A program made the translations under genes and the position numbers. Positions 1 to 64,000 of a stretch of 64,000 nucleotides of DNA are shown here, piece by piece. Every line of letters starts with the position of its first letter. Within the stretch, counting starts at the first letter, position 1. The notes beneath the pieces were generated by a model. The model was not told the DNA's origin. It worked only from the letters and a program-made list of their open reading frames with translations, and did not search any database. The DNA is from Candidatus Pantoea bituminis (GTDB lineage Bacteria; Pseudomonadota; Gammaproteobacteria; Enterobacterales; Enterobacteriaceae), in NCBI RefSeq assembly GCF_018842675.1, contig NZ_JAGTWO010000004.1, positions 3,162,001 to 3,226,000 on the forward strand. The letters run 5' to 3'.

Positions 1-1239
1 GACTTTTGGGTCGAAACCGTTAACACCGACTTCCAAACCACGCAGCGCTTTCTGCATTGATTCCTGGAAAGTACGGCCAATTGCCATCACTTCACCGACC
101 GATTTCATCTGCGTGGTCAGGCGATCGTTAGCCCCGGCAAATTTCTCGAAATTGAAGCGAGGAATTTTGGTCACAACGTAGTCGATAGAAGGTTCGAATG
201 ACGCAGGTGTTAAGCCACCGGTGATGTCATTCATCAGTTCATCAAGGGTGTAACCCACAGCCAGTTTGGCGGCAACTTTCGCAATCGGGAAGCCGGTAGC
301 TTTCGACGCCAGCGCCGATGAACGTGACACGCGCGGGTTCATTTCGATGATGATTAAACGGCCATTCTTCGGGTTTACCGAGAACTGTACATTCGAGCCA
401 CCGGTTTCTACGCCAATCTCACGCAGTACCGCCATCGAGGCGTTACGCATGATTTGATATTCTTTATCGGTCAGCGTCTGGGCAGGTGCGACGGTGATGG
501 AATCACCGGTGTGAATGCCCATTGCATCGAAGTTTTCGATGGAGCAGACGATGATGCAGTTGTCGTTTTTATCACGCACCACTTCCATCTCGTACTCTTT
601 CCAACCAATCAGCGATTCATCAATCAACAGCTCATTGGTGGGTGAAAGATCGAGACCGCGTTCGCAAATTTCTTCGAACTCTTCACGATTGTAAGCGATA
701 CCGCCACCGGTGCCGCCCATGGTAAAGGAAGGACGAATAATGCAAGGGAAGCCGACATCGGCAGCCACTGCCAACGCTTCTTCCATATTGTGAGCGATGC
801 CGGAACGCGCGGTTTCCAGTCCAATACTCTTCATCGCCACGTCAAAACGACGACGGTCTTCAGCTTTATCGATGGCGTCGGCGGTCGCACCAATCATGGT
901 GACACCGAACTCTTCCAGCACGCCATGACGCTCCAGTTCAAGCGCGCAATTCAGCGCTGTCTGACCACCCATGGTGGGCAGCACGGCATCCGGGCGCTCT
1001 TTTTCAATGATTTTGCGCACCACTTCCCAATGAATCGGCTCAATGTAAGTCGCATCAGCCATTTCCGGGTCAGTCATGATGGTGGCCGGGTTGGAGTTCA
1101 CCAGAATGACGCGGTAACCCTCTTCGCGCAGCGCTTTACACGCCTGCGCACCGGAATAGTCAAATTCGCAGGCCTGGCCAATCACAATAGGACCGGCGCC
1201 AAGAATCAGGATGGATTTTATGTCTGTACGTTTTGGCAT
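1..1239 (-). CDS. carB: Carbamoyl-phosphate synthase large subunit, N-terminal part (runs off left edge)
   Basis: This is the synthetase subunit that makes carbamoyl phosphate from bicarbonate, ATP and ammonia delivered by CarA, feeding arginine and pyrimidine synthesis. The frame is open from ATG at 1239 to base 1, giving 413 codons of about 1070. The start [17 protein letters not shown] and the ATP-grasp stretch [17 protein letters not shown] (around residues 174-190) match CarB closely. No frame break was found between the two ends. It lies 13 bp downstream of carA, as expected for the carAB operon. The second half of the protein lies outside the window. Confidence 0.96.
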
Positions 1240-1252
1240 GATTAGCTCCTGA

Positions 1253-2400
1253 TTACTTCGCTTTAGAACGGAATGCGTCAATCAATTCAATAAAGTGGTC
1301 AAACAGTGGTGCTGCATCACCCGGACCCGGGCTGGCTTCAGGGTGTCCCTGGAAGCTGAACGCAGGCTTGTCGGTGCGATGGATGCCCTGCACGGTTTTA
1401 TCAAACAGCGAGATGTGCGTAACTCGTAAGTTGGCAGGCAGGTCAGCTTCATCAACAGCAAAACCGTGGTTCTGCGCAGTGATCATCACGGTATTATTAT
1501 CGAAATCTTTAACAGGATGGTTGCCGCCATGGTGACCAAGTTTCATCTTCACCGTTTTAGCACCGCTCGCCAGCGCCAACAGTTGATGGCCAAGACAGAT
1601 ACCGAAAACCGGAATTTCCGTTTGCAGGAAGGACTGAATCGCCTTGATGGCATAGTCACAAGGTTCTGGATCGCCAGGACCGTTCGAGAGGAAGACGCCA
1701 TCTGGATTCAGTTTCAATACGTCTTCTGCTGAAGTCTGCGCAGGCACCACTGTCAGACGGCAGCCGCGATCTACGAGCATGCGCAAAATGTTGCGCTTTA
1801 CACCGTAATCGTAGGCAACAACGTGATAAGGCAGCTCTTCTGCTTTTGTTTGTTCTGGCAGGCCGCCTTCTAACGCCCAGCTTCCCTGTTGCCAGGCGTA
1901 GCTTTCGGTGGTCGAGACTTCTTTCGCCAAATCCATGCCTTTCAAACCCGGGAACGCCTGCGCCTTTTGCAATGCGAGTGCTGCATCCGGGTTATCGCCC
2001 GCGATGATACACCCGTTCTGCGCACCTTTTTCACGCAGCAAACGAGTCAGTTTGCGGGTATCGATATCGGCAATTCCAACAATGTTATTGCGCTGCAGAT
2101 AAGCGGATAGGCTTTCTTCGCTACGGAAGTTGCTGGTAATCAGCGGCAGATCGCGAATAACAAGGCCTTGAGCGTGGATTTGACTGGATTCTTCATCGGC
2201 GGCATTAACACCAACATTGCCGATATGGGGATAAGTGAGGGTAACGATTTGGCGGGAATAGGAAGGATCAGTGAGGATTTCTTGATAACCAGTCATTGAC
2301 GTGTTGAAAACGACTTCCCCACTGCCGACCCCGTTGCCCCGATGGCCCGACCGTGGAATTGGGTTCCGTCTTCCAGAACCAAGAGCGCTGACTTAATCAA
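1253..2400 (-). CDS. carA: Carbamoyl-phosphate synthase small (glutaminase) subunit, frame broken by one missing base
   Basis: CarA hydrolyses glutamine and channels ammonia to CarB. The restored protein has 382 residues, as in E. coli. The class I glutamine amidotransferase nucleophile is in [14 protein letters not shown], with the catalytic His/Glu in [11 protein letters not shown]. The long open frame begins only at an internal Met (2296). Upstream, the reading [20 protein letters not shown] continues to a TTG start at 2398-2400 preceded by GGAGG; E. coli carA also starts with TTG. The two parts are joined if one C is added to the CCCC run at 2317-2320, so a homopolymer deletion is very likely. 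The true gene is probably intact. Confidence 0.93.
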
Positions 2401-2404
2401 AACA

Positions 2405-2790
2405 TCCTCCAGGGAATAAACAGTCACAATATCTGCATATTAATTCATAATAGCTACCTGAATCAATGCAAAAACCGCCTGAATTATCGATTTTTGGCAA
2501 ATTGCGCGCATTCTAATGATCGCCCTGAAGCTTGTCTACCCTATGAACGTATTTTTTTGCCCTTTTCAGGCTTCTGGATGTTAAAACGGGGATAAGCAGT
2601 AAAAAGAGGGGAAAACTCGGATAATTAAACGATTGCCAGGGCATGAAAATTACAAAACGGAGCCGCTACACTATTATTTTTGACCATTTGGTCAAAATTG
2701 GCATTTTTAGCGGTTTCTTCCTAAGTTAAAATGCAGAAAAAAGCATTTCGAAGTAATTATTAAACCAAGCTCTTATTTTTTATAAAATTA
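2405..2790. promoter_or_regulatory. carAB upstream control region
   Basis: This A/T-rich stretch of about 390 bases between carA and the dapB terminator has no convincing gene. In E. coli the equivalent region carries the pyrimidine-controlled P1 and arginine-controlled P2 promoters with PepA, IHF and ArgR sites. I can support only the ArgR-like box near 2434 by eye; I could not place P1. Confidence 0.6.
2434..2449. promoter_or_regulatory. Probable ArgR operator (ARG box) at carAB promoter P2
   Basis: TGCATATTAATTCATA is an imperfect A/T-rich palindrome resembling the 18-bp ARG box. It lies about 35-50 bases upstream of the carA start, where ArgR acts on carAB in E. coli. A second, weaker box could lie just upstream. 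The call rests on motif and position only. Confidence 0.5.
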
Positions 2791-2812
2791 AGGGCAGCAA
2801 AAAAGCTGCCCT
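2791..2812 (-). terminator. Rho-independent terminator of dapB
   Basis: An 8-bp perfect stem (AGGGCAGC / GCTGCCCT) with a six-base loop lies 56 bases after the dapB stop. On the minus strand it is followed by TTAATTTT. It separates dapB from carAB transcription. Confidence 0.7.
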
Positions 2813-2867
2813 AGCTCAATCAATAAGTTACCGATTGAAACAACCACATCACGATGGTTCACAACAC

Positions 2868-3689
<822 letters not shown>

Positions 3690-3859
3690 TCATTCCTAAG
3701 ACAAAACTATGCATGCAAAGCGTAATCAGGTTAACGATGAGTTAACAACCACGCCACTATTAATCCAGGATAATAAGAATTTTATGCCAGCCGTGATCGA
3801 TTATCAGTAAAAGCAATCTCATTGAGTGGAACCGCGGTTTTTTCAATCGGATAAAAACA

Positions 3860-3887
3860 AAAAAGGCCGAACTCAGTCGGCCTTTTT
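3860..3887. terminator. Terminator downstream of ispH (bidirectional shape)
   Basis: The inverted repeat AAAAAGGCCGA / TCGGCCTTTTT with a six-base loop lies just after the ispH stop codon. On the minus strand the T-run follows the stem, so it would end the ribF-ileS-lspA-fkpB-ispH transcript. Confidence 0.8.
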
Positions 3888-3908
3888 ATCTTTTTCAGCA
3901 TTATCGCT

Positions 3909-4862
3909 TTACTGAACGTTTCTTACATCAACACGCAGCTCTTTTGGCACTTCAAACACGATATTCTCTTCACGGCCAATCAACTCGATCGCCGCTTCCC
4001 CGCCCAGCTCACGCAGGCGCTGAATAACTTGCTGTACCAGAATATCGGGTGCCGATGCACCCGCCGTCACGCCAATGCAGTCAACGCCTTTAACCCACTC
4101 TTCCTGAATATCATCAGCGGAGTCGATCAGTTTCGCTAACTTTCCTGCGCGTTGCGCCAGTTCTGCGAGACGATTCGAGTTAGAGGAGTTTTTCGATCCC
4201 ACCACTAACACCACAGCAGCATCGCGAGCCAACGTGCGCACCGCTTCCTGACGATTAGTAGTGGCGTAGCAGATATCATCTTTACGTGGGCCGATGATCG
4301 CGGGGAAGCGTTGGCGCAGCGCATCAATGATGTCAGACGTATCATCCACTGACAGCGTGGTTTGCGTCATAAAGCTCAAATTGCTTTCATCTTTGACTGA
4401 CAATTTGAACACGTCTTCTGGCGACTCGACCAGATACATGCCGCCATTGGGATTACTGTATTGGCCCATGGTGCCTTCAACTTCAGGATGGCCTGCATGT
4501 CCAATCAGAATCGCTTCTACGCCTTTACGGCTGGCACGTGCCACTTCCATATGCACTTTGGTGACCAATGGGCAGGTCGCGTCAAACAGCATGGTCAGGT
4601 TACGTGCTTTCGCTTCAGCGCGAACAGCTTGTGAAACGCCGTGCGCTGAAAAAATCAGAATAGCGTTATCAGGCACTTCGCTGATTTCTTCAATGAAGAT
4701 CGCGCCGCGCTCGCGCAAGCTATTAACCACGTAGCGGTTATGTACCACTTCGTGGCGTACATAGATTGGCGCCCCGTACATTTCTAATGCACGCTCAACA
4801 ATACTGATTGCCCGATCAACCCCAGCGCAGAAGCCGCGCGGATTAGCCAACAGAATTTGCAT
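3909..4862 (-). CDS. ispH: 4-hydroxy-3-methylbut-2-enyl diphosphate reductase
   Basis: IspH is the [4Fe-4S] enzyme of the last step of the MEP pathway, yielding IPP and DMAPP. The three iron-sulfur ligands are visible in [18 protein letters not shown] and [10 protein letters not shown]. The length is 317 residues (E. coli 316). I chose the ATG at 4862 ([10 protein letters not shown]), which matches the family start and has GGAGG upstream. A longer frame to 4886 would lie inside fkpB. The start overlaps the fkpB 3' end by 20 bp, so the two are translationally linked. Confidence 0.95.
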
Positions 4863-5313
4863 CGTTCGCCTCCAGTACCGGATCAATCTCCAGCACTTCT
4901 ACATCAAACTGAACGCGATGGCCTGCCAGCGGATGGTTGAAATCAACGGTGATAGAATCGCCGGAAACCTCACGTATCACGCCTGGCATTTCGCTTCCGC
5001 CCATGCCGCTAAACAGCATGATAGCGCCGACTTCAGGTTCACCTGCGTCGATAAAATCGCGACGCGAGAAATACTGGATGAGATCGGGACTGATGCTGCC
5101 AAATGCGTCTTCAGGCGCCAACGTGAAGTTGCGCTTCTCGCCCACTTTTGATCCCAGCAACGCCTGTTCCAGCGCAGCGGAAAGGCTGCTATCGCCCAGA
5201 CGAAACAGCGCTGGTTTGCCGTTTGCACGGGTCGATTCCGCCGTGGAGCCATCTTCCAGCTTCAGCGTAAAATGCACCAACACCGCGCTTTCGCGCTGTA
5301 CAGACTCAGTCAT
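4843..5313 (-). CDS. fkpB: FKBP-type peptidyl-prolyl cis-trans isomerase
   Basis: This is a small SlpA-like FKBP with prolyl isomerase and chaperone activity. Its 156 residues compare with 149 in E. coli. The FKBP core ([12 protein letters not shown]) and the inserted IF-domain region ([27 protein letters not shown]) are clear. The E. coli protein ends in LEA; here seven more residues (NDANSVG) follow, so the gene runs 20 bp into ispH. It lies between lspA (3-bp gap) and ispH in the conserved ileS-lspA-fkpB-ispH operon. Confidence 0.94.
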
Positions 5314-5316
5314 GAC

Positions 5317-5822
5317 TTACCCTTTCTGTTTTGCCTGTTTGCTGGTTGGGCTGAAAAAGCCCTCCAGCACCACCAACGCAGCACCAATACAGATGCCGCA
5401 ATCAGCAATATTAAACGTAGCGAAATGCCAGTTGCCGACGTAGAAGTCGATAAAATCGACCACAAAGCCGTGATACGAACGATCAAACAGATTGCCCACC
5501 GCGCCACCCACAATCAGTGCGTAAGCGATGTTCGCGATTTTTGGCTGGCGCGATTGCGATACATCATCACTAACAGCGACACGACGATTGCAATCGCAAT
5601 ACCGGCAAAGAACCAGCGTTGCCAGCCGCCTTTATCGGCTAAAAAGCTAAACGCCGCACCGTAATTGTGGGCGTAAAACAGGTTAAAGAACGGCATCAGT
5701 GGCTGCGTCTCGTGCAGCATCATGTTGTTCATCACCCATTGCTTACTGGCAAAGTCGACAACGATGACGATCAGCACCAGCCATAGCCAGCGCAGTCCGG
5801 TAGAGAAAATAGGTTTACTCAT
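5317..5822 (-). CDS. lspA: Prolipoprotein signal peptidase, frame broken by one missing base
   Basis: LspA is the essential inner-membrane aspartyl protease that removes signal peptides from lipoproteins. The restored length is 168 residues (E. coli 164) with four membrane segments. The family motifs are [17 protein letters not shown] and FNIAD, the last two holding the catalytic aspartates. The first 94 codons and the rest lie in different frames. Adding one T to the TTTTT run at 5538-5542 joins them. Because the gene is essential, a sequencing error is far more likely than a real mutation. Its ATG overlaps the ileS stop by one base. Confidence 0.93.
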
Positions 5823-8636
5823 CAGGCAAACTTACGCTCTTCACCGTTACCGGCTACGTTGGTGAAACAGCGACCACAAACTTCTGCGTGCTCTGGATTT
5901 TGACCAACGTCGGTCGTGTAGTGCCAGCAGCGTGGGCATTTCTCGCCTTCCGCTTTATGCAGTGCCACTTTCAAACCTTTCAACAGCTCACTTTGCTGCG
6001 CTTCGTCACTCGCCAAGGCGTAATCTGCAACCTTCGCCCCAGACGTTAGCAGTACAAAACGCAATTCGTCGCCCAATGCTTGCAGCTTAGCCGCCAGCTC
6101 AGGGTCCGCATACAGCGTAACCGTGGCTTCCAGCGCGCCGCCGATGCGTTTATCGCCACGCGCCTGTTCGATCACCTTGTTGACTTCGCCGCGCACTTTC
6201 AGCAGCTCACTCCAGTAGGCATCGTTCAATGCTTCGTTTTCTGCCAGACCAAACAGGCCGTCATACCACTCTTCAGTGAAGACATACTGCGCACGATCGC
6301 CCGGTAGGTAACCCCAAATTTCGTCAGCGGTGAAGGACATGATAGGTGCCATCCAGCGCACCAACGCCTCAACAATATGCCACAGCGCGGTCTGGCAGCT
6401 GCGACGCGCCAGGCTGTCGCCTTTGGCGGTATACTGACGATCTTTGATGATATCGAGATAGAAGGAACCCATTTCTACTGAGCAGAACTGCATCAGGCGC
6501 TGAATCACTTCATGGAAGTCATAATTTTCGTAAGAGGCAACGATATCAGCCTGCGCGGCTTGCGCACGACCAACAGCCCAGCGATCGACCACCACCATAT
6601 CTTCTGGTTTTACCAAATCGGTGGCGGGATTAAAGCCACTCAGGTTCGCCAGCAGGAAACGCGAGGTGTTACGAATACGACGGTAAGCATCAGCTGAACG
6701 CTTAAGGATTTCGTCAGAAACGGCCATCTCGCCAGAGTAGTCAGTAGAAGCGACCCATAAACGCAGGATATCAGCGCCCAGTTTGTTCATCACATCTTGC
6801 GGCGATACGGTGTTACCGATGGATTTCGACATTTTGCGGCCTTGGCCGTCAACGGTGAAACCATGGGTAAGAACCTGACGATAAGGCGCTTTGCCTTTCA
6901 TTGCCGTGGAGATCATCAAGGATGACATAAACCAGCCGCGATGCTGGTCTGAGCCTTCCAGGTAGAGATCCGGCGTGTGTCCCTCAAATTCTGAACGCGC
7001 ATCAACCACGGAATAGCTGGTTGAACCGGAGTCAAACCAGACATCAAGTGTATCTGGTACTTTACGATAGTGATCGGCGTCATCGCCCATCAGCTCACGC
7101 GGATCGAGATCCCACCATGCCTGGATGCCATCTTGCTCAACGCGTTTGGCGACTTTTTCCATCAGCTCAAGCGTATCGGGGTGCAACTGCTCCGATTCAT
7201 TATGAACGAACAGCGCCATCGGCACGCCCCACGTACGCTGACGTGAAATACACCAGTCAGGACGGTTAGCGACCATTGATTCAATGCGTGCCTGGCCCCA
7301 GTCTGGGATCCACTGCACGCCTTTGATCTCTTTCAGCGACTGCGCACGCAGGCCTTTTTGATCCATGCTGATAAACCACTGCGGCGTCGCACGGAAGATG
7401 ATCGGCGTCTTGTGGCGCCAGCAGTGCGGATAGCTGTGCAGCAGTTTTTCAACGTGCAGCAGCGCCCTTTCTCTTTCAGCAGCTCAACGATCACATCGTT
7501 GGCTTTAAAGACGTTGATACCATCCAGCGTTGGATAAGTACCTGGCAGGAAAGCGCCATCTGGCCCAACCGGGTTAGCGACTTCGATGCCATATTTCTGG
7601 CCGATGACATAGTCATCCGGGCCGTGGCCTGGCGCAGTGTGAACGGCACCCGTACCTGCTTCGAGCGTAACGTGCTCGCCTAAAACCACCAAGGATTGGA
7701 TATCGAGGAAAGGATGCTGGAATTTTTGCAGCTCAAGGGCTGCACCTTTGCATTCGCCCAGCACAGTCCACTCGCTGACACCTGCACGCTTGAGCACGCT
7801 TTCGACCAACTCTTTGGCAAGGATCAGCGCACGGCCTTCGATCTGTACCAGTTGATATTCGAATTCAGGGTGCAATGAGATGGCACGGTTAGCCGGCATG
7901 GTCCAAGGCGTGGTCGTCCAGATCACTAAAGAAATGGGGCCGTTAACCTGTGATACGCCGAAAGCACTGCGCACCGCATCCGTATCGATGGCGTTAAACA
8001 TCACATCAATAGATGGCGAGGTTTTGTCGTAATACTCAACTTCCGCTTCCGCTAATGCTGAGCGGCAATCCATACACCAATGCACCGGCTTAGCGCCTTT
8101 GTGCAGGTGACCATTGCCGATAATTTTGCTCAGCGCGCGAATGATATTGGCTTCGGTCTGGAAATTCATCGTCAGATAAGGACGATCCCAGTCACCTAAT
8201 ACGCCTAAGCGGATAAAGTCAGCTTTCTGACCTTCTACCTGCTCGGCAGCATATTTACGGCAGGCTTCACGAAATTCAGCTGCAGTGACTTTCTCACCCG
8301 GCTTACCAATCATCTGCTCGACTTTATGCTCGATAGGCAAACCGTGGCAGTCCCAGCCTGGAACGTAAGGCGAATCATAGCCCGCCATGCCTTTCGACTT
8401 AACGATAATGTCTTTCAGAATCTTGTTAACTGAGTGACCAATATGAATGCTGCCGTTCGCATAAGGAGGGCCATCGTGCAGGATAAAGGTTTTTTCCCTT
8501 TTTTGGCTGCGCGGATGATGCCGTAAAGGTTGTCATCATACCAACGTTGCAGCATTCCCGGTTCGCGCTTGGCCAGATCGCCACGCATCGGGAACCCCGT
8601 TTCCGGCAAATTCAGGGTAGATTTATAGTCACTCAT
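5822..8636 (-). CDS. ileS: Isoleucyl-tRNA synthetase, frame broken twice by missing bases
   Basis: IleS charges tRNA-Ile. The restored length of 938 residues equals the E. coli enzyme. The class I HIGH motif is in SIHIGHS, KMSKS is in [10 protein letters not shown], the editing domain lies in the middle, and a C-terminal zinc site reads CPRCWHY...CGRC. Three open pieces (8636-8415, 8388-7333, 7366-5822) are joined by adding one T in the run 8490-8495 and one C in the run 7465-7467. The enzyme is essential, so both breaks are most likely sequencing errors. It lies 29 bp downstream of ribF in the same operon. Confidence 0.95.
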
Positions 8637-8665
8637 CAGATTCTCGATTCCGTTTTTCGCTCAGG

Positions 8666-9592
8666 TTAAAGCCCAAAGAACTGCCGGGCCGTTACCACAT
8701 CTTTCGCAATTTGTTCTTTCAACGCCTCCAGTGAGGCAAAGCGCTGCTCGTTTCGTAATTTTTTCTTCAGCACAACATCAATGTGCTGACCATATAGATT
8801 CATATTGATGTCAAGCAGGTGAACTTCAAGCTGCTGGCGCAAACCTTTTACCGTTGGGCGCGTACCAATATTGGCCACACCCGGCAGCGGCTGCGGCGTC
8901 AAGCCGTGCACCTCAACCGCAAAAACGCCTTTCACCGGCGAGACAGCGCGGCGTAAAGGAAGGTTCGCGGTGGGAAAACCAAGGGTGCGTCCCAGTGCAT
9001 CACCGTGCACTACGCGGCCTGAAATACTGAAAGGATGGCCTAACAATGACTGCGCCAGCGCAAAATCATCATCGGCCAGCGCCTGACGCACAGCGGTGCT
9101 GCTAATACGCTTGCCGCCGTCACAAAAGGTCTGCGTGCTGACTACATCAAAGCCATATTCAGCACCCGCTTTCTGTAATAACAGGAAATCACCCAGACGA
9201 CCAGCGCCAAAACGGAAATCATCGCCGACCGCGAGAAACTTCACATTGAGCTTTTCGACCAGCAGTTCAGCAATAAAACTCTGGGCTGATAATGCCGCAA
9301 AGCGGCGATCAAAACGTACGCAGACCACTTCATCAATACCGGCTTCAGCCAGATACTTCAGCTTTTCGCGCAGACGCGTTAAACGGGCCGGGGCTTTTTC
9401 GCCAGCAAACAGCTCCAGCGGCTGTGGCTCAAACAGCATCACCATTACCGGCAGATTACGTTTACGTCCCTCTTCGCGAAGCTGGGACATCAGCGCCTGA
9501 TGACCGCGGTGCACGCCATCAAAATTACCAATGGTCAGAACGCAGCCGCGATGCTGCTCTTTAATGTTATGAATGCCGCGGATAAACTTCAT
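8666..9592 (-). CDS. ribF: Bifunctional riboflavin kinase / FMN adenylyltransferase
   Basis: RibF converts riboflavin to FMN and FMN to FAD. The protein has 308 residues (E. coli 313). The N-terminal nucleotidyl-transferase domain shows TIGNFDGVHRGHQ (residues 21-33). The C-terminal riboflavin kinase domain shows GRTLGFPTANL and GVFAVEV. It is the first gene of the ribF-ileS-lspA-fkpB-ispH operon and diverges from rpsT. Confidence 0.96.
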   Translation of the reverse strand: MKFIRGIHNIKEQHRGCVLTIGNFDGVHRGHQALMSQLREEGRKRNLPVMVMLFEPQPLELFAGEKAPARLTRLREKLKYLAEAGIDEVVCVRFDRRFAALSAQSFIAELLVEKLNVKFLAVGDDFRFGAGRLGDFLLLQKAGAEYGFDVVSTQTFCDGGKRISSTAVRQALADDDFALAQSLLGHPFSISGRVVHGDALGRTLGFPTANLPLRRAVSPVKGVFAVEVHGLTPQPLPGVANIGTRPTVKGLRQQLEVHLLDINMNLYGQHIDVVLKKKLRNEQRFASLEALKEQIAKDVVTARQFFGL

Positions 9593-9753
9593 GGCTGACT
9601 CAACGCGATGGAAATCGGCGGATTATACCCTCGAAAGCCGCGAAGGTTAACCCGTCAGCACGCCTTTCCTGCTTTATGGCGGTCATTTCCTGTTGTCAGA
9701 GCGATACAGAAGAATTTTGTCGCGAAATACTGTATTCAGCGAGGGGAAGCTGG

Positions 9754-9759
9754 TAGAAT
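9754..9759 (+). promoter_or_regulatory. Candidate upstream promoter (-10) of rpsT
   Basis: TAGAAT with a weak -35 (TGTATT) 17 bp upstream lies about 150 bases before rpsT, followed by a GC-rich stretch. E. coli rpsT also has two promoters, which is the main support. The motif itself is weak. Confidence 0.35.
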
Positions 9760-9833
9760 CTTGCGCCATCAAATACGTAACCGAGTGTCGTCCGCGCTGT
9801 TGAATGTAAGCGACGCTTATTTGCACAAATCCA

Positions 9834-9862
9834 TTGACAAAATTAGGTTCGAAAGGCATAGT
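9834..9862 (+). promoter_or_regulatory. Main sigma-70 promoter of rpsT
   Basis: A consensus -35 TTGACA, a spacer of 17 bp and a -10 CATAGT lie about 50 bases upstream of the rpsT start. This position matches the downstream rpsT promoter of enterobacteria. The predicted leader is roughly 40 nt. The remaining space between ribF and rpsT (9593-9753) holds no gene I can see. Confidence 0.75.
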
Positions 9863-9909
9863 CCTCGGCCTTTGATTTGTCTATATAGAACACATTTGGG
9901 AGTTGGACC

Positions 9910-10173
9910 TTGGCTAATATCAAATCAGCTAAGAAACGCGCCGTAACATCTGAGAAACGCCGTAAGCATAACGCTAGCCGCCGCTCTATGATGCGTACCT
10001 TCGTTAAGAAAGTATACGCGGCGATCGCTTCAGGCGACAAAGCTGCTGCGCAGAACGCATTCAACGAAATGCAACCAATCGTGGACCGTCAGGCTGCTAA
10101 AGGTCTGATCCACAAAAACAAAGCTGCCCGTTATAAAGCAAACTTAACGGCTCAGATCAACAAACTGGCTTAA
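9910..10173 (+). CDS. rpsT: 30S ribosomal protein S20
   Basis: S20 is a primary 16S rRNA-binding protein of the small subunit. The 87-residue protein starts [11 protein letters not shown] and ends in LTAQINKLA, matching E. coli S20 almost throughout. The start codon is TTG (9910-9912). E. coli rpsT also starts with UUG, and that weak start takes part in its autoregulation. It is monocistronic, with a terminator 30 bases downstream. Confidence 0.97.
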
Positions 10174-10202
10174 TCGCCTTTTGTTAATCGCTTTGTTGAA
10201 AG

Positions 10203-10226
10203 AACCGGCGCTAAGCCGGTTTTTTT
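10203..10226 (+). terminator. Rho-independent terminator of rpsT
   Basis: AACCGGC / GCCGGTT stem with a five-base loop, followed by a T-run ending at 10226. The nhaR 3' end crosses it on the other strand. The T-run at 10220-10226 is also where a missing base appears to extend nhaR. Confidence 0.85.
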
Positions 10227-11127
10227 CGTCTGCTGATCGTGGCGCAAACAGTTCACTAAAATCGCGATGGCAGATACGCTGCACTGCCGGATGCTGAATC
10301 ATCCGCTCGGCAAAAATAACGTGATACTCCTCCATCACTGAATCCAGTCTCCCTAGCTCATACATTCCATCGCTTTGATAGATATCTTGCCCGTACAGAC
10401 TCGGGGCAACAAAAATGGCATTTTGCTGCGTACCGAAAGATTTCATCAGTGCTGCATCATCAAACTCGCCTAAAATTTCAACCTGCAATCCCTGACTATG
10501 AATCCAGTTAAGAATCTTGCGGCCCGGCATTGAACGTCGTCCTGGAATGAGTAATTGACGCGTCTCCAGACACGCAGGGAACGGTAATTCTGGCAGCGGC
10601 TGTGTACACCAAAAGCTCAACGGACATTCGCCCAGCTTCACCGAAAACAGCCCTTCCTGCTGCGTGGAATCAATCGAGCAATCCGACACAATCATATCCA
10701 ACTTATGCTGGCTGAGTTGCTCCAGTAGCATTTCATGGGTCGATTCAAAACAGCGCAGATGAATCTTTTCACCCGATACCACCGCCGCTTCTAATATTTT
10801 ACTGACGAGCTGTTTAGACAACGCATCCGCAACCCCGACATCAAACAACAGATGCGATTCTTTGCGGTAATTAACAATATCCAGCATTTCATGACTCAGC
10901 ATAAACATGCGATCGGCATAGCGGAAAACCAGTTGCCCCAGTTCAGTCGGCACTAATCCCCTTCCCTGCCGCCGGAACAGTTTGCCTTGCAGGCGCTCTT
11001 CGAGCGCCTTGATTTGACCAGTTATGGTTTGCGGTGTCAGAAAGAGTGCTTCTGACGCACCAACGATTGAACCTTCGCGGCACACATGCCAGAAATAATA
11101 AAGGTGGTTGTAATTGAGGTGCGGCAT
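10211..11127 (-). CDS. nhaR: LysR-family activator of nhaA (3' end probably altered by one missing base)
   Basis: NhaR senses sodium and activates nhaA. The LysR helix-turn-helix occupies about residues 5-65 ([27 protein letters not shown]), followed by the substrate-binding domain. As read, the frame runs on to 10144, giving 327 residues. It then passes antisense through the rpsT terminator and into the rpsT 3' end. With one more base in the seven-base T-run at 10220-10226, the frame stops at a TAG at 10211-10213, giving 305 residues (E. coli 301). I take the shorter end as correct. It is transcribed with nhaA upstream. Confidence 0.88.
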
Positions 11128-11145
11128 ACCTACTTTCTCAACCTT

Positions 11146-12318
11146 TTACGCTGCACGGTTTGCCAGACGACGCCACAGAATCAGATAACCCAAGACAGCA
11201 GAGAGTATCGAGCCCATCAGGATGCCAAGCTTCGCGAGCGTAATAAGTTCTGCATTGTGGTCGCCATACGCCAGCGAGGCGATAAAGATCGACATCGTAA
11301 AACCGATGCCGCACAGCACACCGACTGCGGCGATGTCTTTCAAATCAGTTTTTTCAGGCAGTTTGGCCAAGCCGGTTTTTACCGCCAGCCAACAGAACAG
11401 CGTAATCCCCAAAGGCTTACCGATCAGTAATCCCGCCACGATGCCCAGCGGTAACAGTGAAAACAGGTGCCCGAATGAAACACCGTCTAGCGAGACCCCG
11501 GCATTAGCAAAAGCAAACAGCGGTAAAATCAGCCAACGCACCCAAGGATGCAGTGCATGCTCAAGATGAATGGCTGGAGAATGCCCATCCTTCTTAGCCA
11601 ATGGAATCAGGAAGCCGACCACAACACCCGCCAGCGTCGCATGTACCCCTGATTTCAACACTGCAGTCCATAACACGATTCCTACAATCAAATAGAGGCC
11701 GGTATTACGCACATTCATCAGGTTCATCAGCCCCAATACAACTATGGCTGCAGCGGCAACGCTCAAGGATACCAGGGAAAGATCGGAGGTATAAAACAGA
11801 GCAATGATGACTATCGCGCCGAGATCGTCAATGATTGCCAACGCCATCAGGAATATTTTCAACGCGGGCGGCACGCGACTGCCCAATAACGCCAAAATAC
11901 CCAAAGCAAAAGCGATATCCGTTGCGGTAGGAATGGCCCAGCCGCTGTGTGTGGCTGGATCTGCGCCATTGAAAAGCAAAAACAATATTGCTGGTGCGAC
12001 CATGCCGCCCAGGGCTGCAATCAGCGGAAAAATGGCTTGTTCACGTTTAGCTAGCGCGCCCATCACTAATTCGCGCTTCACTTCCAGTCCAACCATCAGG
12101 AAAAACAGTGCCATCAGCGCATCGTTAATCCATAACAGTAAATTTTTGCTGATATCGAGCTCGCCGAAACGGAACTCCACCGGAATAGCGAGGAAGTTGA
12201 GATAGCTTTGCTGCGTACCGCTGTTATTTGCTAAAACCATCGCCAACGCCGCAGCGATGATCAGTACGACGCCACCCGTTGCGTCACTATGGAGAAATTT
12301 TTTAAGTTGAATGTTCAT
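11146..12318 (-). CDS. nhaA: Na+/H+ antiporter
   Basis: NhaA is the inner-membrane antiporter that exports sodium in exchange for protons at high pH. It has 390 residues and about 12 membrane helices. The ion-binding aspartate pair is in [10 protein letters not shown]. Other conserved stretches are [28 protein letters not shown] and [11 protein letters not shown] chose the ATG at 12318 (MNIQLKKF), which has AAGGAAG seven bases upstream, over an in-frame TTG two codons earlier. nhaR follows 18 bp downstream, so the two probably form one operon. Confidence 0.96.
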
Positions 12319-12446
12319 GAACAAGCTTCCTTTTCCAAAGGGAAAATTAAAGGCGTTAGATTACCGCCTATGATAGCTCGAAAAAAGCAGGTTATTCATG
12401 AGACTTGGCTCGGAAATACCGAACCTTTGAAGGTAAGCATAAAAAA

Positions 12447-12470
12447 GCCAGCGACAGTGCGCTGGCTTTT
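12447..12470 (-). terminator. Rho-independent terminator downstream of dnaJ
   Basis: GCCAGCG / CGCTGGC stem with a six-base loop, flanked by an A-run on the left and a T-run on the right, so it could act on either strand. It lies just after the dnaJ stop. Confidence 0.8.
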
Positions 12471-12485
12471 TCAGAGAGTGAAAAA

Positions 12486-13619
12486 TTATCGGGTCAAGTC
12501 ATCAAAGAACTTCTTTACGCCATCAAAAAAGCTTTTTGAGCGCGGGCTGTTGTGCTCACCGCTTGGTCCGCCAAAGCTCTCTTCCAGTTCACGCAGCAGC
12601 GATTTCTGTTTTTCGTTGAGGCTAACCGGGGTTTCCACCACAACGCGACACAGCAAGTCGCCGACTGCGCCACCGCGCACCGACTTCACCCCTTTGCCAC
12701 GCATACGGAACAGCTTGCCCGTTTGCGTTTCAGTAGGCACTTTCAGCTTCACACGACCATCCAGCGTCGGCACTTCAATTTCGCCGCCCAGCGCTGCCAT
12801 CGCAAAATTGATCGGCACTTCGCAATAGAGGTTGTTATCTTCACGTTCAAAGATCGGGTGTTTCTTCACCGATACCTGAACATAAAGATCGCCCGCTGGT
12901 GCACCGTGCTCACCCGCTTCACCTTCGCCAGTCAGACGAATACGATCGCCGGTATCCACACCCGCAGGGATTTTCACTGACAGCGTTTTCGATTTCTCGA
13001 CGCGTCCATGACCATGACAGGCGTTGCACGGGTCTTTAATCACCGAGCCACGACCGTGACAGGTTGGACAGGCTTGCTGCACGGTGAAGAAACCTTGACG
13101 CATCTGCACCTGGCCTTGGCCATGGCAGGTAGAACAGGTTTGCGGTTTGGTGCCGGCTTTCGCGCCGCTGCCGTGGCAAACTTCACACTCTTCCAGCGTT
13201 GGAATGCGGATCTCTTTGGTCACGCCGCGTACCGCTTCTTCCAGCGACAGCTCCATGTTGTAGCGTAAATCAGCGCCACGGGATGCGCGCTGACGGCGAC
13301 CACCACCAAAGATGTCGCCAAATACGTCGCCAAAGATATCGCTGAAATCTGCACCGCCGCCGCCACCGAATCCACCGCCGCCCATACCGCCTTGTTCAAA
13401 GGCTGCATGGCCATATTGATCGTAGGCCGCACGCTTCTGCGCGTCGGTCAGGATTTCGTAAGCTTCTTTTATCTCTTTAAACTTGTCTTCGGCCGCTTTA
13501 TCCCCAGGATTACGGTCCGGGTGAAATTTCATTGCCAGGCGTTTATATGCCTTTTTGATTTCACGCTCGTCTGCGGATTTGGCGACGCCTAAAATCTCGT
13601 AGTAATCACTCTTCGCCAT
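12486..13619 (-). CDS. dnaJ: Chaperone protein DnaJ (Hsp40)
   Basis: DnaJ delivers substrates to DnaK and stimulates its ATPase. Of 377 residues (E. coli 376), the J domain covers 1-70 with HPD at 33-35. A Gly/Phe-rich linker follows (about 75-105). The zinc domain has four CxxCxGxG repeats ([32 protein letters not shown]). The C-terminal substrate-binding domain ends the protein. It is the second gene of the dnaKJ heat-shock operon, 104 bp after dnaK. Confidence 0.97.
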
Positions 13620-13643
13620 ATTTATTTAGCCCTTAACATGATC

Positions 13644-13676
13644 GCACGGGCGTGGAGAAAACTCCTACGCCCGTGC
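13644..13676. repeat. Strong hairpin in the dnaK-dnaJ intergenic spacer
   Basis: A 9-bp perfect GC-rich stem (GCACGGGCG / CGCCCGTGC) with further pairing inside lies between the dnaK stop and dnaJ start. It has no T-run. It may stabilise the dnaK message or attenuate dnaJ expression; both roles are inference. Confidence 0.55.
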
Positions 13677-13723
13677 TGGTTTCAACGGCTGTCAGGCCAA
13701 CCGTCGCGCCCGGTCAGGGGCAA

Positions 13724-15633
<1,910 letters not shown>

Positions 15634-15755
15634 CTAAACGTCTCCCACTTAAATTCTTTGCCAATTTGGGTTGTGAACCTGTTATGCGGGCGGGTTGTTT
15701 ACTTTCAACCATCACCACATGCTTTTTTCCAACGTTCACAACGCTCGATGACAAG

Positions 15756-15784
15756 TAAATGGGGCCGCTTCGAAGCGCATCAAG
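15756..15784 (-). promoter_or_regulatory. Sigma-32 heat-shock promoter of dnaKJ
   Basis: On the minus strand a -35 box CTTGATG is followed, after 13 bases, by a -10 box CCCCATTTA. Both boxes are those I recall for the E. coli dnaK P1 promoter. It lies about 120 bases upstream of dnaK. Nothing else was recognised between dnaK and the satP remnant. Confidence 0.9.
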
Positions 15785-15932
15785 GGTTAAACCAAAAAAA
15801 TTTCGATCTTCTTTCTACTCAGATCAAAGACGTTGCGTCCGCGCCTCTCTGTGAGCTGCTCCCAGCCATTGCAAACAGGGCTTTCGGGCAAAAAACATCC
15901 CCTAAATCCACATTCGCGACATTACAGGAACA

Positions 15933-16085
15933 ATGAGCACCATAACGTTGGCTAACTCCGCTCCACTCGGTTTAATGGGTTTCGGCATGACCGCCTTTCT
16001 GCTCAATATTAATAATGATGTGCCAGATGCAAAACGCGGAGCCAGGCTCCGCGTTTTTATTTTTAAAGCTGCTGCTCGTGATTAA
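15933..16085 (+). pseudogene. satP: 5' remnant of the acetate/succinate transporter gene satP (yaaH)
   Basis: A 50-codon frame starts at ATG 15933 with AGGAA upstream. It reads LANSAPLGLMGFGMT followed by AFLLNINN. This is the start of SatP (E. coli YaaH: LANPAPLGLMGFGMT), a six-helix acetate/succinate transporter of about 190 residues. After about 28 codons the similarity ends, and the frame runs through a transcription terminator to a stop at 16085. In E. coli satP lies between mog and dnaK, exactly as here. I infer an internal deletion that kept only the 5' end. The remnant cannot make a transporter. Confidence 0.75.
16034..16060. terminator. Terminator after the satP remnant and the MHS transporter
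   Basis: ACGCGGAGCC / GGCTCCGCGT stem flanked by AAAA and a T-run, able to work in both directions. It may be the original satP terminator left next to the deletion junction. Confidence 0.75.
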
Positions 16086-17391
16086 GGCTGCTGCGCAACG
16101 GCCTCATGCACCGCATTTTCGTGGCTGATATCACTTCGCAACCAAATTCCCGTCACCAACCCAACCAGCGCTAATGCCAGCACATACCATGAAGGTGCCA
16201 TCGATGAGACATTCATCAACAAGGTAACAAAAATCGGCGTTAAGCCACCGAAAATTGCGTAGGCGACATTATAAGAGAAGGAGATACCACTAAAGCGCAC
16301 CTCGGCTGGAAAAGCGCGCACCATCACAAAAGGCACCACGCCGACAACGCCAACGCTCAGGCCTGCTAACCCGTACAGCAGGAAAAGCTGCTGCGGATAC
16401 AACGGCGTAAAGTGGTAGAACGCCCAACTGCACGCCGCCAGTAATACACTGCCTGTGATCAACGCTTTACTTGCACCAAAACGGTCTGCCGCTACGCCGG
16501 CAACGATGCAGCCTATACAAAGCATAATGGTTGCAAAACTATTGGCCTGTAAGGTTAACGCAGGCGCAAGGCCATGCTGCTTCTGCAACCAGACCGGCGA
16601 CATCAGAATCACTACCACAATGCATGCTGAGAGCAGCCAGGTCAGCAGCATAGAAATGATCACTGACTTTTTATGGTTCACCACCACCGCTTTCAAAGGC
16701 AGTTCATCCGCCAGCGCTTTACGCTTTTGCATGGCAATAAAAACGGGTGTCTCATGCAGCCAACGGCGCAAATACATCGCAGCTAAACCAAACACACCGC
16801 CGATAAAAAACGGTAAACGCCAGCCACCTTCGCGAATGGCTTGCGGTGTCATTGACGTGTTTATTAGCGTTGCGACCACCGAACCCAACAGAATGCCCAC
16901 GGTTAGCCCAGCGGTTAACGTGCCGCAGGCAATACCAATTCGCTTGTAAGGTACGTGCTCGGCGACAAATACCCAAGCGCCCGGCACTTCCCCACCAATT
17001 GCAGCACCTTGCAACATGCGCATCAACAGCATTAATAAAGGTGCCGCAATCCCGATAGTTTGGTAAGTCGGCAGTGCGCCCATTGCCAGCGTGGGCAGCG
17101 CCATCAATAAAATGCTTAGGCTGAACATCTTTTTGCGGCCCACTTTGTCGCCGAAGTGCGCCATGATAATGCCGCCTAGCGGGCGCGCCAGATAACCTGC
17201 CGCGAAAATGGCAAAAGTTTGTAGCTGGCGCAGCCATTCAGGAATATCAGGTGGGAAAAAGAGTTCGCCGATCACCGCAGCGAAAAAACAAAAATGATGA
17301 AGTCGTAAAATTCTAAGGCACCGCCGAGGGCAGCGAGTGAAAGGGTTTTATAATCCTGGCCGTTCAGGCGTTGAGTCTGATTCGATTCCAT
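16082..17391 (-). CDS. MFS transporter of the metabolite:H+ symporter (MHS) type, frame broken by one missing base
   Basis: The restored protein has 436 residues and 12 predicted membrane helices. Family signs are LGGALEFYDFIIF in helix 1, the loop GDKVGRKK, LLMRMLQGAAIGGE and the linker region around KALADELP. These place it in the MHS branch (the ProP/KgtP/ShiA group), but I cannot name the substrate. The gene starts at ATG 17391 (MESNQTQRL). The frame breaks at codon 37 and is restored by one A in the run 17283-17288 (FVFFAAVIGELFF). It fills the place between satP and mog. Confidence 0.85.
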
Positions 17392-17497
17392 AACATTCCA
17401 GAGGCAAAAGAGAAACGGTTGTAAAGCTGAGCTTACTATACCGTCAATCTTTCACCACACCAGCCAGGCTATAGCTTATGCCTGAAAATCGGAATAT

Positions 17498-18085
17498 TTA
17501 GTTATTTATCTCACGTATCGCGCTTTTGGGGCGAAAAGCTGCTACGACCTGCGTATGCGTTTCAACGTAGGGCCCTTCCAATAACTGTAAACAATAAGGT
17601 ACAGAAGCGAAAATCCCTGCAACGCTAACGTTGCCCTGCTCATCTTTCAGGCCTTCCAGCGTCTCTTTAATCGATTTGGGCTGACCAGGAAGATTAAGAA
17701 TTAAAGACTGCTTGCGGATCACGCCGACCTGACGCGATAAAATGGCAGTCGGCACGAATTGCAGGCTGATTTGACGCATCTGCTCACCAAAACCGGGCAT
17801 TTCACGATCGGCAACGGCCAGGGTGGCATCGGGTGTCACATCGCGACGCGCCGGACCGGTTCCGCCTGTGGTTAACACCAAATGGCAAAAGCGTTCATCC
17901 ACCAGCTCGCAAATCGCCTGTTCAATCATCGGCTGCTCATCCGGCACTAAACGGGTTTCAATCTCAAACGGCGTGCTAATCGCACTGCTCAGCCAACTTT
18001 CGAGTGCGGGGATCCCTTGATCCTGATAAATGCCGTTAGCGGCGCGATCGGAAACGGAGATCAACCCAATGCGTAATGTATTCAT
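17498..18085 (-). CDS. mog: Molybdopterin adenylyltransferase
   Basis: Mog adenylates molybdopterin before molybdenum insertion during molybdenum cofactor synthesis. It has 195 residues, the same as E. coli. The MoaB/Mog-fold motif TTGGTGPARRDVTPD and the acidic residues of VADREMPG are present. I chose ATG 18085 (MNTLRIGLISVSD), which matches the family start. The longer open frame to 18202 extends into the talB-mog spacer without support. It follows talB as in E. coli. Confidence 0.95.
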   Translation of the reverse strand: MNTLRIGLISVSDRAANGIYQDQGIPALESWLSSAISTPFEIETRLVPDEQPMIEQAICELVDERFCHLVLTTGGTGPARRDVTPDATLAVADREMPGFGEQMRQISLQFVPTAILSRQVGVIRKQSLILNLPGQPKSIKETLEGLKDEQGNVSVAGIFASVPYCLQLLEGPYVETHTQVVAAFRPKSAIREINN

Positions 18086-18211
18086 CGTTTTGGTTCGCTG
18101 TGATTTACCGCGTTGCGGTGGAGTAGAAAGGGGGAACAGAGAGAGGATAATACAAAGCGAAAGGTGCGGAAAAGAGAAAACCGTGACGACATCTGCCGCC
18201 ACGGTGCAAGA

Positions 18212-19165
18212 TTACAGCAGTTCTGCCAGCATCTTCTCAAGTTTGCCTTGGTCAACAGCAAAGTTGCGGATGCCTTCCGCCAGTTTTGCCACCGCCATTG
18301 GATCCTGATTGTGCTGCCACAGGAACTCAGATTCAGTCATTTTAGCAGGACGCGCTTTCACATCGCCGCTGTAGCTGAGCTTACGTTCAAGAGTGCCTTC
18401 GCTTTCAGCCAGTTCTTTCAGCAGCGCAGGAGAGATGGTCAGTCGATCACAACCTGCCAGTTCAACGATTTCGCCAACGTTACGGAAGCTTGCGCCCATC
18501 ACCACGGTTTCATAACCGTGCTGCTTGTAGTAGCTGTAGATTTCAGACACGGAAACCACGCCTGGATCTTCATGAGGTGCGTACTCTTTCTTGTCGGTAT
18601 TCGCTTTGTACCAGTCAAGAATACGACCCACGAAAGGGGAAATCAGGAACACGCCAGCTTCTGCACATGCACGCGCCTGTGCGAAGGAGAACAGCAGCGT
18701 GAGGTTACAGTTGATGCCTTCTTTTTCCAGCTGCTCCGCTGCGCGGATGCCCTGCCAGGTTGAAGCCAGTTTGATCAGGATACGATCGTTGCTGATGCCC
18801 GCATCGTTATAGAGTTTGATCAGGCTACGCGCCTTAGCGATGCTGCCTTCGGTGTCGTAAGAAAGGCGAGCATCAACTTCAGTTGAAATACGGCCTGGAA
18901 CCAGTTTCAGAATCTCTAAACCAATGTTGACGGCCAGCTTGTCAGAAACCAACTGCAGCTGCTCTTCTTTGTTGCTGCTCTGCTCACGTGCCCAGCTAAT
19001 CGCTTCATCGATCAGTTTGCGGTATTCAGGAATTTGCGCGGCGTTGAGAATCAAAGAAGGGTTGGTGGTAGCGTCTTGTGGCTGGTACAGCTTCATAGCT
19101 GCGATATCACCGGTGTCAGCAACCACAGTGGTCAGCTGACGCAAGGAGGTAAGTTTGTCCGTCAT
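18212..19165 (-). CDS. talB: Transaldolase B
   Basis: TalB transfers a dihydroxyacetone unit in the non-oxidative pentose phosphate pathway. The protein has 317 residues, as in E. coli. The Schiff-base lysine is K132 in RILIKLAST. The region [10 protein letters not shown] near residue 31 is also conserved. It is upstream of mog with a 126-bp gap. In E. coli yaaJ lies between talB and yaaA; here the two are separated by 208 bases without a gene. Confidence 0.97.
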
Positions 19166-19373
19166 GTTCTTTTCTCTTAGTTAACTGTCAGGGTGAAAAA
19201 GGCTGTTGCGATAATATCACGCAGCAACAGCGGTGCAAGGTCGAGAAATGCCGTTTACGATAGCGCTAACAAATAGCTGTGATTTGCCGATCTTTGCGGC
19301 TTTTTTGTTACACTGCGAGGCTAAATAATCAGCCAATGCCCTGTAAAAATAGGGGTTATATGAGGAAGCGAAC

Positions 19374-20150
19374 ATGTTGATGGTGATCTCTCCCGCCAAG
19401 ACGCTGGACTATGAAAGCCCGCTGGCGACCACGCGCTATACCCAACCTGCGCTGTTAGAAAAGTCACAACAGCTAATTGAGGTAGCGCGCGATCTGTCAC
19501 CTGCACAAATCGCTTCGTTAATGGGCATCAGCGATAAGCTGGCTCACCTCAACGCCGATCGTTTTAACAGCTGGCAGCCTGAATTCACGCCTGATAATGC
19601 GCGTCAGGCGATTCTGGCCTTTAAAGGCGATGTCTACACAGGCTTGCAGGCTGAAACCTTTAGCGACAACGATTTTGACTTTGCCCAACAGCATCTGCGG
19701 ATGTTGTCTGGCTTATATGGTGTGTTGCGCCCACTGGATTTAATGCAGCCTTATCGGCTGGAAATGGGTATCAAATTCGCCAGTCCGGCAGGCAAAGATC
19801 TTTACAGCTTCTGGGGCGAGCTGCTGACAGACACACTCAATGACGCTTTGGCTGATCAAGGCGATGATGTGTTGATTAATTTGGCATCGGATGAATACTT
19901 CAAAGCGATTAAGCCGAAGAAATTGCAGGCGCAGTTAATCAAACCGGTGTTTTTAGATGAGAAGAACGGCAAGTATAAAGTGATCAGCTTCTACGCCAAA
20001 AAAGCACGCGGATTAATGAGTCGCTATATCATTCAAAATCAGCTGCAAAAACCGGAGCAGTTGAAGGCGTTTGATGTGGACGGTTATACGTTTGATGCGG
20101 CCAGCAGCAATGACAGCGAGTGGGTATTTAAGCGCTCAGAGCAGGTTTAA
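19374..20150 (+). CDS. yaaA: YaaA, peroxide stress protein (DUF328)
   Basis: YaaA lowers free intracellular iron under hydrogen peroxide stress in E. coli and belongs to the UPF0246/DUF328 family. It has 258 residues, the same as E. coli. Conserved stretches include ISPAKTLDY at the start, [21 protein letters not shown] and [12 protein letters not shown]. It is transcribed alone, diverging from talB and converging with thrC. Confidence 0.95.
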
Positions 20151-20169
20151 TTAACTCGATATAAAGAAA

Positions 20170-20194
20170 AAGGGACGATGATCGTCCCTTTTTT
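20170..20194. terminator. Shared terminator of yaaA and thrC
   Basis: AGGGACG / CGTCCCT stem flanked by an A-run on the left and a T-run on the right, centred between the convergent yaaA and thrC stops. Confidence 0.85.
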
Positions 20195-20198
20195 GTGC

Positions 20199-21484
20199 TT
20201 ACGCTTTCAGCAAGAAAGCGCGCAGCGGGGTAAAATCGGCTTTCATCGTATGTGATAGCAGCGGCAGTTCAGCGCGCTCGGCTAATTCAGCCGGCAATGC
20301 CAGTTTCTGATCCAGAATCGCTTCCACGCTCTCAATAAATTTCGCTGGATGCGCCGTCCCGAGGAACAGGCCATATTCGCCTTCCTGCAACTGATCGCGC
20401 AGCAAGCGCCAGGCAATTGCCGCGTGTGGCTCTGAAATATAACCTATGCTCGCCAGCTCACGCATGGCAGCTTTAGTGGTGTCATCAGTTACCGCGCCAT
20501 ACGCCAGATCGGTCAAGCGCCAGGTTTTACGACGGAATAACTCTTCTACGCGCGGCCAGTTATTGGGCTGGCTCACATCCATCGCGTTCGACAACGTTGC
20601 TACAGTAACATTTGGCTGCCATGCGCCGTTGCCCAAGAATCGCGGCACGGTATCGTTAGCATTGGTAGCGGCAATGAATCGTTTGATCGGTAAACCCAGC
20701 GATTTTGCCAGCAAACCGGCGGTTAAATCGCCGAAGTTACCGCTTGGCACGGACACCACCAGTTGATTACGTTTCTCCTGCGGCAGCTGTGCCACCGCTT
20801 CAAAGTAATAGCAAATCTGCGCCAGCAGGCGGCTGATATTGATGGAGTTGGCGGAGTTCAGGCCAATGGCCTTTTTCAGCTCTTCATCATCGAACGCCTG
20901 TTTCACCAGCGTTTGGCATGCATCAAAATCGCCGTCAATGGCGATGGTTTCGATATTGCCACCCAGCGTACAGAACAGTTTTTCCTGCAATGGACTGATT
21001 TTGCCTTGCGGATAGAGGATCACGACGCGCACGTTTTTCATGCCATAAAATGCGTGCGCGACCGCCGCGCCAGTATCGCCTGACGTCGCAGTTAAAATCG
21101 TGATTTGCTCATCGCTGCCGCTGAAATAGGAGAGCATTTGCGCCATGAAGCGACCGCCAAAATCTTTAAATGCCAGCGTCGGGCCGTGGAACAGTTCCAG
21201 ACAAGCGATATCCTCACTGACCTGCTTAACCGGTGCAGGGAAAGCAAAGGCCGCTTTAACACGTTCAGCCAACTGCTGCGCTGGGATTTCGTCGCCGATA
21301 TAAGCAGAAAGAATCTTGCTGCTGCGGCTAACAAAATCCATTTCCAGCATGGCGTCGATGTCGGTCAGTTCAAACTCAGGCAGCTCCAGCGGAAAAACAG
21401 CCCTTGCTGCGAACCCAGACCTTGTTTCACCGCCTGGGCGAAGCTGACCTGCTCGTTGTGATCCTTAAGATTATAGAGTTTCAT
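20199..21484 (-). CDS. thrC: Threonine synthase, frame broken by one missing base
   Basis: ThrC is the PLP enzyme that makes threonine from O-phosphohomoserine. The restored length of 428 residues equals E. coli. The PLP lysine is in LAFKDFGGRF. Other motifs are ATSGDTGAAVAHAF and VPSGNFGDLTAG. The frame from ATG 21484 (MKLYNLKDHNEQV) breaks at codon 30. It is restored by one A in the run 21393-21397 (GLFFPLELPEF). It is the last gene of thrLABC, three bases after thrB. Confidence 0.95.
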
Positions 21485-21487
21485 GCG

Positions 21488-22417
21488 TTATCCCAATTTA
21501 CGTGCGCCAGCCGTATCCAGGCGGCAGATATGGACGAAGCCTTCATCATTTTGCAGATAGTGCTGGCTCAACCAGTCAGCCATCCGCTGGGCCGTTTCCA
21601 TTTGATTGCAAACGGCGAAAAGTGTTGGACCTGAGCCGGAAATTCCGCAAGCCAGTGCACCGATATCCTGCGCAGCCTGACGCGCTTCGGCAAAGCCTGG
21701 TAACAGTTTGGTGCGGTACGGTTCCGCAATCACGTCCTGCATAAGTTTAGCTGCCAGCAACGGCTGACGCGTATGGCAGGCGTGAATGAATCCCGCGAGC
21801 AAGCGACCATGCTTGATGCAATCCTGCTTACGGTATTGTGCGGGCAGAATAGCGCGCGCTTCGGCGGTAGAAACTTTGATGCCCGGATACGCCATCACCC
21901 AGAGCCAGTCATCAAAACCCGGCACTTCCTGACTGATAATGCCGTTCTCTTCCAGCATCAGCTGGATACCACCAAGGAAGCATGGCGCAACGTTATCGTA
22001 ATGTACGCTGCCTGAAATGCGGCCTTCAAGCTCGCCCATCAGCGTCAGCAGTTCTGTATCGCTGAGCGGTTTGCCGCAAAACTCGTTCATCGCCATCAAA
22101 CCCGCAACCACAGAACAGGCGCTGGAACCGAGGCCGGAGCCAATCGGCATGTTCTTTTCCAGCGTCATCGCTACCGGCACGGTTTGGCCAATCGCTTCGC
22201 AAAAGCGCTGCCAGCATTGATATACGATGTTCTCTTTGGGATCGTCCGGCAATTTGCTGACGAAGCGGCCAGAGTTGGTCAGACTAAACGTGTCTGCGGC
22301 TTCGACTGAGACGCAATCGCCCAGTAACGAACCATCCACCGGCGAGACCGCAGCGCCCAGCACATCAAAGCCGACGCTAACGTTACCAATTGAGGCCGGT
22401 GCATAAATTTTTACCAT
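21488..22417 (-). CDS. thrB: Homoserine kinase
   Basis: ThrB phosphorylates homoserine on the way to threonine. It has 309 residues (E. coli 310) and belongs to the GHMP kinases, with the phosphate loop [12 protein letters not shown] near residues 91-102. [11 protein letters not shown] lies near the C terminus. I chose ATG 22417 ([11 protein letters not shown]), which has GGGAG upstream and starts two bases after the thrA stop. A longer frame would run into thrA. Confidence 0.96.
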
Positions 22418-22419
22418 TA

Positions 22420-24882
22420 TTAAACTCCCAACTTCCATGACAGCGTACGCAACAAGTCGGCAAATACACCGGCCGCAGTTACGTCATTTCCGGCACCGTA
22501 TCCGCGCAGCACCAACGGAATCGGTTGATAGTAGCGGCTGTAAAACGCCAGCGCGTTTTCGCCATTTTTCACTTTATAGAGCGGATCGTTGCCATCTACG
22601 GCATCAATTTTCACTTTGCAACTGCCGCCCTCTTCAATCGCACCAACGAAGCGTAAGACTTTTCCCTCATCTCGCGCTTTGGCTACGCGGGCAGCAAAGG
22701 CATTATCCAGTTCCGGCAGACGCTGCATAAACTGTTCAACGTCTTTGATTTCAAGCAGGCTTTCCGGCAACAACGGTTCGATCTCAATATCACTCAGCTC
22801 AAGCTGGTATCCCGCTTCACGCGCCAGAATCAGTAACTTACGCGCTACGTCGGTGCCAGAGAGATCGTCACGCGGATCCGGCTCGGTGAAGCCCATTTCA
22901 CGCGCCATGTGCGTGGCTTGCGACAGCGACACGCCTTCGTCCAGCTTACCGAAAATAAATGAAAGCGAACCTGAGAGAATACCGGAGAACTTGATTAATT
23001 CATCACCCGCGTTCAGCAGGTTTTGCAGGTTTTCAATCACCGGCAAGCCTGCACCCACATTGGTGTCATAGAGGAATTTGCGACGCGATTTCGCTGCCGC
23101 CGTACGCATCTGCTGGTAGTAGTTCCACGACGAGGTATTGGCCTTTTTGTTCGGCGTCACCACGTGAAAACCGTCGGCAAGGAAATCGGCATACTGATCG
23201 GCAACCGCCTGGCTTGACGTACAGTCAACGATGACGGGATTCAGCAAGTGATACTCTTTCACTAAACGAATCAAACGGCCCAAATTGAACGGCTCTTTGG
23301 CTTCGTTCATTTCGGCTTTCCAGTTGCTTAAATCAATGCCGTGCACGTTAGTCAGCAATGCACGTGAATTGGCGATGCCGCAAACGCGTAAATCGATATG
23401 CTTCTTCTTAAGCCAGGCCTGCTGACGATGCAGCTGATCCAACAGCGCACCACCTACCCCGCCAACGCCCACCACGAAAACTTCAATAACCTGATCGGTG
23501 GCAAACAGCATTTGATGCACGACGCGCACGCCGGTGGTCGCTTCATCGTTATTCACGACCACTGAAATCGAACGCTCTGAAGAGCCCTGCGCAATCGCGA
23601 CGATATTGATATTGGCACGCGCCAACGCTGAGAAGAACTTGGCGGAGATACCGCGCAGCGTGCGCATACCATCGCCCACTACCGAAATCACCGCCAGATT
23701 TTCGAGTACATCCAGCGGATCAAGCAGGCCATCTTTCAGCTCAAGATAGAATTCCTCTTCCAGCACGCGACGCGCGCGTGCCTGCTCGCTCTGCGGTACG
23801 CAGAAGCTGATGCTGTATTCAGAAGAAGATTGCGTGATCAACACCACCGAAATACCGGTGCGGGACATGGCGGCAAAGACGCGTGCAGCCATGCCGATCA
23901 TGCCTTTCATGCCTGGGCCGGAAACGTTGAACATCGCCATATTGTTCAGATTGGTGATGCCTTTGACCGGACTTTCATCCTGATCGCCTTCGCCACCAAT
24001 CAAGGTGCCGGGCGCTTGCGGGTTGGCGGTGTTTTTGATCAGGCAGGGAATTTGGAACTGGGCAATCGGGGCGATGGTGCGCGGGTGGAGCACTTTGGCC
24101 CCGAAATAGGAAAGCTCCATCGCTTCCTGATAAGACATCGATTTCAGCAGGCGAGCATCAGGCACCTGACGCGGATCACAGGTATAGACGCCGTCAACGT
24201 CAGTCCAGATTTCACAGCAGTCGGCACGCAGGCAAGCGGCCAATACCGCAGCAGAATAATCGGAACCGTTGCGGCCCAGCACTACCAGCTCACCGCGCTC
24301 GTTACCGGCAGTGAAACCCGCCATCAAAATCATATTCTCTGCTGGGATTTTACTGGCTTCAATACGACGCGTGGACTCCGTGATATCCACGGTGGATTCA
24401 AGATAATGCCCAACAGCCAATAACTTCTCGACCGGATCGATGACGCTAACGCCATGACCGCGTGCTAGCAGCAGCGCTTCCATGATAGCGATAGAGAGTT
24501 TTTCACCGCGGCAAATAATGGCGGCGTTAACGCTATCTGGGCATTGTCCCAGCAAGCTGATGCCGTGCAGCACCTGCTTCAACTGAGCAAATTCTAAATC
24601 AACGCGAGTTTTCTGACGGTCATAATCAAAACCCGGCTGCGCATCGGCTAAGCCACGCAGCAGGTCAGCAAAAATACGTTCGGCATCACTGATATTCGGT
24701 AAAGCATCCTGACCGCTGATGGTTTTCTCAATCATCGCCACCAAGTGATTGGTGATTTTGGCCGGGGCCGAGAGCACGGTTGCAACTTGTCCCTGCTGCG
24801 CATTGCTTTCCAAAATGTCGGCTACGCGAAGAAAACGTTCCGCATTTGCCACCGAAGTCCCGCCGAATTTCAGCACTCGCAT
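22420..24882 (-). CDS. thrA: Bifunctional aspartokinase I / homoserine dehydrogenase I
   Basis: ThrA catalyses the first and third steps from aspartate to threonine and is feedback-inhibited by threonine. Its 820 residues equal E. coli. The aspartokinase domain begins [19 protein letters not shown]-type regulatory regions lie around 315-460. The homoserine dehydrogenase domain starts near 465 with [15 protein letters not shown] and includes PNKKAN and [14 protein letters not shown] 24882 is chosen because it begins the family N terminus; the upstream in-frame extension runs towards the attenuator. Confidence 0.97.
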
Positions 24883-24909
24883 GATATTCACTCTCCTGAA
24901 TTTGAGCCG

Positions 24910-24946
24910 AAAAAAAGCCCGCACTGGTTAGGTGCGGGCTTTTTTC
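24910..24946 (-). terminator. thr operon attenuator
   Basis: AGCCCGCAC / GTGCGGGCT stem with a seven-base loop, followed on the minus strand by a run of T. It lies between thrL and thrA. It is the transcriptional attenuator that is relieved when ribosomes stall on the Thr/Ile codons of thrL. Confidence 0.92.
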
Positions 24947-24964
24947 TATTTTATCCTGTATGCG

Positions 24965-25033
24965 TCAGCCCGCACCGTTACCTGTAGTAATGGTGGTGGT
25001 AATAATTGTGGTAATCAGGCTGAAGTTACGCAT
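24965..25033 (-). CDS. thrL: thr operon leader peptide
   Basis: A 22-codon frame begins MRNFSLI, continues with runs of Thr and Ile codons (seven Thr and four Ile in eleven consecutive codons) and ends TTGNGAG before TGA. The ending is identical to the E. coli leader. The 3' part of the gene (GGTGCGGGCTGA) repeats the attenuator stem sequence, so an alternative pairing is possible. Translation of this peptide senses threonyl- and isoleucyl-tRNA supply. Confidence 0.93.
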   Translation of the reverse strand: MRNFSLITTIITTTITTGNGAG

Positions 25034-25078
25034 TTAGATTTATTTTCTGTCTGTCTTTGGTTGTCCGTCTGCCTTCCA

Positions 25079-25107
25079 GAAGTAAAGCAAAGGGCACTTT
25101 AAGTCAA
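25079..25107 (-). promoter_or_regulatory. Promoter of the thrLABC operon
   Basis: On the minus strand TTGACT, a 17-bp spacer and TACTTC lie about 50 bases upstream of thrL. The E. coli thr promoter has a very similar -35 (TTGACT) and -10 (TACTTT). Confidence 0.7.
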
Positions 25108-25239
25108 CGAATTTGTCGATTGTGTAAATTCTCAACGCTGCGCACAGTTTCGTCATCTTCTAAGAATCCAGAGTGGATCTTTTGCACTGGCGAATTCTGC
25201 TACGATCTGCCGCTAAAAAATCATACTTTTCCGGACGAT

Positions 25240-25923
25240 TTATCTATAAGTTTTTTCTATGTCATGCAGCAAACGATGCAGCATCGCACTGTCGCGTTGC
25301 TCCAGCACGCCGATACGTTGATCGATCCAGTCCGCGAGTTTTTCATCATTGCTAACGTCCAGCTGAACCAACAGATGCTGGAATCGCTGATGCAGCGCTT
25401 TCAATTGCTGGGCATCGGCTATTTGAGGCGCCGGTGCCGCAACCTGATTCAGCGCTGACAGTTGATAGCTATACACCATTACCGCCTGCCCTAGATTTAA
25501 GGAGGGATAGTCGTTCGCCATCGGGATTCCGGTCAGCAAGTCGACCAGATCCAGCTCTTCATTCGTCAACCCGTTGTCTTCACGGCCAAACACCAGCGCC
25601 ATGCTTTTCACCCACTGACGTTTTTCCAGCAGCTGCGTTTCAACCTGCGTTGGCGTGGCGTAATGGCGGAATTTAGCACGGCTGCGGGCGGTGGTAGCGA
25701 CTGAAAATTCGATGTCATGTAGCGCATCAGCGAGCGTGTCAAAGGTTTGCAGATTATCGAGTATCTCCCCGGCACCGTGAGCGACACGTCGGGCCGCTGG
25801 ATCTTGCCACGCGTCGCTGGCAACGATTCGTAATTCACTAAATCCCATGGTTTTCATCGCACGTGCGGCAGCGCCAATATTTTCTGCCCGAGCGGGCGAA
25901 ACCAGAATGAAAGGGAAACGCAT
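25240..25923 (-). CDS. yjtD: TrmJ-like SPOUT tRNA/rRNA methyltransferase
   Basis: This is a 227-residue protein of the TrmH/SPOUT family, matching E. coli YjtD (formerly LasT), which lies between thrL and arcA. Motif regions are ILVSPARAENIGAAARAM at the start, LVFGREDNGLTNEEL around 110 and the knot motif PSLNLGQAVMVYSYQL around 140-155. Close relatives 2'-O-methylate RNA, but the exact target of this paralogue is uncertain. It starts at ATG 25923. Confidence 0.88.
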   Translation of the reverse strand: MRFPFILVSPARAENIGAAARAMKTMGFSELRIVASDAWQDPAARRVAHGAGEILDNLQTFDTLADALHDIEFSVATTARSRAKFRHYATPTQVETQLLEKRQWVKSMALVFGREDNGLTNEELDLVDLLTGIPMANDYPSLNLGQAVMVYSYQLSALNQVAAPAPQIADAQQLKALHQRFQHLLVQLDVSNDEKLADWIDQRIGVLEQRDSAMLHRLLHDIEKTYR

Positions 25924-26523
25924 GATTATTCCATCAGTTTATTAACATCGCGCCATATTGTAACACGCACGTTCATGACATCGCGGATCGATAAGAAACA
26001 GGAAAATGAAATGTTAACGATGTTAAAACCTATTAAAAAAAGCCACAGAGCAAGATTTCGCCACCAAGCGCGTTAAAACAGAAAGTAAAATAGAAAATCC
26101 TTTTATTTCAGCTTAGTGAAACATTAATTCCTGCACATTGCACTTTGTGTATCATGCAGTGAAATTGTAGCGAAAATGCTGCTTTTTGTGAGCTAAGCAG
26201 GCAATCTACGAGAAGTTTTTCACAAAAGTGTTAACGTGCTACACTTGCATTTGATATAAGTCAACGAAGCGTTGTTTTTATGCTTATCGGTTGTTGTTGG
26301 TGCTGTTAGGTTGCTGTTAATGCAGTTAGGATATGCGCCATCCCGGGGCATGCAAGATTCATCCTGACTGGCTGAGCTAACACTGTTGTTGACGTTGATA
26401 GAGAGTTTATCAAAACATAATTTCGTACAACGGTTCAGCGCGGCACGCCGCTCTCCGTAAGGAGACCGAATAACCGCTGTACGCCCTGATTTCGATTTGT
26501 TGGCAAATTTTAGGTAGCGAAAT
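25924..26523. promoter_or_regulatory. Long upstream region of arcA (600 bases)
   Basis: No gene is supported in this stretch; the open frames on either strand lack family resemblance. The first half is A/T-rich. A strong FNR-like box lies at 26251. The last 200 bases before arcA are more GC-balanced and could form a long leader. E. coli arcA likewise has several promoters upstream and is activated by FNR. Confidence 0.5.
26251..26264 (+). promoter_or_regulatory. Probable FNR-binding site upstream of arcA
   Basis: TTGATATAAGTCAA matches the FNR consensus TTGATNNNNATCAA at 9 of 10 defined positions. It lies about 260 bases before the arcA start. FNR is known to activate arcA anaerobically in E. 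coli. The link here is by motif and position. Confidence 0.65.
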
Positions 26524-27240
26524 ATGCAGACCCCGCACATTCTTATCGTTGAAGACGAACTGGTCACGCGTAACACCCTCAAAAGTATTTTTGAGGCTGA
26601 AGGTTATGTGGTGTATGAAGCGACCGACGGTGCTGAGATGCATCAGGTTCTGACCGACAATGACGTCAATCTGGTGATCATGGACATCAACCTTCCCGGC
26701 AAAAACGGCTTGCTGTTAGCGCGTGAACTGCGTGAACAAGCCAACGTTGCGCTGATGTTTCTGACCGGTCGTGATAATGAAGTGGATAAAATCCTTGGTC
26801 TGGAAATCGGTGCCGATGATTACATCACCAAACCGTTTAATCCACGTGAGTTAACCATCCGCGCACGCAATCTACTGTCACGCACCATGAATTTGGCGCT
26901 GCCGAGTGAAGAGCGTCGTCAGGTGGAAGATTATAAATTCAATGGCTGGACGCTGGATATTAATAGCCGCTCGCTGATTAACCCGAACGGTGAACAATAT
27001 AAGCTGCCACGCAGTGAGTTCCGCGCCATGCTGCACTTCTGTGAGAACCCGGGTAAAATTCAAACCCGTGCCGATCTCCTGAAGAAAATGACTGGCCGCG
27101 AGCTGAAGCCACACGATCGTACTGTTGATGTGACAATCCGCCGTATTCGTAAGCACTTTGAATCCACGCCGGATACGCCAGAAATCATCGCCACGATTCA
27201 TGGTGAAGGTTATCGTTTCTGCGGCGATCTCGAAGACTAA
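26524..27240 (+). CDS. arcA: Aerobic respiration control response regulator ArcA
   Basis: ArcA is the OmpR-type response regulator that represses respiratory genes under low oxygen when phosphorylated by ArcB. The 238 residues match E. coli in length. The receiver domain has the phospho-acceptor D54 in VIMDINLPG and K in DYITKPFNP. The winged-helix domain (about 135-232) ends in RRIRKHF...[12 protein letters not shown]. It is monocistronic with a strong terminator. It lies directly next to creA; the creBCD genes that separate them in E. coli are absent. Confidence 0.97.
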
Positions 27241-27243
27241 ATG

Positions 27244-27270
27244 AAAAAACGCCCATTCGGGCGTTTTTTC
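27244..27270. terminator. Shared terminator of arcA and creA
   Basis: AAAAAACGCCC / GGGCGTTTTTT with a four-base loop, between the convergent arcA and creA stops. It is symmetric and can work on both strands. Confidence 0.9.
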
Positions 27271-27276
27271 TTTGCC

Positions 27277-27750
27277 TTAATGCCACGGCATAATCGGCAC
27301 CGCGCTCAGCGCGTTCTTTGGTGAACCATCCACCACTTTGTCTGAATAAGTTAAATAGACCAAAGCGTTGCGCTTTTTATCAAAGAAGCGTACAACCTGC
27401 AGCTTCTTGAAAATCAGTGAGGTGCGCTGGCGAAACACGACTTCACCCTGCGCTTTGCCTTGGACAATTTTATCACTGAGTTCAACAGCACCGATTTGCT
27501 GACAAGAAATGGCTGCATCTGATGTATCTTCCGCCAGACCTAATCCGCCCTTAATACCGCCGGTTTTTGCCCGGCTGATATAACAGGTTACATTTTTGAC
27601 GTCTGGGTCATCAAAGGCTTCAACCACGATCTTATGATCGGGTCCGAACATCTTGAAAACCGTGTCTACTGAGCCAATCTCTTCGGCGAGTAAAGGGCTG
27701 GAAAAAGTCACCGTGGCGACTGCGGCGATGAGAAGGCGAGATATTGTCAT
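27277..27750 (-). CDS. creA: CreA family protein, secreted
   Basis: CreA is a conserved periplasmic protein of unknown function. It has 157 residues, as in E. coli. A signal peptide ([16 protein letters not shown]...LLAEE) is followed by the conserved body [41 protein letters not shown] and SAVPIMPW. I chose ATG 27750; the longer frame to 27852 adds 34 residues before the signal peptide. In E. coli it begins creABCD, but here creB, creC and creD do not follow. Confidence 0.92.
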
Positions 27751-27948
27751 GGAGTTACCATTGCAAACGTAATAGATGAGAATGTAATGTACTGGCAATT
27801 GTCCACAAAGACCAAACCATAACGGGTCTAAACCCGCATTGATGTAGCACAATCATCCCAAATGAAACTGCCCACGCCCTTTGAGCAATTAGTGCTATTA
27901 TTCGTCGACTGCGTTTAGCTGCGCCACCAGAAAGTATGAGGATGTTTT

Positions 27949-28827
27949 ATGGACCAAGCCGGTATCATTCGCGATTTGCTTGTCTGGCTGGAGAGCCACC
28001 TGGATCAACCACTTTCACTGGATAATGTTGCCTTGAAAGCGGGTTATTCCAAGTGGCATTTACAACGGATGTTTAAAGACGTCACCGGGCACGCCATTGG
28101 CGCCTATATTCGCGCACGCCGCTTATCTAAGGCGGCGGTCGCCCTGCGCCTTACCAGCCGCCCAATCCTGGATATTGCTTTGCAATATCGCTTCGATTCA
28201 CAGCAGACCTTTACCCGCGCGTTTAAAAAGCAGTTTAATCAAACACCTGCGTGGTATCGCCGTTCATCAGACTGGAATTCATACGGTATTCGTCCGCCGA
28301 TTCGCCTTGTTGACGATAAACAGCCAGAACCGAGTTTCGTCACTTTGCCTGAAACGGTACTGGTAGGGCAAACGCAGAATTACACCTGCACACTGGAACA
28401 AATTTCCAGCTATCGCGACGAAATGCGCATCCATTTTTGGAAGCAGTTCCTGCTGGAAACCGATACGGTGCCGCCGGTACTGTATGGCTTGCATCAGGTG
28501 CGCGCCAGCCACGATAAAGATGATGAGCAGGAAATTCTCTATACCACCGCCGTGCCAGCCGATAATGCCATCAACATGCATTCAGGCCAGAGCGTAATTC
28601 TGGAAGCGGGTGATTACGTCCAGTTCACCTACACCGGACCGCGCGTTGAACTGCAAGAATTTATTCTGCTGCTGTATGGAACCTGCATGCCAACGCTGGG
28701 CCTGACGCGTCGCCAGGGTCAGGATATCGAGCGCTTCTTCACCCACGGTGGTAAAAAGCGCAGCGAGCCGCCAACAGAGATTCGTTGCGAATATCTGATT
28801 CCTATTCGCCCTCAACAGGCGAGCTAA
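27949..28827 (+). CDS. rob: AraC-family transcriptional activator Rob
   Basis: Rob is an abundant activator of the mar/sox/rob regulon. It has 292 residues (E. coli 289). The N-terminal AraC-type DNA-binding domain (about 8-110) shows LDNVALKAGYSKWHLQRMFK and QYRFDSQQTFTRAFKKQF. The C-terminal GyrI-like effector domain follows. It is monocistronic and diverges from creA. Confidence 0.95.
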   Translation: MDQAGIIRDLLVWLESHLDQPLSLDNVALKAGYSKWHLQRMFKDVTGHAIGAYIRARRLSKAAVALRLTSRPILDIALQYRFDSQQTFTRAFKKQFNQTPAWYRRSSDWNSYGIRPPIRLVDDKQPEPSFVTLPETVLVGQTQNYTCTLEQISSYRDEMRIHFWKQFLLETDTVPPVLYGLHQVRASHDKDDEQEILYTTAVPADNAINMHSGQSVILEAGDYVQFTYTGPRVELQEFILLLYGTCMPTLGLTRRQGQDIERFFTHGGKKRSEPPTEIRCEYLIPIRPQQAS

Positions 28828-28831
28828 ACAA

Positions 28832-28860
28832 AAATGCCGTCCTCGAGACGGCATTTTTTA
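28832..28860. terminator. Shared terminator of rob and gpmB
   Basis: AAATGCCGTC / GACGGCATTT stem with a five-base loop, flanked by A-run and T-run, between the convergent rob and gpmB ends. Confidence 0.88.
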
Positions 28861-28872
28861 TCAACGTTGCCC

Positions 28873-29520
28873 TTAGCGCTGCAACTCGTCGAGTGCAGGG
28901 GCATCCAGATGTGAAATATCCCCCGCCGTTTCAACCACCCAACCTTTGGCCAGCCAGGCGCTTTGCTGATGATCAACGCGTGAAATTGAACAGTTACGCA
29001 GACGCAGACGACGTTCGGCATAAGCAGGCAATCCGAGGATGGTGCTCACCAAGACGCCCAACGCCATACCGTGGCTGACAATAAGTGGGCGGCTGCCTGC
29101 AGGCAGATCAAGACAGGTATTCAGCGCATCATGCATACGCTCCGCCATTTCCGTCATTGATTCACCATCCGGGATACGGCCGCCTTCGGTGCCATTAACC
29201 AATCCAGCACGCCATGTTTCCTCTTCTGCCGTCAAACCGTCCAGTGGGCGCTTCTCCAGCACGCCCATGTTCAGCTCACGTAGACGTGGATCCAACGTAA
29301 CGGCACAACCGCAGGCATCGGCAATGATCTCTGCGGTGCGACGCGTGCGGCCTAAGTCGCTGGAAATGATATGCGTGATGCCCCAATCTTTAACGCGCTC
29401 GCCCACTTGATGGGCTTGTTGTTCACCTTTTTCCGTCAGCGGACTGTCGGATTGACCTTGAATGCGTCGCTCCGCATTCCATACCGTTTCACCGTGACGA
29501 ACAAGATAGACCTGTAACAT
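28873..29520 (-). CDS. gpmB: Histidine phosphatase family protein GpmB
   Basis: This 215-residue protein matches E. coli GpmB in length. The phosphohistidine motif is LVRHGET at residues 6-12. A second catalytic His is in VSHGMALG. GpmB is annotated as a phosphoglycerate mutase, but the wider family is mostly phosphatases, so the mutase activity is not certain. The C terminus DISHLDAPALDELQR is identical in E. coli as I recall it. It diverges from yjjX. Confidence 0.94.
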   Translation of the reverse strand: MLQVYLVRHGETVWNAERRIQGQSDSPLTEKGEQQAHQVGERVKDWGITHIISSDLGRTRRTAEIIADACGCAVTLDPRLRELNMGVLEKRPLDGLTAEEETWRAGLVNGTEGGRIPDGESMTEMAERMHDALNTCLDLPAGSRPLIVSHGMALGVLVSTILGLPAYAERRLRLRNCSISRVDHQQSAWLAKGWVVETAGDISHLDAPALDELQR

Positions 29521-29580
29521 GCTTAGTTTCCGTTATACTGCGACCAAAATTGCCTTAATCACTCAAGGGTTCAACCAATT

Positions 29581-30098
29581 ATGTACCATGTTGTCGCAGC
29601 CACCATCAACCCAGCAAAAATTCGCGCGATTGCACAAGCGTTCAACGACGTTTTCGGCGAAGGATCCTGCCATATTGAAGGGGTCGAGGTCGATAGCGGC
29701 GTGGCGGCTCAGCCCTTAACCAATCTGGAAACGCGAACTGGCGCACGTCAGCGCGTGATGAATGCGCGTCAGGTCCGACCAGAAGCGAACTTTTGGGTAG
29801 CGATTGAAGCCGGCATTGAAGACGATTGCGCCTTCGCCTGGATGGTAGTGGAGAACCAAAAGCAGCGGGGGAATCGCGTTCAGCCAGCTTTACCCTGCCG
29901 CCGGTGGTAATGGCAGGTTTACGTGAAGGACGTGAACTGGGCGAAGAGATGGCGCGATTAACTGGCGAAGAGAATATTAAACAAAAAGGTGGCGCAATTG
30001 GGGCTTTTACCCATGGTTTATTGAGCCGTTCAAGCGTTTATCATCAGGCTTTGATACTGGCGCTGTGCCCGTTTACTCACCCTTTGTATCAGCAGTAA
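29581..30098 (+). CDS. yjjX: Inosine/xanthosine triphosphatase, frame broken by one missing base
   Basis: YjjX hydrolyses non-canonical purine nucleoside triphosphates (ITP/XTP) and so helps keep the nucleotide pool clean. The restored length is 172 residues (E. coli 170). Conserved stretches are TINPAKI at the start, [22 protein letters not shown] and [11 protein letters not shown]. The frame breaks after about 96 codons and is restored by one G in the run 29867-29871 ([14 protein letters not shown]). Its 3' end overlaps the convergent trpR by 26 bp. Confidence 0.92.
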
Positions 30099-30408
30099 TC
30101 AGCCGCGCCTCCAGCCAGCGCTTTAGCTCTGGCGGCGCCTCTTTTAAGCTATTTGATCCGCGCGTAATGGTCGCAATGCCCACGCCAAGCTCATTCTTCA
30201 GCTCGCGTTGGCTCATTTCTCCCGTCATCAACTCTTCGATAATGCGCAAGCGCGTGCCAAAGGCTTCGCGTTCATCTGGCGTCATCATCAACTGCATCAG
30301 CGGCAGCGCATGGCCATTAGCGAAAGCTTCTTGCATCAAATCGACAAAGCGCAGCCAATTATTGTCAGCAGAACCGGTGTGGGTTGAAGGGGCAAAAGAT
30401 TGGGTCAT
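30073..30408 (-). CDS. trpR: Trp operon repressor
   Basis: TrpR is the tryptophan-dependent repressor of trp, aroH and its own gene. It has 111 residues (E. coli 108). The helix-turn-helix [20 protein letters not shown] and the tryptophan-pocket region ([14 protein letters not shown]) are clear. It follows slt by 45 bp, and its own operator lies in that gap. It converges with yjjX and overlaps its 3' end. Confidence 0.95.
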
Positions 30409-30415
30409 GAAAGGG

Positions 30416-30443
30416 CTTCCGTACTCGCTAAAGAGTACGGAAG
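30416..30443. promoter_or_regulatory. TrpR operator at the trpR promoter
   Basis: GTACTCGCTAAAGAGTAC (30421-30438) matches the trp operator pattern GTACTAGTTAACTAGTAC. It is nested in a longer perfect inverted repeat with 11-bp arms (CTTCCGTACTC / GAGTACGGAAG). It lies 8 bases before the trpR start and 2 bases after the slt 3' spacer begins, fitting autorepression as in E. coli. Confidence 0.85.
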
Positions 30444-30453
30444 CTTAGCACAG

Positions 30454-32373
30454 CTAGTAACGGCGATTCCACTCACCATCCGAAAGGATCTTATCCGGCT
30501 GGCCCATAAAGTGACGATAGTACGCATCATAAGCCAACACGTTCTTCACATAGCCACGCGTTTCTGAGAACGGAATGGTTTCAATAAACGCGACCGCATC
30601 GAGATTTCCTGCGCTGGTTTTCTGCCAACTTCGCACACGGCCGGGGCCAGCATTATAGGCTGCTGAAGCAAAAATGCGGTTCTGCCCAAACTGCTGGAAA
30701 ACATACTCCAGATACTGCGTACCAATCTGAATATTGGTTTGCGGATCCAGCAACTGGCTGTTATTCACGTAACCGGGAATGTTATACATCTTCACGGTAT
30801 GGGTAGCCGTACCCGGCATAATTTGCATCAAACCGCTTGCGCCCACCGGTGAACGAGCTTTAGGGTTCCACGCACTTTCCTGACGAGAGATCGCCATCGC
30901 ATAGCTTTGCGGAATGCCTTTATCGCGGGTGTATTGCTGATAAAGACTTTGCCATGCTAGTGGGAAACGCTCTTTTAAGCTGTCCCACATTTTCGCGGTG
31001 ATGGTGGCTTGTACACTGAGATCCCACCAATCCTGCTCGTTGGCGTAGCGCGCCAGCATCTGTTGCTGCACGTGCGTTCTGCTCGCCACCAGATTCGCCC
31101 ACTCGCTACGCGCCAGGTTATCCAGTCCCCAATACATCAGCTCACGCACGCGCGCCAACTCCGCGCCTTGCAGCGTGGTACTGTCGGGTTTCGGAGCGGC
31201 ATCGACCTGCAACGGATAATCCACGCCTAAACGCTGCGCTGCGACCATCGGATAATAACCACGTTGCTTCATCAGCTTACGTAGGATCTCTTCCGCCTCT
31301 TCTTTGCGGTTTTGTGAAAAGAGCAGGTCAGCTTGCCAATATTGCCACTCATCTTTCTCTTTGGCTTCCACCGGCAGGCGGGCAATCCAGGTGTTCAGGC
31401 TACGACGATTGTTTTCGCTTAAGGCCAGACGCACGCGACGTTCCACCAGCGCCGTTGATTCGCTGTTCATCACTACCGCATCACGCCAGCGCGCCTGCTC
31501 GGAGGTCAGATCGCTGCCCATCATGCGCCACACCACAATCTCTTTCAGCGCCTGTTCGTCGGCCGCTTCCATCTTTTGCGCACGCACTAAGATCGGAATC
31601 ATGCTGCGGGCATTTTCCATGTCCTCACGCGCTACACGCGTAAAGGCGTAGATCGTGGCCTGGCGGGTAAAATCGGTTGGGCCGACTGCGCTGGCAAAGG
31701 TGGTGACCGAAAGCGGATCTTTCTGCAAAGCCAACACGGCATCGGCCATGGTTTGATAATCGGCAGGCAGCATTTTTGCCAGATAACTGACCAGGCTGTC
31801 ATTGCCCGCTTTCATCGCGAGGCGAATACGCTCCAGAATAGTGATTGGCGAAAGCTGACCGGACGATTGCCATGCCGAGAAAAGCGCGTCGCAGTCATTA
31901 GGCAAGGCAGTGCCGCGCAGCCAAATCGCTTTCGCGCCCTCAAAGGCGGCTTGCTGCTGCCCGGTTGCCCATTTGGCGTAATACCAGTTACAGCGCGCCT
32001 GTACCGGTTTGGGTTCAGTCGGGCTGAAGGTCAACACACCTTGCCAGTCTTGACGATGTGCCAGCACATTGACGAAGCGCGTGCTCAGCGATCTTGCGGG
32101 CGGCAAAGTAGGATATTTTTGAATGAAATTCTTTACCGCCAGGCTGGTCTCCTGATCGAGATCCTGCGCCAGCAAACGATATTCCAGATACGGATACAGA
32201 GGGTAATCCTGTAGCGTGGGCAACAGTTGATCCACCGTCGCCATCTGATTGCTGTCCCAGGCTTGCTTAATTTGTTGATAACGTTGCCGTTGTTGATCGA
32301 GCGAGTCAGCCCATACGCTGCTGGCCGTGCTGACCAGACAAATCCCTATCATCCAGTTACGCCACTTCTCCAC
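30454..32373 (-). CDS. slt: Soluble lytic murein transglycosylase Slt70
   Basis: Slt is a periplasmic enzyme that cleaves peptidoglycan to 1,6-anhydromuropeptides. It has 639 residues (E. coli 645). A signal peptide (to SVWADS) is followed by the alpha-helical U/L superhelix. The C-terminal lysozyme-like domain has the catalytic Glu in MAISRQESAWNP. Further motifs are GASGLMQIMPGTA and SAAYNAGPGRV. trpR follows. Upstream the E. coli neighbour ettA is displaced by the 18-kb island. Confidence 0.96.
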   Translation of the reverse strand: MEKWRNWMIGICLVSTASSVWADSLDQQRQRYQQIKQAWDSNQMATVDQLLPTLQDYPLYPYLEYRLLAQDLDQETSLAVKNFIQKYPTLPPARSLSTRFVNVLAHRQDWQGVLTFSPTEPKPVQARCNWYYAKWATGQQQAAFEGAKAIWLRGTALPNDCDALFSAWQSSGQLSPITILERIRLAMKAGNDSLVSYLAKMLPADYQTMADAVLALQKDPLSVTTFASAVGPTDFTRQATIYAFTRVAREDMENARSMIPILVRAQKMEAADEQALKEIVVWRMMGSDLTSEQARWRDAVVMNSESTALVERRVRLALSENNRRSLNTWIARLPVEAKEKDEWQYWQADLLFSQNRKEEAEEILRKLMKQRGYYPMVAAQRLGVDYPLQVDAAPKPDSTTLQGAELARVRELMYWGLDNLARSEWANLVASRTHVQQQMLARYANEQDWWDLSVQATITAKMWDSLKERFPLAWQSLYQQYTRDKGIPQSYAMAISRQESAWNPKARSPVGASGLMQIMPGTATHTVKMYNIPGYVNNSQLLDPQTNIQIGTQYLEYVFQQFGQNRIFASAAYNAGPGRVRSWQKTSAGNLDAVAFIETIPFSETRGYVKNVLAYDAYYRHFMGQPDKILSDGEWNRRY

Positions 32374-32485
32374 GTAAATCTCCTCTGTTTCTGGGCTCCG
32401 GCTACGTGCCAGACTTTCTTCATGCTAACCAGGCCATTGCGCTCTTGCCATGTTCTTCACAAAATTTACTCAACGTGAGCCAAAC

Positions 32486-32522
32486 GCACTGCAATTGCGC
32501 AAACCCTGCGCTGCGGTTGTGC
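32486..32522 (+). promoter_or_regulatory. Candidate pair of NtrC enhancer sites for the urea operon
   Basis: Two sites fit GCACY-N5-RGTGC imperfectly: GCACTGCAATTGCGC (32486-32500) and GCGCTGCGGTTGTGC (32508-32522). Their centres are 22 bp apart, two helical turns, so they would lie on the same DNA face. They lie roughly 90-130 bases before the predicted sigma-54 start site, a usual enhancer distance. Each has two or three mismatches, so this is a prediction only. No gene is seen in 32374-32642. Confidence 0.45.
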
Positions 32523-32586
32523 ATTTTATCATCAGTTAAACTTATGACGGGTGAACTTTAACCCTCAGATCATAGCGTTAAAAATC

Positions 32587-32602
32587 TGGCACAGCCTTTG
32601 CT
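32587..32602 (+). promoter_or_regulatory. Sigma-54 promoter of the urea operon
   Basis: TGGCACAGCCTTTGCT fits the sigma-54 consensus TGGCAC-N5-TTGCW exactly, with GG and GC ten bases apart. It would start transcription near 32613, about 30 bases before the allophanate hydrolase ATG. This implies control by RpoN with an enhancer protein, most likely NtrC under nitrogen limitation. Confidence 0.8.
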
Positions 32603-32642
32603 CTGTTGAATTCCATCTTGTATACCAGTTGGAATTCATCGC

Positions 32643-34439
32643 ATGGCTTCGACATTTGGCTTGACCCTTAACGAGTGGCAGCAGCGCTACCAACAGGAAC
32701 CGCAACAGATCTACACGCTGCTGCAAACGCATCTGGCAGCGCTTAATACCCAAGACAACGCCTGGCTCTATTTGGCGACACCCGCCCAGCTTAACGCCCA
32801 GATCGAGCCGCTGCTGGCCAGCTATCTACGCAACCCTGCGGCGCTTCCGCTGTTCGGTGTGCCTTTCGCCGTGAAAGACAATATTGATGTCGCGGGCTGG
32901 CCCACCACCGCCGCCTGCCCCGCTTTCACTTATACTGCCGAAAAAGACGCCTTTGTTGTCGCGCAACTTAAAGCCGCAGGCGCGATTGTGATCGGTAAAA
33001 CTAATCTCGATCAATACGCCACGGGTTTGGTCGGCACACGTTCGCCCTTTGGTGCGGTATGCAACACCTTTGATGCCGACTATGTCAGTGGCGGTTCCAG
33101 TTCCGGCTCGGCTTCAGTACTGGCGCGTGGTTTAGTCGCGTTCTCATTAGGCACCGATACCGCCGGTTCAGGTCGCGTTCCCGCCGGATTCAACAATATG
33201 GTGGGTCTGAAACCGACTAAAGGCTGGTTTTCTGCCAGCGGCGTTGTTCCGGCCTGCCGCCTGAATGACACCATTTCGGTGTTCGCCTTAACGGTAGAAG
33301 ATGCCTTCATCGTTGCCAGCGTAGCTGGCGGTTACGACGCTGATGATGCCTATTCACGTCACAATCCTCATACCGCGCCCGCCAGTATGAAAGCGCATCC
33401 CGACTTCGCCATTCCGGCTAACCCAGAGTTTTTTGACGATGCTGCGGCTGAAGGCGCGTGGGATCAGGCGTTGGAAGCATTATTGGCCAGCGGTGCAACA
33501 TTGCATCCTATCGATTTCACCCCTTTTGAAAAATTAGCTGAACAGCTCTATTACGGCCCGTGGGTCGCAGAGCGCACCGTGGCCGTCGGGGAGATGATTA
33601 ATCGACCGGAAGAGATGGATCCGGTGGTTCACGGTATCGTTTCCAGCGGCCTGAAATACAGCGCGGTTCAGGCTTATGAAGCGGAATATCTGCGCGCTGA
33701 ATTGACGCGTCAAATTCAGCAAACGCTGGCGCAGTTTGATGCGCTGGTGGTGCCGACTTCACCCACCATTCACACCCAGGAAGAGATGAAGCAGGAGCCG
33801 GTGCATTACAACTCGCACTTTGGTTATTACACCAACTTCACCAACCTAGCCGATCTTGCTGCGTTGGCGCTGCCTGCGCCGTTTCGCAATGACGATTTAC
33901 CGGCAGGCATCACGCTGATTGCACCGGCCTGGCACGATCGTGCACTAGCGGACTTTGGCCTGCGCTGGCAGCAACAAATGGCGCTGCCGCTGGGCGCGAC
34001 CGGTAGAGCTCAGCCCGCGGTTCACGCCGCACTGCCCGTTTCAACCGATCACGTGCGCGTCGCTGTGGTGGGTGCGCACCTTACCGGAATGCCGCTCAAC
34101 TTCCAGCTCACCACGCGTCAGGCCGTTTTCGTTGAAGAGACGCAAACCGCCCGCTGTTATCGCCTGTTTGCGCTGCTGGATGGCCCCATCAAAAAGCCAG
34201 GCCTGATGCGCGCTGAGCAAGGCTCTGCCATCACCGTCGAGTTGTGGGATATCCCACTGGCGCGCTTCGGTGAATTTGTGGCGGAAATTCCCGCGCCGCT
34301 GGGCATTGGCAGCTTGACGCTGGCAAATGGCCGCGTGGTGAAAGGCTTTATTTGTGAAGGTTCCGCGCTGAACAGCGCGCTGGAGATTACCGAATTTGGT
34401 GGCTGGCGTAACTGGCTCGCTGCTCAGGGGAGTAACTAA
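32643..34439 (+). CDS. atzF: Allophanate hydrolase
   Basis: This 598-residue enzyme hydrolyses allophanate to ammonia and carbon dioxide, the second step of ATP-dependent urea breakdown. The amidase-signature domain (about 1-450) has the catalytic Lys K78 in GVPFAVKDN, the serine-rich loop GGSSSGSA (150-157) and the nucleophile S176 in GTDTAGSGR. A C-terminal domain (about 460-598) of the kind that completes allophanate breakdown follows. It is the first gene of the operon, three bases before urea carboxylase. The start has only a weak Shine-Dalgarno sequence. Confidence 0.92.
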   Translation: MASTFGLTLNEWQQRYQQEPQQIYTLLQTHLAALNTQDNAWLYLATPAQLNAQIEPLLASYLRNPAALPLFGVPFAVKDNIDVAGWPTTAACPAFTYTAEKDAFVVAQLKAAGAIVIGKTNLDQYATGLVGTRSPFGAVCNTFDADYVSGGSSSGSASVLARGLVAFSLGTDTAGSGRVPAGFNNMVGLKPTKGWFSASGVVPACRLNDTISVFALTVEDAFIVASVAGGYDADDAYSRHNPHTAPASMKAHPDFAIPANPEFFDDAAAEGAWDQALEALLASGATLHPIDFTPFEKLAEQLYYGPWVAERTVAVGEMINRPEEMDPVVHGIVSSGLKYSAVQAYEAEYLRAELTRQIQQTLAQFDALVVPTSPTIHTQEEMKQEPVHYNSHFGYYTNFTNLADLAALALPAPFRNDDLPAGITLIAPAWHDRALADFGLRWQQQMALPLGATGRAQPAVHAALPVSTDHVRVAVVGAHLTGMPLNFQLTTRQAVFVEETQTARCYRLFALLDGPIKKPGLMRAEQGSAITVELWDIPLARFGEFVAEIPAPLGIGSLTLANGRVVKGFICEGSALNSALEITEFGGWRNWLAAQGSN

Positions 34440-34442
34440 ACC

Positions 34443-37400
34443 ATGTTCAGTACCGTGTTGATTGCTAACCGTGGCGAGATCGCCTGTCGCGCCATTCGTA
34501 CCCTCAAACGCCTCGGCGTAAAAGCGTCGCGGTCTATTCCGATGCTGACCGCAATGCGCAGCACGTAAAAGATGCGGATGTGGCTATTGCGTTAGGCGGT
34601 GACAAAGCCAGCGACAGCTATTTGCGTATCGACAAAATTTTAGCGGCTGCCAAAGAAACCGGCGCGGAAGCTATCTGGCCTGGCTACGGTTTTCTCTCTG
34701 AAAGTCTGCCGTTTGCGGATGCCTGCGAGCAGGCCGGTATCGCCTTTGTTGGCCCCACCGCACAGCAGATTGGTGAGTTTGGTTTGAAGCATCGCGCACG
34801 TGAACTGGCGGCCAGCGCCGGCGTACCGATGACGCCAGGCACGCCGCTGCTGGCTTCGCTGGACGACGCGCTGAGCGCCGCTGAACAGATTGGTTATCCG
34901 GTCATGCTAAAAAGCACTGCCGGCGGCGGTGGCATTGGCCTGACGCGCTGTGCCGATGCCGACGCGCTTCGCAATGGCTGGGAAAGTGTGCGGCGTCTCG
35001 GTGAGCAATTTTTTAGCGATGCCGGTGTGTTTCTCGAACGCTGCATCGACCGCGCCCGCCATGTAGAAGTGCAAATCTTCGGCGACGGCAGCGGCAAAGT
35101 CGTGGCGTTGGGTGAGCGCGATTGTTCACTGCAACGTCGCAATCAAAAAGTGGTAGAAGAGACGCCTGCTCCGAATTTGCCACACGCTACGCGTGACGCC
35201 CTGCTCTCTTCAGCGGTGCGTCTTGGTGAGTTAGTGAATTACCGCAGCGCCGGTACAGTGGAATATATTTACGACGCCGAACAGGATGCTTTTTACTTCC
35301 TCGAAGTGAACACGCGTTTGCAGGTAGAACATCCGGTCACTGAATGCGTCACCGGTCTCGATCTGGTGGAATGCATGCTGAAAGTGGCAGCAGGCGAAAG
35401 TATCGATTGGGCGCGTCTGCAACAGGCTCCACAAGGTGCATCCATTGAAGTGCGCCTGTATGCCGAAGATCCGTTGAAAAACTTTCAGCCTAGCCCCGGC
35501 GTATTAACCGGCGTCAGCTTCCCGGAAGGCGTGCGCATTGATGGCTGGATCGACACCGGAACTGAGGTCTCCAGTTTTTACGACCCGATGGTCGCCAAGC
35601 TGATTGTTCACGCCGACACACGTGAAGCCGCGCTGGAAAAGCTGCAGACTGCGCTCAACGCCACGCAGTTGCACGGCATTGCCACCAACCTCGACTATTT
35701 GCGCCAGATTATTGCAACGGATGCCTTTCGCAGCGGCAAAGTCTGGACGCGCTTCCTCGACAGCTTCACGCCAGCCGCCTCGGTGATTGAAGTGCTGCAA
35801 CCTGGCACCTTTAGCTCGATTCAGGATTTCCCTGGTCGCCTCGGCTATTGGGATATTGGCGTGCCGCCCTCCGGGCCGATGGATGACTTCGCTTTTCGCC
35901 TGGCGAACCGCATCGTCGGCAATCATGAAGCCGCTGCCGGTCTGGAATTTACCTTGCAAGGCCCGACCCTGCGCTTTCACAGCGAGGCAACCATTGCATT
36001 AACGGGCGCCGATTGCGCCGCCACGCTGGATGGCGAAGCAGTAAATTACTGGCAACCGCTGACGGTCAAACCGGGACAAACATTGACGTTGGGCCGTGCG
36101 CAGAGTGGCTGCCGCAGTTATCTGGCGGTGCGCAACGGTTTTGACGTGCCGGAATATCTCGGCAGCCGATCGACCTTCTCGCTGGGTCAGTTTGGCGGTC
36201 ACGCCGGTCGTACGTTGCGCGTTGCAGATATGCTGGCCATTTCTCAGCCGCAGCTTGCCGCCTGCACCACACCGGCACCGGTTAGCGAACCGCAAGCGCT
36301 GGATAACGCGCTGGTGCCGCATTACGGCACGGAATGGCGTATCGGCGTGCTGTATGGCCCACACGGCGCACCCGACTTTTTCACTCAGGCCGCCATTGAC
36401 GCGTTCTTCGCCAGCGACTGGCAAGTGCATTACAACTCCAACCGCTTAGGCGTGCGCTTAGTGGGCCCGAAACCGAGCTGGACTCGCGCCAACGGCGGCG
36501 AAGCTGGCCTGCATCCTTCGAACGTGCATGATTGCGAATACGCTATCGGCGCGGTGAACTTTACTGGCGACTTCCCGGTGATCCTGACGCACGACGGCCC
36601 AAGCCTTGGCGGTTTCGTCTGCCCTGTGACCATCGCCAAAGCGGAATTATGGAAAGTCGGCCAGGTGAAACCGGGCGACAAAATTCGTTTCCATCCAATT
36701 GGAGCCAGTGAAGCGCTAGCGCTGGAAAAAGCGCAGATGCATGTGGTAGAGACGCTGCGCCCCGAACACGCGCCGAAATTTGATGTGCCTTCGCTGGCAG
36801 AAACTGCGTTTGGCTCAGCCACTATTCTGGCTGCTATTGATGCCACCGAACACACACCAAAAGCGGTTTATCGCCAGGCGGGCGACAAATATGTGCTGAT
36901 CGAATATGGCGATAACGTATTGGATCTGGCGCTGCGTTTACGGGTGCACTTGTTGATGAATGCGCTGCGCGAACAGGCGGTGCCGGGTGTGGAAGAGCTT
37001 TCGCCAGGCGTTCGCTCTTTGCAGGTGCGCTATGACAGCCGCATCCTCAGCCAGTCGCAGCTCATGCACGTCTTGTTAGGGCTGGAAGCCACGCTTGGCG
37101 ACGTCAGCACGTTGAAAGTGCCGTCACGTATTGTCTGGATGCCGATGGCGTTCGAAGACAGCGCCACCTTAGGCGCGGTCGAGCGCTATCAGGAAACGGT
37201 GCGCGCCAGCGCGCCGTGGCTGCCAAATAATGTCGACTTTATCCAACGCATTAACGGCTTAGCCAGCCGCGAAGCGGTGCGCGATACGATTTTCGATGCC
37301 AGCTATTTAATTCTCGGCTTGGGCGATGTTTACCTTGGCGCACCTTGCGCGGTGCCGATAGATCCCCGTCATCGCCTGTTGAGCTCCAAATACAGCCCGG

Positions 37401-38059
37401 CGCGCACCTTTACCGCGGAAGGCACCGTGGGTATCGGCGGCATGTACATGTGCATCTACGGCATGGATTCACCCGGCGGTTATCAGTTGGTAGGCCGTAC
37501 GCTGCCGATCTGGAACAAATTCCTGAAAAACAGTCAGTTTGCTGCTGACGAACCTTGGCTGCTGCACTTTTTCGATCAGGTACGTTTCTATCCGGTGAGC
37601 GAAGCGGAGCTGAATCAGCTACGCGATGACTTCCGTGAAGGCCGCGCCACCCTCCGTATTGAAGAAACGCTGTTCGACTTTGCTGAGCATCAACAATTCC
37701 TGGCAAATAACGCCGAATCGATTGCCGACTTCCGTCAGCGTCAGTCGGCCGCTTTCGAACAGGAAGTCACGCTCTGGGCGCAGGAAGAGCAGAGCGCGCC
37801 GCTGACCAGCGAAGAGACATTACACGTCATGGAAGAGGACGACAGCGCATTCGCGGTGCAGGCCGATATGAACGGCAACATCTGGAAAGTAGTGGTGCAG
37901 CCGGGCGACGACATCGAAGCGGGTCAGACGCTGATCATTGTGGAAGCGATGAAGATGGAGTTGGCGATTGTCGCGCCGCAAGCGGGTCGAGTGAAACGCA
38001 TTGCCTGTCAGGCGGGCCGTCCGGTCAGTCCCGGCGATACGCTGCTGTGGCTGGAATAA
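34443..38059 (+). CDS. uca: Urea carboxylase, frame broken by one missing base
   Basis: This biotin enzyme carboxylates urea with ATP and bicarbonate to allophanate. The restored length is 1205 residues, usual for the family. The order is biotin carboxylase (about 1-450, with [13 protein letters not shown] and [14 protein letters not shown]), a KipA/AHS2-type half (from about 455, [20 protein letters not shown]), a KipI/AHS1-type half (from about 810) and a C-terminal biotinyl domain with VEAMKME (biotinyl lysine about 1171). The frame from ATG 34443 breaks at codon 27. It is restored by one A in the run 34520-34523 ([18 protein letters not shown]). A sister family acts on guanidine; the urea transporter here favours urea. 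Confidence 0.9.
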
Positions 38060-38068
38060 GGAGCGTTG

Positions 38069-38769
38069 ATGTCATCTCCAATGCAACGCGGTAAAGGACG
38101 CCCGGAAGCGCTGGCAGAGCGCGTTTATCAGGCGTTGAAAAACGATATTTTCGAGTTCCGCCTGATGCCCGGCGATCGCTTTAGCGAGAATGAAATCGCC
38201 GAGCGCATGGAAGTGAGCCGCACACCAGTGCGCCAGGCACTTTTCTGGCTGGAGCGTGAAGGCTACGTCGAGGTCTGGTTTCGCAGCGGCTGGCAGATCA
38301 AGAACTTTGACTTCGAATATTTCGAAGAGCTGTACGACCTGCGCACCGTGCTGGAGTGCGAGGCGGTAAAACGCCTGTGCGCCTTGCCATCTGAACAGTG
38401 CGCCGCGCTGTTAACTGAACTCAAACAATTTTGGATTCAGGCGGAGCGGCTAGAAGAGGAAAAACCGTTTCGCAGCACGATGAGGCGTTTCATATGACGC
38501 TGGTGGCGTCGGCGGGGAACCGTGAAATGGCGCGTATCCACGCGGAGTTAACCGAAAAAATTCGCATTATCCGTCGTCTCGACTTTACCCGTGACGATCG
38601 TGTTGATGCGACTTACCAGGAACACGCTCAGATTTTACAGGCGATCTTTCAGCAACGGACCGAGGAGGCGCAGCGCATCCTGACCAACCATATCGCCGTC
38701 AGTAAGGCGGAGGTCAGGAAAATCACCTTACACATGTTACAGCAGGCCCGGCTTCAACCCATTGAATAA
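38069..38769 (+). CDS. GntR/FadR-type (FCD) transcriptional regulator, frame broken by one missing base
   Basis: The restored protein has 233 residues. The winged-helix GntR domain (about 10-75) contains FSENEIAERMEVSRTPVRQAL. The FCD effector domain follows, with the metal-site stretch HDEAFHMTLV and HAQILQAI. The frame breaks near codon 132 and is restored by one A in the run 38460-38464 (KTVSQHDEAFH). ATG 38069 has AAGGAG five bases upstream. Its place inside the urea operon suggests it is a local regulator, but its ligand cannot be read from the sequence. Confidence 0.85.
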
Positions 38770-38798
38770 CTCAAAACACATTTAGGGGTTCTAAAACG

Positions 38799-40067
38799 AT
38801 GAAAAGACGTTCGTTGCTCAAGGCTTTCGCACTCTCCGCTACGGTTGTCAGCATGGGCCTTTCCTGGGGCGCTCAGGCTGCCGACACCATAAAAGTGGGG
38901 ATCATGCACTCCCTTTCCGGGACCATGGCGATTTCAGAAACACCGCTGAAAGATGTGGCGCTGATGACCATTGATGAGATCAATGCCAAAGGCGGCGTGC
39001 TGGGCAAAAAGCTGGAACCGGTGGTGGTCGATCCCGCGTCTAACTGGCCGCTGTTCGCCGAAAAAGCGCGTCAGCTTCTAACACAGGATAAAGCCGCAGT
39101 GGTGTTTGGCTGCTGGACGTCGGTATCGCGTAAATCGGTACTGCCGGTATTTGAAGAGCTAAATGGCCTGCTGTTCTATCCGGTGCAGTATGAAGGCGAA
39201 GAGATGTCGCCCAATGTCTTTTATACCGGTGCAGCGCCAAACCAGCAGGCGATTCCCGCAGTGGAATACCTGATGAGTGAAGATGGCGGCAGCGCCAAAC
39301 GCTTCTTTCTGTTAGGCACTGATTACGTTTACCCACGCACCACCAACAAGATTCTGCGATCTTTCCTCCACTCGAAAGGCGTGCAGGATAAAGATATTGA
39401 AGAGGTCTACACGCCGTTTGGTTACAGCGATTATCAAACTATCGTCTCTAACATCAAGAAGTTTGCGACGGGCGGCAAAACAGCGGTGGTCTCCACCATC
39501 AACGGTGACTCCAACGTGCCGTTCTACAAAGAGCTGGCAAACCAAGGCATCAAAGCTACCGATATTCCGGTTGTGGCTTTCTCGGTGGGCGAAGAGGAAC
39601 TGCGCGGCATTGACACTAAACCGTTGGTCGGCCAGTTAGCGGCGTGGAACTACTTTGAATCGGTTGATAACCCAACCAACGCGAAGTTTGTGGCGGATTA
39701 CCGTGCCTATGCCAAGGCGCATAATCTGCCGAATGCTAACTCTGTTGTGACTAACGATCCAATGGAAGCGACCTATGTCGGCATTCATATGTGGGCGCAG
39801 GCGGTAGAAAAAGCGGGCACCACCGATGTAGATAAAGTGCGTGCAGCGATGGCGGGCCAAACCTTTAAAGCGCCGGACGGCTTTACGTTGACCATGGATC
39901 AGACCAATCACCATCTGCATAAACCGGTGATGATCGGTGAAGTGGAGGAGAATGGTCAATTCAACGTGGTGTGGCAGACCGATCAACCCGTACGTGCGCA
40001 GCCGTGGAGCCCGTATATCGCGGGTAATGACAAAAAGCCTGACCATCCGGTGAAAACGACGCAGTAG
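38799..40067 (+). CDS. urtA: Urea ABC transporter substrate-binding protein
   Basis: UrtA is the periplasmic urea-binding protein of the UrtABCDE importer. It has 422 residues. A signal peptide with an Arg-Arg pair (MKRRSLLKAFAL) ends near GAQA-ADTIK. Family stretches are VGIMHSLSGTMAISETPLKD, FGCWTSVSRKSVLPVFEE, GLLFYPVQYEGEE and TNDPMEATYVGIHMW. It lies 29 bases after the GntR gene and is followed by a 350-base repeat-rich spacer before urtB. Confidence 0.93.
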   Translation: MKRRSLLKAFALSATVVSMGLSWGAQAADTIKVGIMHSLSGTMAISETPLKDVALMTIDEINAKGGVLGKKLEPVVVDPASNWPLFAEKARQLLTQDKAAVVFGCWTSVSRKSVLPVFEELNGLLFYPVQYEGEEMSPNVFYTGAAPNQQAIPAVEYLMSEDGGSAKRFFLLGTDYVYPRTTNKILRSFLHSKGVQDKDIEEVYTPFGYSDYQTIVSNIKKFATGGKTAVVSTINGDSNVPFYKELANQGIKATDIPVVAFSVGEEELRGIDTKPLVGQLAAWNYFESVDNPTNAKFVADYRAYAKAHNLPNANSVVTNDPMEATYVGIHMWAQAVEKAGTTDVDKVRAAMAGQTFKAPDGFTLTMDQTNHHLHKPVMIGEVEENGQFNVVWQTDQPVRAQPWSPYIAGNDKKPDHPVKTTQ

Positions 40068-40100
40068 GTTAGGCGTCTGCTGCCTCCAAACTCTGTAAGA

Positions 40101-40369
40101 GGTTAGGTGGCTGCTGTCCCCACCTCGGTCCTCCCCCACGCGTGGGGGAGGAAGACGCTGCTAAATGTTAGCCACTAAGCCGCGTGCAGCACGATCTTCT
40201 CCTTCCCCGCGTGCGGGGAAGGCTGGGATGGGTAGGTTAGGTGCCTGCTGTCCCCCACCTCGGTCCTCCCCACCCGTGGGGGAGGAAGACGCTGCTAAAT
40301 GTCAGCCACTAAGCCGCGTGCAGCACGATCTTCCCCTTCCCCCGCGTGCGGGGAAGGCAGGGATGGGGG
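40101..40369. repeat. Tandem duplication of a 134-bp unit carrying two REP-like palindromes
   Basis: Two imperfect copies (40101-40234 and 40235-40369) lie head to tail between urtA and urtB. A fragment of the unit start (GGTTAGG...CTGCTG) also lies at 40067-40100. Each copy carries a C/G-rich palindrome containing CTCCCCCACGCGTGGGGGAG in copy 1 (slightly decayed in copy 2) and a second palindrome with CCTTCCCC / GGGGAAGG arms. The same second palindrome recurs at 53983-54004, so it belongs to a dispersed family. No gene is seen in 40068-40419. The folded RNA could stabilise the urtA message. Confidence 0.85.
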
Positions 40370-40419
40370 ACCGCACGCACCTTACCCGCATTTTTATCAG
40401 ACCAACGAGGCCCAATCCT

Positions 40420-41984
40420 ATGAATCTTCGCCTCTGCCTGTTTAGCCTGCTGCTGTGGCTGCCGCTTTTTGCCAACGCCGGACCGGCAGCGGATTTCGCT
40501 GCGGCCAGCCGCACCCAACAGGCAATGCTATTACAACAGTGGGCAGCCGCGCCGGAAGCCAGTCGTTTGCCGCTGCTGCAAGCACTGAAAGCCGAAACCG
40601 TGGTCATCGATCAGAAAAAACAGCCTTTCAGTAAAGTCGGCGACGCTCTGCTGCCGTTAGACGCCAGCCCGCAGCCTGAAGGCGACGTAAAAAAGTCTTC
40701 ATGAATAACCGGTTACGCGTTCTGGTTACGGGTGCACTCGCCGCTCACCAGTTAGTCAGCGACGATGCGAATGTCCGCCTGCGCGCCGCTCAACAACTGC
40801 AGAATGACGGCGTCGCTGACCAGCTACCGCTGATTGAACAACGCCTCGCCGCTGAACAAGAGAGCCGCGTTCACGCTGCGCTGGCGATGGCTATCGCTAA
40901 CCTGCAACTGGCCGATCCTCAACCGTTGGTGCGTCTGAAAGCCGTGAAGCTGCTCGGCGATTCCAGCGATCCTAACACCCAAGCCAGCCTGCAACGCTTA
41001 ACTCAGGCGGCTAACGAACCTGACGCGACAGTGCGTGACGCCGCTGCCGAAAGCTTGCAGCGAATCCAAAAACGGTTGATGTGGGGCGATCTGCTGGGTC
41101 AGGCGTTTAGTGGTCTTTCGCTCGGATCGATTCTGCTGTTAGCTGCGCTGGGCCTGGCGATTACTTACGGCCTGCTCGGCGTGATTAACATGGCCCACGG
41201 CGAAATGCTGATGCTGGGCGCTTACGCCACCTGGTTTGTGCAAAACCTGTTTCAGCAGTTTGCACCGCACTATCTGGCCTGGTATCCGCTGCTGGCGCTG
41301 CCGGTGGCTTTTTTGGTCACCGCCTGCATCGGCATGGCGCTGGAGCGCACCATCATTCGTCATCTGTATGGTCGCCCGCTGGAAACCTTGCTGGCGACAT
41401 GGGGCATCAGCCTGATGCTGATCCAACTGGTACGCGTGCTGTTTGGGGCACAAAACCTGGAAGTTGCTAACCCGGAATGGCTGTCGGGCGGCTTGCAGGT
41501 GCTGCCAAATCTGGTACTGCCGTGGAACCGCATTGCAGTGATCCTGTTTGTCATTGGGGTAATGGCGCTGACCTGGCTGCTGTTGAATCGCACCCGCCTT
41601 GGCATGAATGTGCGCGCAGTAACGCAAAACCGCGCCATGGCAGATTGCTGCGGCGTGCCCACGGGTCGTGTGGATATGCTCGCATTCGGCTTAGGTTCCG
41701 GCATTGCCGGTCTTGGCGGCGTGGCGCTGTCGCAGTTGGGCAACGTCGGCCCGGAACTCGGTCAAGGCTACATCATCGACTCGTTTCTGGTGGTGGTGCT
41801 GGGCGGCGTCGGCCAACTGGCGGGCACCGTTGTCGCGGCCTTCAGTCTTGGCATTCTTAACAAAGTGCTGGAGCCGCAAATCGGTGCCGTGCTGGGGAAA
41901 ATATTGATTCTGGTAATTATCGTGTTGTTCATCCAGAAGCGTCCGCAAGGCCTGTTTGCCGTTAAAGGAAGGGTGATTGACTGA
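40420..41984 (+). CDS. urtB: Urea ABC transporter permease UrtB, frame broken by one missing base
   Basis: UrtB is one of the two membrane subunits of the urea importer. The restored length of 521 residues is usual for UrtB, which carries an N-terminal periplasmic extension. A signal peptide (MNLRLCLFSLLLWLPLFANA) and an extension with short helical repeats (to about 215) precede the LivH-like permease domain with AITYGLLGVINMAHGEMLML. The frame from ATG 40420 breaks near codon 91. It is restored by one A in the run 40689-40694 (GDVKKVFMNNRLRVLVTGAL). Its stop overlaps the urtC ATG by one base. Confidence 0.9.
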
Positions 41985-43060
41985 TGACGCAACCCATAAC
42001 CTTAACCGTGGCGCGTAGAGCACCGCGTCTCACGCTCAGCATCGGTATGCTGCTGACCCTCGCGCTGCTGGTGATGCCCTTTCTGGCGCTGCTGCCCGCC
42101 GCACATCCGTTAGCCATTTCCACCTACACGCTGACGCTGGTGGGCAAAATCCTCTGTTATGCCGTGGTAGCGGTAGCGCTCGATCTGGTGTGGGGTTACG
42201 CCGGATTGTTGTCGCTGGGCCACGGGCTGTTTTTCGCCTTGGGCGGTTACGCCATGGGCATGTACCTGATGCGTCAGGCATCAGGCGACGGCATGCCCGC
42301 TTTTATGTCATTCCTCTCGTGGAATGAGATGCCGTGGTTTTGGGCAGGCACCCAACATTTTGCCTGGGCGCTGTGCCTGATTGTGTTGGTGCCCGGTTTG
42401 CTGGCGCTGGTGTTCGGCTTCTTCGCCTTCCGCTCAAAAATCAAAGGTGTGTACTTCTCGATCATGACGCAGGCGCTGACTTACGCGGGCATGCTGCTGT
42501 TTTTCCGCAACGAAACTGGCTTTGGCGGCAACAACGGTTTCACCGGTTTTACCACCCTGCTCGGCTTCAATGTCACCGCCACCAGCACGCGCATTGGGCT
42601 GTTTGTCGCCACGGTCTTATTGCTGCTGCTTAGCCTGGCAGTGGGTTTTTCACTGGCACGCAGCAAGTTTGGCCGGGTGTTGACGGCCGTTCGCGATGCC
42701 GAAAACCGCCTGATGTTTTGTGGTTACGATCCCCGAGGTTTCAAGCTGTTTGTCTGGACGCTCTCTGCAGTGCTGTGTGGCCTGGCGGGCGCGCTTTACG
42801 TGCCGCAGGTTGGCATTATCAACCCCAGCGAAATGTCGCCCACTAATTCGATCGAAGCCGCCATTTGGGTGGCGCTCGGCGGTCGCGGCACGCTGATTGG
42901 CCCGCTGTTGGGCGCTGGCATTGTCAATGGTGCCAAAAGCTTCTTCACCGTTGCTTTCCCGGAATACTGGCTGTTTTTCCTCGGCCTGATGTTTATCCTG
43001 GTCACGCTGTTTCTGCCGCGTGGCGTAATTGGCCTGCTGCGTCGGAGGAAAGATGACTGA
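41984..43060 (+). CDS. urtC: Urea ABC transporter permease UrtC
   Basis: UrtC is the second membrane subunit, of the LivM type. It has 358 residues and about nine membrane helices. Family stretches are ALDLVWGYAGLLSLGHGLFFALGGYAMGMYL, NETGFGGNNGFTGF, NRLMFCGYDP and WVALGGRGTLIGPLLGA (quoted in part). It starts at ATG 41984 overlapping the urtB stop and ends inside the urtD start, which points to translational coupling. Confidence 0.93.
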   Translation: MTQPITLTVARRAPRLTLSIGMLLTLALLVMPFLALLPAAHPLAISTYTLTLVGKILCYAVVAVALDLVWGYAGLLSLGHGLFFALGGYAMGMYLMRQASGDGMPAFMSFLSWNEMPWFWAGTQHFAWALCLIVLVPGLLALVFGFFAFRSKIKGVYFSIMTQALTYAGMLLFFRNETGFGGNNGFTGFTTLLGFNVTATSTRIGLFVATVLLLLLSLAVGFSLARSKFGRVLTAVRDAENRLMFCGYDPRGFKLFVWTLSAVLCGLAGALYVPQVGIINPSEMSPTNSIEAAIWVALGGRGTLIGPLLGAGIVNGAKSFFTVAFPEYWLFFLGLMFILVTLFLPRGVIGLLRRRKDD

Positions 43061-43850
43061 ACCTTTACCGCTGTTTACCCAACCGCACCGCGCGGATCGC
43101 CACCGTGCGCAAACCGATCCGATCCTGCAGCTGGAAAAGATCAACGTCTCGTTTGATGGCTTTCGCGCCCTAACCGATCTTTCCCTGCAGATCGGCGTAG
43201 GTGAATTGCGCTGTGTGATCGGCCCCAACGGTGCCGGTAAAACCACGTTGATGGATGTGATCACCGGAAAAACCCGGCCCGATAATGGCCGGGTAATCTA
43301 CGACCAGAACAGCGATTTCACCCAGCTTTCGCCAGTAGAAATTGCACGCGCGGGGATTGGCCGCAAGTTTCAAAAACCCACGGTGTTTGAGGCGCTGACG
43401 GTATTTGAAAACCTTGAAATTGCCCTGAAAGCGGATAAATCCGTGTGGGCCAGCTTGCGCGCCCGTCTGAGCGGCGAGCAGCAGGATCGTATTGATGAAG
43501 TCTTAAAACTGCTGCGTTTGGGCGGTGAGCGCCAGCGCAAAGCGGGTTTGCTGTCACACGGACAAAAGCAGTTTCTGGAGATTGGCATGTTGCTGGTGCA
43601 GGAACCGCATCTGCTGCTGCTGGATGAACCGGCGGCGGGCATGACCGATGCCGAAACTGAGTACACCGCCGAACTGTTTCGCAGCCTGGCGGGTAAACAT
43701 TCGCTGATGGTGGTGGAACACGACATGGGTTTTGTTGAAACCATCGCCGATCACGTCACGGTATTGCATCAAGGTCAGGTTTTGGCTGAGGGATCGTTGC
43801 GCGAAGTACAGGCCAACGAACAGGTAATCGACGTTTATTTGGGACGCTGA
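43053..43850 (+). CDS. urtD: Urea ABC transporter ATP-binding protein UrtD
   Basis: UrtD is a LivG-like ATPase of the urea importer, with 265 residues. Walker A is GPNGAGKTT, the signature is LLSHGQKQFLEIGMLL, and Walker B is LLLLDEPAAGMTDAE. The switch His is in VVEHDMGFVE. I chose ATG 43053 (MTEPLPLFTQ), which has GGAGGAAAG just upstream; it overlaps urtC by 8 bp. An upstream in-frame alternative at 43029 has no support. Confidence 0.93.
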   Translation: MTEPLPLFTQPHRADRHRAQTDPILQLEKINVSFDGFRALTDLSLQIGVGELRCVIGPNGAGKTTLMDVITGKTRPDNGRVIYDQNSDFTQLSPVEIARAGIGRKFQKPTVFEALTVFENLEIALKADKSVWASLRARLSGEQQDRIDEVLKLLRLGGERQRKAGLLSHGQKQFLEIGMLLVQEPHLLLLDEPAAGMTDAETEYTAELFRSLAGKHSLMVVEHDMGFVETIADHVTVLHQGQVLAEGSLREVQANEQVIDVYLGR

Positions 43851-43851
43851 G

Positions 43852-44549
43852 ATGCTACAGGTTTCTGAACTGAATCAATATTATGGCGGCAGCCACATTC
43901 TGCGCGGCCTCTCTTTTGAGGTGAAGATCGGCGAAGTGACCTGTTTGCTGGGCCGTAACGGCGTAGGCAAAACCACGTTGCTAAAATGCCTGATGGGATT
44001 GATTGCCGCCAAGTCAGGGGAAATTCGCTGGCAGGATAAAGTGATTAATTCACGCAAACCGCATCAGCGCGTGCAATCCGGCATCGCTTACGTACCGCAG
44101 GGCCGCGAGATTTTCCCCGTCTGACGGTGGAAGAGAACCTACTGATGGGACTGTCGCGCTTCTCCGCGTCGCAGGCGAAACAGGTGCCAGATGAGATCTA
44201 TCAGCTTTTCCCGGTGCTGTTTCAGATGAAATCACGTCGTGGCGGTGATCTTTCTGGCGGTCAGCAGCAGCAATTGGCGATTGGCCGCGCACTGGCGTGT
44301 CGCCCGCAACTGTTGATCCTCGACGAGCCCACAGAAGGGATCCAGCCTTCGGTGATCAAAGAGATCGGCGCGGTGATCCGCCAGCTGGCACAGCGCGGTG
44401 ATATGGCGATCTTATTAGTCGAGCAGTTCTATGACTTTGCGGCGGAACTGGCAGACAATTATCTGGTGATGTCGCGTGGCGAAATCGTTCAGCGCGGGCG
44501 TGGCGATAGCATGGAAGCGGAAGGCGTGCGCGGGTTAGTGGCAATATAG
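43852..44549 (+). CDS. urtE: Urea ABC transporter ATP-binding protein UrtE, frame broken by one missing base
   Basis: UrtE is the LivF-like ATPase of the urea importer. The restored length of 232 residues is normal. Walker A is GRNGVGKTT, the signature is DLSGGQQQQLAIGRAL, and Walker B is LLILDEPTEGIQPS. The frame breaks after IAYVPQGREIFP and resumes as LTVEENLLMGLSRF. One C added to the run 44115-44118 joins the parts. It is the last gene of the urea operon, one base after urtD. Confidence 0.92.
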
Positions 44550-44558
44550 CCGCGATTT

Positions 44559-44580
44559 AAGGCAGCCTTGCGGCTGCCTC
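44559..44580 (+). terminator. Likely terminator of the urea operon
   Basis: AGGCAGCC / GGCTGCCT stem with a four-base loop lies ten bases after the urtE stop. The T-run is poor, so termination strength is uncertain. It sits between the convergent urt and deo modules. Confidence 0.5.
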
Positions 44581-44587
44581 ACTGACC

Positions 44588-45604
44588 TTACAGCAGGCCG
44601 GTTTCAACCGAAAAATGCCGCTGCTCGCCCGGCGCCAGTTCGATCAGCGTGCCGGCCTGTTTCGCTGCTAAAAAGCCTTCTGGCCGACAGGTGGCGGGCA
44701 GGATATAGGCTGCAACCTGCTGATCGCGATTATGCAGTAACCAGCGCGTGGCATGCGGAAACTGCGCAGTGGAAAAGCGCGTCATCAAGGCGTAATCCTC
44801 TTGCGGCGAATGCAGTTCAAACTGTACTTCCTCACCATATTGCGCCAGATCGTCAGCAAAAAAGACGATCTCAGGATCGCACATCTGCGGTTGATCCAAC
44901 TGCTGTAAAGATTGGGGATCCCGCGCCAACCGATCGGTATATTCCCGCCAGGCTGGCGTAGGCCGCACATGCGCTGGGATGGTGGTGCGCAGCTGGAAAG
45001 CATCATCAGGGATCGACTGCTGGAAACGTCCCTGCTCCACCCATGCGCTGTTGAGATGGCACATGTACTGCAGCGGCATTGGCGCACCCGCAAGATTGGT
45101 GACTGTCATTTCGATATGCAGTCGCGCGTGATTGGCCTGCAAACGCACCGCCGGTGCCGCCAGATAATGATGACCAAACCCTTTCACATATTCGGTTTCA
45201 CCTTCCAGTGACACTCGCCCCTCTTCCAGCACGATCCAGGCGTTGTCCATGCGGGCGCACGCCATTTCGCCGTGCAGCGGATGATCATCCTCCGCTGAAG
45301 GACAGCCATTCGCCAGCAAACCGGAGTGAAAGGCGAAACAGCCGTAAGTATCAATAATTGAACTGCCCGGCAGCGGCTGCTTAAAGCTGTGGCCCATGGT
45401 CAGCGAATGCCCATCAAAGCTTGCTTGCCAGATCATCTGCCCGTAAAAGGGCAGCACGATCACCGTACCACGCCGATTGTGGATGCGTACCGCTTCGATG
45501 CCCGCAGGATAGCGAAACAGCTCTACTGTGAAATCTTCATTTTGCAGCAGCACGCCTGGCGTGGCGTGAAACTGCTCACGATGCAACGGTAAACGGGTTT
45601 TCAT
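44588..45604 (-). CDS. deoX: DeoX-like DUF4432 (aldose 1-epimerase-like) family protein
   Basis: This 338-residue protein resembles DUF4432/mutarotase-like beta-sandwich proteins (GTVIVLPFYGQMIWQA, HGEMACA, MPLQYMCHLN). In Salmonella the deoKPX operon for 2-deoxyribose ends with DeoX, a protein of similar size and unknown function. The name rests on that gene order. Its ATG overlaps the deoP stop by four bases. A role in sugar anomer handling is only inference. Confidence 0.7.
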   Translation of the reverse strand: MKTRLPLHREQFHATPGVLLQNEDFTVELFRYPAGIEAVRIHNRRGTVIVLPFYGQMIWQASFDGHSLTMGHSFKQPLPGSSIIDTYGCFAFHSGLLANGCPSAEDDHPLHGEMACARMDNAWIVLEEGRVSLEGETEYVKGFGHHYLAAPAVRLQANHARLHIEMTVTNLAGAPMPLQYMCHLNSAWVEQGRFQQSIPDDAFQLRTTIPAHVRPTPAWREYTDRLARDPQSLQQLDQPQMCDPEIVFFADDLAQYGEEVQFELHSPQEDYALMTRFSTAQFPHATRWLLHNRDQQVAAYILPATCRPEGFLAAKQAGTLIELAPGEQRHFSVETGLL

Positions 45605-46971
45605 GGCAGCTCCTCCACTAAACGTCCCGCTGCGTTAGCCTGTTTTTTATGAAGCAGTTCGCCCCAGAAATAGAAGCCAACCCAGGCAAAACAGAGCAGC
45701 GAGACGCCAAACGCCAGCTGCATTGAACCCAGATGATCAGAGACGAAGCCTTGCAGCGCAGGCACAAAAGCCGCGCCAACAATCGCCATGACAATAAACG
45801 CCCCCGCCACTTCGGTATATTTATTATCTACCGTAGCGAGCGTCCCGGCGTAGATGGTGGCCCAGCACGGTCCAAACAGCACGCTGACAAACACGGCGGC
45901 GTAAACTGCCGTGAAGTTAGGCACCAGCATCACATAGGCTAAAGTCAGCACCCCCAGCACCGAATAGGCGATCAAGACTTTTTCCGCCCGGAAGCGTGTC
46001 ATCAAGAAGTTAGCGACGAATTTACCGATGAAGAAGCAGATAAAGCTGTACATCATAAAGTTGGAGGCGTGACGTTCATTAGTTGCGCCCAATGTTAACG
46101 CCAGACGAATAGTGAACGACCACACCGCAACCTGCATACCAACATAGAGAAACTGCGCCACAATGCCGCGTTTAAAGTGGCGATTATTCGCCAGATAGCG
46201 GAACGTTTCGCGCAGGGAAGGCTGCGATTTTTCGCTGCTCTCCGGCTTGCAGCGCGGATAACGCGTGAACATAAACAGCAACATCACGACCACCAGCACC
46301 ATGACCAAATATTTATAGGGTTCTAAGGTGTGCTCCAGCATGGTCAGGCGAAATGCATGAGCCTGCTCGACGCTCATTCCCGCCATCTGGCTTTCCAGGC
46401 TCTCTCCATCCTGAAACACCAGATATTTACCCAGCACAATGCCCATCAGCGCACCAATCGGATAGAACGTCTGGCTGACGTTCAGACGCAACGTGGCATG
46501 ATCGCGGTGACCAATCATCGAGCTGTAAGTATTGGCAGCGGTTTCAAGAAAGCTCAGACCAATGGCGATGGCAAAGATTGCCGCCAGAAACATAGTGTAT
46601 GTCGCCATGTGCGAGGCGGGATAAAACAGCATGCAGCCGACAATATAGAGCGCTAATCCCATTAAAATCGCCAGTTTGTAGCTGGCTTTACGGATCACCA
46701 GTGAAGCCGGGATCGCAATCAGAAAGTAGCCGCCGTAAAACGCACTTTGCACCAGCGCGCTGGCGAAGTCGCTCAGGGCAAAGACACTTTTGAACTGGGT
46801 GATAAGAATGTCATTCAGGCTCGCAGCACAGCCCCAAAGCGGGAACAGGCAAGAGAGCAAAATAAACTGGAACAGCGGCGTTTTATTTAAGTAGCCATCA
46901 GATTGCTGAACAATATTCTGTGGCATTGCGTTCTGTTGCATCGTTTTAGTTTGCAGGGTTTTGGGTTGCAT
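45601..46971 (-). CDS. deoP: FucP-type sugar:H+ symporter, probable deoxyribose permease
   Basis: This 456-residue protein has 12 predicted membrane helices and belongs to the L-fucose permease family of the MFS. The two acidic residues important in E. coli FucP are kept: D54 in SLNDILITQF and E143 in FLETAANTY. Following a ribokinase-like gene and preceding a DUF4432 gene, it fits Salmonella DeoP. The first 20 residues are a Gln/Met-rich run with two further in-frame ATGs, so the real start may be at residue 11 or 16. No good Shine-Dalgarno sequence decides this. Confidence 0.78.
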   Translation of the reverse strand: MQPKTLQTKTMQQNAMPQNIVQQSDGYLNKTPLFQFILLSCLFPLWGCAASLNDILITQFKSVFALSDFASALVQSAFYGGYFLIAIPASLVIRKASYKLAILMGLALYIVGCMLFYPASHMATYTMFLAAIFAIAIGLSFLETAANTYSSMIGHRDHATLRLNVSQTFYPIGALMGIVLGKYLVFQDGESLESQMAGMSVEQAHAFRLTMLEHTLEPYKYLVMVLVVVMLLFMFTRYPRCKPESSEKSQPSLRETFRYLANNRHFKRGIVAQFLYVGMQVAVWSFTIRLALTLGATNERHASNFMMYSFICFFIGKFVANFLMTRFRAEKVLIAYSVLGVLTLAYVMLVPNFTAVYAAVFVSVLFGPCWATIYAGTLATVDNKYTEVAGAFIVMAIVGAAFVPALQGFVSDHLGSMQLAFGVSLLCFAWVGFYFWGELLHKKQANAAGRLVEELP

Positions 46972-46980
46972 AACAGGGCC

Positions 46981-47898
46981 TCATTGAACGTTCAGAAAAC
47001 GCTGGAAGCTGTCCGCGTCGGGGTAAGAGCGCTGGGTGCCGCGGCCGGTCACGCTACAGGCGGCATAGGCAGATGCCTGTGACATCGCTTCAGCGATATC
47101 ACCGGTTTTCACTAGCACGTAAGCAAAGCAGCCAATAAAAGCATCGCCCGCTCCGCTGGTGTCCACTGCCTTGACCGGCGTAGGTGCAACGTGGTGCAGA
47201 TCATCGCCCGTCATCCACAGCGAGCCGCGACTGCCAAGGGTAATGATCAGGTTTTTCAGCCCACGTTTTAGCAGCGACTGCCCTGCAAGTTGCACCTCTT
47301 CATCGGTACTAACGGGCATACCGGTCAGAATCTCCAGCTCGGTTTCATTTGGCATGAAGAAGTCGCATTTGCAGGCGTACTGAATATCCAGATCCGCGAC
47401 TGCGGGCGCGGGATTAAGAATCACCTTGATATTGTGCTGGCGGGCAAAATCGATCGCGTAATAGACGGTTTCAAGCGGGATTTCGAGTTGCAGGATCATC
47501 AGTTTGCAGGATGTTAGCGCCTCAGCGGCATCATCAATATCTGCCGGTTTAAGCTGCTGATTAGCTCCTTTGATGATCAGGATGCGGTTTTGCGACTGAT
47601 CGTCGACAAAAATAGGTGCCACGCCGCTGGAGGTGCCCGGTGCAGTGGTGACGTAGCGGGTATCCACGCCTTGCTGTTGCAGGTTGGCGACGGTGTTAGG
47701 CGCGAACAGATCGTCCCCCACTTTACTGATCATCATCACGTTGCCGCCCAACTTTGCCGCCGCCACGGCCTGATTAGCGCCCTTTCCGCCGCAGCCGATA
47801 GCGAAATCGGGCGCTTCAAGGGTTTCGCCCGCTTTCGGCAGGCTGTTGGTATAAGTAATAAGGTCCACCATGTTTGACCCGATAACGGCTATCTGCAT
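46981..47898 (-). CDS. deoK: Ribokinase-family sugar kinase, probable deoxyribokinase
   Basis: This 305-residue PfkB/ribokinase protein would phosphorylate the imported sugar. The substrate-site motif is GCGGKGANQAVAAAKLG (35-51). The anion hole and catalytic base D252 are in DTSGAGDAF. I chose ATG 47898 (MQIAVIGSN), with AGGAG upstream; the open frame to 47985 extends into the promoter region. It is the first gene of the deoKPX operon and diverges from the DeoR-type gene. Ribose as substrate cannot be excluded, but the neighbours favour 2-deoxy-D-ribose. Confidence 0.82.
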   Translation of the reverse strand: MQIAVIGSNMVDLITYTNSLPKAGETLEAPDFAIGCGGKGANQAVAAAKLGGNVMMISKVGDDLFAPNTVANLQQQGVDTRYVTTAPGTSSGVAPIFVDDQSQNRILIIKGANQQLKPADIDDAAEALTSCKLMILQLEIPLETVYYAIDFARQHNIKVILNPAPAVADLDIQYACKCDFFMPNETELEILTGMPVSTDEEVQLAGQSLLKRGLKNLIITLGSRGSLWMTGDDLHHVAPTPVKAVDTSGAGDAFIGCFAYVLVKTGDIAEAMSQASAYAACSVTGRGTQRSYPDADSFQRFLNVQ

Positions 47899-47930
47899 CT
47901 TTTTCTCCTGGCTCTTTTTTAACCTTAAAA

Positions 47931-47946
47931 TGTTATTAAAATAACA
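47931..47946. promoter_or_regulatory. DeoR-type operator, deoK-proximal
   Basis: TGTTATTAAAATAACA is a 16-bp palindrome with 7-bp arms. It matches the ends of the E. coli DeoR operator TGTTAGAATTCTAACA. It lies 33 bases upstream of the deoK ATG. A partner site lies 107 bp away. Confidence 0.7.
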
Positions 47947-47970
47947 ATAACAATTCGTATAAGTTAAATA

Positions 47971-47986
47971 TGTGATAAAAACCACA
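47971..47986. promoter_or_regulatory. Probable CRP site between the two DeoR-type operators
   Basis: TGTGATAAAAACCACA matches the CRP consensus TGTGA-N6-TCACA with one mismatch. It lies about 75-90 bases from the deoK start. CRP control of a deoxyribose operon would fit catabolite repression. Confidence 0.65.
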
Positions 47987-48037
47987 TCCTGAGCGCGTGG
48001 TAACAGCCGTCTTAGCGAGCTTTATACATAAATATCG

Positions 48038-48053
48038 TGTTACTATTTTAACA
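48038..48053. promoter_or_regulatory. DeoR-type operator, deoQ-proximal
   Basis: TGTTACTATTTTAACA fits the same TGTTA...TAACA pattern and 16-bp length as the site at 47931. Centre-to-centre distance is 107 bp, close to ten helical turns, so loop formation is possible. The rest of the deoK-deoQ spacer (47899-48303) shows no gene; 48054-48303 holds nothing I recognise. Confidence 0.65.
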
Positions 48054-48303
48054 AAGCAACATCAACCCTCAGACAAAGATAGCGCTCAGGGCTGGGTTAA
48101 AGCGTGATTATCTGGCGGAGAAGCGTGCTGATCTCGCGGCGCGGCGCGAAGTTTGCGGGTCGTTTCTATTACGGGTAAGATTGAAAATCCATCTGCAAGA
48201 TGAGAGGCAACTCATTAAAATTCGGGGGATTTGTCCCGATTGACAGGCCGAAAGAGTGAAACCTCATGCGGAACATCAGGATACTAATAATACAGAGATG
48301 AAC

Positions 48304-49068
48304 ATGGAAACCCGGCGCGACGAACGTATCCACAAGCTGGCTCAGGCGCTGAAACGCACTGATAAACTGCACTTGAAAGACGCAGCGCAACTGCTCGGCG
48401 TTTCAGAAATGACTATTCGCCGCGATTTAACGGAACCTGCGTCCACAGTAGTGCTGCTGGGCGGTTACATCGTTAGCGATCCCAAAAGCCACGCTGGGCA
48501 CTATTTCATCTCCGATCAACATGGGCAAAATGCCGCCAGAAAGCAGCGGCTAGCGCAAGCTGCGGCCAGTTTGATTGGTGAAAACGACACCGTGTTTTTT
48601 GATTGCGGCACCACGCTGCCGTACATCATCGATGCCATTGCCGACACCTTGCCTTTCACCGCTATTTGTTGCGCCATGAACACTTTTTTAGCGTTGAAAG
48701 AAAAACCCGCCTGCAATGTGATCTTAAGCGGGGGTGAATTTCATGCGGACAACGCGCTGTTTACGCCGATTGGGGCACATTCGATTCTCGACGATCTCTG
48801 CCCTACGCTGGCGTTTATCTCAGCCGCCGGAATCGATAAGGATCAGGGTGCAACCTGCTATAACACCAATGAACTGGCGATGAAGCATCACGCAATGCTG
48901 CGTGCCCGCCAGCGTGTGCTGGTGGCGGACAGCAGTAAATATGGCAAAGTGCTGCCGGTGCGAATTGGAGAGCTGCGTGCTTTCGATTTGCTGGTCAGTG
49001 ACAGCGCACCCGAGCAGGATCTGAATAACTGGCTGGCACAACAAAACATTCCGCTGCGCCTGCCATAG
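48304..49068 (+). CDS. deoQ: DeoR-family transcriptional repressor, probable DeoQ
   Basis: This 254-residue protein (E. coli DeoR 252) is closely related to DeoR itself. The N-terminal helix-turn-helix reads KLHLKDAAQLLGVSEMTIRRDL. The sugar-phosphate-binding domain follows, with VFFDCGTTLPYIIDAI and the C-terminal VLVADSSKYGKV. ATG 48304 (METRRDERI) matches the DeoR start; an ATG two codons upstream is also possible. It diverges from deoKPX, as the Salmonella deoQ repressor does, and two DeoR-type operators lie between. Confidence 0.82.
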   Translation: METRRDERIHKLAQALKRTDKLHLKDAAQLLGVSEMTIRRDLTEPASTVVLLGGYIVSDPKSHAGHYFISDQHGQNAARKQRLAQAAASLIGENDTVFFDCGTTLPYIIDAIADTLPFTAICCAMNTFLALKEKPACNVILSGGEFHADNALFTPIGAHSILDDLCPTLAFISAAGIDKDQGATCYNTNELAMKHHAMLRARQRVLVADSSKYGKVLPVRIGELRAFDLLVSDSAPEQDLNNWLAQQNIPLRLP

Positions 49069-49072
49069 GCCA

Positions 49073-50020
49073 TTATGCCCAGCGGTTGTCCACCGCTTCG
49101 CCATCACGTAACCGGCGCAAATTTTCGCAAACGCCTGCTACATTTCCGGCTAAAGAGATATCGGTTACGCCACCAATGTGCGGCGTAGCGATCACGTTGT
49201 AGCTAAACACGGCATCGTTGGGATCGGGTGGCTCCTGCCAGAACACATCCAACCCGGCTCCCGCCAGCGTGTTGTTTTCCAGCGCAGCAATAAACGCCTC
49301 TTTGTCGATCAAACCGCCCCGTCCCAGATTGATCAGGAAACTGTCAGGCTTCATCTGGCTCAACGCTTTTTCGTCGATGATATGGTGCGTTTGCGCATTA
49401 TCCGGCAGGCTGAGGATCACAAAATCGGCTTGCTCAAGCAGCTGCGGCAGTTGCGCCATATCACCGACCCAATCCAGACCGTACTTTTCTGCAAATGCCG
49501 CGTCAGCCTCGCGCTTCACGCCAATCATGCGCATACCAAACGGCGCCAGGCGTTTCGCCAGCGCTTTACCGATGCCGCCCAATCCCACCAGCCCCACGGT
49601 TTTTCCCATCAACCCCATCCCCACCGGCTGACCGAGCCGCTGCTGCGCCAGACATTGCGCAATCTCCTGATGACGACGCGCCAGACCAATCATCATCCAG
49701 ATACCGAGTTCAGCCACGGAATCTGCATTGCCCGACGTATGAGAGGGCACGTTCGCGACCATAATGCCCTGCTGTTTTGCCGCCGCGATATCCACGCTTT
49801 CCAGGCCGGTGCCCGCTTGTTGAATCAGCTTTAAGCGGTCAGCGGTGGCTAACAGGCGCGCATCGACTTTGCACATGCCGGGGATCAGGGCGTCAAAGCC
49901 CGCCAGGCTTTCTGCCGCATGACCCGCCGAGGCGACAAATTCGACATCCGGCATGGTTTGGCGAATCGACTCAATCAATCCGCCCCAGGCGTTTTCATCC
50001 GCTGCGATCAGCACTCTCAT
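49073..50020 (-). CDS. D-2-hydroxyacid dehydrogenase family protein
   Basis: This 315-residue protein has the catalytic and Rossmann domains of NAD(P)-dependent D-2-hydroxyacid dehydrogenases. The dinucleotide motif is GLVGLGGIGKALAKRL (about 143-158). The catalytic Arg is in NLGRGGLID, the Glu in FWQEPPDP and the His in ATPHIGGVT. The substrate (glyoxylate, phosphoglycerate or another) cannot be told. It converges with deoQ, with a gap of only four bases, and diverges from ettA. It closes the island next to ettA. Confidence 0.88.
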   Translation of the reverse strand: MRVLIAADENAWGGLIESIRQTMPDVEFVASAGHAAESLAGFDALIPGMCKVDARLLATADRLKLIQQAGTGLESVDIAAAKQQGIMVANVPSHTSGNADSVAELGIWMMIGLARRHQEIAQCLAQQRLGQPVGMGLMGKTVGLVGLGGIGKALAKRLAPFGMRMIGVKREADAAFAEKYGLDWVGDMAQLPQLLEQADFVILSLPDNAQTHHIIDEKALSQMKPDSFLINLGRGGLIDKEAFIAALENNTLAGAGLDVFWQEPPDPNDAVFSYNVIATPHIGGVTDISLAGNVAGVCENLRRLRDGEAVDNRWA

Positions 50021-50204
50021 CGAACCTCCTCCGTTTTAAGGCAAAAAGGCAGCATAGTCTCGAGGTTGTGCGTAAATCAAACAGTTATCCCAAACTGCGG
50101 CACACATCAGAAGAATCCCCGTGCGTTGGCTGTGATTAGACGGTGAAAAAGGCTAAACTTCGACATCATCCAAACGACAAACAGACCCAGAGGCTCAATA
50201 CAAC

Positions 50205-51872
50205 GTGGCTCAATTCGTCTATAGCATGCATCGCGTCGGCAAAGTGGTTCCGCCGAAGCGACATATCCTTAAGAACATCTCCCTTAGCTTCTTCCCTGGC
50301 GCCAAAATCGGTGTGCTCGGCCTGAATGGCTCGGGTAAATCTACGCTGCTGCGCATCATGGCGGGCATCGATAAAGACATTGAAGGGGAAGCGCGCCCGC
50401 AGCCAGGGATCAAAATTGGTTACCTGCCGCAGGAACCGCAGCTCAATCTGGAACACACCGTTCGTGAATCGGTGGAAGAAGCGCTGTCAGAAGTGGTTGG
50501 CGCGTTAAAACGTCTGGACGAAGTCTATGCGCTTTACGCAGAAGAAGATGCTGACTTCGATAAGCTGGCTGCTGAGCAGGGTCGTCTGGAAGAGATTATC
50601 CAGGCGCACGATGGTCACAATCTCAACACGCAGTTAGAACGTGCCGCTGATGCGCTGCGCCTGCCAGAATGGGATGCAAAAGTCAGCAACCTGTCGGGTG
50701 GTGAACGCCGCCGTGTTGCGCTGTGTCGCCTGCTGCTGGAAAAGCCAGACATGCTGCTGCTGGACGAACCCACCAACCACCTGGATGCCGAATCCGTGGC
50801 CTGGCTGGAACGCTTCCTGCACGACTTCGAAGGCACCGTTGTGGCGATCACCCACGACCGTTACTTCCTCGACAATGTCGCGGGCTGGATTCTGGAACTG
50901 GACCGTGGCGAAGGTATTCCGTGGGAAGGCAATTACTCATCCTGGCTTGAGCAGAAAGATGCACGTCTGGCGCAAGAAGCCTCTTCTGAAGCGGCGCGTC
51001 GTAAGTCGATTGAGAAAGAGCTGGAGTGGGTTCGTCAGGGTGCGAAAGGCCGTCAGTCCAAGGGCAAAGCCCGTCTGGCACGCTTTGAAGAGCTGAACAA
51101 CACCGATTACCAGAAGCGTAACGAAACCAACGAATTGTTCATTCCACCTGGCCCACGTCTGGGCGACAAAGTGGTAGAAGTGACTAATCTGCGCAAATCT
51201 TACGGTGACCGCGTCCTGATCGACGATCTGACGTTCTCCGTGCCGAAAGGCGCTATCGTCGGCATTATCGGCCCGAACGGTGCGGGTAAATCCACCCTGT
51301 TCCGTATGATGTCTGGTCAGGAACAGCCTGATTCCGGCAGCATCGTGCTCGGTGATACCGTGAAGCTGGCTTCTGTCGATCAGTTCCGTGACAGCATGGA
51401 TAATTCCAAAACCGTGTGGGAAGAAGTCTCCGGCGGCCAGGACATTATGCGTGTCGGCAACACCGAAATGCCAAGCCGTGCCTACGTTGGCCGCTTCAAC
51501 TTCAAAGGGGTTGATCAGGGTAAACGCGTGGGTGAACTCTCGGGTGGTGAGCGTGGTCGTCTGCACCTCGCCAAGCTGCTGCAGGTTGGCGGCAATATGT
51601 TGCTGCTTGATGAACCGACCAACGACCTGGACATCGAAACCCTGCGCGCCCTGGAAAACGCCTTGCTGGAGTTCCCAGGCTGCGCCATGGTTATCTCGCA
51701 TGACCGTTGGTTCCTTGACCGTATCGCCACGCACATTCTGGATTACCAGGATGAAGGCAATATCGAATTCTTCGAAGGTAACTTCACCGAATACGAAGAG
51801 TACAAGAAACGCACGCTCGGCGCAGAAGCGCTGGAGCCGAAGCGCATCAAGTACAAACGTATGATTAAGTAA
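50205..51872 (+). CDS. ettA: Energy-dependent translational throttle protein EttA (ABC-F)
   Basis: EttA binds the ribosomal E site and regulates early elongation according to energy state. The 555 residues equal E. coli. Two ABC domains have Walker A GLNGSGKST and GPNGAGKST, signatures LSGGERRRV and LSGGERGRL, and Walker B LLLDEPTNHLD and LLLDEPTNDLD. The basic linker between them (KGRQSKGKARLARFEEL) is typical. The start is GTG at 50205 (MAQFVYSMHRVGK). In E. coli it lies beside slt, now 18 kb away. Confidence 0.96.
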   Translation: MAQFVYSMHRVGKVVPPKRHILKNISLSFFPGAKIGVLGLNGSGKSTLLRIMAGIDKDIEGEARPQPGIKIGYLPQEPQLNLEHTVRESVEEALSEVVGALKRLDEVYALYAEEDADFDKLAAEQGRLEEIIQAHDGHNLNTQLERAADALRLPEWDAKVSNLSGGERRRVALCRLLLEKPDMLLLDEPTNHLDAESVAWLERFLHDFEGTVVAITHDRYFLDNVAGWILELDRGEGIPWEGNYSSWLEQKDARLAQEASSEAARRKSIEKELEWVRQGAKGRQSKGKARLARFEELNNTDYQKRNETNELFIPPGPRLGDKVVEVTNLRKSYGDRVLIDDLTFSVPKGAIVGIIGPNGAGKSTLFRMMSGQEQPDSGSIVLGDTVKLASVDQFRDSMDNSKTVWEEVSGGQDIMRVGNTEMPSRAYVGRFNFKGVDQGKRVGELSGGERGRLHLAKLLQVGGNMLLLDEPTNDLDIETLRALENALLEFPGCAMVISHDRWFLDRIATHILDYQDEGNIEFFEGNFTEYEEYKKRTLGAEALEPKRIKYKRMIK

Positions 51873-51877
51873 GAGAA

Positions 51878-51905
51878 ATGGCGGCAGAAATGCCGCTATT
51901 TTTTT
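51878..51905 (+). terminator. Rho-independent terminator of ettA
   Basis: A nine-base-pair stem (GGCGGCA / TGCCGCT core) with a GAAA loop is followed by a T-run. It lies six bases after the ettA stop. Confidence 0.85.
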
Positions 51906-51925
51906 GCCCGTTTTACGGGATAGCG

Positions 51926-52822
51926 TTAGCGGTAAAACGCCTTAAACACCGTTGATTGCAGCGCAAATTCAATAAACTTTGCCAGCGCAGGCGAATTCAA
52001 CTTGCGACTCGGATAGACCAGCCACAACTCGTTCCCCTCCATTTCCCACTCTGGCAGCACAGGCACTAAGCGGTCATCCGCCATTGCGCCCTCGGTTAAA
52101 AAGCGCGGCAGCTGCGTAATACCTGCATCACCCAATGCGCATTCGCGTGCATACACCAAATTATCGGTCAGATGACCCGGCGGCAGCAGCCAACGGTAAT
52201 ACGCATCGTCCTGCTTCAGTACCCACTCATTCCACGCGTGATGGGCGATGCAACGATGCTCCGCCAGCTGTTGCGGATGCGTGATGGGCGCGTGCTGTTC
52301 AAGGTAATGTTTCGACGCCACCAGCGTGCGTTCGCAATAACCGACCCGACGTCCAATCAACGACGAATCCTGCGGCTGACCGGTGCGCAGCGCGATGTCG
52401 AATCCCTCTTGAACCAGGTCGCGTATGTCATCCGAAACAGAAACATCTAACGTGACGTCTGGATAAAGCTGCAAAAACTCAGCATTACAGCGTGCCAGCA
52501 ACGTCGCGCCGATGCCTGCCGGGCTGGTAATACGCAGCCGTCCGCTGGGGTTTTCACGCAAATTAGCAATGGCCTGATCGGCACGTTCACTGGCCTGCAT
52601 CATCTCCTGGCAATGCAGCAGATAGCGTTCACCGGCAAACGTGAGATTGAGCTGGCGCGTAGTGCGATTCATTAAACGGATTCCAAGACGCTGTTCCAGT
52701 TGGCTAATGCGCTGGCTGACGCTGGATTTAGGCAATCCCACCCGCTCAGCCGCTGCGGTAAAGCTGCCACATTCGGCGACTAAGGCAAACAGCGCCATAT
52801 CCTGCCATTGACGAAATGCCAT
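51926..52822 (-). CDS. LysR-family transcriptional regulator
   Basis: This 298-residue protein has an N-terminal LysR helix-turn-helix (GSFTAAAERVGLPKSSVSQR, about 20-39) and a periplasmic-binding-like effector domain (about 90-298). The sequence resembles the large LysR group related to DmlR/AaeR-type regulators. It diverges from the oxidoreductase gene that follows, with a 94-base gap, and probably regulates it. The inducer is unknown. Confidence 0.88.
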   Translation of the reverse strand: MAFRQWQDMALFALVAECGSFTAAAERVGLPKSSVSQRISQLEQRLGIRLMNRTTRQLNLTFAGERYLLHCQEMMQASERADQAIANLRENPSGRLRITSPAGIGATLLARCNAEFLQLYPDVTLDVSVSDDIRDLVQEGFDIALRTGQPQDSSLIGRRVGYCERTLVASKHYLEQHAPITHPQQLAEHRCIAHHAWNEWVLKQDDAYYRWLLPPGHLTDNLVYARECALGDAGITQLPRFLTEGAMADDRLVPVLPEWEMEGNELWLVYPSRKLNSPALAKFIEFALQSTVFKAFYR

Positions 52823-52916
52823 TGTTCACCTCAGACGAACACGCTATGAAAGATTGTCCATCTTATCATTGGCAAAATGGGGTTCTACACTTAAGTCATC
52901 AAAACAGGAGAACCCT

Positions 52917-53918
52917 ATGACTATTCGCGCTATCGCTATCAATCCAGAAAATCCACATACTTTTATTGAAATCACTCCAGAAACGCCAACGCCGGGCGAA
53001 TATGATCTGCGTGTTGAAGTCAAAGCGGCCTCAGTGAATCCGGTTGATACCAAGGTTCACAAAGGTGCCATTAAGAACGGCTTGCAGGTGCCACGCGTTT
53101 TAGGCTGGGATGCCAGCGGCGTAATATTGGAAGTGGGCAGCAAAGTCAGCAACTTTAAGCCAGGTGATGAAGTGTTCTACGCGGGTGATCTTACTCGCCC
53201 CGGCAGCAACAGCAGCGAACAACTGATCGATTCCCGCATTGTTGGTCACAAACCAAAGAGCCTGGATTGGGCAGCGGCAGCGGCAATTCCGCTGACTGCG
53301 TTGACCGCCTGGGAAGGGTTATTTGAACGTCTTAATCTGCAAAATGCCACAGCCGATCAAACCCTGCTGATCGTGGGCGGTGCAGGCGGCGTAGGATCGC
53401 TGGCGATTCCATTCGCGAAAATGCGCAGCAAAGTCAAAGTGATCGCCACCGCGTCGCGTGAAGATTCCGCACAATGGTGCCGTGATCGCGGAGCGGATCT
53501 GGTGATCAATTACAAAGACATGATCGGTGAACTGGAAAAGCACGATCTTAAGCAGGTGGATTTCATTTTCTGCCTGAACGACACCGATGGTCATTGGGAA
53601 ACCATGGCTAAGCTGATTGCGCCGCAGGGCCACATTTGTACCATCGTGGAAAACGAACAGCCGTTGGCGATGGATCAGCTGAAGCTGAAAAGTGCCGCAC
53701 TGCATTTTGAGTTGATGTACACCCGCAGCATGTTTAACACACCCGATATGGCGCGCCAGGGCGAGATTCTGAATGAAGTGGCTGAACTGCTGGATGCTGG
53801 AAAACTGCAAACCACGCTGAATGAGACCTTACAGGGCTTGAGCGTTGAGACATTGCAGGCGGCGCATGCGCGTGTTCTGGAAGGCCATATGCGTGGCAAA
53901 GTGGTGATGGTTTACTGA
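52917..53918 (+). CDS. Zinc-type alcohol dehydrogenase-like (MDR) quinone oxidoreductase family protein
   Basis: This 333-residue medium-chain dehydrogenase/reductase has the GroES-like N-terminal domain (VKAASVNPVDTKVHKG) and the Rossmann motif IVGGAGGVGSLAIPFAK (about 155-171). The catalytic zinc cysteine and histidine positions of true alcohol dehydrogenases are not kept, so an NADPH-dependent quinone or enone reductase is more likely. ATG 52917 (MTIRAIAIN) has CAGGAG upstream; a longer frame to 52854 lacks support. It is probably controlled by the divergent LysR protein. Confidence 0.85.
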   Translation: MTIRAIAINPENPHTFIEITPETPTPGEYDLRVEVKAASVNPVDTKVHKGAIKNGLQVPRVLGWDASGVILEVGSKVSNFKPGDEVFYAGDLTRPGSNSSEQLIDSRIVGHKPKSLDWAAAAAIPLTALTAWEGLFERLNLQNATADQTLLIVGGAGGVGSLAIPFAKMRSKVKVIATASREDSAQWCRDRGADLVINYKDMIGELEKHDLKQVDFIFCLNDTDGHWETMAKLIAPQGHICTIVENEQPLAMDQLKLKSAALHFELMYTRSMFNTPDMARQGEILNEVAELLDAGKLQTTLNETLQGLSVETLQAAHARVLEGHMRGKVVMVY

Positions 53919-53982
53919 TTTTTTGGCGGGATGGGTGTGGGTTGGCGGCGTTTTTAGCGTGTGTGGCTTGTCCCCATCCCAA

Positions 53983-54004
53983 CCTTCCCCGCTTGCGGGG
54001 AAGG
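53983..54004. repeat. Single REP-like palindrome (same family as in the urtA-urtB spacer)
   Basis: Arms CCTTCCCCGC / GCGGGGAAGG with a two-base centre TT. It differs by one base from the copy at 40201-40222. It lies after the oxidoreductase stop, next to the dehydrogenase remnant. Confidence 0.75.
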
Positions 54005-54057
54005 GGCAGCTCGCACTATTCCGCAAGTGGGGAAACGGGCAGTTCGCGCCATTCCGC
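54004..54057. repeat. Short direct repeat, period 33 bp
   Basis: Two 21-base copies beginning GGGCAG and ending ATTCCGC (54004-54024 and 54037-54057) differ at three positions. The second overlaps the C-terminal codons of the dehydrogenase remnant. It may reflect slippage near the REP-like element. Confidence 0.5.
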
Positions 54058-54142
54058 CATCAATGCACAGTTCAGCCCCCGCAATGTATCGGCTTTCATC
54101 TGAGGCTAAAAACAGCGCAGCAGCGGCCATCTCTTCGGGATT
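54044..54142 (-). pseudogene. 3' remnant of a short-chain dehydrogenase/reductase gene
   Basis: Reading the minus strand just past the nadR stop gives PEEMAAAALFLASDE followed by YIAGAELCIDGGMA. This is the standard C-terminal end of classical SDR enzymes (PEEIA..FLASD..Y.TG....DGG). Only about the last 33 codons are present. The rest is missing, and the frame has no start, running instead from inside the nadR 3' end. After the SDR end it reads on through the REP-like palindrome to a stop at 53954. I infer a deletion that fused the nadR end to the tail of a former downstream SDR gene. Confidence 0.75.
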
Positions 54143-55378
54143 ACGGATTATTTTGTTCGCCCAACATCCCTTTCACCAGCTCAATGCAGCGTAGAAAACG
54201 CGCGTCGTAATCGTCCTCTTTAACGTGCAAAAATTCGATATTGTTCTCTCTCAGCATGGTGATCAACATCGATTGAAACTCACGCCGATCAACCGAACTG
54301 CCCAGGCTGCGTAAGCCGTCCGCCACCCAAGGCACATTGTTTTCAAGCAAAATGACTAAATCGAAGCGATATTCGTCGATCAGGGCCTGAACAAACGGAT
54401 GTTCGCGCCCTTCGTACTTTAAACAGAACGCCTGCGTGGTGACAAAGTCGGTGTCGATGAAAGCAACTTTGTTGGCGTACTTCACCGCAAAATCGATGTA
54501 CTGCGCCTGACCCAACGCGATTTTGTCATAGTCAGAATATTGCAGCGCCATTTCGTCACCGCCAAGATGCGAGAAGACGTAATCGCGACCATATTCCCAG
54601 GCGCTGGTGGTGTTGAAAATATTGGCGAGTTTATTAACCAGCGTCGATTTGCCGCTGGATTCACCGCCAAGGATCGCCACGGTACGCACAAAGAACGGCT
54701 TCACTTCGGTGGGAATGTATTCCCAGAAGCGGAACGGATCCTGGCGGATCTGCGCGCCGCTAATGCTCATAAACGATCGATTGGGATCAACCACTACCGT
54801 TGGTATGCCAAGATGCTGTTCATACATCTCTGCGTCGGGCGCTTCGCTGGTGTAAATACAGTCGGGCGCAATACCCTGTTCACTGAGGAATGATTTTACC
54901 CCTTCGCTCCAGACATCCCAGCCATGCGGGTAAGGCTCAATGCCCTCTTCATTAAAGGAGTGAATACGAATATTTTTTGGTATTTAAAGGTTTGCAATAA
55001 CCAGCGTAATCGGTCGCTGACGGTAGGCTGCTGCGACATGGCGCTGTTTTCGAACAAACCGCGATCGCGCGGCTCGTCGTAACCCATAATGATGTGCAGT
55101 TCATCAACCTGGCTACAGGCGCGCTGAATCAGATAAATATGGCCGGTATGCAGCGGATAGAACTTACCAAATACCACGCCAACCGTTTTATCGCGCCGTG
55201 GAAATTCCAGGCCGAGAAAGCGGTGTAACGCTTCTAATTTTTGTGCGCTGGGGCTTTTGATTTTGGCGTTGAGCAGCTGGCTCAAATACCCTTTGGTCAT
55301 GCCGCTGGCATCGGCGACTTGTTGCAGCGTGTGGCCCTGCTGGCGAATGGCCGTTTTTAGATAATCAAACGACGACAT
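54141..55378 (-). CDS. nadR: Trifunctional NAD biosynthesis regulator NadR, frame broken by one missing base
   Basis: NadR represses NAD synthesis genes and also has NMN adenylyltransferase and ribosylnicotinamide kinase activity. The restored length is 412 residues (E. coli 410). The N-terminal helix-turn-helix is TLQQVADASGMTKGYLSQLL. The nucleotidyl-transferase motif is GKFYPLHTGHIYLIQ. The kinase Walker A is GGESSGKST. The frame from ATG 55378 breaks near codon 133 and is restored by one T in the run 54973-54978 (KYQKNIRIHSFNEEG). It lies downstream of radA. Confidence 0.94.
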
Positions 55379-55474
55379 GTCGTGCCTCCTGCGTGAATAA
55401 TATGTGGCGTAAAGAGAAAAGGCCCTCACGCCAACTTTCGCCTGCAAGCGGAAAAAGCGATAACCCGCTGCGGC

Positions 55475-55498
55475 CCGGCATGTTAACTTTCATGCCGG
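55475..55498. repeat. Hairpin in the radA-nadR spacer
   Basis: Perfect 8-bp arms CCGGCATG / CATGCCGG with an eight-base loop, without a T-run. The role is unknown. No gene is seen in the 191-base spacer 55379-55569. Confidence 0.4.
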
Positions 55499-55569
55499 AT
55501 GCTGAATAAACATAGCCCTTTAGCAGAATTGTGCCCTGCTCCCGCCAGCGGAAACAGGGCAGGTAAAGC

Positions 55570-56952
55570 TTAAAGCTCTTCTAAAATAGCCAGCGCATCG
55601 GCCAGTTTTTTCGCACTGTAAACTTTCATGCCATCGATCGGTTTTTTCGGCGCGTTTCCTGCCGGAACAATGGCGCGTTTAAAGCCGTGCTTCGCCGCTT
55701 CAGAAATGCGTTCCTGTCCGCTTGGCACCGGGCGAATCTCACCGGCTAATCCCACTTCACCAAAGATCACTAAATCCTGTGGCAAAGGGCGATCGCGTAG
55801 GCTGGAAACCATGGCCAGCATCAAGGCTAAATCCGCACTGGTTTCAGTGACCTTAACGCCGCCGACTACGTTGACGAATACATCCTGATCCGCCATCTGT
55901 AATCCGCCATGACGATGCAGCACCGCCAGCAATATCGCCAAGCGATTCTGCTCCAGCCCCACCGCAACGCGGCGTGGATTACCCATCATGGAGTGATCCA
56001 CCAGCGCCTGAATCTCTACCAAGAGTGGACGCGTGCCTTCCCACAGCACCATCACTGAACTGCCGGACGTCACTTCTTCGCCACGTGACAAGAAAATAGC
56101 GGAAGGATTACTGACTTCACGCATGCCTTGCTCAGTCATAGCAAACACGCCCAGTTCGTTAACCGCACCAAAACGGTTTTTATGGCTGCGCAGCGTGCGG
56201 AAACGCGAATCGGCATCGCCGTCCAGCAATACCGAGCAGTCAATACAGTGTTCCAGGACTTTCGGGCCGGCCAGCGAGCCATCTTTGGTGACGTGACCGA
56301 CCATGATGATCGCCACATCGCGCGTCTTGGCAAACCGCGTCAGGTAAGCGGCGGTTTCACGCACCTGTGCCACGCTACCCGGCGATGACTGGATATCAGC
56401 CATGTGCATCACCTGAATCGAGTCGATAACCATGAGCTGCGGCTTCTCTTGCTCGGCAATCAGGCAGATTTGTTCGATGCTGGTTTCCGACAACATATTC
56501 ATGTTTTCTGTCGGTAATCCCAGACGATGGGCGCGCATTGCGACCTGTTGCAGCGATTCTTCGCCTGTGACGTACAGGGTTTTCATCCCTCCCGCCAGCT
56601 TACACATCACCTGCAACAGCAGCGTTGACTTCCCTGCGCCTGGGCTACCACCAATCAAAATAGCGCTTCCCGGCACCACGCCGCCGCCCAATACGCGGTC
56701 AAACTCTTTAAAAGTGGTCGAGAAACGCGGTAGCGCTTCAAGGCTAATTTCAGAGAGTTTTTGTACCCGGCTGGGGCCAGCGCTGCCTGCGTAGCCGCTT
56801 AAGCGCTCGTTGCGCGCAGCAGTAGGCGAGGCAGCAATACGCACCTCGGTGATAGTATTCCAGGCATGGCAGGCGCTGCATTGCCCCTGCCAACGTGGAT
56901 AATCTGCGCCGCATTCATTACAGACGAATGCGCGTTTTGCCGCTTTGGCCAA
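55570..56952 (-). CDS. radA: DNA repair protein RadA
   Basis: RadA is a RecA-like ATPase that drives branch migration in recombinational repair. Its 460 residues equal E. coli. The N-terminal zinc finger has C11, C14, C25 and C28. Walker A is GGSPGAGKST (about 97-106). The RadA-specific KNRFG motif is in SHKNRFGAVNE, and a Lon-like C-terminal domain follows. It lies 13 bases after serB and is probably cotranscribed with it. Confidence 0.96.
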   Translation of the reverse strand: MAKAAKRAFVCNECGADYPRWQGQCSACHAWNTITEVRIAASPTAARNERLSGYAGSAGPSRVQKLSEISLEALPRFSTTFKEFDRVLGGGVVPGSAILIGGSPGAGKSTLLLQVMCKLAGGMKTLYVTGEESLQQVAMRAHRLGLPTENMNMLSETSIEQICLIAEQEKPQLMVIDSIQVMHMADIQSSPGSVAQVRETAAYLTRFAKTRDVAIIMVGHVTKDGSLAGPKVLEHCIDCSVLLDGDADSRFRTLRSHKNRFGAVNELGVFAMTEQGMREVSNPSAIFLSRGEEVTSGSSVMVLWEGTRPLLVEIQALVDHSMMGNPRRVAVGLEQNRLAILLAVLHRHGGLQMADQDVFVNVVGGVKVTETSADLALMLAMVSSLRDRPLPQDLVIFGEVGLAGEIRPVPSGQERISEAAKHGFKRAIVPAGNAPKKPIDGMKVYSAKKLADALAILEEL

Positions 56953-56965
56953 ATCAATACCTCTG

Positions 56966-57943
56966 TTAACGCTCTTCGTGAATCAGACTGCCGCTGAGGA
57001 TGCAGAAAACACCCATCAAATCGGCGTGGCGAATGGTGACTTGCGTCTGCTCATTCACCTTAGGTTTAGCATGGTAAGCAATGCCCAACGCCGATGCTTT
57101 AATCATCAGCAGGTCGTTAGCGCCATCGCCCACCGCCACGGTTTGCTCCGGGGCGATATCAAAACGCTGTGCCAGCTTCTTCAGCGTGTCTGCTTTATAT
57201 TGTGCATCAACAATCGGGCCGATGACTTCACCGGTCAGCTTGCCGTCACGAATTTCCAGTTCATTGGCGACGATCGCAGCCAGATGCAGCTTATCGCGCA
57301 GATATTCAGCATAATAAGTGAACCCACCCGAGGCGATAGCCACCTGCCAGCCCAGCGCTTGCAGCTTCTGTACCAGCGTGGTTAAGCCTGGCATCAACGG
57401 CAATTCATCGCGCACCTGTTTCAGAATATTGGCGTCCGCGTCTTTTAATGTCGCTACGCGCTGACGCAGGCTGGCGGTAAAATCGAGTTCACCGCGCATG
57501 GCGCGTTCAGTCACTTCGGCAACCAGCTCGCCGCTGCCGGCTAACTTCGCAATTTCATCAATGCATTCGATTTGGATGGCGGTGGAATCCATGTCCATCA
57601 CCAGCAGACCTGGCGTTTTCAAATGCGGGATTTTGCCCAACGGCGCCACATCCAGCCCGGCGTCATGCGCCAGTTTGCTGGCGAACGGCGTTAGCGAACC
57701 CGCCAGGCGAATCACCTGATACTCATCCACGTTCCAGGCGCTGACGATCACCATCGCCGCACCGAGTTTATGCTGATAATCGGTCAGCTGTTGTTTATCC
57801 AGTCCGCGACCGTAAAGCAACCAGCCGGTTCGGCCAGCGCGGTAATCCAGCGGCATCACTTCATCACCGCTCAGAGAAAGGGGCAAACCCGGCCAGAGTG
57901 AAACATCGGCGGGCAGATCGCACCAGGTAAGACGATTTGGCAT
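56966..57943 (-). CDS. serB: Phosphoserine phosphatase
   Basis: SerB performs the last step of serine synthesis. It has 325 residues (E. coli 322). The HAD motif I nucleophile is D117 in VMDMDSTAIQ. Motif II is in IASGGFTYYAEYL and motif III in VAVGDGANDLLMI. I chose ATG 57943 (MPNRLTWCDLP), the family start; the frame to 57976 extends upstream without support. It heads serB-radA and diverges from ytjB. Confidence 0.96.
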   Translation of the reverse strand: MPNRLTWCDLPADVSLWPGLPLSLSGDEVMPLDYRAGRTGWLLYGRGLDKQQLTDYQHKLGAAMVIVSAWNVDEYQVIRLAGSLTPFASKLAHDAGLDVAPLGKIPHLKTPGLLVMDMDSTAIQIECIDEIAKLAGSGELVAEVTERAMRGELDFTASLRQRVATLKDADANILKQVRDELPLMPGLTTLVQKLQALGWQVAIASGGFTYYAEYLRDKLHLAAIVANELEIRDGKLTGEVIGPIVDAQYKADTLKKLAQRFDIAPEQTVAVGDGANDLLMIKASALGIAYHAKPKVNEQTQVTIRHADLMGVFCILSGSLIHEER

Positions 57944-58050
57944 TAGAGCTCCTGTAGGCACAACAAAACCACGCAAGAGGCTACCTTGTCTGCGCTGCTT
58001 CTGGCAACATAATCTCCAGGCTTTCTGTTGTGACGTGACACGGGTTATCG

Positions 58051-58731
58051 ATGGCTAAAACTGCACTGAAATTTCGCTTACATCGTACGGTGATTGTACT
58101 CATCTCGATGGCGCTGTTGGTCGTCCTGATGCAGGGCGCGTCCTGGTTTAGTCTCGGCCATCAAATGGCGCGCTCGGAACAGGTAGAAGAGCTGGCGCAC
58201 ACGTTAACGAATCAGGTGGCTTTCAGCCTGCAACCGTTGATGGACAACAGTGAAAATAATCGCAATAAAATTGAGGGTATCCTTGATCAGATGACCTCTA
58301 ATAGCCGCATTCTTGATGCGTCGGTTTATGATGACGATGGCAGTTTGGTGGCGCACAGCGGCGAAAATATCAATGTTCGCGATCGTTTGGCGCTGGATGG
58401 CAAACGCGCTGGCAGCTATTTCAATCATCAAATCGTCCAACAGCTGAGGAACAGCGACGGCCCGCTCGGCTTTCTGCGGGTGACGCTGGATACGCATGTG
58501 TTGGTAACGGAATCACGCCAGGTCGATAACACCACCAATATTTTGCGTTTGATGATGCTGCTGGCGTTAGCGATTGGCATCATTCTCACCCGTACTTTGC
58601 TGCGCGATCGCCGTACTCGCTGGCAACAATCCCCTTTCCTGCTGACAGCCAGTAAACCCGTAAAAGAAGATCGGGATGAAGAAGAAGCCAAAGCGGAACG
58701 CGATGAAAAAGCCGAGGAAAAGCGGGTTTAA
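58051..58731 (+). CDS. ytjB: Membrane protein YtjB (Smp family)
   Basis: This 226-residue inner-membrane protein matches the Smp/YtjB family found divergent from serB (E. coli 214). A first membrane segment lies at about 14-33 and a second at about 165-182, with a periplasmic domain between. The C-terminal tail is strongly charged (DRDEEEAKAERDEKAEEK). The function is unknown. In E. coli it is followed by lplA; here yjjG follows instead. Confidence 0.88.
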   Translation: MAKTALKFRLHRTVIVLISMALLVVLMQGASWFSLGHQMARSEQVEELAHTLTNQVAFSLQPLMDNSENNRNKIEGILDQMTSNSRILDASVYDDDGSLVAHSGENINVRDRLALDGKRAGSYFNHQIVQQLRNSDGPLGFLRVTLDTHVLVTESRQVDNTTNILRLMMLLALAIGIILTRTLLRDRRTRWQQSPFLLTASKPVKEDRDEEEAKAERDEKAEEKRV

Positions 58732-58875
58732 GTCGTTAACGCTTTTGCTGGTTAAGGGAGGACCAGGTTGCGCAAGCAAATTGACAAGGCTGATATGCTC
58801 CCCTCGCACGCTATCTGCTTAGCACGGCGGTGATTGACCGAATGATGATGTATTCCAATCCGATAACGCGTAAAT

Positions 58876-58910
58876 AAAAAAACCACCCAACGCGATGACA
58901 GGTGGTTTTT
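58876..58910. terminator. Terminator between ytjB and yjjG
   Basis: AAAAACCACC / GGTGGTTTTT arms around a 13-base loop, symmetric, between the convergent ytjB and yjjG genes. The spacer 58732-58875 shows no gene. Confidence 0.7.
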
Positions 58911-58938
58911 ATAACCCGTTTAATCATTAAAAGCAGCG

Positions 58939-59619
58939 TTACGCTTTAAGAATGATTTCCAGTTCTGAGAGACGTTTGATTTGCCAGTCAGGCGTGATAT
59001 GCGCGGGTAACGGGCGCGTGCCATGATCCAGCCAGCAGGTTTTAATGCCTGCATTCATACCACCAAGAATATCGGACTCCGGTGTATCCCCTACCATCAT
59101 CACGCGATCCCGCGGCGGATTTCCCAACAATGAAAGCGCGTGATCGAAGATCTGTGCATCCGGTTTTGGCACGCCAACTTGCTCAGAGATCACTAAGATG
59201 TCGAAGTAATCGCGGAAACCAGTACGCTCTAATCGGGTTTGCTGTAACGCGGTGAAGCCGTTGGTGATAATCCCCATCTTGACCTTACCGTGTAGCAGGT
59301 TCATCAGGCTGACAGCCCCTTCCAGTGGCGTACAGATCTCAGCCATTGCAGAGAGGAAACCGCTGTTGAGAATTTCAGGTGAGATACTGAGTTTTTCACT
59401 CCAGCCGTTAAAGCGACGCGTTTGTAGTTGCAGTGCTGAGATGGCGCCGTTCTGATAATCGACCCAAAGCGGCTTATTAACCGATTGATAGTCAATATAA
59501 TCCTGATCGGTAAACTGCACATCGTAGCCAGCAAAAAGGCGCTGCAATCCGGCATACGCATCAAAATGGAAAAGGGTGTCATCGGCATCAAACAGGATGC
59601 AATCCCAGTTCTCTAACAT
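58939..59619 (-). CDS. yjjG: Pyrimidine 5'-nucleotidase YjjG (HAD family)
   Basis: YjjG removes phosphate from pyrimidine and non-canonical nucleotides such as dUMP and dTMP. It has 226 residues (E. coli 225). HAD motif I is [12 protein letters not shown], motif II is IITNGF and motif IV is [14 protein letters not shown] chose ATG 59619, with AAGGAG five bases before it, over an in-frame TTG one codon upstream. It lies 19 bases after rimI in the holD-rimI-yjjG operon. The E. coli neighbour prfC is absent. Confidence 0.94.
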
Positions 59620-59638
59620 CAAAGCTCCTTTAAATTCC

Positions 59639-60079
59639 TTACAGCGTCAGCGCCATGATCAAAGCATCTTCACGTCCGCTAGCGGTGGGATAATAGTTAG
59701 GGCGACGGCTTACCTGATTAAATTCGAGCTGTTCATAGAGCGCGATGGCAGGCAGGTTTGAGGCGCGAACTTCCAGCCAAAGCGTCATGACATCACGCTC
59801 AATCAGTTGATCGATTAAGTGCTGCAATAACTGGCGACCTAAGCCACGCCGCTGATAAGCGGGGTCGACAGCAATATTGAATAGTGAGGCTTCATCCAAT
59901 ACGACCTGCGTGATAGCGAAGGCGGCCAAATTGCCTTCTACTTCAAGTCGGAGATTTAAAAAACGTTCGCCCTGATTGCTGGCAAAAGTCTGTTCGCTCC
60001 AGGGAAAAGCATGGCTACGACGTTCAATGGCAAAAGCCTGAGCCAGATCGTCAGGGGTGAGAAAAGAGATGGCTGTCAT
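59639..60079 (-). CDS. rimI: Ribosomal protein S18 alanine N-acetyltransferase
   Basis: RimI acetylates the N-terminal alanine of ribosomal protein S18. The 146-residue GNAT protein (E. coli 148) has the acetyl-CoA loop QRRGLG and the region [19 protein letters not shown]. Its start lies within holD; the genes overlap by 29 bp, as in E. coli where they also overlap. Confidence 0.95.
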
Positions 60080-60461
60080 GGTTACACATCTGTTGCCAGA
60101 GCGCGCGTTTTGCCGCGCCGCTGCTGATCAGTTCATTGAAGGAGGCGCTCGATAACGCGACGCCATTAAAGGGCTGTTCACTTTCAACGCCCAGTAGCCA
60201 GCCCGCACAATCCAGTTTTTCCGGCAGCATTTCCAGCTGTTCCGGCGTCACCATCATGACTTGTGAGCTTTGCAAATTAAGCGCATGCAGCACGTCGCGA
60301 ATGATCGGCTCCTGTAAACCGGGCGCTGTTTCAGCCACAATAACTAAGCGTGTCTCCGCTGCCAGCGTGACGGCAATTTCGCCCTGTAGCACGCGCGGTC
60401 GGCGCAGTTGGTACTGCGTAATTCCCATTTGCTGTAAAAGCCAGTCGCGCCTGGACGTCAT
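60051..60461 (-). CDS. holD: DNA polymerase III psi subunit
   Basis: HolD (psi) links the clamp loader to SSB through chi. It has 136 residues (E. coli 137). The N terminus [22 protein letters not shown] is nearly that of E. coli (MTSRRDWQLQQLGITQ); quoted in part it covers the chi-binding region. The C terminus [16 protein letters not shown] also matches. I chose ATG 60461; the longer frame to 60533 runs into the rsmC promoter region. It diverges from rsmC. Confidence 0.93.
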
Positions 60462-60567
60462 GGTGTTACCTGCTCTGCTGCCTGAATGCGACGCTATGCT
60501 AGCAAACCCATCGTACATGCGCCAACAAACCACTATAATCCCCGCTCAGATCTTACAGGAGCCCTAC

Positions 60568-61599
60568 ATGTCTGCTTTTACCCCGGCCAGCGAAGTTATT
60601 CTGCGCCACAGTGATGAATTTACCGCCCGCCACGTGCTGTTTGCTGGTGATTTGCAGGATGACCTGCCCGCTCAGTTGGAAACCGCTTCATCGCGCGTGC
60701 ATACCCAGCAATATCATCATTGGCAAAACCTGAGTCGCCGAATGGGCGAGCAGGCGCGTTACGGGATGGTTGCACAAGCAGAAGACGTGCAGGGCTGCGA
60801 TACGCTGGTTTACTTCTGGACCAAGAACAAACCAGAAGTGCAGTTTCAGCTGCAAAATCTGCTGTCAATGTTGCCGGTAGGCTGCGATGTGTTTGTGGTG
60901 GGTGAAAACCGCAGCGGCGTGCGCAGCGCCGAAGGCATGCTGGAAAAGTATGTAAAACTGGAAAAGATCGACAGCGCGCGCCGTTGTGGTCTGTATCACG
61001 GTCGTCTGGAGACGCAACCCGAGTTTGATGCCAACGCGTTTGGCAATACTTATCAACTCGATGATTTGACCATTCATACGTTGCCGGGCGTATTCAGCCG
61101 TGATGGTCTGGATGCTGGCAGCGCGCTGCTGATGTCAACGCTGACGCCGCACATGAAAGGTAAAGTACTGGATATCGGTTGCGGTGCCGGTGTGATTGCC
61201 GCATCCCTGCCGCGTCATTCTCCAAAGGTGCGTCTGTGGCTGTGCGACGTCCATGCCGCCGCAATCGAAGCCAGTAAAGCGACATTGGCAGCGAATGGAC
61301 TGGAAGGTGAAGTGTTCGCCAGTAATGTCTTCTCAGACGTGACCGGCCGTTTTGATCTGATCCTCTCCAACCCGCCTTTCCATGAGGGTGTTCAAACCAG
61401 CCTGGACGCCGCACAAACCTTGATTCGCGGTGCGGTAAAACACCTTAACAGCGGCGGAGAGTTACGTATTGTTGCCAATGCATTCCTGCCCTATCCACAG
61501 GTGTTAGACGAAACGTTTGGCAACCATGAAGTGCTGGCACAAACTGGCCGTTTCAAAGTTTATCGTGCCGTTTACGGTCGCGGTGCGAAAGCCCGTTAA
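60568..61599 (+). CDS. rsmC: 16S rRNA (guanine(1207)-N2)-methyltransferase
   Basis: RsmC methylates G1207 of 16S rRNA using SAM. Its 343 residues equal E. coli. The N-terminal half is a degenerate methyltransferase domain ([15 protein letters not shown]). The C-terminal half has motif [16 protein letters not shown] and the catalytic motif [12 protein letters not shown] 60568 has CAGGAG upstream; a longer frame starting at 60136 overlaps holD antisense and is rejected. Confidence 0.96.
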
Positions 61600-61684
61600 A
61601 AACCTGTTTTTGCGTTAACTTTGCTTTTGCGGTGGTGAAAACGTTGCTTTTTGCAGCGATCGTTTCATCACCGTGAAATATCTA

Positions 61685-61712
61685 TTGACGCAATGGGTAA
61701 AATCTCTAAAAT
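61685..61712 (+). promoter_or_regulatory. Promoter of the tRNA-Leu operon
   Basis: TTGACG, a 16-bp spacer and TAAAAT are followed at once by the GC-rich discriminator GCGCCTCC, which is typical of stringently controlled stable RNA promoters. It lies about 40 bases upstream of the first tRNA. Confidence 0.85.
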
Positions 61713-61752
61713 GCGCCTCCGTGGTTGTAATACTATCAAGTGTTACGGGTAT

Positions 61753-61839
61753 GCGAAGGTGGCGGAATTGGTAGACGCGCTAGCTTCAGGTGTTAGTGTC
61801 TTAACGGACGTGAGGGTTCAAGTCCCTCTCTTCGCACCA
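61753..61839 (+). tRNA. leuV: tRNA-Leu (anticodon CAG), copy 1
   Basis: An 87-base class II tRNA beginning GCGAAGGTGGCGGAATTGG and ending TTCGCACCA, with encoded CCA and a long variable arm. The anticodon loop reads CTTCAGGT with anticodon CAG. Acceptor arms GCGAAGG / CTCTTCGC pair. It matches E. coli leuV/leuP/leuQ, which also lie beside rsmC. Confidence 0.96.
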
Positions 61840-61870
61840 AAATCACATATTTCATATCGCACAGCACTGC

Positions 61871-61957
61871 GCGAAGGTGGCGGAATTGGTAGACGCGCTA
61901 GCTTCAGGTGTTAGTGTCTTAACGGACGTGAGGGTTCAAGTCCCTCTCTTCGCACCA
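61871..61957 (+). tRNA. leuP: tRNA-Leu (anticodon CAG), copy 2
   Basis: Identical over all 87 bases to copy 1, with CCA encoded. The spacer to copy 1 is 31 bases. It belongs to the same polycistronic tRNA transcript. Confidence 0.96.
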
Positions 61958-61985
61958 ATGCGGTGATATGAAAAGACAACGCGAT

Positions 61986-62072
61986 GCGAAGGTGGCGGAA
62001 TTGGTAGACGCGCTAGCTTCAGGTGTTAGTGTCTTAACGGACGTGAGGGTTCAAGTCCCTCTCTTCGCACCA
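61986..62072 (+). tRNA. leuQ: tRNA-Leu (anticodon CAG), copy 3
   Basis: Identical to copies 1 and 2. The spacer to copy 2 is 28 bases. I saw no clear terminator after it; the convergent YjjZ-like gene begins 50 bases further on. Confidence 0.96.
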
Positions 62073-62122
62073 ACGTTGTCATCCTTTCTGTTGTACTTCC
62101 CGCTATTCCCAACGCTAAACAA

Positions 62123-62407
62123 TCATATCGCGTGAAAATTCACTGAAACTGCTGCTAATCCACCGGCTAATGCCAGGCAAGATGGCAACAGCAGGTAATG
62201 ACGCAGGTGACGATTAAATAACATCACCACTGTCAGCAGTAGCGCCACAATCATTACGATTCGCCATTGGCTAAAGCTCGGTTCCCACAGCGCAAATATT
62301 GGCAGCGCTGCGCAGGGCAATAATATTCCCCACGCACTATCCAGTTTTTTCCCCATCATCCAGCTGAATCCCCACAAACCGCAGGCGGCAACCATCGCCA
62401 TAACCAT
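62123..62407 (-). CDS. yjjZ: Small membrane protein, DUF1435 (YjjZ-like)
   Basis: A 94-residue hydrophobic protein with three to four membrane segments (GLWGFSWMM, GILLPCAALPIFAL, VMIVALLLTVVMLF, YLLLPSCLALAGGLAAV). The stretch RRLRH/RHLRHYLLLPSCLALAGG and the place next to leuVPQ suggest the YjjZ family (DUF1435); the identification is from memory. I chose ATG 62407, with GAGGGG upstream; an ATG at 62452 would lie over the Fur-like box. The function is unknown. Confidence 0.65.
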   Translation of the reverse strand: MVMAMVAACGLWGFSWMMGKKLDSAWGILLPCAALPIFALWEPSFSQWRIVMIVALLLTVVMLFNRHLRHYLLLPSCLALAGGLAAVSVNFHAI

Positions 62408-62424
62408 TGCCCAACCCCTCAAAT

Positions 62425-62443
62425 GATAAGCATTCCCATTATC
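62425..62443 (-). promoter_or_regulatory. Fur-like box upstream of the YjjZ-like gene
   Basis: GATAAGCATTCCCATTATC matches the 19-bp Fur consensus at 14 positions, with symmetric ends. It lies about 20-35 bases upstream of the chosen start. Iron control of the neighbouring genes is known in E. coli. Confidence 0.55.
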
Positions 62444-62636
62444 ATATGACAATTATTCTCTTCCTGCAGCCTGTTTTTACTTTGCCTGGCCGGGAAGATG
62501 ACAGACCAGTTGGAAAATGCTAAATTGCGGCCGATAACTCTCTTTAGAACACAGCAATAATTTGTTTATTGTCCGTCGCAGAATATTTTCTGCCGGCTTG
62601 CGCTTTGGTATTTCAGAGCCGTCAAGAGTAATTATA

Positions 62637-63734
62637 ATGAAAATACAATCTTATGATGAATTGAAACACAGCAAATATCGGCTATCGCTGATGCTTTTAT
62701 TATTTTTAAATATCGCCGTGTCGCTATTTTGTCTGGCGCCGGTGATAGGTCTGGCGAAAAGTGAAATGACGCTGCCGGTTATCCTCGTTACGCTTTTAAG
62801 CGCAGCGTTGTTAGCCCTTTATTTAATCAAGCCCAAACTAAAATTACCGCTATTAAATCCTGTTGCTTTCATTCTTGGCGCCTTGTGGGCCTGGCATATT
62901 AACTATCGCTACCATCTGGTTTTTTATTTTGATGGTAGCTTTTTGATCATCAGCTTGTTGAGCGTGTTCTTTATTAGCGCCATCGCCCTGAGTGATTATC
63001 TGCTGGCTTTCTGTCTGAATATCACGCCGCCGGTGTTAACCGTGCTGCTGCTGGACAATGGCGAACACCTTGCATTGATTTTATTGACCATCGCCCTGCC
63101 GTTGATCGGCTTCTCCTTGCAGCATCTGATGCGACGTCGCACCGATCACTTCACCCTGCGATTGATGCACCAACTTTATGAAGAAAAAGAGAATTTTAGC
63201 GATCTCAGCATGCTCGATCCGCTGACGGGTTTGTATAACCGACGCGGGCTAAAAAACCGTTTAGACAATATTCTGGATAATCATGCTGGCAGCCATTATG
63301 TGCTGTTACTGGATATCGATCACTTCAAAGCCTACAACGATAATTACGGTCATGCGATGGGCGATCAGGCGCTGGCACGCGTTTCAATAGCGATTCGTGA
63401 TGCGGTACGCTCGCGTGATGTAGTCACACGCTACGGCGGTGAAGAGTTTTTGGTATTAATGACCAACGTAAATGCCTCGATAGCCATGAAACTGGCTGAA
63501 AGAATTCGTCAGTATGTGGTGGATTTAGAAATTCCTCATCGCTTTAACGAACGTGTTTCTACTCACGTTACTATTAGCGCCGGGATTGCGCCTATCTATG
63601 ATAACGAATTTGATCAGGCTGTTGCGAACGCTGACCGTGCGTTATATGTGGCGAAGAATCAGGGAAGAAATACAATTCTTGCCTGGGAGGATTTACCGAA
63701 ATCCAATGTCATGTCATCCAGCGAAGCACATTAA
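62637..63734 (+). CDS. Membrane-anchored diguanylate cyclase (GGDEF)
   Basis: This 365-residue protein would make cyclic di-GMP from two GTP. Five to six membrane helices fill residues 15-165. The GGDEF domain (about 190-350) has LDPLTGLYNRRG, DIDHFKAYND and an active-site GGEEF at 267-271. An inhibitory I-site RxxD (RSRD, 258-261) lies five residues before it, so product feedback is expected. I chose ATG 62637 (MKIQSYDELK), with AAGAG upstream; the frame to 62562 adds 25 unsupported residues. The membrane sensor has no named family I recognise. Confidence 0.88.
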   Translation: MKIQSYDELKHSKYRLSLMLLLFLNIAVSLFCLAPVIGLAKSEMTLPVILVTLLSAALLALYLIKPKLKLPLLNPVAFILGALWAWHINYRYHLVFYFDGSFLIISLLSVFFISAIALSDYLLAFCLNITPPVLTVLLLDNGEHLALILLTIALPLIGFSLQHLMRRRTDHFTLRLMHQLYEEKENFSDLSMLDPLTGLYNRRGLKNRLDNILDNHAGSHYVLLLDIDHFKAYNDNYGHAMGDQALARVSIAIRDAVRSRDVVTRYGGEEFLVLMTNVNASIAMKLAERIRQYVVDLEIPHRFNERVSTHVTISAGIAPIYDNEFDQAVANADRALYVAKNQGRNTILAWEDLPKSNVMSSSEAH

Positions 63735-63876
63735 TTAATGCGGCGATGGTGGGCAATAATATTGCTTTATCCATCGCTTGCACTATTCTGCCCTATAAGT
63801 TCCTATTAATGACTTAATTAAACCCTACAAATTAAACAGAATAACCAGCACGCTCACTCAGCTTGTAGATAGAATC
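63735..63876. other. Non-coding stretch after the diguanylate cyclase
   Basis: This A/T-rich stretch shows no open frame of note and no clear terminator. It ends at a Fur-like box that precedes a possible gene at the right edge. Confidence 0.4.
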
Positions 63877-63895
63877 AATAACGATTATCATTTGC
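63877..63895 (+). promoter_or_regulatory. Fur-like box near the right edge
   Basis: AATAACGATTATCATTTGC resembles the Fur consensus GATAATGATAATCATTATC, best in its central part. It lies about 33 bases before an ATG that is open to the window end. Confidence 0.5.
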
Positions 63896-63927
63896 TTTCT
63901 TATCTCCACTTTCCGCTGCGAGTTGGC

Positions 63928-64000
63928 ATGGCAACTGTATCTGAACAGCAACATCGTTTTAGCGCCCAACCGGTGATTTTCATGCAAAATCATCAGTCGC
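63928..64000 (+). CDS. Possible start of a Fur-controlled gene (partial, runs off right edge)
   Basis: From ATG 63928 a frame of 24 codons (MATVSEQQHRFSAQPVIFMQ...) is open to the end of the window. The Shine-Dalgarno sequence is weak. I do not recognise the protein from so few residues. The Fur-like box upstream would fit an iron-uptake or siderophore gene, but that is inference. Confidence 0.35.
   Translation, partial: MATVSEQQHRFSAQPVIFMQNHQS

Follow-up and report, generated by a model that had tools for sequence, protein, structure and literature searches.

The glnA promoter of enterobacteria (glnAp2-type), including that of the genome analysed here, carries a -24/-12 element and two upstream NtrC sites, and in this respect it resembles the leader of the urea operon that is the subject of this report. 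At glnA, both halves of each NtrC site are consensus and the sites are about three helical turns apart, whereas the urea sites are 22 bp apart and have one degenerate half each. To our knowledge, no GntR operator is known at glnA. A second similar system is hutU of Pseudomonas, which, according to the available sections of two reports, has a sigma-54 promoter controlled by NtrC/CbrB and by the GntR-family repressor HutC (PMC12977541, PMC8871633). As described in those sections, hutU shares with the urea leader the sigma-54 promoter, NtrC at two subsites, a GntR-family repressor, a TGTA...TACA palindrome at the promoter, and the combination of a local inducer with nitrogen status. The HutC site described there, TGTA-N2-TACA, overlaps the sigma-54 element, whereas TGTATACC of the urea leader has no spacer and covers the predicted transcript start; moreover, the regulator of the urea operon has an FCD domain, unlike HutC.

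Urea and allophanate genes have also been placed under NtrC or sigma-54 in other taxa. The accessible parts of three reports mention NtrC-regulated atzF in Rhizobiales, with urease and urea transporters in several orders (PMC5343134), downregulation, in a Burkholderia cenocepacia ntrC mutant, of the genes for urease, Urt and urea carboxylase (PMC5491218), and a set of predicted sigma-54 genes that includes COG3665 (59% 'urea carboxylase') (PMC12316311); these parts make no mention of Erwiniaceae, of a GntR operator or of the gene order described below. The same urea carboxylase/allophanate hydrolase pathway occurs in a close relative, Pantoea (Kalamiella) piersonii, where, in the portion available, its expression was followed by qRT-PCR (PMC12951989); the words 'NtrC' and 'promoter' are absent from the main text of that report. 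Our literature search, which was thin on subscription papers, returned no report of the operator described here, nor of this promoter in Erwiniaceae. Two-layer control by NtrC/sigma-54 and a GntR-family repressor is known already; the urea leader is a well-supported case of it, and the predicted operator would be one new testable component. We put at roughly 85% the probability that the start of the atzF-uca-gntR-urtABCDE operon is a two-input gate, in which activation through NtrC and sigma-54 would be combined with repression by the GntR protein.

The operon lies in the window, by which we mean the whole stretch of 64,000 nucleotides analysed, in a host genome of 5.2 Mb. The DNA is that of a member of the Erwiniaceae and is nearest to Mixta; the nearest atzF match was in Mixta mediterraneensis (L009, 90% identity), in a named collection from which the host's own species was possibly omitted. 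Every gene of the order atzF-uca-gntR-urtABCDE is on the + strand. The first two, atzF (32643..34439; allophanate hydrolase, 598 aa; TIGR02713, 795 bits, cut-off 511) and uca (34443..38059; urea carboxylase; TIGR02712, 1890 bits, cut-off 1304), both score above the curated family-model cut-offs and together make up the urea amidolyase pathway. The best solved relatives of the uca product were 3va7 (KLLA0E08119p) and 5i8i (Urea Amidolyase). The third gene, gntR (38066..38769), encodes a protein that reached no NCBIfam cut-off and whose GntR and FCD domains were read from the intact copy in L076. The urea ABC transporter genes follow: urtA for the binding protein (38799..40067; TIGR03407, 592 bits, cut-off 493), urtB for a permease (40420..41984; start placed by alignment to L076), urtC for a permease (41984..43060; TIGR03408, 434 bits, cut-off 296), urtD for an ATPase (43029..43850; TIGR03411, 377.5 bits, cut-off 304), and urtE for an ATPase (43852..44549; two TIGR03410 pieces, each below the cut-off of 285.8 alone). 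The divergent neighbour slt (30454..32373, - strand; NF008631, 1143 bits, cut-off 536) encodes a lytic murein transglycosylase and is outside the switch.

The equivalog model and the Urt transporter favour urea, not guanidine, as the likely substrate. Guanidine carboxylase operons have carboxyguanidine deiminase genes alongside. We found no carboxyguanidine deiminase family among the genes of 32643-44549 and no guanidine riboswitch among the five Rfam matches of the window, and a guanidine carboxylase operon, though considered, is not supported. Given that the genome had no match to a urease alpha-subunit, the operon is the likely route to urea use.

The original prediction had described a complete urea carboxylase, allophanate hydrolase and UrtABCDE set. 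All of these genes were identified, but uca, urtB and urtE are broken in this assembly, and so is gntR. The frame changes fall at about 34520 in uca, 38460 in gntR, 40690 in urtB and 44115 in urtE, and rpoN, elsewhere in the genome, is split over two frames, both parts being detected. Each of the five breaks has a run of 4 to 6 identical bases close by, in examined stretches of 30-60 bases where a run of four is not rare; for uca, 34480-34520 held no base run, and the run at 34520 was found in a wider look (34500-34560). Long-read errors often fall near single-base runs. The frame breaks are probably a sequencing-error artefact.

The broken frames could also mean that in this strain the operon is decaying into a relic and its switch is a fossil, and a true rpoN split would leave the urea promoter dead here. 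The uca of the nearest relative, L009, also has an in-frame stop, and two repeat copies lie between urtA and urtB (an 18-letter repeat pattern that was tried gave no result). However, rpoN is broken in the same manner as the operon genes, the leader elements are intact, intact gntR copies exist among relatives, and in 34 of 39 loci the uca frame reaches 1,180 aa or more. The closeness of all breaks to base runs also speaks against decay, but weakly, since such runs are not rare. We consider the relic unlikely.

The sigma-54 (-24/-12) promoter element TGGCACAGCCTTTGCT lies at 32587..32602 on the + strand and shares 11 of 12 informative positions with TGGCACGNNNNTTGCW. An exact fit to the sigma-54 consensus had been claimed: GG, GC and their spacing are indeed exact, but an A in place of G after TGGCAC, the single deviation, makes "exactly" slightly too strong for the whole match. 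Among 127,970 positions on both strands of the window, TGGCACAGCCTTTGCT was the sole 16-mer with at least 11/12 matches. Over both strands of the 5.2 Mb genome, TGGCACN5TTGC has 27 matches, compared with 8 for the pattern read backwards, and we calculate that a given 300 bp would contain a core match on the right strand with a chance of about 1 in 1,300. Sixteen of the 27 matches, which include that of the window, fall outside open frames of 120 aa or longer, and nine have an NtrC-like palindrome no more than 260 bp upstream. The -12 position puts the predicted transcript start at about 32613.

The promoter element was then compared among relatives. A sigma-54 site with GG/GC, placed between -52 and -75 relative to the atzF start, was present in 39/41 loci, or 39/40 testable ones, counts that are not independent events because the loci are related and several are near-identical (L013-L016, L048); L047 was left out of the leader counts owing to a partial gene match that starts at residue 361. 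The relatives that keep the site extend from Pantoea as far as Xenorhabdus, and the site is usually accompanied by a phased NtrC-like pair. When both strands of the 41 loci were scanned, 37 matches reached 11/12 or better, and 34 of these were leader sites by hand count. Conservation as a by-product of the slt neighbour was considered and rejected, as 14 of the 39 site-bearing relatives had no slt match in the locus; one of the 14, L031, has only 1.2 kb upstream.

A palindrome that the first reading had missed, GAATTCCATCTTGTATACCAGTTGGAATTC with the core TTGTATACCA, lies at 32608..32637 (no strand assigned), near the promoter of the operon that contains the regulator gene, and is a predicted GntR operator over the predicted start. 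Its central 24 bases form 10/12 palindromic pairs (p 0.001) and extend from -2 to +22 relative to the predicted start. The palindrome is near-constant across leaders while other leader sequence drifts. In the window's genome the 16-base core has one exact occurrence; with at most three mismatches, 30 matches were obtained versus 21 with the reversed control, and the exact site alone is therefore informative. A 20-base version, again with at most three mismatches, gave matches in 13 of 16 relatives; the atzF site was matched in 12, and it was the sole place in 8/13.

The presence of the palindrome also tracks that of the regulator across relatives. Nearly all leaders whose operon has a GntR gene retain it, and its core is lost in three of the five leaders without gntR. 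The mean pairing, out of 12, was 9.5 with gntR in the operon (n=33; 32 confirmed, and L025 assumed because its locus ends too early), 9.0 with a moved gntR (n=2), and 5.8 without (n=5). In two Brenneria genomes gntR was not found behind uca; it is placed elsewhere, with its own palindrome copy CCATCTTGTATACAAAATGG. Four Xenorhabdus genomes have a full leader; their best GntR matches had only 21-24% identity, the core is lost in three, and the sigma-54 site is kept in all four. In P. alcalifaciens, gntR is reduced to a remnant. The exceptions are L045, which keeps the core without gntR; L042, which keeps it with a gntR remnant only; and, among leaders with gntR, L034 with only 7/12 pairs (p 0.81) and L012 with only 8 (p 0.08).

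It could be argued that the NtrC/sigma-54 part is real and that the palindrome acts at the RNA level, as a hairpin that masks the ribosome-binding site, or is simply conserved leader sequence. The likely ribosome-binding site GGAA is within the right arm of the palindrome; the gntR-less Xenorhabdus leader L046 keeps, by eye, complementary outer arms around a changed centre; and L042 and L045 have the operator core without a full gntR. However, the predicted leader RNA, whose fold depends on the predicted start, folds worse than 195/200 shuffles (z +1.7), which makes a hairpin unlikely, and the left arm of the palindrome starts upstream of the predicted start. Both the palindrome copy at the relocated Brenneria gntR and the loss of the core from three of the five gntR-less leaders run counter to an RNA function, and neither the folding nor the Rfam matches of the window gave support to a riboswitch or RNA hairpin in the leader. 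We regard this explanation as quite improbable. The predicted GntR/FCD operator over the predicted start supports a local layer of control, which the original prediction had only implied, and two layers, general nitrogen status and a local ligand, would now each have a candidate site.

Upstream of the promoter lie NtrC-like site A, GCACTGCAATTGCGC (32486..32500, + strand; GCAC-N7-GCGC), with a consensus outer and a degenerate inner half, and site B, GCGCTGCGGTTGTGC (32508..32522, + strand; GCGC-N7-GTGC), with a degenerate inner and a consensus outer half. They are 22 bp apart from start to start, as had been predicted, and their centres are, by calculation, roughly 120 and 98 bp upstream of the predicted start. 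The NtrC consensus is given as TGCACCAnnnTGGTGCA, a 17-bp palindrome, in the available part of PMC8743547; the urea leader thus has paired palindromes of this type about 100 bp upstream, with one degenerate half per site. Of the 22 occurrences of GCRC-N7-GYGC in the window, A and B are the only two that form a pair at 22 bp. With a matrix built from ten other sites of the same genome (eight obtained through GCRC-N7-GYGC near sigma-54 matches, two at glnA), the A/B pair scored 19.8 bits; none of 1,452 control stretches reached this value, the maximum being 15.6. Singly, A and B scored 10.1 and 9.7 bits versus 12.5-19.6 for the ten training sites, a comparison in which the training sites favour perfect halves, so that any claim of weaker urea sites carries the same bias.

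The enhancer was examined in 40 leaders with a sigma-54 site, namely the window and 39 relatives. The best NtrC pair exceeded shuffles in all 40, with p from 0.005 (the floor) to 0.03; nine leaders fell below the control maximum of 15.6 (L011, L012, L018, L026, L027, L029, L032, L034, and L042). When the search was limited to spacings of 21-23 and 32-34 bp, the pair spacing was 22 bp in 32 leaders, 21 in seven and 33 in one; with free spacing of 17-50 bp, it was 21, 22 or 33 in 29/40 and 35, 40 or 41 in 11/40. Helical phasing and evolutionary conservation of the pair were thus found under the restricted-spacing search, with 11/40 leaders differing under free spacing. From the start of the pair to the sigma-54 element, the distance is 99-102 bases in 29 leaders and 112 in one, and site A is at -102 from the element in most Erwiniaceae relatives; in ten leaders (Winslowiella, Erwinia, Pectobacterium, and Brenneria) the distance is 89-91 bases, about one helical turn closer. 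Perfect outer halves were present in 28/40 leaders at A and 36/40 at B, and perfect inner halves in three at each site. Exactly one perfect half at both sites was the pattern of 29/40 leaders; site A had no perfect half in nine, and site B none in two and two in one. In L018 it is the inner halves that are perfect at both sites, and in L034 and L042 the same holds at site A only.

The rest of the circuit was sought in the same genome. The ntrC gene (811.9 bits, cut-off 558.6) has an open frame, and sigma-54/NtrC-type sites were found at the glnA, amtB, nac and hutH promoters. Before glnA-ntrBC, TGGCACAGAATTCGCT is accompanied by the sites GCACCAAATTGGTGC and GCACAATATTGGTGC, 32 bp apart, and is outside the 27 core matches; glnA was assigned by its place before ntrC and its start. 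At amtB, the sites lie upstream of a 124-aa ORF that directly precedes amtB and, by its position, is probably glnK. For rutA, a sigma-54 core was present and no strict NtrC-type site was found. The NtrC circuit of this genome looks ordinary, and the urea leader appears to be part of it. The sigma-54 site could instead be served by another enhancer-binding protein, in which case the GCAC arrays would not be NtrC sites: further proteins encoded in the genome match the AAA part of the NtrC model, and the single urea sites score below the training sites. However, in pair and distance the urea sites resemble those at glnA in this genome, and they are maintained in relatives from Mixta through to Xenorhabdus, and the accessible parts of two reports place urea genes under NtrC in other taxa (PMC5343134, PMC5491218), so we judge another activator to be very unlikely.

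The sole testable leader without a sigma-54 site was that of Hamiltonella (L020; 1.4 Mb, draft). This genome yielded no match when searched for rpoN (E 0.001), ntrC (E 1e-60) and the GntR protein (E 1e-8), and its atzF leader had no sigma-54 site, operator core or strict NtrC-type site, a co-loss that represents one lineage and one draft genome. The leader retains the right-arm piece GATGGAATTC, and a 1,207-aa open frame follows atzF. In the other 13 genomes tested, ntrC was above the cut-off in 13/13 and rpoN in 12, being split in four pieces in one. The elements, their conservation, their phasing and their loss or movement with the regulators are seen directly in the sequence and its comparison among relatives. 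Taken with the promoter in 39/40 testable relatives, the phased pair, the intact ntrC and the glnA-type controls, the Hamiltonella co-loss lends support to the earlier proposal that the urea operon may be under NtrC/sigma-54 control.

Klebsiella urease is controlled through NAC. That NAC acts as a relay here too, or that expression comes mainly from a sigma-70 promoter with sigma-54 minor, draws on this precedent, on a nac gene with its own sigma-54 and NtrC-like sites, and on a promoter scan that was also blank for the divergent slt and so can miss real promoters, but direct NtrC-like sites are present at the urea leader and the scan gave no sigma-70-type match on either strand of 32300-32643 and only three in 32300-45000 versus a mean of 5.4 in shuffles, which leaves either version with very little probability.

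Under two-input control, phosphorylated NtrC would occupy sites A and B (32486-32522) as a cooperative pair, loop to sigma-54 RNA polymerase at 32587-32602 and open the promoter. The GntR/FCD repressor, product of the third gene of the operon, would sit on 32608-32637, covering the transcript start, and would keep the polymerase from initiating or from escaping the promoter as long as the repressor's ligand is absent; urea and its product allophanate are possible ligands. Binding, the transcript start, the sign of regulation, the ligand and cooperativity are what we infer from the arrangement of the sites. Since gntR is inside the operon, the repressor would limit its own supply, and given the NtrC and GntR inputs, the operon would need both nitrogen starvation and a local signal. 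A tentative and rather doubtful refinement is that A and B are a weak cooperative pair in which each site joins a consensus half to a degenerate one, an arrangement that would make the threshold high and confine firing to deep starvation, with GntR as a roadblock at the start, not on the sigma-54 element; if true, the gate would check severe starvation and substrate.

The wiring diagram predicts the bases contacted by NtrC, by the sigma-54 polymerase and by the local GntR repressor. It proposes a repressor-operator pair dedicated to urea carboxylase, of which none was found in the literature searched. Lineages without one regulator and its site may serve as natural experiments on the decay of layered control.

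Gene calls taken from the Candidatus Pantoea bituminis assembly need to be treated with care. Within the window, reading frames are broken near 34520 (uca), 38460 (gntR), 40690 (urtB) and 44115 (urtE), and a further break lies near position 2463 of the rpoN locus (L073). Runs of four to six identical bases were found near all five breaks, a hint that they stem from long-read errors in the assembly. In the uca region of Mixta mediterraneensis (L009), an in-frame stop at 6338 cuts the longest frame, and in loci L013, L031, L037 and L039 the longest frame of this region falls short of 1,180 aa; these cases may reflect decay or sequence errors or, for L031, the end of the contig.

In the interval between urtA and urtB (window 40100-40367), a repeat unit of roughly 134 bp is present twice, with 88% identity across 109 nt. 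Alignment suggests that this interval carries about 250 extra bases relative to M. mediterraneensis. Upstream of the operon, a second conserved block (window 32420-32470), comprising CATGCTAACCAGG and CTCTTGCCATGTTCTTCACAAAATTTAC, is probably part of the divergent slt promoter. Rfam matches elsewhere in the window comprised a tpke11 RNA (13617-13693), a threonine leader (24908-25026) and three consecutive tRNA matches with identical scores (61753-62069).

In Brenneria (loci L099 and L102), the urea GntR gene lies apart from the operon and adjoins a near-perfect palindrome of its own. Sites closely resembling the predicted GntR operator, given as genome:contig:positions, were also found away from the urea operon at G009:C1:2268930-2268949, which contains a perfect 18-bp palindrome, at G011:C68:41559-41578 and at G000:C1:73834-73849 (L090). 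These are perhaps sites of other GntR-type regulators or further targets.

Pantoea-like leaders were observed in two records titled Enterobacter cancerogenus M004 (L015) and Enterobacter ludwigii EnVs2 (L019), and the Enterobacter names of these records are probably wrong. In Pectobacterium, atzF is followed by a uca frame of 1,226 aa in P. brasiliense CFBP8736 (L036) and P. aroidearum L6 (L040) and of 1,083 aa in Pectobacterium sp. PL152 (L037). This contrasts with a passage of PMC10991766, in which P. betavasculorum is said to be alone among Pectobacterium species in having a cluster of urea carboxylase and allophanate hydrolase genes; the cluster meant there may be of a different type.

The 1.4-Mb genome of the symbiont Hamiltonella defensa (L020, record NZ_CAADHL010000004.1) contains a full-length atzF match (83% identity) with an open frame of 1,207 aa behind it. 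Searches of this genome for rpoN, ntrC and gntR found none. The pair perhaps serves in nitrogen recycling, a role that would have been either retained or acquired.
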